NCBI GenBank assembly: GCA_009777025.1
Contig: WRMS01000005.1
Span: forward strand, 1-34,279
Length of the DNA stretch: 34,279 nucleotides
Reading direction: 5' to 3'
DNA from: Clostridiales bacterium
Lineage (GTDB): Bacteria; Bacillota; Peptococcia; DRI-13; UBA5745
Made by a program: the position numbers and the translations under genes
In this document: piece by piece, positions 1-34,279 of the stretch
Layout of the letters: each line of letters opens with the position of its first letter
How positions within the stretch are numbered: position 1 is the stretch's first letter
Notes under the pieces: model-generated
Told to the model about the DNA's origin: nothing
The model's input: the letters and a program-made list of their open reading frames with translations, nothing else
The model's database searches: none

Positions 1-2
1 TT

Positions 3-104
3 CGAGTCAAGGGGCTTGTTCAGGATGAATACAACCAGATAATCAAAATGGAAAAACTTCCGGACGGTACATATATTATTTCTGATATTGGTCTTGACCC
101 GTAA
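3..104 (+). CDS. 3' end of a gene cut by the left edge
   Basis: An open frame enters from the left edge and codes for 33 residues ending in IISDIGLDP before a TAA. Nothing in this tail identifies the family. It is called as a gene end because the frame is open to the edge, the residue composition is ordinary, and the next possible gene begins just after the stop. It could also be chance, since only 33 codons are visible. Confidence 0.45.
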   Translation, partial: RVKGLVQDEYNQIIKMEKLPDGTYIISDIGLDP

Positions 105-115
105 TTTAGTTTTAG

Positions 116-403
116 TTGAATCAGCTCTTTCTTGTTTACGATAGGCTGATGCTAAGTTTACCAACCTCTGCTATTGGTGGTAGCTTAACCAACAAGCCCC
201 ACAAAGTTGTAATAAATCTCGATCTTCTGTTCACGTTTCCCGTTTACGATCACGCGCTCATGCACGATGATTTTGCCTGCGACGTGCGGGATGCATACGT
301 CAAAGAGATCATCCTTGAAAAAACGATCGAAGAAGCGATGGCGTTGGTAAAAGAGAAGCGGACGCTGCTTTCCCCCATGCTGGTCACGCTAATAGAATCG
401 TGA
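116..403 (+). CDS. Doubtful small ORF or gene remnant (95 aa)
   Basis: This 95-codon frame would begin with TTG, and I see no ribosome binding site in front of it. The C-terminal half is charged and helical-looking (from about DDFACDVRDAYVKE to KEKRTLLSPML), which reads like real protein, while the N-terminal 35 residues do not. It may be the remnant of a longer gene, or the true start may be an internal ATG near 260. I do not recognise the family. It lies in the same direction as the gene end on its left and the membrane protein on its right. Confidence 0.25.
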   Translation: MNQLFLVYDRLMLSLPTSAIGGSLTNKPHKVVINLDLLFTFPVYDHALMHDDFACDVRDAYVKEIILEKTIEEAMALVKEKRTLLSPMLVTLIES

Positions 404-437
404 TCCACTTAAAAGCTATTGTAGATAGGTGAGAGAA

Positions 438-992
438 ATGGAAAAAACAAACAAAGTCTTACTCATTGTGATAACAGGAGTAATTGTGTTGTATGGTGCA
501 TTGCAATTCATTATGACATTCATGATCTTGGAGCCATTTTACCCGGTGAAGGAAAAGTTTGTTATGTCTTTTGACCAACAATATATGTATACGCAACTAA
601 ACTCACCCAAAAAGACTCTTTGTACCGTAGTGATACTGGAAAACACTAGATTTGGTGAAATATCGTATTCATTACCCTATTTCAATGATAGGACAATCAG
701 GATGATCGAGTGGGGGCTTACTACTAACGATTTGTTTGTCTATTCTTCAGATATAGGCCTATGCATTTACAGGCAAACAGATGACACTTGGACAGTTTTT
801 TCTTTAAAAATTGTAAAGGACTCAAACGATACACCGATATATCATTTATCGAAATATAGCACGGTTTATCCGGAGATTTTACCGGAGATTTTAAACGATA
901 CGATACCGCCGGGTATAAAAAAAATAATCGATAGCAGAGAGAAGTATTATGAACTTGAATTGCCAATTGAATTGCATAAGCTTGTGCAATAG
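438..992 (+). CDS. Unrecognised membrane-anchored protein (184 aa)
   Basis: The protein has one strongly hydrophobic segment near the N-terminus (about residues 6-32, LLIVITGVIVLYGALQ and onward), preceded by lysines. The rest is a soluble domain of about 150 residues rich in Tyr, Ile and Asp. This is the layout of a single-pass protein with its C-terminal domain outside the cell, or an uncleaved signal anchor. The ATG at 438 is preferred over the GTG at 429 because AGGTGAG lies about six bases before it and overlaps the GTG. The gene ends about 85 bases before a strong terminator. I do not recognise the family. The A+T content looks higher than in the metabolic genes further right, which would fit accessory DNA. 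Confidence 0.6.
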   Translation: MEKTNKVLLIVITGVIVLYGALQFIMTFMILEPFYPVKEKFVMSFDQQYMYTQLNSPKKTLCTVVILENTRFGEISYSLPYFNDRTIRMIEWGLTTNDLFVYSSDIGLCIYRQTDDTWTVFSLKIVKDSNDTPIYHLSKYSTVYPEILPEILNDTIPPGIKKIIDSREKYYELELPIELHKLVQ

Positions 993-1069
993 GCCTGCGC
1001 ATGACCTGATGACATGTCGATTCTGAATCGTGATGACGTACAAAGCAGACCACAAGTAATAGAGAACGC

Positions 1070-1114
1070 AAAAAACCTGAGAGAGCCCGCTTTGAGCCCT
1101 CTCAGATTTTTTTT
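1070..1114. terminator. Bidirectional intrinsic terminator
   Basis: The arms CTGAGAG (1077-1083) and CTCTCAG (1099-1105) form a stem, followed on the plus strand by eight T (1107-1114). On the minus strand the same stem is followed by six T (plus-strand A run 1070-1075). It sits between the converging membrane-protein gene and the giant SLH gene, so it can stop transcription from both sides. Confidence 0.85.
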
Positions 1115-1145
1115 GTTCCCTGTGTAGCTCAGGTATCTGTTGTAT

Positions 1146-4100
1146 TTACTCCATCGCTGTCAAAAATCGCATCAGCATCGCTGCGAACTCGGCGCGGGTA
1201 GCTTCGCCTCGCGGTTTGAAGCTGCCGTCGGGGTAGCCGCCGATGATGCCGGCTCTGAAGAACCGCTCTATCGCTTCTTTCGCGTAGTTGCTTATGTCCG
1301 CATCATCAAGGAAGGGTGTATAAAGCCTTGTCAAAGGCAGCGACAACACGGCGAATTGCGCGTAGTTGTTTAGGATAGTCGCAAGCTGCTCACGGGTGAC
1401 GTTGTCCTCCGGACCGTATCTGCCACCTCCATAACCGTTGACAACGCCGTTCGCTGCTGCCCATTTTACTGCATCTGCGTAATATTTATCCCCCGGCACA
1501 TCGCCAAAGGGATTTGGCAGTCCGCTCACGTCAGGGCTGCCCGCCATGCGGTAGAGTACCGTGACGATCATGCCGCGCGTCAGCGGCACATGCGGGGAGA
1601 ACAGCATCGGACTATCGTTTGTTCCGACCATCAATCCGTGTGCGTAAGCGAATAACACAGAGTCAAGGAACCATTCGCTGCCTTTCACATCAGCAAAGGG
1701 ATTATCCAGAACGAGGTAATAGCCGAGGGGAACGCCGCCGTCAAGGATAATCTCAGTGCCCGCACGGATGTTGAAGATATGTCCGTTGCTGTGGGTGATT
1801 GTTCCGCCTGCACCCCCTTTCGGAATCGCAATACGGTTGCCATTGGCGGATATCACCGCGCCTGCCGGAACTGTGATTACTGTGCCGTTTGGAAGCGTAA
1901 TCGTGACGTCTTCCGATGTGTCTTTATTGACTGTAGCTTGATTCGTTGAACTGGAAGCGGTATGATCTGACGCGCTCCCGCCGCTGTCACCAGGAGGCGG
2001 GACAGGTTCATTATCACTGCCGCGGACAATGCGCGCCTCGCGCATGGTAATCATCCCGGCGGGATTCGAGACCGCAAGGGCGACAGTACCCTCATTGACG
2101 CCTCCCGCAAGGGCTCCGAGGGTTCCGGCGAGACTGAATCTTCCGTCAGCATCCGCTTGGACGTCTCCTATCGTTGCCCCGGGGTCGGTCTGCCCGGTGA
2201 TACGGTAATTGCCTGTGTCTTTATAGGCTGTGAAGATAAAGTCTCCGCTTGTCGCATCGAAATGATCCGGCAGCAGGAGCGGCGCTGATGTTGCCGCATA
2301 GACCGTGACGTACTCGATTGTTACGTCTTTATTCGCGTTGGCAGCGAGTATCATAAGCGCTTGACCATGGTAATTTGCTAAATCTGGCAGCGTGCCGCCG
2401 ACTGCGCCGGTAATCGGCGTTCCGTCGTACTCGTAGAATTCCACGGTCGCGCCGGCGTCTGTCGTTGCCTTCAGCTCTGCGTCCGGCCCGACAAAGGCAA
2501 CTTTTTGGCCCTTAAGGTTTGTCAGGTTTCCGCCGCTCACGCTAAGGGACAATGGAGGCGGCGATGCTTGCGCGATGCTTACATTGCCGGACAATACTTC
2601 CGCACCTTTTCGCGACACCCCTGTGGATGCCTTGAATTCCCCGGCTACCACATTTCCATCTTCATCCAATTCGGGAACAATATCCGCATACAGCGGAGAC
2701 ACCCCCACTTTATATGTTCCTACAGGCACGCCTTGTACAGTATAGTCGTAGCGCGTCTGACCCGCAGGCGGCATGGACGCCATTACATCGTATTCCATCG
2801 GAACTACTTTTTGGACTGTATTCCCCGCCCCGTCGGTTTCCGTCACTATGCGGCTTGCGGGGATGTCGTTTACCCCACTGTTTTCGTCGTATACGGCAAG
2901 GTGATAACCGACGACAGCCATGTCGGCCGTATCGGAAGCGGGGTCAAAACGCACATCGATGCTCTGGTTGCCGCCGGATACCGCTGTTACCGCGGGCGAC
3001 CAACTGACTCCGCTGAACAAGGTATTGTTCACCCTGTACGCCCTTTGGCTGATTCTGTCGTCAATGTAACTTGTAGACAGGAAAGTGTCGGTTCCGGCGC
3101 CGGATGGGCTAATGTTCCCGGTGAGACTATTCATCGTATACGTCGTTTCGCTGCCCTGCCGCAGCGTCACGCGGGCATACCAGTCGCCGCTTGTCAGGAT
3201 TTCGTTCACGTTGTAATGATCGCTTGCTGTACCCGCGGGGTTCACCAAATCCGTGAGATTATGCGAGACGTTCCCACTAGGCGGAACGGGCATATTTTTC
3301 AGCAGCGTCATCGCTTCCTGCGGTTCCGCAGAGGGGTAGCCCTTGCGCTCCAGTGTCAGGTCGTAGTAGTAATCGCCCTTTGTTGTGTCTGATACATTCT
3401 CGAATTTCGCGGTAACCACTCCGGCTGCACTGAGTGCAACGGACGTCACGCTAGGATACGAAATTCTTATCAGCTCGCTTTTGAAAGGCCTGTCGCTCTT
3501 TACCTGCCACACGCCTGTAAGCGTGCTGCCCACGCCGGTGATTTCTAGCCCGGCTTCTTCGCCAAGATAATCGGCAAGCGACAGCAGCAATGCACCGTTT
3601 AAGATCACGGCGTTGTAGCCGAATTCCGCCTGCGCCGCCGTCATATCTCCCCTTGCGCCCCTGACGGTGAGCGCCTGACCGTTAGGCTTGAATACGCGAA
3701 TGTCGGTGAAGTCTATCCTGTCGCCGCCGTAGCCGGTCAGTTTCAGTATGTAATCGCTGCCATTATTCGGGACAGCGACATGGTGGGTATAATCGCTGCC
3801 GTCGAATTCCGCGCTGATCGTCCCGCCGCCCGATGCGACGCTGCGGGACATTCGCCCCATTGCTAGCGGCGCCCCAGGGGTTTCGCTGGTTGCTTCGACA
3901 TTGTCTAGGTAACTTCTGCGCTCGGTAAAGTTGCCTATGTCGCCGTATGCGCCAAGCAGCGCAGGCGAGGTCAAAGCCTGGCTCATCAATGCCAGTTGCA
4001 TTTGGGCGTTTTCCATAAGAGCGAATGGTGCGAAAGCAGGTTCCCTTAAGGCGAATTCCGCGCTCGCCGCACGCATCGCGCTGACTGCGCTTAATCCCTG

Positions 4101-7100
4101 GATTCTCTTACTATTCAGTTTGTCTTCCACTTTATCCCAGAGCCAGTCTTCCAGCCAGCGGTAATAAGCCAGCAGGCTTACTGTTTCATCTTCGACCTTC
4201 ACGCCAAGAAGCTTAACTTTTGCTTCGATTATGAACTTTGTGAAGTTTATGGGCATGACTTCTATATTCTTCCCCGGCCCGAACTCGATGTCAAAACCGA
4301 TTTCAGCCCCGGAAATGGACCATTCGTCCGACATCGGGAGGACGTTCACTGCGCCTGCGCCCCATGTCGAGAGGCCCATATGGATGAACGCAAATAGATC
4401 CTGCAAATCCGTAAACCCGCCGCGCTTTTCCCAAAGAGCAGGCGAAATCGTCGCGTTTACCCCGAAAATCAAACTGGCGTCGGCAAGGAATATATATGCG
4501 TGAATCTTGGTATTGACATAAAACGTTATCGAACGTTTCCCTTTGATTTGCGAAGCGTAAATCGGGTCTTCATCATAGGGCATATAGGGACCGTCCTTTG
4601 CGCCTGCCCCAAGGGAAACCTCTTTGAAGAGGTCAATATTGATCGGTCCTACGCTGAATCCGCCGCTGAGAGCAAATCCAGCGGACAGCAGCTCCGCCCA
4701 CATTTCTGCATGAAAATCCAAAATTTCTACAAACGAAAACTTCGCGCCCAATATAATCCGCACGGAGGGGATCGTGTTTTTGAGCGGGTTGTAGCTTACC
4801 GTGTCGGCAAGGTTGGTGACGCCAACGGTTATTCCCGCTATCTCTATGATCTGCACCGGGGCGGGTGGCAAGCCCAAGCCTACCGGAACGTCGTTTAAGC
4901 CAAGGGACACGATAAATGTGTCCAACATGGGGAAACCGTAGCTTGTTTTCGCTATATAAAACGAACCCGACAGTTCGATGAAGTGGAAATTGACCTCGCC
5001 GTCAAAGCCGTAATGATCCAGATAGGTATTAAAAACCCCATAAGCCGATGCGCCGTAGCCTCCGAGCGCCGCGGGCAGTTGCAGGCGCCCCTCGCCCTCC
5101 GCCCATACGTCGGATACGGGAATGGTTTGCGACCACGAATCCGTCGTCATAGAAATGACTTCAAGGCGTAAAATAGGCTTAGACATTCCAGGGATCTGAA
5201 TATTGAGCCGCCCGCCTGTCTCAAAGCCGTACTTCATAAGATAAATGTCTTTGACGTCGAAGGTAAGGCCGCCGTCAAACCCTCCGATCGAGACAGCCAG
5301 ACCTTGGCCGTCAAGCTCGGCGAGGAGGAAATCGCCGGGGTCACTGGCTGAAAAGACGGCGTCGGGGTATTCAATTTTCATCGCCGGCATGGTCTTTTTC
5401 GCTTCCTCCACCGCTTCCCTCCATTCTTCTGTCGCTTCTTCGTTTGTGGCGTGTTTCTTTCGTATCTCGCCAAAGTCGGGGAGGGCTTCGGGAATGGTGT
5501 AGGTTTTGCCGTGCGCAAGCTCCAGGGTGAGCATATCGGTTCTTGTGGAGCCAGACCCGGTCGGGGTAAAGAGCGGCATCCAGGAGGAGTTGAACTTCAT
5601 CTCCCTTGTCCTGACGCGGAGGCCATTGGCGTCTACATTGAGGGTAAATACGCCCCAGGTTGTATCATTTGACGTAAAGGAACCGCCGCCGCTCATGCGG
5701 ACTGCAGCGCCGCCATCGGATAAGTATTGATGGGCGCCGAACAAATCACTATGCGAATAATGGGCATTGGTTTGAAAGCCGGTTTCGCAGACGAAGTATA
5801 TAAAATGCCCGTTCGTATTGAACTTCTTCGCCTGTTCCACCATATCGTCATAGTTTCTGGCTGGCACCGCAATCCAACTGCCGGGCCCGATTCCTGCGGG
5901 AGTTCCCTCCGGTAAAGACGAAATACCGGTATACAACTGGACGACAGCGACATGGGTCAGCTCGCCCGGCCTGAACTTGTCGTAGCCGAGCGCAAAGGTA
6001 TATTCTTTGCTTCCCCTTTGCGCGTAGCCGTCGCCGTAAGCATATTCGATGGTCAGTGTGTATTTCCCGTCGGGGAAAATATAGTCGTCCGCTACGCCAA
6101 AAAGCGCGCGGATATCGATGACCATACGTTCCCCGCTGCTGTCTTCCCAAGTAAACGCGGAACTGTGGCTTGTGAAAATATCGGAATCGGTTACGGCTGT
6201 CGAATAGGTCGCTGCGGGAGAGGTACGCAACCCGATCCCCGTGATTTTCGGCGCGGGTGTGGCGGTCAAAATGTTTCTCATATTTTCTGGGCTCGTCACA
6301 ATACCGGCTACGATTTCATGCTCGGCGGCAAGCGTAACAGTTTGAAACGTAGCGGAATTCGGCGAGTTCGGCATGAAGTAGCTTGAAAACCCGATATCAC
6401 GGGCTACGTGCTGCTCCTGTATATCGACAGACGCGTTGCCTGTGCCAGTAAAGGTCACTTGATAGACCGCGTAACAGCCGTCCGCATCTCTGTGGGTTTC
6501 TTCCACTGTGCAGTTCGCAGCGTTCGCGTTATCAAGGTAATAATACGTGCCAACAGGCTGCCCTTTTGTCCGCGCCGACCAATTCAGGGTGATGAACGTC
6601 TCGTATTTGCCGCCGACAGGCATGACTTCGATACTGCGCGCGTCTTCTCCCGGGGCGTTCCAAGCTTCACCAGGCAACACCAACACATGACCCGGCTCCA
6701 GGTAGCCGTCGCCCCTGGGATAGCCGTTTATCGTCAGCGTGCGTCTTTGGTTTTCGAAATAAAGTTTGACAGTTCCGCTGTACGGCCATGTCGGGTCGAA
6801 ATAGTAGGTGCGGAAGTTGCCCTCGGTATCTTCTTTTACAGGCAACCTGGTATCCCCATTCACTTCCAGCTCGACCTTTTGCAGGACATCGTCGTATATA
6901 GAGGTCTGGACGCAGATGGCTGTCTGCTTGTTGATCGGGAACTGCCCTATCCCCCAGACCCAGTCCATGTAAGATCCGCTATCTGCCGGATACTGAAACC
7001 AAGTCTCTTTGCTGTTGCCTGTTGCCGGCGCCGAGCGTATGTGCAGATTCGCCGGATCCATTTGTCCGTTCTGGTTGTAAGCCTCGATCGACAAGCTGTA

Positions 7101-9800
7101 GTTATGGTCTTTTTGATAACCCGTGATTTCAAACTCCACATCGTCCGCAGGCATGGTAAACGAACCCGGCGTTGCGGGATACGTGGACGGGAAGTACACT
7201 GGCCCGCCGTCTATCCTGCTGAATCCGACGACGGTCGTTCCGTTCATCGTAAAACCGTCGATCACCCAGCGGGTCATGTCGGGCACATTCGCTGCGTCGG
7301 TATTCCATGACGTGGGATAAAGCGCGTAATATACCGTAGTGCCCTCCCGAATCTTTCCCATACGGCCCGCTTCGTCCATTTGAGCTACCGACCGTGTACC
7401 CGGCGCCGTATCTGTCCAGAGCGCCAAATCGTAAAGTGTCATGCCATCGCCGACAAGCGGCTTAACGTTAATGGTATAGAAGTCGCCCGGCCTTATATCC
7501 TGTTTTAGCGTTACGGTGACTGTGACGTCGTTTGGCGGCATGGCGAGGATCTCCCACGAACCGCCCGGAACCTCGGCCAGGCTTGTGCCGGTCGCTGTTA
7601 CCGTGTCGATGGCATACCCTTCTTCGATATTTGTTACGAATAGGAAGACTTGATTGCCCGTCTGCGGTGCAGAGCCATTTACGGAGTTGACGGTCACAGT
7701 CGCCGAGCCGCCCGTGACCTCTGTGAATACGCGATGTACTGTACCATCTTCATACACAAGATCGACGGGTTCATCAGGCATGAGGAAGCCGCCGCCTCCG
7801 AGCGGATTGGATACATCCGTCGCTTCCTTCGTTCCTGCCTTGTAGACATATAGGTCGCCGCCTGTATACGCGTCAAGCGCGGAAAGATCGATATAGACTG
7901 TATCACCCGCCATAGCCCATAGGATCCCCTGCTCGCGCGTGACGCCGGAGACCGCGTTCCATAGGGCGCTTTCAATTGCCGTATCGCGCTGCCCCGCGTG
8001 AAACGCCTTGACGTTGACGGGCTGGGGCTGGTCCCCGGCCGAGCCGGCGTCAAATCCTACGCTTATTTCACCGCGTTTCATCGTCATGAGCGGCGTAAAT
8101 GTGTAGGCGTAGGTAAGGGGTCCTTCACTCACTGCACTATACGGGATTGCATCGCCGAAGTTTGTGTAATTGGTAGTATAGGGCGTCGCAAGACTCTTTT
8201 CCATATCCTGCATCTCGCAGGTCAGCGTGAATTCGGCCCCCTGCACCGCTATATACCGTTTATCGTTCGTCAAGCCACCAAGAAAAAAATTGGGGAAATC
8301 ATAGAAAACCACATCATCGCCGGACAGCTCTGCTGAAAAAAACTCCGCTTCTATATAATTCGTACTAAGCCGAATACCGGCATAACCGTCAGCGGGGTTG
8401 TCCGCATCGATAAACAAACTAAGGTCTAAATAGGAATCGGGAGGGCGTTTGCTAAATATTTCGCTGATCGGTAAGGCGACTTCTTCGCCTATTGCCACAC
8501 GATCAGAGTCAAACAGATAGCCGCTAAACCCCGAATCACCGTCTCGCCAGCTAATTTGAATGCTACAGTTGACGATAGCGTTTTTGATGAGTTCGGGTAT
8601 ACCCTCCTTGTAGTCTACGATAAGCAAAAGTTCTGCGTCTTCATCGCCGGTATCTGCGAGAAGCCCCATGCGTTTCGGATTGCCAAAGGGATCGATCCCT
8701 TTCGCCAGCGAAATGCTGCTGGTGATTGTAAAGAAATCTTCCGGCACAAAAGCGTATTCGACCCTGACCTCCGCTATGTCAAGTTCCCCGGAAAGCGCGC
8801 GCAAGCCTGTCGACGCCGGCAGAGGGTCGAAGTGCGGATTGCCGCGCTCCAAATCGTAGAAGCCGTAATTCGTGCCGTAAGCCGCCTGGTTTCCGCTTGC
8901 TACGTTCACCATGTCCCAATAGAGCAGCGCCGCGCTGTCAGCACCGGAACCATCGAACAGCGTAACACCGGCGGGCGTATACGCGAACCCGGCGTCATTT
9001 GCCCTGCTCAACTCCGAGAATACAACGGCGTCAGGTGAAGGGAAAGCGTTGTCGTCAAATAGGATATACCCCTTATTCGGGCTGTCTGCGTAGACAGTTT
9101 TCCCCGTATCAAGGTTGACTTCCTCTATCAATTCCTTGCTTATCAGCGCGGCATACGGCGCAGGGCGAAGGCTCGCCTCTGAATCAGCTAATAGGATATT
9201 GTCCGCATTATCGATGAGCATGATCGGGATGCTCTCGTCAGCCGTAAACTGCGTGTCAAGCAAAATCCGCCCGGCGATGTTAGCGGATCCTGCACCAAAA
9301 TATTGCGCCGCATAGCCTATTTTCACTGCGTAGGAATGGTCATGCAGCGTATCATTCGTTATGGCAAAAATCTGCGAGATGACAAAATCTCCGATTTGCC
9401 AATGGGATTCGAGAATCATATTCTCATTTACCATCGGCGCGATTCCCGCAATGCCGCTTTTGCCTTCGTAATACCCCCCGTAGTGGTAGGTTTCACCCTC
9501 TATTTGGAAAGAAGCGTGTGATAGGGACTTCGTTGCGTTAAACGTTTCTGTCGCAGGTAACACAGTGAACCCGCCGTCGCTCCTGTTGACGTAAACGGCT
9601 ATATAGTCATTGTACAATACGGCGTACGCTAAGCCGTCTGCTGCGGTAAACATACCGCCACGCACTGCTGCGGATTGTTGGCGCAAGTCAAACTGACGTT
9701 GTTCCATTGCGGCGGCAAGCGCGCCAAGCGGCAGCATTGTTGCCGCCATCACAACGATGAGCAGCACTGCTACTGCTTTTGAAAACCTTCTTATTTTCAT
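1146..9800 (-). CDS. Giant secreted surface protein with three C-terminal SLH domains (2884 aa)
   Basis: Residues 1 to about 31 form a signal peptide: basic MKIRRFSK, a hydrophobic core, then ALAAA. The long middle is beta-rich. Around residues 671, 750 and 880 there are recurring ends of the type F-x-M-P-x-x-D-V, typical of divergent InlB-type B-repeats. A Pro/Gly/Ser linker lies near residue 2600. From about residue 2700 there are three SLH domains (NPFADV, NPFGDV and TPFLDD openings, each with an LTR, VTR or ATR-type motif). SLH domains bind pyruvylated secondary cell-wall polymer, so the protein is expected to be anchored there by its C-terminus. It is probably an adhesin or sheath protein; no catalytic motif was recognised. 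The ATG at 9800 has GGAGG eight bases upstream and overlaps the stop of the four-helix-bundle gene (ATGA), which implies translational coupling. Confidence 0.9.
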   Translation of the reverse strand: MKIRRFSKAVAVLLIVVMAATMLPLGALAAAMEQRQFDLRQQSAAVRGGMFTAADGLAYAVLYNDYIAVYVNRSDGGFTVLPATETFNATKSLSHASFQIEGETYHYGGYYEGKSGIAGIAPMVNENMILESHWQIGDFVISQIFAITNDTLHDHSYAVKIGYAAQYFGAGSANIAGRILLDTQFTADESIPIMLIDNADNILLADSEASLRPAPYAALISKELIEEVNLDTGKTVYADSPNKGYILFDDNAFPSPDAVVFSELSRANDAGFAYTPAGVTLFDGSGADSAALLYWDMVNVASGNQAAYGTNYGFYDLERGNPHFDPLPASTGLRALSGELDIAEVRVEYAFVPEDFFTITSSISLAKGIDPFGNPKRMGLLADTGDEDAELLLIVDYKEGIPELIKNAIVNCSIQISWRDGDSGFSGYLFDSDRVAIGEEVALPISEIFSKRPPDSYLDLSLFIDADNPADGYAGIRLSTNYIEAEFFSAELSGDDVVFYDFPNFFLGGLTNDKRYIAVQGAEFTLTCEMQDMEKSLATPYTTNYTNFGDAIPYSAVSEGPLTYAYTFTPLMTMKRGEISVGFDAGSAGDQPQPVNVKAFHAGQRDTAIESALWNAVSGVTREQGILWAMAGDTVYIDLSALDAYTGGDLYVYKAGTKEATDVSNPLGGGGFLMPDEPVDLVYEDGTVHRVFTEVTGGSATVTVNSVNGSAPQTGNQVFLFVTNIEEGYAIDTVTATGTSLAEVPGGSWEILAMPPNDVTVTVTLKQDIRPGDFYTINVKPLVGDGMTLYDLALWTDTAPGTRSVAQMDEAGRMGKIREGTTVYYALYPTSWNTDAANVPDMTRWVIDGFTMNGTTVVGFSRIDGGPVYFPSTYPATPGSFTMPADDVEFEITGYQKDHNYSLSIEAYNQNGQMDPANLHIRSAPATGNSKETWFQYPADSGSYMDWVWGIGQFPINKQTAICVQTSIYDDVLQKVELEVNGDTRLPVKEDTEGNFRTYYFDPTWPYSGTVKLYFENQRRTLTINGYPRGDGYLEPGHVLVLPGEAWNAPGEDARSIEVMPVGGKYETFITLNWSARTKGQPVGTYYYLDNANAANCTVEETHRDADGCYAVYQVTFTGTGNASVDIQEQHVARDIGFSSYFMPNSPNSATFQTVTLAAEHEIVAGIVTSPENMRNILTATPAPKITGIGLRTSPAATYSTAVTDSDIFTSHSSAFTWEDSSGERMVIDIRALFGVADDYIFPDGKYTLTIEYAYGDGYAQRGSKEYTFALGYDKFRPGELTHVAVVQLYTGISSLPEGTPAGIGPGSWIAVPARNYDDMVEQAKKFNTNGHFIYFVCETGFQTNAHYSHSDLFGAHQYLSDGGAAVRMSGGGSFTSNDTTWGVFTLNVDANGLRVRTREMKFNSSWMPLFTPTGSGSTRTDMLTLELAHGKTYTIPEALPDFGEIRKKHATNEEATEEWREAVEEAKKTMPAMKIEYPDAVFSASDPGDFLLAELDGQGLAVSIGGFDGGLTFDVKDIYLMKYGFETGGRLNIQIPGMSKPILRLEVISMTTDSWSQTIPVSDVWAEGEGRLQLPAALGGYGASAYGVFNTYLDHYGFDGEVNFHFIELSGSFYIAKTSYGFPMLDTFIVSLGLNDVPVGLGLPPAPVQIIEIAGITVGVTNLADTVSYNPLKNTIPSVRIILGAKFSFVEILDFHAEMWAELLSAGFALSGGFSVGPINIDLFKEVSLGAGAKDGPYMPYDEDPIYASQIKGKRSITFYVNTKIHAYIFLADASLIFGVNATISPALWEKRGGFTDLQDLFAFIHMGLSTWGAGAVNVLPMSDEWSISGAEIGFDIEFGPGKNIEVMPINFTKFIIEAKVKLLGVKVEDETVSLLAYYRWLEDWLWDKVEDKLNSKRIQGLSAVSAMRAASAEFALREPAFAPFALMENAQMQLALMSQALTSPALLGAYGDIGNFTERRSYLDNVEATSETPGAPLAMGRMSRSVASGGGTISAEFDGSDYTHHVAVPNNGSDYILKLTGYGGDRIDFTDIRVFKPNGQALTVRGARGDMTAAQAEFGYNAVILNGALLLSLADYLGEEAGLEITGVGSTLTGVWQVKSDRPFKSELIRISYPSVTSVALSAAGVVTAKFENVSDTTKGDYYYDLTLERKGYPSAEPQEAMTLLKNMPVPPSGNVSHNLTDLVNPAGTASDHYNVNEILTSGDWYARVTLRQGSETTYTMNSLTGNISPSGAGTDTFLSTSYIDDRISQRAYRVNNTLFSGVSWSPAVTAVSGGNQSIDVRFDPASDTADMAVVGYHLAVYDENSGVNDIPASRIVTETDGAGNTVQKVVPMEYDVMASMPPAGQTRYDYTVQGVPVGTYKVGVSPLYADIVPELDEDGNVVAGEFKASTGVSRKGAEVLSGNVSIAQASPPPLSLSVSGGNLTNLKGQKVAFVGPDAELKATTDAGATVEFYEYDGTPITGAVGGTLPDLANYHGQALMILAANANKDVTIEYVTVYAATSAPLLLPDHFDATSGDFIFTAYKDTGNYRITGQTDPGATIGDVQADADGRFSLAGTLGALAGGVNEGTVALAVSNPAGMITMREARIVRGSDNEPVPPPGDSGGSASDHTASSSTNQATVNKDTSEDVTITLPNGTVITVPAGAVISANGNRIAIPKGGAGGTITHSNGHIFNIRAGTEIILDGGVPLGYYLVLDNPFADVKGSEWFLDSVLFAYAHGLMVGTNDSPMLFSPHVPLTRGMIVTVLYRMAGSPDVSGLPNPFGDVPGDKYYADAVKWAAANGVVNGYGGGRYGPEDNVTREQLATILNNYAQFAVLSLPLTRLYTPFLDDADISNYAKEAIERFFRAGIIGGYPDGSFKPRGEATRAEFAAMLMRFLTAME

Positions 9801-10108
9801 TTCGTTTGTCCTCCAAGTTTTTCGTTTAATGTTTTCAGCAAGCTTTCGCAGTCGGCGCGAATATGAATATCCTGCCGCTGCGTCAAGTACCCTGCCACGA
9901 CCGCCACTTCTATGATGTAGTCGGCTTCTTCGACAAGTTCCGCCGCCTCCTTTGGGTTGCCTCTACGAATAAACATCCCGGTGTTTACCCCGCAAACAAG
10001 CAGCCTGTCGCACAGCGGGAAACCTTGGCCGTTTTCACGCAGATACCTGACCAGTTCCCCGATGCGCATGGAAAAATCAAGACCTTTTTCTTTGAGCGAT
10101 TTGTCCAT
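9797..10108 (-). CDS. Four-helix-bundle (S23/Avd-like) small protein (103 aa)
   Basis: The sequence resembles the four-helix-bundle family that includes 23S rRNA intervening-sequence proteins and the Avd accessory proteins of diversity-generating retroelements: FSMRIGELVRYL for helix 1, LCDRLLVCGVNTGMFI for helix 2, NPKEAAELVEEADYIIEVAVVAGYL for helix 3, and a final helix ending LLKTLNEKLGG. The length fits. The family binds RNA or protein partners and has no known enzymatic activity. The start is supported by AAGGCGGTGA, nine of ten bases matching the ideal ribosome binding site, four bases before the ATG. Its stop overlaps the start of the giant SLH gene by four bases, so the two are coexpressed. 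No reverse transcriptase is visible nearby, so a retroelement role is not supported here. Confidence 0.65.
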   Translation of the reverse strand: MDKSLKEKGLDFSMRIGELVRYLRENGQGFPLCDRLLVCGVNTGMFIRRGNPKEAAELVEEADYIIEVAVVAGYLTQRQDIHIRADCESLLKTLNEKLGGQTK

Positions 10109-10180
10109 GATGTCACCGCCTTACTAAGATGAGCTGCGCCATCATTGTAAATCCGAATTTTTAAATGATGAATCCTACGG

Positions 10181-10246
10181 TATGAAGTTTTTGGAGAAAA
10201 ATTGAAACTAAATTTTTGAGAATAAACCCGTTAGTATGAAGTTTTT
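10181..10246. repeat. Direct repeat pair TATGAAGTTTTT, candidate operator
   Basis: TATGAAGTTTTT occurs at 10181-10192 and again at 10235-10246, 54 bases apart start to start (about five helical turns). Both copies lie in the A+T-rich gap between the divergent SLH operon and the LuxR regulator. Spaced direct repeats suit a MalT-type activator, but which protein binds here is inference. Confidence 0.45.
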
Positions 10247-10252
10247 TTGCTT

Positions 10253-10280
10253 TTTACAAAAAAACGCGATATGCTATGAA
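10253..10280 (+). promoter_or_regulatory. Possible promoter of the LuxR regulator
   Basis: TTTACA (10253-10258), a 16-base spacer and TATGAA (10275-10280) form a plausible sigma-70 promoter about 65 bases before the regulator's start. An overlapping alternative is TTGCTT, 17 bases, TATGCT. The upstream TATGAAGTTTTT copy ends just before the -35 box. Confidence 0.35.
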
Positions 10281-10343
10281 AATAGTGCTACGCGCGAGTA
10301 AGAAGTACACCGCCTATCATGACGAAAGGATTGGCGACTGATA

Positions 10344-12893
10344 TTGAGTGAAACCCAAAACGCTTTTCTAAAAAGCAGATTTACCCCCGCCGTACTGCCG
10401 GAGGTGTATGCGCCGAGGCGGGAGCTTTTATCCGTGCTCCACAAAGCGGCGTCGCGGCATTTTGTCTATGTGGGTGCGCCCGCAGGAAGCGGCAAGACCG
10501 TTTCTGCCTTGCTGTGGCTAAACGCCAGCGGGCGTAAATCTATCTGGATTGGGCTTAACGAGTATGACAACGCGACCGCTGTTTTTTACAAGCAGCTTGC
10601 CCTTGGCATTTTTTCCATTCAACCGGATAACGAGGGAATGCGCGGCTTGCTGACCGATTCCCATTTTTCCGCCACGCCGATAGAGCATACAATCCGGCTG
10701 ATTACAGAAATGCGCCCGGACGATGCGCTTTGCGCTATTGTCTTGGACGACGCGCATTTAGTCACAAACTTTGAGATCATCAAGTCCCTCCCCGCTGTGC
10801 TTGAGCGCTTGCCGAGAACCTTTGTCACGTTGATTTTATCAAGGAACCCCATGCCCGAAAGTTTCCGGCGCATAATCGTGGAGGATAGCGAACTATCGTT
10901 AGCACATCTCAGGTTCAGCCCGGACGAGATACGCCTGTACTTTCAGAGCCTCGGACGGTTTCTGTCGCCGGAAGAAGCGCAGTTCGCATTTGTTTCCACC
11001 GACGGGCTGGCAATCGGGGTAAACGCCGTGGCGATGTCGGGGCACATTGAACTTGGCAAAAGCGCAAGCGTATTTGCGCAATATTTTGAGGATCATATTT
11101 GGAATACATGGGATGATCGTACACGGGATTTCTGCCTCAAAACATCCGTGCTGGACGAGTTCACGCCTTACTTTGCAGAGCGGCTAACGGGATATGGCGA
11201 CGCGCCGGAGATCATGGAACGGCTATCGCGCACCAACGCTTTTTTAAGCCATTTGCATGAGGATATTTACCGGTTTCACCATTTGTTCCAAGAATTTTTA
11301 AGGGATAAGGTGCATCGATCCGATGTGGATGTTATTGCGCTCTATAAAACGGCGGCGGAGTTTTACAGGGAGAACGGCGAGTATTCAATGGCGCTTCGCT
11401 TTTGGCTGGATAGCGGCGACTACAAGGGCGCCGACGCCTTTCTGCTGCTGTTTATGTTTCACAATAACCATGGCGACATTGCCGGGTATGTGGATTTCTT
11501 GCGCTTGTATTTCATGCGAGATTTTCCGGAAAAGGCATTCAAGGACGCACCGGCTTTGCATGTCTGTTGCGCTTGGTATTATTACATGACCGGGCAATAC
11601 AAGGAATATGAGCATCACGCTGACGAGGGGTACAAGCATATCATGAGAATCGCGCTGTATGACCCGAAATTCGTGGAGTTCGCTATGCTGATGTATAGTG
11701 TGGATCATCGCAGCGAAATGTTGGATAAAGTAAAGCGCTTCGGCGTTTTCGGGAAACTGGTAAAGGGCTTTTCAAAAGACGGTATCATTCGGTATATCGC
11801 GTCTTTCACGCATAATCTGCCATACGCCCATAGAAGCAGTTATGACTATTCTGAGGTTTTGCGGACCCATGAAAATATCGTAAAGATTCGGAAATCCGCT
11901 TTTATCACCCTGCTTGGCGACCAAGCGGAGTGTATCATCCCTCTTGGCGTATCCGGCATTGATTATGAACGCAATTGTTTGGGCGCGGCATATGAGGAGA
12001 TGAGATTGCTGAATAGGCAACTGACGGAGCGGAACAGCGTTGAGCTTCGGGTCTCGTCAAAATTTCTTTATCACAGCATTCTTTTGCACATGGGACGCAC
12101 GGAAGAAGCGGATGCGGCGCTCAATGACCTCAATGCATTTGTAAATTCGTCCGCGCCGTTTTTTCTTTCGAACTTAGAGGCATATAAAACAAAAATCGCC
12201 TTGCTCGACTGCGACATGGCAGCGGCAAAAGCTTGGCTTGACAGTTATTATGTTGTTGAAGTGACATATATGGAATTGTACAAGCTGTTTCAGCACTTTA
12301 CCACAGCACGGGCGTATATGGTAACAGGCGACGGAGTGAACGCCCGAAAATATGTGACGATGCTCCGGGCGTTTGGGCAGAAGCTGAACAGGGTCTGCGA
12401 CTATTGCGAGGCGTCGGTATTGCTGGCGGCGCTTGATTGGGCGGAGGGCAACAAAAAAGAAGCCGTTGCGGTCCTGAGCGACGCGCTGGAAAGGCTTCAG
12501 CATTACGGCTATTCGAGAATGGTGATTGACGAGGGCGCGGCAGTGCTGCCAATACTGAAACGTATTGCTTCGCAAATAGGAAAGCAGGGTTACACCGGCA
12601 AGCTGAAACGCGAGTTTGTCAATGAATGTATGATTTCAGCATATGCTTTCGCAAAGCAACACAAAGGCGTCGCTGCGTATCATGTCAGGCAACAAAAGCC
12701 TGTAAAGCTTTCCAAACAGCAGAAGAATATCATAACGCTCCTGTCAAAAGGATACACCAACGCGCAGATTTGCGAGGTAACCGGACGCAAGATCACCACG
12801 ATTAAGACGCACACTTCGCTTGCGTATGAAAAGCTGAGCGTGAACAGCGCGATGGATGCTGTGTTGAAAGCGCGGGAGTTGGGGCTGATATGA
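10344..12893 (+). CDS. MalT/LAL-type LuxR transcriptional regulator (849 aa)
   Basis: This is a large ATP-binding LuxR regulator of the MalT type. It has a P-loop GAPAGSGKT at residues 44-52, a Walker B-like CAIVLDDAH near residue 135, a long helical repeat region from about 330 to 760 that probably senses a ligand, and a C-terminal LuxR helix-turn-helix from about 787 (LSKQQKNIITLLSKGYTNAQI, then TIKTHTSLAYEKLSV). Members are signal- and ATP-dependent activators. The start is TTG with AAAGGA upstream at long spacing, so the N-terminus is slightly uncertain. It is divergent from the SLH operon and ends 21 bases before the oppositely oriented LPxTG gene. The natural inference is that it controls one or both surface-protein genes; the ligand is unknown. 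Confidence 0.9.
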   Translation: MSETQNAFLKSRFTPAVLPEVYAPRRELLSVLHKAASRHFVYVGAPAGSGKTVSALLWLNASGRKSIWIGLNEYDNATAVFYKQLALGIFSIQPDNEGMRGLLTDSHFSATPIEHTIRLITEMRPDDALCAIVLDDAHLVTNFEIIKSLPAVLERLPRTFVTLILSRNPMPESFRRIIVEDSELSLAHLRFSPDEIRLYFQSLGRFLSPEEAQFAFVSTDGLAIGVNAVAMSGHIELGKSASVFAQYFEDHIWNTWDDRTRDFCLKTSVLDEFTPYFAERLTGYGDAPEIMERLSRTNAFLSHLHEDIYRFHHLFQEFLRDKVHRSDVDVIALYKTAAEFYRENGEYSMALRFWLDSGDYKGADAFLLLFMFHNNHGDIAGYVDFLRLYFMRDFPEKAFKDAPALHVCCAWYYYMTGQYKEYEHHADEGYKHIMRIALYDPKFVEFAMLMYSVDHRSEMLDKVKRFGVFGKLVKGFSKDGIIRYIASFTHNLPYAHRSSYDYSEVLRTHENIVKIRKSAFITLLGDQAECIIPLGVSGIDYERNCLGAAYEEMRLLNRQLTERNSVELRVSSKFLYHSILLHMGRTEEADAALNDLNAFVNSSAPFFLSNLEAYKTKIALLDCDMAAAKAWLDSYYVVEVTYMELYKLFQHFTTARAYMVTGDGVNARKYVTMLRAFGQKLNRVCDYCEASVLLAALDWAEGNKKEAVAVLSDALERLQHYGYSRMVIDEGAAVLPILKRIASQIGKQGYTGKLKREFVNECMISAYAFAKQHKGVAAYHVRQQKPVKLSKQQKNIITLLSKGYTNAQICEVTGRKITTIKTHTSLAYEKLSVNSAMDAVLKARELGLI

Positions 12894-12914
12894 ATGCGGA
12901 TGTCATAGAGCAGT

Positions 12915-14843
12915 TCACTTTTTGGAACTCTCTTGCATTTGCTTGACGCCGTAAAAAGTCGCGCAGAAGACGCCAAGTACAGTCGGGCAGCATAGCACGA
13001 TCAGCCACTGCGTCTGATCGTGATTTTCGCCTGTATTCGGAAGACGAATGCCAGCCCCCGGTATCCCCATATAGAGATCGCCCGGGATCCCCCCTATCGT
13101 TATATCGCCTAGAATGTTTCTGGAAACAGGTTCCACTGAAAGGGAAACGTCATAGTTGTCAGAATAGTCCGGAATGGGAAGGATCGGGTCCTCGGGATCT
13201 TCCGGATCCTCCGGAACGCCGGGAACATCCGGGTTGTATGGGTAATCCGGGCTACTGGGAACATCCGGGTTGTACGGATCATCAGAACCCCTAGGAAAGT
13301 AAGGATAGTAAGGAACGTACAGGTCTTCAGAAACGTCCCACTCTTCAAGAAATTCTTCCTCTTCCTCCTCGTCCTCAGGGTCTTCGGGATCTTCGGGGTC
13401 CTCGGGGTCCTCAGGGTCTTCGGGGTCCTCAGGGTCCTCAGGGTCCTCAGGGTCTTCGGGATCTTCGGGGTCCTCGGGGTCCTCAGGGTCTTCGGGGTCC
13501 TCAGGATCTTCGGGATCCTCAGGGTCCTCAGGATCCTCAGGGTCCTCAGGGTCCTCAGGGTCCTCGGGGTCTTCGGGATCCTCCGGATCCTCGGGATCCT
13601 CAGGGTCCTTAGGGTCTTCGGGGTCCTCAGGGTCCTCGGGGTCCTCGGGGTCTTCGGGGTCCTCAGGGTCCTCGGGGTCCTCGGGGTCCTCAGGGTCCTC
13701 AGGGTCTTCGGGGTCTTCCGGATCATCAGGGACTTCAAAAAGCGGGTCGTGATTACATTCGAAATACCAGCCGCCGCCGGTCCAGGGAAAGTTATGATGC
13801 TCTGCTCCATCGCCTGAACGGGTTAAATTGCCGTTGACGAACAGTCTTCCGTTGGTACTAGCTGTGATCTCAACGGATTCCGCCATAGGCGCGATGATGG
13901 AACCCATAAACTGTGACGTACCGGTAATTTCCAAGTCTTTCACGTCGACAAAGTTCCACAGGATGGCGGAAGCGGCATTTCCATAATCCTCAGTATCTGA
14001 GGGAAAGTCCACTCGCTCGATGTCGAAAGTAAATTCATTACAAAAAATGCTTGCCTGTTCGCCGATGACATTGATCACGATTGGCGTGAAGCGACCGTTG
14101 TCCAATCTGGGAATATTCGTAAACTCAAAGCCTCCCCAAAAGCCAACTGTGTCAAATACTTCCGCATTGATCGTAAAAACTTGCAAAGGCGCTTCTGGAT
14201 CTTCACAGGTGAATACGACAGCGCCATACTCATAATCAGCCGTTCCGGTAGGCTCCAACTGCGAGAGGTTGAAAGACTGCAAGTTGAGTTCCTCTTCAAA
14301 ACCTGACCAATGGGAGACAGCTGCTGCGCCCAGTTCATCATAGATATTGTCTTGGTTTTCTATTCCATCACTATATACTGCCAAAACAACGCCATCTCCG
14401 CTTATTGTTCCGCCAATCCATGCCACGGCGGATATGGTTCCGGCATTTATCGCGGCGCCGATTTTCACTTCGCCGGGAGACGTGACGTCCAAGTTGCCGC
14501 CTACCGCCAGCATAACACTGTCAGGCGTAGGAAGGATACCGGAGCCAGCGCCCACAACCCCAATGCCCAATAGTTTGTCATTTTGAACGATCATATCACC
14601 AAGAATTACATTCAAGCCCTCGGATTCCGCAAAACTGGGGTCCGCTATGAAATTACCGCCGACCCAGACAGCAGGGGAGTTATCCTCAAATATAACGGAT
14701 GGATTGCCTACGCCTGGCATGCTAGTAATGCAGTCACAGGGCAGCGGCTCTGCGCCGGTTGCGATTGGCGCCGGCAAAATCAGCAGGCTGATTAATACGA
14801 TCGTTACCCAGGCGAACCTGCGTTTTATGTTTATTCTAGACAT
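12915..14843 (-). CDS. Choice-of-anchor-A domain protein with Glu-Asp-Pro stalk and LPxTG sorting signal (642 aa)
   Basis: Four parts are visible: a signal peptide (INIKRRFAW followed by a hydrophobic core to about ATGA); a beta-rich ectodomain of about 300 residues resembling choice-of-anchor-A domains (VWVGGNF early, then [24 protein letters not shown] at its end, a collagen-binding or biofilm surface fold); an acidic stalk of about 38 EDP triplets followed by Asp/Tyr/Pro-rich sequence; and the sorting signal LPNTG, a hydrophobic helix and a basic tail ending in SSKK. A sortase should link it to peptidoglycan, but none is encoded in this window. The ATG at 14843 is preferred to the one at 14858 because AAAGGA lies six bases before it, and the earlier ATG overlaps that site. 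Confidence 0.88.
13377..13718 (-). repeat. Coding minisatellite, 9-base unit, about 38 copies (EDP stalk)
   Basis: The coding-strand unit is GAGGACCCC with third-base variation. 342 bases give about 38 in-frame Glu-Asp-Pro triplets. Nearly all differences between units are synonymous; one unit has Lys instead of Glu (KDP). Because the period is a multiple of three, the other frames also stay open and produce spurious Arg/Thr/Pro-rich ORFs. Unit number is expected to vary between strains by slippage, changing stalk length without a frameshift. Confidence 0.95.
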
Positions 14844-14929
14844 AGGATTTCCTTTCATCCGATTTATTTGTTAAGCAAAGTGGCGTAATTCGAGCAAAAA
14901 AGCTAAAAATGAGGAGAACACCCGAAGAT

Positions 14930-14977
14930 GGCTAAGCCATTCAGGCTGACAAGATCAGCTTATAAAATGGTTTAGCC
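14930..14977. other. Nested long hairpin upstream of the LPxTG gene
   Basis: GGCTAAGCCATT (14930-14941) pairs with AATGGTTTAGCC (14966-14977) over 12 positions with one G-U pair. Inside it, GCTGA (14945-14949) pairs with TCAGC (14955-14959) around the loop CAAGA. There is no T-tract, so it is not a standard terminator. It would fall in the 5' leader of the LPxTG gene if transcription starts upstream of it. Confidence 0.5.
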
Positions 14978-14994
14978 GGGCGTGGTAAAAAGGT

Positions 14995-15011
14995 CTAAGA
15001 TGAGCTGCGCC
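14995..15011. repeat. 17-base repeat shared with position 10124-10140
   Basis: CTAAGATGAGCTGCGCC occurs at 14995-15011 and identically at 10124-10140. Both copies lie upstream of minus-strand surface-protein genes and in the same orientation relative to them. The first copy is 16 bases before the start codon of the four-helix-bundle gene; this copy is about 150 bases before the LPxTG gene. The role is unknown. Confidence 0.4.
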
Positions 15012-15017
15012 CATAAC

Positions 15018-15038
15018 CCAAAGCTGCGCAGCCTTTGG
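15018..15038. other. Tight inverted repeat in the intergenic region
   Basis: CCAAAGCTGC pairs with GCAGC-C-TTTGG, a 10-bp stem with one bulged C and almost no loop. A second hairpin follows at 15114-15131 (CGCTGCG, loop ATTC, CGCAGCG). Neither is followed by T residues. They make this stretch unusually structured. Confidence 0.4.
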
Positions 15039-15493
15039 TGAATGTTACATGGGACGCTGTCCCATACCCTGTCAGCATTCGCGCGCATGTCGCTCATGCC
15101 TTCCGCTTTGCGGCGCTGCGATTCCGCAGCGTTAGTGACTGACTCCCAAAAAAGAACTTGTTTTAAATTGATGTTGTTGAGGAGTAAGTCACTATAGCGC
15201 ATGTTTATCTTATCGGAGAATCCGTGAGAGTGCTTCGTTTCGTGGACAAAGTTGTATGTACATGGGCTATTTACGATATACTATAGTCGTTCTGAAACAA
15301 AAAAAAAGCCCCCAATTTTTGTGAATTTGTAGAAATTATTACACCCCAATTTGTATAAATCCGAAATCCACATGCATTTCCATGATAGTTCGGTTACTTC
15401 CGGCAAGGTTGATGCTGTATTCGTCTGGAATAACATTCATCAAAAATTGTGTGAAAACATGTAGAACGCGCGAAGATAGAAAATATTGGGAAT

Positions 15494-15523
15494 GTATACA
15501 TGTATTTTGAACGACATGTATAC
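15494..15523. promoter_or_regulatory. Perfect inverted repeat, likely operator of the hdr operon
   Basis: GTATACATGT (15494-15503) and ACATGTATAC (15514-15523) are perfect inverted repeats with a 10-base spacer, so the half-sites lie 20 bases apart, two turns on one face of the helix. The right arm ends one base before the -35 hexamer. Each arm contains a GTATAC core, as in some GntR/FadR-type sites; that family assignment is only a suggestion. No regulator gene adjoins it. Confidence 0.7.
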
Positions 15524-15552
15524 TTGATTTTTAAATGATTCTCGGGTATACT
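15524..15552 (+). promoter_or_regulatory. Sigma-70 promoter of the hdr-flx operon
   Basis: TTGATT (15524-15529), exactly 17 bases, TATACT (15547-15552), five of six matches at the -10 box and four of six at the -35. Transcription would start near 15559, leaving a leader of about 25 bases before hdrB. It directly abuts the inverted repeat on its left. Confidence 0.75.
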
Positions 15553-15584
15553 GTCGGATATATGCATGGAAGAGGCTGAATCGT

Positions 15585-16400
15585 ATGAGTTTTCATTATT
15601 ATCCCGGATGTACGCTGAAAACCAAAGCAAAGGATCTGGACGAATGCGCGAGAAAATCGGCGGAGGCCCTGGGTGTACCGCTCATCGAATGGGAGGAGTG
15701 GCAGTGCTGCGGCACGGTTTATCCCCAGGCACAAGATGAGATTGCAACGCGCCTTGCCGCTATCCGCGCGCTGGACGAGGCCAGGCGGAACGGCAGCGAT
15801 CTGCTGACGATTTGTTCCGCTTGCCACCATGTCATGAAGCGCATTAATCGCGATATGCAAACGAACGAAGACATCCGGACAAAGGCCAACAATTATCTTG
15901 CGCTGGATACGCCCTATACCGGGCAGACGCGGGTGGTGCACTATCTGGAAATGCTGCGGGATACGGTGGGTTTCGACGAGCTCAGAAAGCGTGTCCTTTA
16001 TCCGCTGACCGGGCGCCGGATCGGCGCCTACTATGGATGCATGCTACTGCGCCCAAGCAAGGAAATGCAGTTTGATGATCCGGAAAACCCGTCTATCATG
16101 GAAGATTTTCTGGAAGCCATAGGCGCTGAGCCGGTACGGTATCCTTACAGGAACGAATGCTGCGGCGGCTATGTAGCGCTTGAGGAGGCGGCGCTGGTAG
16201 GGGAGCTTTGCGGGAAAGTGCTGGATTCGGCGCGCCAAAAAGGCGCCGAAGCACTGATTACCGCCTGCCCGCTGTGCCGGTATAATCTGAGGAAGAACGG
16301 AAGCAAGCAGGATATGCCCGTTTATTATTTCAGCGAATTGCTTGCGGAAGCGCTGGGCGTGAACAGGACAAACACAGAGCCCGTTCGGTTAGAAAAGTAG
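15585..16400 (+). CDS. hdrB: Heterodisulfide reductase subunit B-like protein (HdrB, 271 aa)
   Basis: The protein has two complete CCG domains, which bind the two non-cubane [4Fe-4S] clusters at which HdrB cleaves disulfides. The first uses Cys9, Cys41-Cys42 and Cys77/Cys80; the second uses Cys152, Cys192-Cys193 and Cys228/Cys231. The length is close to the family norm. HdrB is the terminal, high-potential subunit of cytoplasmic HdrABC complexes and receives electrons through HdrC. In bacteria its substrate is usually unknown: CoM-S-S-CoB in methanogens, probably DsrC trisulfide in sulfate reducers. No dsrC gene is present here. It is the first gene of a nine-gene operon behind a clear promoter; a GA-rich ribosome binding site precedes the ATG. 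Confidence 0.93.
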   Translation: MSFHYYPGCTLKTKAKDLDECARKSAEALGVPLIEWEEWQCCGTVYPQAQDEIATRLAAIRALDEARRNGSDLLTICSACHHVMKRINRDMQTNEDIRTKANNYLALDTPYTGQTRVVHYLEMLRDTVGFDELRKRVLYPLTGRRIGAYYGCMLLRPSKEMQFDDPENPSIMEDFLEAIGAEPVRYPYRNECCGGYVALEEAALVGELCGKVLDSARQKGAEALITACPLCRYNLRKNGSKQDMPVYYFSELLAEALGVNRTNTEPVRLEK

Positions 16401-16439
16401 AAACAGATAGAACAATAGAAATTGTAAGGGGGGCTTCCA

Positions 16440-16838
16440 TTGAGTCCGGTTCGTTCGGAACCTGCGGAGATCGTCACAGAGATGAGCGGCGTCAATCCGC
16501 GAAAGTGCATGAGATGCGGAAAGTGTTCCGCGACCTGTCCGTCTTTTTCGAAAATCGATATTCCTCCCCATCGATTCGTCATGATGGTGGAAAACGGGGA
16601 AATAGAAGCGCTTCTTTCTTCGCAGCTGTTGTGGAAATGTCTCTCCTGCTTTGCCTGTGTGGAACGCTGCCCCAGGGGCGTGGAGCCTTCCAAACTGGTG
16701 GAAGCGGTGCGTCTGCTCCAAATCCGCGGTCAGGGGAAGAATTATAGGACGCCGGACGATGTGCCGCAGTTTGTCGAGGCGGATGAGGAGATTCCGCAGC
16801 AACTGATTACCAGCACCCTGCGGAAATATAGCAAGTAA
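16440..16838 (+). CDS. hdrC: Heterodisulfide reductase subunit C-like ferredoxin (HdrC, 132 aa)
   Basis: Two classical [4Fe-4S] motifs are visible: CMRCGKCSATCP at about residues 23-34 and CLSCFACVERCP at about 67-78, within the helical fold of HdrC. It carries electrons from HdrA to HdrB. The start is TTG at 16440, supported by an AAGGGGGG ribosome binding site about six bases upstream. It follows hdrB by 39 bases and precedes hdrA by 23. The length is somewhat short for the family, and no extra domain is present. Confidence 0.92.
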   Translation: MSPVRSEPAEIVTEMSGVNPRKCMRCGKCSATCPSFSKIDIPPHRFVMMVENGEIEALLSSQLLWKCLSCFACVERCPRGVEPSKLVEAVRLLQIRGQGKNYRTPDDVPQFVEADEEIPQQLITSTLRKYSK

Positions 16839-16861
16839 CGAATAAATAGGATGTGAGCGTA

Positions 16862-18847
16862 TTGCTGAAAATTGGTGTATTTGTCTGCTGGTGCGGAAGC
16901 AACATCGCCGGTACGGTAGACGTCAAGGCAGTAGTAGAAGCGGTAAAGGCAGAGCCGGGCGTGGTATTCTCCACAGATTATCAATACATGTGCTCCGAAG
17001 GAGGCCAGTCCGCCATCCGGCAAGCCATCAAGGAATACGAACTGGGCGGCGTCGTGATCTGCGCCTGTTCGCCGCGCATGCATGAGACGACCTTCCGCAA
17101 AGCGGCGGAAGCAGCCGGGCTTAACCCGTATATGGTCGAAATTGCCAATATACGCGAGCATTGTTCGTGGATTCATAAGGATAAGGAAGAAGCAACCGAA
17201 AAGGCCGTTGTACTGTGCCGGGCGGCGATTGCCAAGCTGAATCTCAACAAACCGCTATTTCCCGGAGAGAGCGGCGTAGTGAAGCGGGCGCTGGTCATTG
17301 GCGGCGGGATTGCCGGTATCCAGACGGCCCTCGATATCGCCGACGCGGGATATGAAGTGGATATTGTCGAGAAATCCCCCACGATCGGAGGCAGAATGGC
17401 GCAGCTCGACAAAACCTTTCCCACCCTGGACTGTGCCGCGTGCATTCTGACGCCAAAGATGGTGGAAGCGGCGGCCCATGAGAAGATCAGGCTTTTTACT
17501 TACAGCGAAGTAGAAGAGGTATCCGGCTATGTGGGCAGCTTCCGCGTGAAGATCCGGCAAAAGGCGCGCAGCGTAAACAGGGAATTGTGTAACGGCTGCG
17601 GCGAATGTATCGTGAAATGCCCTTCGAAGACGGCAAGTAATGCCTTCGACGAGGGTTTATCCAAACGCAGCGCCATTTATATTCCCTTTGCCCAAGCGGT
17701 TCCCAATCTGCCGGTGATCGACAGGGAGGCTTGCCTGCGCTTTCAGACAGGCAAATGCGGCCTATGCGAAATCGCCTGCAGCGCAAAAGCCATCGACTAT
17801 GAACAAGAGGATGAAACCATTACCGAGGAGTACGGGGCGATTGTCCTTGCTACCGGTTATAGGCCCATGTCTCTTGACCGCTATGATGAATTCCAATACA
17901 GTCAGTCTCCGGATGTGCTGACTTCACTTGAGTTCGAACGCATACTGAATGCCAGCGGCCCTACCGGCGGCAGCCTGCTCCGGTTATCCAATGGCGAAAA
18001 ACCCAAATCCATCGTATTTATACAGTGTGTGGGTTCCCGTTCTGACGACGGCTGCGGGAAGTCTTACTGTTCCAAGATATGTTGTATGTATACCGCAAAG
18101 CAGGCGATGCTGGTGAAAGACAAGTACCCGGATATCGATGTTACGGTGTTTTATATTGATGTGCGAACCCCCGGCAAGAATTTCGACGAGTTCTACCGGC
18201 GCGCGGCGGAAGCCTATGGCGTCCGGTATGTGAAAGGCATGGTCGGCAAAGTAGCCGAGTGGAAGGGCCGCCTGCAAGTGCAGGCTGTGGATTTGCTGGA
18301 AGACAAGCAGCTTCTCATCGACGCCGACATGGTGGTGCTTGCCGCTGCCATCGAACCGGATCCCGGCGCCCGCAAGATCGGCGCCATGCTGGCGGTCAAC
18401 ATGGATCAGAATGATTTCTTCACCGAAGCCCATCCGAAGCTTCGACCGGTGGAAAGCCCGACTGCCGGCGTCTTCCTGTCGGGAATGTGCCAGGGCCCGA
18501 AAGATATCCCGGAAACGGTCGCCCAAGCCGGCGCGGCTGCGGTAAAGGTCCTTGGCTTGCTGTCGAAGGATAAGCTGGTAGGGAATCCTTGTGTAGCCAT
18601 TTCTGACGAGACGCTCTGTAACGGTTGCTCTTCCTGCGAAGCGCTCTGTCCTTATGACGCCATAACCTTTGAAGAGAAGCAGGTTATGGTGCAGGGCCGG
18701 CGTGAAACACGCAGGGTCGCGATGGTCAACGAAACCATGTGCCAGGGCTGCGGCGCCTGTACGGTGGCCTGCCCCTCGGGAGCGATGGACCTGAAGGGCT
18801 TTACGAACAGGCAGATTATGGCGGAGGTGGACGCGATATGCCGATGA
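16862..18847 (+). CDS. hdrA: Heterodisulfide reductase subunit A, electron-bifurcating flavoprotein (HdrA, 661 aa)
   Basis: HdrA holds the FAD that splits electron pairs. Seen here: an N-terminal VFVCWCG segment; a Rossmann motif VIGGGIAGIQTA followed by EKSPTIGGRMAQLDKTFPTLDCAACILTPKM, typical of HdrA; ferredoxin motifs LCNGCGECIVKCP and CGLCEIAC in the insert; a Cys-rich CGKSYCSKICC; and two C-terminal [4Fe-4S] motifs (LCNGCSSCEALCP and MCQGCGACTVACP). The length is normal for a stand-alone HdrA. TTG at 16862 is preferred because AGGATGTGA, eight of nine bases of the ideal ribosome binding site, lies five bases before it; a GTG at 16853 lies inside that site. The stop overlaps flxD. In Flx-Hdr complexes it receives hydride electrons through FlxD and sends one branch to ferredoxin and one to HdrC/HdrB. 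Confidence 0.93.
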   Translation: MLKIGVFVCWCGSNIAGTVDVKAVVEAVKAEPGVVFSTDYQYMCSEGGQSAIRQAIKEYELGGVVICACSPRMHETTFRKAAEAAGLNPYMVEIANIREHCSWIHKDKEEATEKAVVLCRAAIAKLNLNKPLFPGESGVVKRALVIGGGIAGIQTALDIADAGYEVDIVEKSPTIGGRMAQLDKTFPTLDCAACILTPKMVEAAAHEKIRLFTYSEVEEVSGYVGSFRVKIRQKARSVNRELCNGCGECIVKCPSKTASNAFDEGLSKRSAIYIPFAQAVPNLPVIDREACLRFQTGKCGLCEIACSAKAIDYEQEDETITEEYGAIVLATGYRPMSLDRYDEFQYSQSPDVLTSLEFERILNASGPTGGSLLRLSNGEKPKSIVFIQCVGSRSDDGCGKSYCSKICCMYTAKQAMLVKDKYPDIDVTVFYIDVRTPGKNFDEFYRRAAEAYGVRYVKGMVGKVAEWKGRLQVQAVDLLEDKQLLIDADMVVLAAAIEPDPGARKIGAMLAVNMDQNDFFTEAHPKLRPVESPTAGVFLSGMCQGPKDIPETVAQAGAAAVKVLGLLSKDKLVGNPCVAISDETLCNGCSSCEALCPYDAITFEEKQVMVQGRRETRRVAMVNETMCQGCGACTVACPSGAMDLKGFTNRQIMAEVDAICR

Positions 18848-19386
18848 GTACGGAGAGCCAAGTGCAGGCAAATGCGCCGGCAAAGGCGCCAACAAATGCG
18901 CCGGCAAATGCGCCGGCAAATACGCTGATCAATACACCAGGAAATGAGGAGAAAGACGGAAAAGCGTTCCGTCCGCTGATCGTTTCGTTTTGCTGCAACT
19001 GGTGCAGCTACGCGGGCGCCGACTTGGCAGGATCGAGCCGCCTTACGTATCCGGCGGATGTGAAGATTATCCGCGTGCCCTGCTCCTGCCGAATCAATCC
19101 GCTGTTTATCCTGCGGGCTTTTCAAAGGGGGGCGGACGGCGTCATCGTCAACGGCTGTCATCCCGGCGATTGCCACTACTCTACGGGCAACTTCTATACA
19201 CGCAGAAGAATGGCGCTGCTCTTCAGTATGCTCGACTTTTTGGGTATTGAGAAGGAGCGGACCCGGGTAGAGTGGGTTTCCGCCGCGGAGGGCGCCAGGT
19301 TTGCCTCGGTCATGCGTGAGTTTGTCGAACAAATACGAAGGCTGGGGGAAAACAAGAAATTGGGGGATATCCGATGCAAAGAATAA
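18838..19386 (+). CDS. flxD: MvhD/FlxD-type iron-sulfur subunit (182 aa)
   Basis: This is the small [2Fe-2S] protein (MvhD/FlpD family) that docks an electron-input module onto HdrA. The conserved cysteines are present: VSFCCNWCSYAGADLAG, RVPCSCRINP and NGCHPGDCHYSTGN. The ATG at 18838 is chosen for the GGAGGTGG site upstream; it overlaps the hdrA stop by 10 bases. Unusually, the family domain begins only at about residue 43. The first 42 residues are a low-complexity Ala/Asn/Pro tail encoded by six 12-base repeats. Its 3' end overlaps the next gene by 13 bases. Confidence 0.9.
   Translation: MPMSTESQVQANAPAKAPTNAPANAPANTLINTPGNEEKDGKAFRPLIVSFCCNWCSYAGADLAGSSRLTYPADVKIIRVPCSCRINPLFILRAFQRGADGVIVNGCHPGDCHYSTGNFYTRRRMALLFSMLDFLGIEKERTRVEWVSAAEGARFASVMREFVEQIRRLGENKKLGDIRCKE
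18868..18939 (+). repeat. Six 12-base tandem repeats encoding an Ala-Asn-Ala-Pro tail of FlxD
   Basis: Units of 12 bases based on GCAAATGCGCCG run from 18868 to 18939 in frame. They give ANAP, AKAP, TNAP, ANAP, ANTL and INTP, with divergence growing toward the 3' end. The unit is a multiple of three, so copy-number changes keep the frame. Confidence 0.85.
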
Positions 19387-20360
19387 TAGGAAAAATGAGG
19401 GAAAAAGCGAAAGAGCTGCTGGAAGCGGGCACGGTTGACGCTGTGCTGGGCTGGAAGAAAGGCGATTTTGCCTATGATCCGACGCCGGCTTTTTTTTACA
19501 GTACCGACGAGCTGGACATGCTGGCCTACGACGGTTTCTGTGGCAGTAACCTGAGCAAATACCTTGTTGAATATGGTAAAGAGAAGGGAAAGGTTTTGGT
19601 ATTCCTGAAGCCTTGCGACACCTACAGCCTGAATCAATTGGTTAGCGAGCATCGCGTTGACAGGGAGAACGTGTATGTTGTGGGCGTGGGCTGCGACGGC
19701 ATGCTCGACGTCCAAAAACTCAGGGATAAAGGGATCGCCGGCATCGAAGAAATCGAAGAGGCGGGAGAGGACCTGCGGATTCATACTTTATATGGCCTGA
19801 AGACCTGCCCCCGGGACGAAGCGCTGCTGAAGAAATGCCAAAGCTGCAAGGGCAAGGAGCATAAACTATTTGACGATCGCATTGGCGCGGAAGAATCCCG
19901 GGATATCGCGAACGAGGACCGTTTTGCGGAGGTTGCGGAGTTGGAAAAGATGTCGCCGGAGGAACGCTTTGCGTTCTGGCGCGCCGCGCTTTCCTCCTGT
20001 ATCCGCTGCAATGCCTGCCGGGAGGCTTGCCCTGTCTGCAGTTGCCATACCTGTATCTTTGACAACGCGCGTTCGGGCGTCGACGCTAAGGCGAACGCCA
20101 GCGAATTTGAAGAAAACCTGTTTCATATCATTCGCGCGTTTCATGTGGCGGGACGCTGCAGCGACTGCGGGGAATGCAGCCGCGTATGCCCGCAGGCCAT
20201 CCCCCTGCATCTGCTGAACCGGAAGATGATCAAAGATATCCAATCGTTCTACGGAGCGTTTCAGGCGGGCGACTCGGCAGACCAGTGTTCCCCGCTGCTC
20301 AGCTACTCGCCGGACGACATAGAGCCGGATGCGTTCGACCGGTGGAAGGGGGTTATGTGA
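19374..20360 (+). CDS. FrhB-like/dicluster ferredoxin subunit of the Flx module (328 aa)
   Basis: The N-terminal 170 residues resemble the beta-subunit fold of F420-hydrogenase/sulfite-reductase-associated proteins (VLVFLKPCDTYSLNQLV, then VYVVGVGCDGML). They are followed by a CQSCKG pair and two ferredoxin motifs: CIRCNACREACPVCSCHTC near residue 205 and CSDCGECSRVCP near residue 262. In flx-hdr operons two such iron-sulfur proteins (FlxB and FlxC) wire the NAD(P)H-oxidising FlxA to FlxD. I cannot say which of the two this is. The start overlaps flxD by 13 bases and has GGGG upstream; the stop overlaps the next ATG (TGATG). Confidence 0.85.
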   Translation: MQRIIGKMREKAKELLEAGTVDAVLGWKKGDFAYDPTPAFFYSTDELDMLAYDGFCGSNLSKYLVEYGKEKGKVLVFLKPCDTYSLNQLVSEHRVDRENVYVVGVGCDGMLDVQKLRDKGIAGIEEIEEAGEDLRIHTLYGLKTCPRDEALLKKCQSCKGKEHKLFDDRIGAEESRDIANEDRFAEVAELEKMSPEERFAFWRAALSSCIRCNACREACPVCSCHTCIFDNARSGVDAKANASEFEENLFHIIRAFHVAGRCSDCGECSRVCPQAIPLHLLNRKMIKDIQSFYGAFQAGDSADQCSPLLSYSPDDIEPDAFDRWKGVM

Positions 20361-21397
20361 TGCTGAAACTCCCCGTGTCCCAAATGGAGGAACTCTTTGC
20401 TTCGATAGCCAGCGAACAAAGCCTGTACCTGCCCCTTGAGACGAACGGCTTGATTGCCTTCAGCCGCTGGGAGGAAGGAAAGCAAGCGCGTTTTGATCAA
20501 CTGCATTGCGCCGGTTCGGTAAAAGATTTTTTCTTTCCGCAAACCGAAAATCTTGCTCTGTTCAAAACGAGCGGCAAAGAGATACATATCGAAGAAAATC
20601 GCGATCCGGAGGAAGCCTTCGTCGTGTTTGGCGTGCGCGCCTGCGACGCCGGGAGTTTGTCCATTCTGGACCGCGTATTCTATGACGAGCCTGCGGATAC
20701 CTTCTATCAGACCAGACGCCGGCAGGGACTCATTATCACCGTCGCCTGCAACGCGCCCGAAGAGACATGCTTTTGTCATACTTTCGGTTTGGACGCGGCG
20801 GATCCAGGCGGAGACGTCGCCGTATGGCTGCTGGAGGACATGCTTTACTGGGATAGCCGGACAGAGAAGGGCCATGCGCTGACGGAACGGCTCCGGGGAT
20901 TGTTCGAAGAAGCGGGCGATCAAGGGGAAGAGACTGTGCGAAAGGGCAAGGCCGATATCGGAAAAATCATAGACAGACTTCCCTTGCGGGATCTTTCGCT
21001 GGAGCGTTTTGCCGGCGACGGGATGATGGAAAAATTTGACGCGCCGCAATGGGAGTCTCTGCAGGAGGCCTGCCTCGGCTGCGGAACCTGTACTTTTGTC
21101 TGTCCTACATGTCACTGTTACGATATCCGGGACTTCGATACAGGTCACGGTATACGGCGCTTCCGCTGCTGGGATTCCTGTATGTTTTCCGACTTTACCC
21201 TGATGGCCCACGGTAACCCCCGTCCAAGCCGCCTGGCGCGTTTTCGTCAGCGATTTATGCATAAATTAGCGTATTACCCCGAAAACCACGAAGGACTGTA
21301 TGCTTGTGTCGGCTGCGGCCGCTGTATCACCAAATGCCCCGTATCGATGAATATTACCAAAGTGATCAAAACGCTGGGGGTGGATCAACATGCGTAG
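20360..21397 (+). CDS. AsrA-like 4Fe-4S dicluster subunit of the Flx module (345 aa)
   Basis: The sequence VVFGVRACDAGSLSILDRVF and the two C-terminal ferredoxin motifs (CLGCGTCTFVCPTCHCYD and CVGCGRCITKCPVSMNI) match the anaerobic sulfite reductase A/hydrogenase-beta family used as FlxB or FlxC. It is an electron relay between FlxA and FlxD. The ATG at 20360 overlaps the preceding TGA by one base, with AAGGGGG about eight bases upstream; the frame is open further upstream, but only as a shadow of the previous gene. The 3' end overlaps flxA by eight bases, so the two are translationally coupled. Confidence 0.88.
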   Translation: MLKLPVSQMEELFASIASEQSLYLPLETNGLIAFSRWEEGKQARFDQLHCAGSVKDFFFPQTENLALFKTSGKEIHIEENRDPEEAFVVFGVRACDAGSLSILDRVFYDEPADTFYQTRRRQGLIITVACNAPEETCFCHTFGLDAADPGGDVAVWLLEDMLYWDSRTEKGHALTERLRGLFEEAGDQGEETVRKGKADIGKIIDRLPLRDLSLERFAGDGMMEKFDAPQWESLQEACLGCGTCTFVCPTCHCYDIRDFDTGHGIRRFRCWDSCMFSDFTLMAHGNPRPSRLARFRQRFMHKLAYYPENHEGLYACVGCGRCITKCPVSMNITKVIKTLGVDQHA

Positions 21398-22220
21398 CGG
21401 GGAAACGCTCATACCCGTATTAGGGGTAGTGACAGAGATACGGCGGGAAACGCCTGACGTGAAAACATTTCGTGTCAGCGCGCCTGGCGGCGGCGCGGTC
21501 TTTCCGCATATGCCGGGGCAATGCGCCATGCTGTCCATACCCGGCGTCGGCGAGGCGATGTTTTCCATTACCACATCCCCGACGACCAAAGCGTATATGG
21601 AATTCAGCATCAAGCAAACGGGTTTGCTTACCGACTGGCTCCACGGAATGGAGCCCGGACAGCAGGTTGCCATTCGCGGGCCTTACGGAAACGCCTTTCC
21701 CCTTGAGACGGAGCTGAAGGGAAAAGATTTGCTGTTTATCGCGGGAGGGATCGGTCTTGCGCCGCTGCGCGCCGTGATTCTCTATGTACGGCATTACCGG
21801 GATAATTACGGTAAGGTGGACCTTGTATATGGCGCCCGTTCAAAGGAGGATCTGGTTTTCTATGAGGAAGTCAGCAAAGACTGGGCCTCGTCAGAAGATA
21901 TGCAGGTTCATCTGACCATTGACCGCGCCCAGGAGGGATGGGAAGGCAATGTTGGCTTTGTGCCTGATTTTGTCCGATCCCTGGACTTTTCTCCGAAATG
22001 CAGCACACTGGTCTGCGGTCCCCCGATTATGATTAAGTTAACCCTGGATGCGCTGTGGGGAATGGGTTTTGACAGAACAAAGACGTTCACGACGATGGAA
22101 CTGAAGATGAAGTGCGGCGTGGGGAAATGCGGACGCTGCAACATCGGTTCGAAATATGTATGCAAAGATGGCCCGGTGTTTCGCTGTGACGAATTGGCGG
22201 AACTGCCGGACGAATACTAA
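21390..22220 (+). CDS. flxA: NAD(P)H-oxidising flavoprotein FlxA, ferredoxin-reductase type (276 aa)
   Basis: The order is that of the dihydroorotate dehydrogenase electron-transfer/sulfhydrogenase-gamma family: an N-terminal FAD-binding barrel (MFSITTSP at the flavin motif), an NAD(P)-binding domain (FIAGGIGLAPLRAVI, then VYGARSKEDLVF and CGPPIMI), and a C-terminal [2Fe-2S] motif CGVGKCGRCNIG with a further Cys in YVCKDGP. It should take hydride from NADH or NADPH and pass single electrons to the iron-sulfur subunits; which nucleotide cannot be judged from sequence. This gene completes a recognisable hdrBCA-flxDCBA set. The ATG lies inside the end of the preceding gene with a GGGGGTGG site. 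Confidence 0.9.
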   Translation: MRSGETLIPVLGVVTEIRRETPDVKTFRVSAPGGGAVFPHMPGQCAMLSIPGVGEAMFSITTSPTTKAYMEFSIKQTGLLTDWLHGMEPGQQVAIRGPYGNAFPLETELKGKDLLFIAGGIGLAPLRAVILYVRHYRDNYGKVDLVYGARSKEDLVFYEEVSKDWASSEDMQVHLTIDRAQEGWEGNVGFVPDFVRSLDFSPKCSTLVCGPPIMIKLTLDALWGMGFDRTKTFTTMELKMKCGVGKCGRCNIGSKYVCKDGPVFRCDELAELPDEY

Positions 22221-22241
22221 GCAGGGAGCGAGGGAAAAGCG

Positions 22242-22946
22242 ATGATTGACATGGTAAACATCTATTTGTACGGGAAGAAATATGAAGTCCCGGCAAGCGC
22301 TACAATTCTGATCGCCATGGAATACGCGGGCTATCGGCTGGTACGCGGCTGTGGCTGCCGCGCCGGGTTTTGCGGCGCCTGCGCCACCATCTATCGTATC
22401 GAAGGAGATCGGGAGCTCAAGGTAGGCCTGGCCTGCTCGACCAAGGTCGAAGACAAGATGTACATTGCGACGCTGCCCTTTTTCCCGCATATTAAACAGC
22501 TTTACGATATCCGTACAACCAGACCGGCGGATCAGATCATGATGCAGCTTTATCCGGAGATCTACAGTTGTATCGGCTGTAACGCCTGCACCAAAGCCTG
22601 CCCGCAGGAACTGGACGTCATGCAGTATATCGCATACGCGCAGCGCGGAGACTATACGAAGTGCGCAAAAGCATCCTTCGATTGCATTATGTGCGGCATA
22701 TGCGCCTCACGCTGCCCGGCAGGGATTTCCCATCCGCAAGTGGCAATCCTGGCGCGGAGATTATATGGCAAGTATCTGGCGCCGAACGCCGATCACCTGG
22801 ATGATCGCCTGAAGGAGATGGAGGACGGCGGACTGGAAGCCATGGTGGAGCAGTTGATGAACCGTCCGATCGAAGAGATACGGGAACTCTACAACACAAG
22901 GGATATCGAGGACGAAAATATCGCGGACAGCGAGATCAACGATTAG
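22242..22946 (+). CDS. SdhB/TfrB-like iron-sulfur protein (234 aa)
   Basis: The N-terminal half is a plant-type [2Fe-2S] domain with Cys39, Cys44, Cys47 and Cys65, the arrangement found in succinate dehydrogenase/fumarate reductase subunit B. The C-terminal half has two canonical [4Fe-4S] motifs, CIGCNACTKACP and CIMCGICASRCP. SdhB normally has a [3Fe-4S] site facing membrane quinone; here the last motif has the full CxxCxxC pattern, which argues for a soluble, quinone-free electron path as in thiol:fumarate reductase TfrB. Unlike TfrB, it carries no CCG domains; hdrB in the same operon could supply them. GAGGGA precedes the ATG. It lies 21 bases after flxA and 13 before the flavoprotein. Confidence 0.85.
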   Translation: MIDMVNIYLYGKKYEVPASATILIAMEYAGYRLVRGCGCRAGFCGACATIYRIEGDRELKVGLACSTKVEDKMYIATLPFFPHIKQLYDIRTTRPADQIMMQLYPEIYSCIGCNACTKACPQELDVMQYIAYAQRGDYTKCAKASFDCIMCGICASRCPAGISHPQVAILARRLYGKYLAPNADHLDDRLKEMEDGGLEAMVEQLMNRPIEEIRELYNTRDIEDENIADSEIND

Positions 22947-22959
22947 TAGGAGGAAGAGT

Positions 22960-24576
22960 ATGTATACACCCGAGATGCTTGCTTCTATTCAAAAAGTCGA
23001 AGCTACGAGACAAGTCCGGATGGCTACGGAGCCGGACAGGATGTCGGCGGAAGAAAAGGATGCGCTTCTGAATGCCTACCACCCTGACTTTAAGACGGAG
23101 TGTTTTACCGAAATCAAAGTCGGGCCGAATAAAGGCGATAAGGCGCCTACGGAATTGGCGGCGCTTTTGCACGGGCACAGCCGGATCCGGCATGCCTATA
23201 TCAATTTGAAAAATATCGATTACGACGTGGATGTTCTGGTCATCGGCGGCGGCGGCGCAGGCGCGTCGGCGGCGATCGAAGCGCATAATGCGGGCGCGAA
23301 TGTCCTCATTGTGACCAAGCTCCGCCTCGGTGACGCCAACTCGATGATGTCCCAGGGTGGTATCCAGGCTGCGGATAAGGAAAACGACTCGCCGGCGCAG
23401 CATTACCTTGACGCGTTTGGCGGCGGGCATTATGCGGCGCAGCCGGATTTATTGAGAAAGCTGGTCCTGGACGGCCCGGGCGCGATCAAATGGCTCAGCG
23501 ACTTGGGGGTTATGTTTGATAAGGAGTCCGATGGCAGGATGCAGACGACCCACGGCGGCGGTACTTCCCGCATGCGGATGCACGCCGCGGCGGACTATTC
23601 GGGTGCGGAGATTATGCGCACGCTGCGGGACGAGGTATTTAACCTGAGGATCCCGGTCGTTGATTATACCGCGGCGGTGGAGCTCATTCTGGACACGGAC
23701 GGTAAAGCCGCAGGCGCGGTGCTGATGAACATGGAGACGAATGAGTACCTGGTCGCCCGCGCAAAAACCGTGATCCTTTCCACGGGCGGGGCGGGACGAT
23801 TGCATTATCAGGGCTTCCCTACATCCAATCATTACGGCGCTACAGCGGACGGCTTGATTATGGCTTACCGTGTCGGCGTCCAGCTGGTGTATCCGGACTC
23901 CTTCCAGTATCATCCCACCGGCGCCGCGTATCCCCAGCAGATTTTCGGCGATCTGGTTACAGAAAAGGTTCGTTCCATCGGCGCGATTCTGGCCAATGTG
24001 GATGGGGAGGCGTTCATGCATCCGCTGGAGACCCGGGACGTTTCCTCGGCGGCCATCATCCGCGAATGCATTTCCAGAGGCAAAGGCGTTTCCACACCGA
24101 CCGGTTTTGCGATTTGGCTGGATACGCCGGTGATTGAAATGCTCCACGGCGAGGGCACGATTCTTCGGAGGATCCCGGCTATGTACCGGATGTTCATCAA
24201 ATACGGCATCGATATGCGCCGGGTTCCCATATTGATCTACCCCACGCTTCACTATCAAAACGGGGGACTGAAGATCAATGTGGACGGCAGCACCAGTGTA
24301 GAAAACCTGTATGTCGCCGGCGAAGCGGTCGGGGGCATTCACGGGCGCAACCGCCTGATGGGCAATTCCCTATTGGATATCATTGTCTTTGGCAGAATCG
24401 CCGGTCAAAGCGCCGCGGACAAATATCCTTCCGTCAGCGTCGGAAAACTGGCCTTAACCCATGTAGAAGATTACGAACATGCGCTGAATGACGCGGACGT
24501 GGAGAAACAGACGATTTCTCCCATGCTCCTGCCCTCCTATGCCCGCAGACAGGAATATGATAGGAGAAGGTTATAA
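22960..24576 (+). CDS. Fumarate reductase/succinate dehydrogenase-type flavoprotein (538 aa)
   Basis: The FAD motif VIGGGGAGASAAIEA begins near residue 95. Family signatures follow: SQGGIQAA, THGGGTSRMRMHAAADYSG, STGGAGRLHYQGFPTSNHYGATADG, FQYHPTG, RDVSSAAIIREC and HGRNRLMGNSLLDIIVFGRIAG. These include the His and Arg residues that bind the dicarboxylate in fumarate reductase and L-aspartate oxidase. The His that bears covalent FAD in membrane Frd/Sdh is absent (NSMMSQGG), as in NadB- and Tfr-like enzymes, so FAD is probably non-covalent. There is an N-terminal extension of about 85 residues. It lies 13 bases after its iron-sulfur partner; no membrane anchor gene follows. The substrate could be fumarate or another enoate. 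An aspartate oxidase role is less likely because no nadA or nadC is adjacent. Confidence 0.87.
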   Translation: MYTPEMLASIQKVEATRQVRMATEPDRMSAEEKDALLNAYHPDFKTECFTEIKVGPNKGDKAPTELAALLHGHSRIRHAYINLKNIDYDVDVLVIGGGGAGASAAIEAHNAGANVLIVTKLRLGDANSMMSQGGIQAADKENDSPAQHYLDAFGGGHYAAQPDLLRKLVLDGPGAIKWLSDLGVMFDKESDGRMQTTHGGGTSRMRMHAAADYSGAEIMRTLRDEVFNLRIPVVDYTAAVELILDTDGKAAGAVLMNMETNEYLVARAKTVILSTGGAGRLHYQGFPTSNHYGATADGLIMAYRVGVQLVYPDSFQYHPTGAAYPQQIFGDLVTEKVRSIGAILANVDGEAFMHPLETRDVSSAAIIRECISRGKGVSTPTGFAIWLDTPVIEMLHGEGTILRRIPAMYRMFIKYGIDMRRVPILIYPTLHYQNGGLKINVDGSTSVENLYVAGEAVGGIHGRNRLMGNSLLDIIVFGRIAGQSAADKYPSVSVGKLALTHVEDYEHALNDADVEKQTISPMLLPSYARRQEYDRRRL

Positions 24577-24707
24577 ATACGCAAATCAGTATGAGCAACG
24601 CCGGTCACAAGAGTGGTGTTGTTTTTGTTTTTGTAGGTGTTAAAAAAATTGCTATTAAAGCGCCTATCTTTGTAAATGTAACCGAAGTGTGACAATTGGA
24701 GCGTATA

Positions 24708-24839
24708 ATGAAATCAGAATCAGAAATGAAACCGACTTACCAACCTACCGACACAAGAAAGAGAACAGAACTTAGAGTATTGGCAGCAACCCCCCTTTAT
24801 GATACCCCTCCTTTCATTAGCGCAAAACGGACCGAATGA
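24708..24839 (+). CDS. Possible small protein ORF (43 aa)
   Basis: ATG at 24708 has TTGGAG six bases upstream, a good ribosome binding site, and opens a 43-residue frame (MKSESEMKPTYQPTDTRKRT to ISAKRTE). It is hydrophilic, with no membrane segment or recognised motif. Its TGA falls in the loop of the terminator hairpin, so it would be the last cistron before termination. It may be chance. Confidence 0.3.
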   Translation: MKSESEMKPTYQPTDTRKRTELRVLAATPLYDTPPFISAKRTE

Positions 24840-24853
24840 CGGTCCGTTTTGTG
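24821..24853. terminator. Terminator hairpin between convergent transcription units
   Basis: CAAAACGGACC (24823-24833) and GGTCCGTTTTG (24841-24851) are perfectly complementary around the loop GAATGAC, extendable by a G-U and a C-G pair to 24821-24853. The T residues lie inside the stem, so on either strand the transcript has a U-rich descending arm. Its position between converging genes supports a bidirectional terminator. Confidence 0.75.
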
Positions 24854-24912
24854 TATGGATGCACAGATATAAGGAATACGATTCACGTTTTCAATCAGCG
24901 AGCAGTATAAGG

Positions 24913-26025
24913 CTAATGGGCAGATAGATTTTCGACATAATCACAGATGTCCTTCGTGGCGGTAGGACAAGCGATGAGACGAATGGCTTCTTTCATATTG
25001 GTAAGGCGCTGGGGATTGGAGAACAGGTAGAAGATCGATTCGGCGACAGAGAATGTCTTGCTTACCTTTACCGCAGCGCCGTTGTTGACAAGAAACTCCA
25101 CATTTCGCTCCTCATGTCCCGGAATGGGGTTGACCAGGATCATGGGGAGGCTTTTTGCCAGAGCTTCCGTAACGGTCAGCCCGCCCGCCTTCGTGACAAG
25201 GCAGTCCGCCGCGTCCATAAAGGTATTCACATTATCCACAAATCGATGGATATGCACATTCCCTACATTTTGAAAATCGGCCAGTTTTTGGTACAAAAGC
25301 TCATTTGTACCGCATATACAGACAATCTGCATAGCGAAGCCGAGATCCAGGATCTGCCGGACAAGAAAAGCCATATTGCCGTAGCCCATGCTGCCGCTCA
25401 TCATGAGAAGCGTCAACTTATCGGGGTCGAGACCGAGCGCTTCCCGCGCTTCCGCTTGGCTTTGGTTGTGCAGGTACTTTGGCTGGACGGGGATTCCGAG
25501 GGGCAGAAGCTTTTGTTCGGCTATGCCTTTCTTGATGGCCGCATAGCTTAACAAGCGGCTGGCAATGATGATATTTTCAATGTGGACGAGTTCTTCCCAA
25601 AAGGGTTGAATGCAGTAGTCGGTCACAATGCCGATGACCGGGATATCCAGTTTTTTTCGCTTTTTTAAATCGTTCAGCACAATGGCGGGGAAGGGATGCG
25701 TGCAGAGGATGACGTCCGGCATATAACCGGCAAAATAGCGTTGATACTTATTCTTTCCGTATATGTTTCGCGCGATAGCGGAGGCGACTTTGCGCAAGGC
25801 GGCGTGATTCTCAAAGGAGGCGTAGGTATAGCGGTAATTCCTGGGCAGACGCGATGTATAGAACAGGTATCCATGATCGACGATTTCAAACAATAGCGGG
25901 CTGGCATATTTCAGTAAATCCTCTACAACAACTTCGTTTCCCCTGGACGTAAGTTCGTCCTCCAGGGCTTTCGCCGTGGCGTAGTGGCCGTAACCGGCTG
26001 TAACGCTGATAATCAGAACTCGCAT
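24913..26025 (-). CDS. MGDG synthase/UgtP-type glycosyltransferase (370 aa)
   Basis: The N-terminal half matches the MGDG synthase domain (LIISVTAGYGHYATAKALEDEL, then HPFPAIVLNDLKK and VIGIVTDYCIQPFW). The C-terminal half matches the GT28-type nucleotide-sugar domain (MMSGSMGYGNM, VDNVNTFMDAADCLVTKAGGLTVTEALAKSLPMILVNPIPGHEERNVEFL). Such enzymes move glucose or galactose from a UDP-sugar to diacylglycerol at the inner membrane face, making glycolipids for the membrane or as lipoteichoic acid anchors. AAGGAG lies seven bases before the ATG. It is the last gene of the minus-strand cluster, 33 bases after pdp, and may be cotranscribed with nucleoside salvage. The exact sugar and acceptor cannot be read from the sequence. 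Confidence 0.88.
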   Translation of the reverse strand: MRVLIISVTAGYGHYATAKALEDELTSRGNEVVVEDLLKYASPLLFEIVDHGYLFYTSRLPRNYRYTYASFENHAALRKVASAIARNIYGKNKYQRYFAGYMPDVILCTHPFPAIVLNDLKKRKKLDIPVIGIVTDYCIQPFWEELVHIENIIIASRLLSYAAIKKGIAEQKLLPLGIPVQPKYLHNQSQAEAREALGLDPDKLTLLMMSGSMGYGNMAFLVRQILDLGFAMQIVCICGTNELLYQKLADFQNVGNVHIHRFVDNVNTFMDAADCLVTKAGGLTVTEALAKSLPMILVNPIPGHEERNVEFLVNNGAAVKVSKTFSVAESIFYLFSNPQRLTNMKEAIRLIACPTATKDICDYVENLSAH

Positions 26026-26058
26026 ACCTGTTCTCCTTCCGCTAGAACAAAGATTCGC

Positions 26059-27387
26059 TCAATCGTAAGTGGCGCTGCTTTCGGCAGTGACGCGCGCGTG
26101 AATCAGTTTCGGCATAGCCGGTATCTTTTCATCGATCTCAAAGGCGCCGGCGGTAAGCCGCGTCGCTTCCCGGCCTTTATCTTCGGCGTCAGTATACAGT
26201 TCCGCCAGGACTTCTCCCGCATCCACCCAGTCGCCGATTTTCTTCTTCAGTAGCAATCCGGCCCGGTGATCCACCCCGTCTTCTTTCCGTAAGCGGCCCG
26301 CGCCTAACAAGAGGGAAGCGTTTCCCACAGCCAGGGCGTCGACGGCCTCGACAAAACCGGATTTCGCGGCGGTAACGGGCAGAACAAGGGGCGCTTTCGG
26401 GAAAAGGCCCGGATCGTCCAGATAGCGAACGTCGCCGCCTTGGGCAGCCGTCATAAGCTTGAAGCGTTCGAAGGCGCTGCCGTCTTGCAGCGCTTTCTCC
26501 GCCAGGATGCGGCAATCGGCGAGTTCATCGGCTTTTTCTGCTAACAGCAGCATATTGGCTGCCAATTCCAGGCATACTTTCTGTAAGTCCGCGGGCCCGC
26601 GGCCATGTAGCGTTTCGATTGCTTCGATGACTTCGAGGGAATTTCCAATCGCGAAACCGAGAGGCTCGTCCATATCGGTGACTAGCGCGATGGTTCTGCG
26701 CCCGGCGTTTTCGCCGATGGATACCATGACCCTGGCCAGGCGTATCGAGCGATCAAGCGAATCCATAAAGGCGCCCCGCCCGGTTTTCACATCCAGCAGG
26801 ATCGCGTCCGCGCCGGAGGCAATCTTTTTACTCATGACCGAGGAAGCGATCAACGGGATGCTGTCGATGGCGCCCGTTACATCGCGAAGGGCGTAGAGTT
26901 TCTTGTCTGCCGCGGCGATGTTTTCCGATTGGCCGATGACGGAGATGCCGGTTTCGCTGACGATACGGAGAAAGGTATCCCGGGAGAGTTCCGTACGGAA
27001 GCCGGGGATGGATTCCAGCTTATCTACCGTACCGCCGGTATGGCCAAGGCCCCTGCCGGACATTTTCGCAACCGGTACGCCGCAGGCTGCCACAATCGGG
27101 CCTGTGATCAAGGTAGTTTTATCGCCGACGCCGCCAGTGCTGTGCTTATCGACTTTGACGCCGGGGATGGAGGAAAGGTCTATCCTTTCGCCGGATTTTG
27201 TCATGGCGTCGGTGAGCGCGAACATTTCCTTTCTGGTCATACCGCTGAAGTAAATCGTCATCAGCCAGGCGGAAAGCTGATAGTCCGGAATGCTTCCGTC
27301 TGTACAACCTTGGATCACCCAGTCGATCTGTTCCCGGCTGAGTTCTTTGCCATCTCTTTTTTCGATGATGATTTCATGCATCCTCAT
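26059..27387 (-). CDS. pdp: Pyrimidine-nucleoside phosphorylase (442 aa)
   Basis: The family signature SGRGLGHTGGTVDKLESIPGF is complete near residue 110, together with KVDKHSTGGVGDKTTL for phosphate binding and SSVMSKKIASGADAILLDVKTGRGAFM. The enzyme splits uridine, thymidine or deoxyuridine with phosphate to the free base and (deoxy)ribose-1-phosphate. The C-terminal domain (GLLLKKKIGDWVDAGEVLAELY) is intact and the length is normal. The ATG overlaps the cdd stop (ATGA) with GGGAGAGG upstream. Together with cdd and deoC it forms a deoxynucleoside catabolic operon; deoB is not in the window. The deoA/pdp distinction rests on Gram-positive context only. Confidence 0.93.
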   Translation of the reverse strand: MRMHEIIIEKRDGKELSREQIDWVIQGCTDGSIPDYQLSAWLMTIYFSGMTRKEMFALTDAMTKSGERIDLSSIPGVKVDKHSTGGVGDKTTLITGPIVAACGVPVAKMSGRGLGHTGGTVDKLESIPGFRTELSRDTFLRIVSETGISVIGQSENIAAADKKLYALRDVTGAIDSIPLIASSVMSKKIASGADAILLDVKTGRGAFMDSLDRSIRLARVMVSIGENAGRRTIALVTDMDEPLGFAIGNSLEVIEAIETLHGRGPADLQKVCLELAANMLLLAEKADELADCRILAEKALQDGSAFERFKLMTAAQGGDVRYLDDPGLFPKAPLVLPVTAAKSGFVEAVDALAVGNASLLLGAGRLRKEDGVDHRAGLLLKKKIGDWVDAGEVLAELYTDAEDKGREATRLTAGAFEIDEKIPAMPKLIHARVTAESSATYD

Positions 27388-27818
27388 GGTTTTGCCTCTC
27401 CCTCTCGAAACCCGAAAGCTTCGGGCAGCAATTCCTTCAAGCTGTGTACCCGGTAATCCTCAGGGCTTATTGCCGCGACGATCACGAACTCCTCTCCGCA
27501 GAACTCCGCCATGACCTGCCTGCAGACGCCGCAGGGGTAAACATAGTCGATTTCGTCTTCTTTGCATTCCCGCATGCCGCCAACCACGGCGATAGCGGAG
27601 AAATGGCGCTTGCCTTCGGACAGCGCTTTGAAGAAAGCAGTCCGTTCGGCGCAATTGGTAGGGCTAAAGGCGGCGTTTTCTATGTTGCAGCCACGATAGA
27701 CGCTGCCGTCAGGCGTGAGCAGCGCGGCGCCAACCAGAAAGCCGGAATAGGGGGCGTAAGCCATTTTTCTGGCTTCCCAAGCCTGCCGGATCAAGTTGGC
27801 ATAAGTCTTCTGATCCAT
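27384..27818 (-). CDS. cdd: Cytidine deaminase (144 aa)
   Basis: The zinc site is complete: CNIENAAFSPTNCAERTAFFKA carries the catalytic CAE motif and PCGVCRQV supplies the other two cysteines. It converts cytidine and deoxycytidine to uridine and deoxyuridine, which feed the phosphorylase encoded next. The frame is open further upstream, but only as a shadow of deoC; the ATG at 27818 gives the normal length for the small tetrameric class. The deoC stop lies two bases before this ATG and the gene's own stop overlaps pdp, so the three are tightly coupled. Confidence 0.94.
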   Translation of the reverse strand: MDQKTYANLIRQAWEARKMAYAPYSGFLVGAALLTPDGSVYRGCNIENAAFSPTNCAERTAFFKALSEGKRHFSAIAVVGGMRECKEDEIDYVYPCGVCRQVMAEFCGEEFVIVAAISPEDYRVHSLKELLPEAFGFREGEAKP

Positions 27819-27820
27819 AC

Positions 27821-28492
27821 TCAACCGGCATTCCCGTATAGCGCCGTGACTGCGGCGCTGGCGCCCACCCGGTCGCAGCCTGCCAGGATAAAGGCGACCA
27901 GGTCTTCTTTGGTGCGGATACCGCCGGCAGCTTTGATCTTTACTGCGGGACCGATATGCTTCCTGAACAAAGCGACGTCCTCCAGCGTCGCTCCCGCCGA
28001 GCCGAAACCTGTGGAGGTTTTGATATAGTCCGCGCCGCCTTCGGTGACACAGCCGCACAAGGAGATCTTCTCTTCTTCTGTCAGATAACAGGTCTCCACG
28101 ATCACTTTCAGAATATGGCTGCCGCAGAGTTCTTTCATCTTGCGGATCTCGCCGGTCACCGCACTGTAATTCTTATTCTTCACATGGGTCAGGTTCACGA
28201 CCATGTCGATTTCCGTCGCCCCTTCCACCAGGGCCTGTCGCGCCTCCTCCAGTTTCGCCCCGGTAGCGCTGTAGCCAAGAGGGAAGCCGACGACGGTACA
28301 GATGACCGGTTTATCGCCGAACGCTTCCTTCACAGCGGCTACGTATGCCGGCGGGATGCATACGGAAGCCGCGCCGTAGCGGACGGCTTCCTCACACAGC
28401 TTCCGGATCGACAGCCAATCGGCGTCCGCTTTCAACAGGGTATGGTCAACATGAGCCATGATTTCCTGCTTTGTCAGTTCGTTATTTTCCAA
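27821..28492 (-). CDS. deoC: Deoxyribose-phosphate aldolase (223 aa)
   Basis: The catalytic lysines are present in HILKVIVETCYL and DYIKTSTGFGSAGAT, with HVDHTLLKADAD near the N-terminus and KAAGGIRTKEDL near the C-terminus. It splits 2-deoxyribose-5-phosphate to glyceraldehyde-3-phosphate and acetaldehyde, the last step of deoxynucleoside breakdown. TTG at 28492 is chosen because GGAGG lies about eight bases upstream and the resulting length is typical; the frame runs on for 40 codons without family similarity. It is first in deoC-cdd-pdp. A tandem 19-base repeat lies just upstream of its ribosome binding site. Confidence 0.94.
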   Translation of the reverse strand: MENNELTKQEIMAHVDHTLLKADADWLSIRKLCEEAVRYGAASVCIPPAYVAAVKEAFGDKPVICTVVGFPLGYSATGAKLEEARQALVEGATEIDMVVNLTHVKNKNYSAVTGEIRKMKELCGSHILKVIVETCYLTEEEKISLCGCVTEGGADYIKTSTGFGSAGATLEDVALFRKHIGPAVKIKAAGGIRTKEDLVAFILAGCDRVGASAAVTALYGNAG

Positions 28493-28513
28493 GGGTATTC
28501 CTCCGTTTACTAA

Positions 28514-28551
28514 GATATGCGGAATTACCGGGGATATGCGGAATTGCCGGG
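28514..28551. repeat. Tandem 19-base repeat in the deoC leader, candidate operator
   Basis: GATATGCGGAATTACCGGG (28514-28532) is followed directly by GATATGCGGAATTGCCGGG (28533-28551), one mismatch in 19. It lies between deoC's ribosome binding site and the divergent promoter region, where a nucleoside-responsive repressor could bind. Confidence 0.6.
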
Positions 28552-28552
28552 A

Positions 28553-28606
28553 TTGACAATACCGTGGTATGATGCTAACGTAAACTCCGGGTTCAGATGT
28601 ATTATA
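28553..28606. promoter_or_regulatory. Divergent promoter region of deoC and ogt
   Basis: On the plus strand, TTGACA at 28553-28558 is a perfect -35 box; the best 17-base-spaced -10 is only TAACGT. An alternative is TTGCCG (28544-28549), 18 bases, TATGAT (28568-28573). On the minus strand, a perfect TATAAT lies at 28606-28601, and a weaker TTTACG, 17 bases, TATTGT pair lies nearer deoC. A small dyad ATACC-GT-GGTAT (28559-28570) overlaps these elements. Confidence 0.45.
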
Positions 28607-28639
28607 CAACATCCAGCCGGGAAACGGGAGGGAATTGTT

Positions 28640-29152
28640 ATGAACAAAGTCGCAGCCGGGAAAGAAAAGGCAGTTGTTTATCTGGACACGCCAATCGGCA
28701 GAATCGGCGTTGCGGAAGACGGCAGCGGGATTTCGGATGTGTTCTTCGTCCAGCCGGACGACGGCGACGGGAAGAAAAGCACAACGCCGCCCGGCGGAGA
28801 GGTACGGGAAACGCCTTTGCTGAAGGAAGCCACGGCGCAGCTCAGGGAATACTTCGAGGGCAAGCGGAAGGTTTTTGATTTGCCCTTATCTTTTGATGGT
28901 ACAAGCTTTCAGAGGGACGACTGGAATGCGCTGCTGACGATACCCTATGGAGAGACGCGCAGCTACAAGCAAATCGCGGAGCAGATCGGAAGGCCGAAAG
29001 CTTACCGGGCCGTCGGTTTGGCGAACAATCGAAATCCTATCAGTATCCTTATCCCCTGCCATCGGGTGATCGGGCATAACGGCGCCCTTGTGGGCTATGG
29101 CGGCGGGCTGTCGCACAAAGAATATCTGCTAAATCTGGAAAAGGGAGAATGA
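28640..29152 (+). CDS. ogt: Methylated-DNA--protein-cysteine methyltransferase (170 aa)
   Basis: The active-site region ISILIPCHRVIGHNGALVGYGGG is complete, with the acceptor Cys in PCHRV, preceded by IPYGETRSYKQIAEQIGRPKAYRAVGLANNRNP. The protein removes methyl groups from O6-methylguanine by suicide transfer to this Cys. The N-terminal 90 residues are the variable domain, with no Ada regulatory module, so this is the Ogt/MGMT class. GGGAGGG precedes the ATG at 28640; the longer upstream frame lacks family similarity. It is divergent from deoC and followed after 46 bases by the desulfhydrase-like gene. Confidence 0.93.
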   Translation: MNKVAAGKEKAVVYLDTPIGRIGVAEDGSGISDVFFVQPDDGDGKKSTTPPGGEVRETPLLKEATAQLREYFEGKRKVFDLPLSFDGTSFQRDDWNALLTIPYGETRSYKQIAEQIGRPKAYRAVGLANNRNPISILIPCHRVIGHNGALVGYGGGLSHKEYLLNLEKGE

Positions 29153-29198
29153 CCGCATTCGTTCAAGGAGCGGCTTTCGTCCCGGGAAGGAACGAGCC

Positions 29199-30251
29199 AT
29201 GACCGATCAACATTTTTCGCAACTATTTGCCCCCCATGCGCGGGAGACGCTTATTTTTACGCCGACGCCTCTGCACCGGGCAGACAACCTGTCCGCAGAC
29301 CTGGGGATCGAACTCTGGCTGAAAAGGGACGACTTAACCGGACCCGGCGTATTTGGCGGAAATAAAATGCGGAAGCTGGAGTTTCTGATAGGGGAAGCGA
29401 AGGCGGAGAAAAAGGACATAGTGATCACCTACGGCGCGAGCCAATCCAACCACGCCATGCAGACCGCTGCCGCCTGCGCCCGCTGCGGGCTGAAATGCAT
29501 TTTGTATCTCGTAGCGCTGGTACCGCCGAATCCGATGGCGCCTCGCGGCAATATCCTCCTCGACATCCTTTTCGGCGCGGAAATCCACCTGATCAGCCTG
29601 GAACCCGGCGAAACAGAGGAGGACGGCTACCAGAAGTGTTATGCGCAAGCCGAGGCGCAGATACGAAGACTGGAAGCGGAAGGGCATTCCTGCCTGAACA
29701 TACCCGTTGGCGGGGCCAGCACCGTGGGCAGCATGGGCTATGCCGCCGGCTATCTGGAAATGCGGGAGCAATTGGCGCAAATGTCGCACCCGCCCTTTGA
29801 CGCGATGTATCTGGCCACCGGCAGTTCCGGAACCCTGGCAGGAATTCTGGCGGGTCGCGCTATCGCCGGCGGGGAAGAGTCGCTGCAGGCGGTCTGCGCC
29901 GGCACGAAAGGCGGGATCTATGAGAGCGCCGCGGCGGAGCTGGCCAACGAAGTCCTGCTCCGACTGGGGCAGCATGCACGGGTGGGAGAAAAGGACTTCA
30001 CTGTCCACCGCGAATATGTGGGGCCCGGTTATGAAGTCCCTTACCCGGCCTAGACTGCCGCGCTGAAGCTGCTGGCGCGAAGAGAAGGCGTCACCCTGGA
30101 TCCGGTGTATTCGGCGAAAGCCTTTGCCGGGCTGCTGGATCATGTGAAGACGGGCAAAATCGAAGCCGGGCAGAGGGTGCTTTTCTGGTGCACCGGCGGC
30201 GCGGCGTCACTCTTTGCCGAACGGGCGATCGTCGGCGACTTCTCCGATTGA
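29199..30251 (+). pseudogene. D-cysteine desulfhydrase/ACC deaminase-like gene with in-frame TAG
   Basis: This is a fold-type II PLP enzyme of the D-cysteine desulfhydrase/ACC deaminase family. GVFGGNKMRKLEFLIGEA holds the PLP lysine, YGASQSNHAMQTAAA is the substrate loop, and NIPVGGASTVGSMGYAAGYLEM is typical. The first frame stops at TAG 30051-30053 after 284 residues (REYVGPGYEVPYPA). The same frame continues for 65 codons that are clearly the missing C-terminus (ALKLLARREGVTLDPVYSAKAFAGLLDHV, VLFWCTGG, SLFAERAIVGDFSD) to TGA at 30251. Either a nonsense mutation has truncated the protein, the TAG is read through, or it is a sequencing error. TAG serves as an ordinary stop in several neighbours. 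AAGGA precedes the ATG at 29199. The 3' end overlaps the convergent EamA gene by 45 bases. Confidence 0.85.
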
Positions 30252-31163
30252 GCTTGAGGCGCGGTGCAACTCTGAGATCAGGATCGCGGCAAAGACGAGG
30301 GCGAAACCGGCGAGTAGCCGGGGCGTAAGGGCTTCGTGATAAAGCAAAACAGAGAAAACGACGCCAAACACGGATTCCAGGCTCATGATAAGGGAAGCAG
30401 CGGAGGGATGGGTGTATTTCTGGCCGTAGTTTTGAAAAAACATGGCGGCAGCCGTACAGAAAACAGCCAGGTATAGCAGGTTGACGACGTCGGCCGCTGC
30501 GACGCCCGCAGGCATGCTTTCCCCAAACAAGGCGGATAGGCCAAAGAAAAGAGCGCAATAAGCGAATTGCAGGATCGTCAGCAGCAGCGGATCTTTGCCG
30601 GGGCTGAAAAGGGCCAATAACACCATATGCGCGGCGTAGAAAAAGCTACAGACCAACGTAAGCGCGTCGCCGAAGCCGATTGATAAGGCGCTTTCCACAA
30701 GGGTGCTTTCCGTAAGGGCACTTTCCGCCGGAATCAGGGAAATCAGCCCAATACCGGCAAGACAGACGAAGGCGGCAATCCCGTTCCTGGCTGTGGGCCT
30801 GTGTTTTCCCGCTGCCCAATACAGGAAGGGGACAAGGATCACATACGCTCCGGTCAGGAAGGCATTTTTCCCCGGGCTGGTGTAGCGAAGGCCCACGGTT
30901 TGGAAGTTATACGCCAAATACAGGCAAAAGCCGATGAGCGCCGCTTTTTTCAAATAGTCGACATTGATCCGTTTCAGCCGCCGGAAGAACAGCAGAGACA
31001 GGATCGCGCAGGCAATGGAAAAACGGAACATGAGCAGCAGGTTAGTGGGAAAGACGCTTACCGCGTTTTTCATCATGACAAACGAACTGCCCCAGATCAG
31101 GGCAGCGGAGAATAAGGCCAGCTTCGGCAGGAAAGCGCCGGGATGTTTGCTTTCCTCCTTCAT
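30207..31163 (-). CDS. EamA/DMT-family transporter (318 aa)
   Basis: About ten hydrophobic segments in two related halves fit the drug/metabolite transporter family. The first half opens with LALFSAALIWGSSFVMMKNAV, a typical EamA start, and the second has AMFFQNYGQKYTHPSAASLIMSLESVFGVVFSVLLYHEALTPRLLAGFALVFAAI, the usual EamA end. The substrate is unknown; relatives export amino acids or metabolites. The loop between the halves contains a three-fold repeat ESALTESTLVESAL. The ATG at 31163 has no ribosome binding site of its own and overlaps the stop of the upstream 88-codon gene (TAATG), so translation probably depends on re-initiation. Confidence 0.9.
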   Translation of the reverse strand: MKEESKHPGAFLPKLALFSAALIWGSSFVMMKNAVSVFPTNLLLMFRFSIACAILSLLFFRRLKRINVDYLKKAALIGFCLYLAYNFQTVGLRYTSPGKNAFLTGAYVILVPFLYWAAGKHRPTARNGIAAFVCLAGIGLISLIPAESALTESTLVESALSIGFGDALTLVCSFFYAAHMVLLALFSPGKDPLLLTILQFAYCALFFGLSALFGESMPAGVAAADVVNLLYLAVFCTAAAMFFQNYGQKYTHPSAASLIMSLESVFGVVFSVLLYHEALTPRLLAGFALVFAAILISELHRASSSIGEVADDRPFGKE

Positions 31164-31429
31164 TAATATATATCCCAGGGGGCGCCCCTCGACGGACGCT
31201 TTGCCTGCTTTCCGGCGGGCAGGTCAGCCAATTCCATGATGGACCGGTCAAAGTCGAGGATCTGCTGTAAACTCAGAAACACCGCGTCGTCGTCCTGGTG
31301 TTCCTCGCCGCACTGAAATATCCACAGGTTGTCCAGGCTATGGCAGACATAAAGAATCACCGCGCCTCCATAAAACACATCCTCGCAGGCAAACACAGCC
31401 AAGCCTTCTGGATCGCTGAAGAATGTCAT
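31163..31429 (-). CDS. Small conserved protein of unknown function (88 aa)
   Basis: This compact protein has a pattern I recognise from widespread hypothetical proteins: AVFACEDVFYGGAVILYVCHS, then WIFQCGEEHQDDDAVFLSLQQILDFDRSI, and a C-terminal LPAGKQAKRPSRGAPW. The function is unknown; some relatives are annotated as DUF2185/immunity-like, which I cannot confirm. GAGGAGG lies seven bases before the ATG. It is the first gene of a two-gene unit with the EamA transporter, joined by a one-base TAATG overlap. Confidence 0.7.
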   Translation of the reverse strand: MTFFSDPEGLAVFACEDVFYGGAVILYVCHSLDNLWIFQCGEEHQDDDAVFLSLQQILDFDRSIMELADLPAGKQAKRPSRGAPWDIY

Positions 31430-31458
31430 CGCATATCCTCCTCAAAATCGTCAAATGG

Positions 31459-31529
31459 CGCGTCCTTTTCAACACGCCCACTGTATCATATAAGAATTAC
31501 AATATCAACACAGCCAACGAAAGGACGCG
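31459..31529. repeat. Inverted repeat in the divergent EamA/MFS promoter region
   Basis: CGCGTCCTTT (31459-31468) and AAAGGACGCG (31520-31529) are perfect 10-base inverted repeats separated by 51 bases, flanking a minus-strand TATGAT (31490-31485). They may be paired operator sites of one regulator acting on both transporter units. Confidence 0.4.
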
Positions 31530-31549
31530 TCAGAAAAGTAAAACATGTA

Positions 31550-31578
31550 TTGCATCTGCGGCTTTCCCTTGCTAAGAT
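31550..31578 (+). promoter_or_regulatory. Promoter of the MFS transporter gene
   Basis: TTGCAT (31550-31555), exactly 17 bases, TAAGAT (31573-31578). Transcription would start near 31585, about 50 bases before the gene. Confidence 0.55.
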
Positions 31579-31637
31579 AGAGATATAACTGTATAGCTGC
31601 CTTTCAACAAAAGGCCCCCCGAGAAACGGAGGATCAT

Positions 31638-32927
31638 TTGGAAACAAACAGAGATGCGTCCAAGGGAGTAGCAACCCATGCGGATGGACAATTGCTCAAC
31701 CGATATTTTCTGTCCATTTTGATCATGGCCTTTTTCTTTGATATGTGTATACGTTTTTTTTCCTCCACAATTGCACTACATGTGGATATGCTGGGGGGAA
31801 CCGCGACCCTTGGCGGTCTGATGCTGACGTCCTATACTTTGACGGCGGCTATTTTTCGTGTGGTGGGCGGAAAGATGTCCGACTCCTACGGCAGAAGAAT
31901 GACCATACTGATTGGCGTCGCGGGTTTGGCTGTCACATCCGCGCTCTTTGCCTTCACGACCAATGTATATATCATGCTTTTCCTTCGGGCGCTACAAGGT
32001 TTGTTCTTTGCTCTTGGCGCTTCGGGATTTGCTGTTGCCGTAACGGACGTCATTCCCAAAAACCGGATGACGGAAGGGCTGGGCTATTTCGGCCTTGCCA
32101 ACTCATTGGCGACGGCAGTCGGCCCCATGATTGCCCTTTATATCATGGATCTTTTCGGATTCAACCCCGTAACCTATCTGGCGGCGATCCTTTGTGCGAT
32201 ATCGTGGCTGATTACCCACTTAGTCTGTAATTATGAACGCGATCCCCGCTACAGCCGGTCAGCCGTCGACGAGCAGGAAGCCGGCCAACCCGATGACCTT
32301 CCGGAATCCAGTAACCCGGCTGATTCCCGCAAAGATGACAAGGCGGAGGGCTTCCTGTGGCGGATCTTTGAGAAAAAGGCTGTCCCTTCCGGCATTACGG
32401 GTTTTTTCGCGGTTCTGGCCAATAGCTCGACCATGAGCTTTATCGCTTTATACGCTAAGCATTTAGGCTATGGAAACGCAGGCGTGTACTTCATGCTCCA
32501 ATCCGCAGGTACGATTGCGTCGCGCCTTCTTGCCGGAAAGGTCGCGGACAAACGTGGGCCGCTGTTTACCATCATACCTGGCGTTGTCTTAGGCGTCTTG
32601 GGTTATGGTAGCCTCGTGATTGCGGAGTACGACATGCCTTTCTTTTTCAACCTTTCCGGACCCTTAATCGGCCTGGCAATGGGTCTTCTCTTCCCGGTAA
32701 TGAGTGCTATGTCCGTTCGGGGCGTATCGGCGCAACGGCGCGGCGCCGCCCTTGCTACCTTTCATACGCCTATAGAAGTCGGCGTAGCGACAGGTTCCCT
32801 GCTCTGGGGGGCGCTGATCGACCATGTCAGCTTTGCTGCGGTTTTTATCGGCGCTACCCTCAGCTTAGGTATCGTTGCCGCCACCTCGGTTTACTTCTTT
32901 AACAACAAACGGCTTAGCTCCCTCTAG
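31638..32927 (+). CDS. Major facilitator superfamily transporter (429 aa)
   Basis: Twelve hydrophobic segments are visible in two blocks of six, separated by a charged central loop (about residues 195-240, RDPRYSRSAVDEQEAGQPDDLPESSNPADSRKDDKAE). The MFS signature between segments 2 and 3 is present as GGKMSDSYGRRMTILIGV and repeats in the second half as AGKVADKRGPLFTIIPGV. It resembles drug/metabolite efflux MFS proteins; the substrate is unknown. The start is TTG at 31638 with GGAGG about six bases before it. It stands alone with its own promoter. Confidence 0.92.
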   Translation: METNRDASKGVATHADGQLLNRYFLSILIMAFFFDMCIRFFSSTIALHVDMLGGTATLGGLMLTSYTLTAAIFRVVGGKMSDSYGRRMTILIGVAGLAVTSALFAFTTNVYIMLFLRALQGLFFALGASGFAVAVTDVIPKNRMTEGLGYFGLANSLATAVGPMIALYIMDLFGFNPVTYLAAILCAISWLITHLVCNYERDPRYSRSAVDEQEAGQPDDLPESSNPADSRKDDKAEGFLWRIFEKKAVPSGITGFFAVLANSSTMSFIALYAKHLGYGNAGVYFMLQSAGTIASRLLAGKVADKRGPLFTIIPGVVLGVLGYGSLVIAEYDMPFFFNLSGPLIGLAMGLLFPVMSAMSVRGVSAQRRGAALATFHTPIEVGVATGSLLWGALIDHVSFAAVFIGATLSLGIVAATSVYFFNNKRLSSL

Positions 32928-32939
32928 GGATATCGATGC

Positions 32940-32961
32940 GCCTCCGCCAATTTCAGGAGGC
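32940..32961 (+). terminator. Weak hairpin after the MFS gene
   Basis: GCCTCC (32940-32945) pairs with GGAGGC (32956-32961) around a 10-base loop, followed by AATTTATAT instead of a clean T-run. It is a possible but weak terminator 12 bases after the MFS stop. Confidence 0.35.
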
Positions 32962-33058
32962 AATTTATATAGAATCCGATCCAACATAATTTTATCAACA
33001 AGACTTCGTTTAAAATCTAGATCGATAACGCGAAGTTTGCCGCTTCGCCATCTGCGAA

Positions 33059-33122
33059 TTAACAGAAAGCAAGGCAAAAAATTAACAGTTTGCAAGAGAA
33101 TATTGTTAACAGAAAGCAAGGC
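33059..33122. repeat. Three iteron-like direct repeats, 23-24 base period
   Basis: TTAACAGAAAGCAAGGC occurs identically at 33059-33075 and 33106-33122. Between them, at 33082-33098, lies TTAACAGTTTGCAAGAG, which matches at 12 of 17 positions. The starts are 23 and 24 bases apart. The array lies in the A+T-rich gap before the convergent COR gene. Confidence 0.65.
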
Positions 33123-33154
33123 GTATTACTACCAAATTGTAGAAGGCCAATAAT

Positions 33155-33226
33155 ATGGGAAAAATAGTAAAACGTTGGCTAAAATGGAATACCGAAAAAC
33201 CTGAGCAGTTACACGAGTCCGAATAG
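33155..33226 (+). CDS. Possible 23-residue peptide ORF
   Basis: ATG at 33155 has AGAAGG eight bases upstream and opens the short frame MGKIVKRWLKWNTEKPEQLHESE. Its first half is basic with two Trp and its second half acidic. It follows the iteron-like repeats by 32 bases and overlaps the 3' end of the convergent COR gene. It is too short for firm support. Confidence 0.25.
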   Translation: MGKIVKRWLKWNTEKPEQLHESE

Positions 33227-34279
33227 CTTCAATAGGGCTTGTAGCGCGACTTGCAGCGCGTCTTGCAGCATTTTCAGGCTGGCTGTTATATCCGATCGTA
33301 TGCCTATTAGACTTGCCACGCTTCCCCCAACACTCAGAAATAAAATAAGCTTATCGCGCAGGTTTTTTGTATTACCACTTCTTACTTCCGCCAGAATCGT
33401 CTCGATTTGGTCTGCTATCCCTTCTTCGAAATCGTTGCCGCGTAACGCTTCGAATATGCTTTGGATCCCTACGATTTGTGCATCTGAGAATTCTTGCAAT
33501 TCCTGAATGGCTTTACGTAGAGAGCGCATATTGGCAAGGATTTCATCCGTATTCGTCAGGATTTTATCTATCTTTTCTGAGCTTTCACCTACAGTAGCGA
33601 AGATATTGTCCACTTTATCGGACGTTGCACGCGTTCTCTCATTAATCATTTCTGTCGTACTACCAAAACGATATATAAGATTCCGCAGCTCTATGTAGTC
33701 GGTTTGGTCTTTGCTATAACGAATTTTGTCGTCTTCGTATTCTCTTAATCTCGCTTGCAATGCTTGGATTGCTTTGTCAGGCGCAATAGATCGCAGGACA
33801 TCGATGAGGCTGACAACCCCCCTGATCTCCTTGACGTAATCTGTATGCACTCCATCGCTTAACATAGTGAGCATGCGTTCCAGTTCCAGCATAACAGTTT
33901 GTTGGTTTACCGAGTATTCAATGTATTCTTGAAACTCTATCGTCAGATCCTTTTGCACATACGCAAGATTCTGTCTTATATAAGCTAAGTAAGCTTGCTT
34001 TTTGCTACCGCTAACTAAAATATCCAGAATGTCCTTCGTTTTGCCAAATCGAATGATCGCATGGTAATCTTCCTGGTTCGTAAGATAAGTACCGTGCTTC
34101 CAAGTGTTTAATCGGTCCACATCCTCTCGTAAACGCACGACCAGATGATAGAGCACATAGATAGGAAGTGGAGCAGTATATTGGAGCTGTATATGTATTG
34201 GATTGTCCAATTGTGGCAAGACAGGCTCGCTGTCAGAGGTGAGCATGGGGATAAATTCTTTTCCGCCTTCGGGATAGGA
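33209..34279 (-). CDS. C-terminal part of a Roc-COR (ROCO) family protein, 5' end outside the window
   Basis: The frame has no stop up to the right edge; the residues before the first internal Met read SYPEGGKEFIP, so the gene continues beyond it. The visible N-terminal 160 residues match the COR domain that follows Roc GTPase domains: LPIYVLYHLVVRLREDVDRLNTWKHGTYL corresponds to the conserved LP-x-RFIVRM-x-WRxG-x-L segment, followed by DILVSGSKKQAYLAYIRQNLAYVQK and a typical post-COR stretch HTDYVKEIRGVVSLIDVLRSI. The rest is a long coiled coil (about residues 160-270) and a hydrophobic C-terminus LILFLSVGGSVASLIGI with an amphipathic tail. ROCO proteins are large regulatory GTPases, often with leucine-rich repeats. 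The Roc domain should lie just outside the window. The C-terminal module is not one I recognise. Confidence 0.8.
   Translation of the reverse strand, partial: SYPEGGKEFIPMLTSDSEPVLPQLDNPIHIQLQYTAPLPIYVLYHLVVRLREDVDRLNTWKHGTYLTNQEDYHAIIRFGKTKDILDILVSGSKKQAYLAYIRQNLAYVQKDLTIEFQEYIEYSVNQQTVMLELERMLTMLSDGVHTDYVKEIRGVVSLIDVLRSIAPDKAIQALQARLREYEDDKIRYSKDQTDYIELRNLIYRFGSTTEMINERTRATSDKVDNIFATVGESSEKIDKILTNTDEILANMRSLRKAIQELQEFSDAQIVGIQSIFEALRGNDFEEGIADQIETILAEVRSGNTKNLRDKLILFLSVGGSVASLIGIRSDITASLKMLQDALQVALQALLKLFGLV

Follow-up and report, generated by a model that had tools for sequence, protein, structure and literature searches.

The operon that begins with an hdrB-like gene in the window (the whole 34,279-nt stretch of DNA analysed here) is preceded by an inverted repeat, and the question is what this element does for the genes behind it. 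The dyad has the form GTATACATGT-N10-ACATGTATAC, and its arms are exact reverse complements. Its last base directly precedes the –35-like hexamer TTGATT, so the two abut; in coordinates, arms and position, the perfect 10-10-10 dyad abutting the –35 box is just as the original prediction described it. We consider it probable that the dyad is an operator of some kind. The features discussed below are collected in Table 1.

Table 1. Dyad, putative operators, promoter hexamers and downstream genes, in window coordinates.
Feature	Coordinates	Strand	Remarks
Putative operator 1, ATGTATACAT	15492-15501	.	Perfect 10-bp palindrome; centre about -62.5 from inferred start
Perfect dyad, whole	15494-15523	.	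Sequence
Dyad, left arm GTATACATGT	15494-15503	.	Sequence
Dyad, spacer	15504-15513	.	Sequence
Dyad, right arm ACATGTATAC	15514-15523	.	Sequence
Putative operator 2, ATGTATACTT	15516-15525	.	One change (9/10); centre about -38.5
-35-like hexamer TTGATT	15524-15529	+	Sequence, promoter scan
-10-like hexamer TATACT	15547-15552	+	Sequence, promoter scan; 17-bp spacer from TTGATT
hdrB-like gene (CCG domains)	15585-16400	+	
hdrC-like gene	16440-16838	+	
hdrA-like gene (HdrA2 type)	16853-18847	+	
mvhD/FlpD-like gene	18739-19386	+	Pfam match begins at residue 81; true start probably beyond 18739
4Fe-4S protein, conserved cluster member	19374-20360	+	
FlxA/AsrA-like 4Fe-4S protein	20174-21397	+	
FlxB/AsrB-like FAD/NAD protein	21390-22220	+	
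frdB/TfrB-like 2Fe-2S/4Fe-4S protein	22242-22946	+	
frdA/TfrA-like fumarate reductase flavoprotein	22960-24576	+	
Hairpin, 12-bp stem	24823-24851	.	Between operon and convergent gene; probably terminator

The hdrABC, mvhD/flx and frdAB-like genes all lie in one transcriptional direction. Judged by its gene content, the operon hdrBCA-mvhD-flx-frdBA is of the Flx-Hdr/fumarate reductase ‘succinate operon’ kind, predicted to encode a soluble fumarate-reducing complex. A succinate operon of Flx-Hdr and fumarate reductase genes is known from Pseudoclostridium thermosuccinogenes, where it is upregulated about 4-fold under CO2 limitation (PMC7282089). Both operons unite an Flx-Hdr electron-bifurcation module with a fumarate reductase, but whereas fumarase heads the operon in P. 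thermosuccinogenes, hdrB comes first in the window, behind its own promoter and the dyad. The passages of PMC7282089 consulted name no operator for the P. thermosuccinogenes operon, and the literature examined yielded none for operons of this type. If the putative operator is real, it would provide a concrete handle on the switching of a cytosolic, probably electron-bifurcating fumarate reductase operon, and the shortness and exactness of the putative sites make it a readily testable claim; the arrangement by itself is an ordinary operator-promoter layout.

The promoter TTGATT-17-TATACT, as originally predicted, is plausible by position and is the only plausible promoter of the operon. A consensus scan returned 2 promoter-like sites versus 2.0 expected by chance, so the scan lends it no independent support. 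The hdrB ATG (15585) lies 32 bp beyond TATACT; with an inferred leader of just some 26 nt, post-initiation control would have little space.

Each arm of the dyad is itself palindromic. Because both GTATAC and ACATGT are palindromes in themselves, an inverted and a direct reading of the repeat are almost equally good. Two GTATAC cores lie at 15494-15499 and 15518-15523; a third, at 15546-15551, overlaps the –10 hexamer and may be only that hexamer itself. The symmetry of the arms leads us to read the dyad as two complete putative operators, ATGTATACAT and ATGTATACTT, rather than as half-sites of one dyad. Their centres are 24 bp apart, and ATGTATACTT overlaps the –35 hexamer by 2 bp. As far as the letters can tell, two self-palindromic full operators are the description we prefer, and the functional unit is probably something other than the 10-10-10 arrangement. 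That the half-sites lie two helical turns apart holds for the arm centres, at 20 bp; between the GTATAC cores the distance is 24 bp, and between the ACATGT cores it is 16 bp.

Our preferred reading, which we advance tentatively and at somewhat less than even confidence, is that the dyad forms a double operator through which a dimeric or tetrameric repressor, likeliest of the GntR FadR/FCD subfamily, controls the succinate operon. One dimer would occupy ATGTATACAT, centred near –62, and another would occupy ATGTATACTT, centred near –38, where it would overlap the –35 hexamer; both together would block RNA polymerase, and a small carboxylate-type effector would release the repressor. We infer each of these elements, that is protein binding, FCD-GntR identity, repression and effector. 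Dimer or tetramer binding next to the promoter, as first proposed, fits the evidence with the amendment that there would be two full operators, and a GntR-type protein, one of the regulators suggested at the outset, fits both the GTATAC core and the presence of two FCD-GntR genes in the genome.

The closest parallel is Atu1419 of Agrobacterium fabrum (VanR group), a tetrameric FCD-GntR repressor in which each dimer of the tetramer holds one palindrome; its exact 10-mer operator is ATGTATACAT (PMC7797058). The first putative operator thus matches the Atu1419 site at 10/10 positions and ATGTATACTT at 9/10. The Atu1419 paper was the one relevant result of a text search with sub-words of the site, and as the query was made of the letters of the site itself, the ATGTATACAT match is post hoc. 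As in the window, the two Atu1419 palindromes share one regulatory region, and the sites overlap or adjoin promoter elements. However, 190 bp separate the Atu1419 palindromes, between which the DNA can be looped, as against 24 bp between the window cores; the Atu1419 gene is adjacent and autoregulated, whereas no regulator gene adjoins the dyad in the window; and the target is hydroxycinnamate catabolism rather than fumarate reduction (PMC7797058). The GTATAC core also fits the operator consensus of the FadR subfamily, GTM-N0-1-KAC, the members of which sense carboxylic acids (PMC4494728). Operators of this subfamily with a 2-nt GT/AC spacing (GntR, UxuR and PrpR groups) resemble the window in carrying GTM-KAC in an A/T-rich palindrome, and double sites are common among them (PMC4494728); a difference is the outer TKGT/ACMA box, which window box 1 (ATGT/ACAT) matches at 3/4 positions.

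The two FCD-GntR genes of the genome (one on C68, at G000 C68:5636-6349, the other on C36) each encode GntR and FCD domains. The C68 protein matches Atu1419 (6z74) and keeps R31, E34, R45, T46 and R49, counted along the alignment; these residues are reported to contact DNA, but much of the family shares them, which makes their presence weak evidence. In a congener (G008), the promoter of an FCD-GntR gene different from that on C68 contains two GTATAC cores at a spacing of 15 bp, within a divergent intergenic region; paired GTATAC cores thus do occur with an FCD-GntR gene in the genus, once. Counted against an FCD-GntR protein are the lack of a regulator gene beside the dyad, the failure of the dyad to appear upstream of hdrB in any of 80 relatives, the absence of GTATAC from the promoters of both the C68 and C36 genes, the failure to find an FCD-GntR gene beside the tandem sites examined in other genomes, the presence of the C68 gene in 5/5 genomes of the genus while hdrB occurs in only one, and the similar pairs that precede an RHH-protein gene and a ParM-like gene.

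The LuxR/MalT-like regulator encoded in the window (10344-12893) was rejected as a candidate: it stands next to surface-protein genes, and nothing ties it to the dyad. Near it, a 2884-aa protein with SLH domains (1146-9800, minus strand) and a protein with an ice-binding-like adhesive domain are encoded; the SLH protein and its neighbours are probably a surface-protein cluster. Elsewhere in the window, 33209-34246 encodes a protein matching the COR-B domain of Roc-COR proteins.

We scanned 398 genomes of the phylum for TGTATACWT pairs at a spacing of 9-24 bp and found them in 14, versus 4 for the reversed motif used as control; six matches share a 20-bp centre spacing, and several precede genes of central carbon or nitrogen metabolism. 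Pairs precede pycB (pyruvate carboxylase/oxaloacetate decarboxylase type) in G379, G417 and G133, lie between a biotin-carboxylase gene and a pta-like gene in G087 and precede an RHH-like gene in G337 and a ParM-like gene in G425 (pta and ParM named by eye); the target gene in G262/G185 has no Pfam match. In the congener G007, tandem ATGTATACA boxes lie in a glutamine synthetase III/glutamine-amidotransferase divergon (L202, about 10220-10250), the amidotransferase gene of which has no counterpart in this genome. So mixed a target set supports real use of the pairs, but not a single regulator. Further GTATAC pairs in this genome fall within ORFs or at their margins. One more exact match to the motif, the only other one observed in an intergenic position, is ATGTATACATGTAT (G000 C74:4786, L123/L158); it lies about 60 bp before the gene of a secreted protein with copper-amine-oxidase-N and alpha/beta-hydrolase domains and is a weak candidate for a second target. 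That tandem TGTATACWT marks an undescribed phylum regulon, in which one regulator family would link C4-dicarboxylate/anaplerotic carbon to glutamine/glutamate synthesis, strikes us as a long shot; its members would be the succinate operon here, pycBA in G379, G417 and G133, and the G007 glutamine divergon.

It is quite possible, if less likely than not, that the sites serve a protein of another fold: an RHH protein (antitoxin-like or a NikR-like tetramer), a response regulator on ATGTATACWTG near-direct repeats, or a TetR-type protein. The boxes form a direct repeat as much as an inverted one, and such a protein could activate from just upstream of –35 instead of repressing, for which positions –62/–38 would be suitable. 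In G337 the RHH-like gene, whose Pfam match falls just short of the cut-off, is preceded by two ATGTATACAT boxes spaced 23 bp apart. NikR sites have a 6-16-6 layout (GTATGA-N16-TCATAC), which TATACA-N16-TGTATA in the window shares, but the letters differ from the GTATGA half-site. Nor does an RHH or response-regulator gene adjoin the site: the gene directly downstream is hdrB, and the small intergenic ORFs, read by eye, are not RHH-like. Among other families, the Rex (NADH-sensing) operator that would be expected for an NADH-linked operon is missing near the promoter, where there is no TTGTKAA-N4-TTMACAA within 3 mismatches, in agreement with the original prediction. The familiar operator patterns of CcpA, FNR/CRP and LysR (ATAC-N7-GTAT), compared by eye, do not fit either.

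A chance A/T-rich inverted repeat with no regulator, next to a promoter that alone matters, is an unlikely explanation that several results nevertheless favour. Perfect 10-bp dyads arose in 19/2000 shuffles of the last 384 bp of the intergenic region (about 1%), and 7/300 shuffles of all 726 bp (about 2%) contained some perfect dyad, counting arms of 10 or more and gaps up to about 30, so the dyad is unusual, not astronomically so. The cores also differ little from the –10 hexamer TATACT. In the window the dyad is unique with up to 3 mismatches allowed (0 expected in shuffles), and a genome search found it to be single-copy, apart from one place with 3 mismatches, within TATCCA-type repeats that lie upstream of a gene resembling aminotransferases. 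The exact dyad was absent from viral contigs, a class-level scan found none outside this genome, and a phylum-level scan found matches in 8/398 genomes. Three related genomes (G379, G417, G048) keep a form GTATGCATGTC-N8-GACATGCATAC beside a different gene set, between two same-strand genes (1501-1530 of loci L195, L196 and L197); it looks unrelated to the window dyad.

Conservation favours chance as well. The expectation that close relatives would keep the dyad upstream of hdrB found no support in the 80 relatives available: none has the dyad within 250 bp upstream of the gene, and all of them are distant (62-68% HdrB identity), with different upstream genes. Their Hdr-Flx series is the same and likewise starts with hdrB; the gene directly upstream is usually malate-dehydrogenase-like or fumarase-like (by eye); in an order-level relative (G022) it appears, also by eye, to be a class I fumarase. 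Three GTATAC matches at –72 upstream of the relatives' hdrB were discarded, as they come from near-identical sister strains and do not represent conservation. Within the family hdrB is present in 1/9 genomes, this one alone, and within the order in 2/25. Against chance stand the position of the dyad, which abuts the operon's only plausible promoter, the identity of its core with an experimentally bound operator (that of Atu1419), and the excess of tandem TGTATACWT pairs over control in the phylum.

An RNA hairpin acting as a weak terminator or attenuator on a transcript from upstream, with the stem followed by TTGATTTTT, is very improbable: the RNA strand does fold (–12.4 kcal/mol, z –3.4) and a T-rich run comes after the stem, but the likely start site comes only after the dyad, A-T pairs make up most of the stem, which closes a 10-nt loop, the upstream gene is oriented the opposite way, and neither a terminator scan nor Rfam gave a match at the dyad.

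The same intergenic region also contains, at about 14995-15196 and 300 bp upstream of the dyad, one copy of a dispersed repeat of ~200 bp that begins CTAAGATGAGCTGCGCC and ends in a variable hairpin ...TTACTAA. About 40 scored matches to this repeat were found in this genome, 39 in the congener G005, 8 in G006 and 0 in other family members. An Rfam search of the stretch returned no matching family. The repeat folds well (z –5.6), and in an alignment of 12 copies 11/49 consensus pairs covary, with both partners changed; the element may be mobile, or a transcribed structured repeat. Another copy is located upstream of the C68 FCD-GntR gene (L100 3440-3560, G000 C68), where the terminal stem is different yet self-complementary (TTAGTCCCTTACGGAC / GTCCGTAAGGGACTAA).
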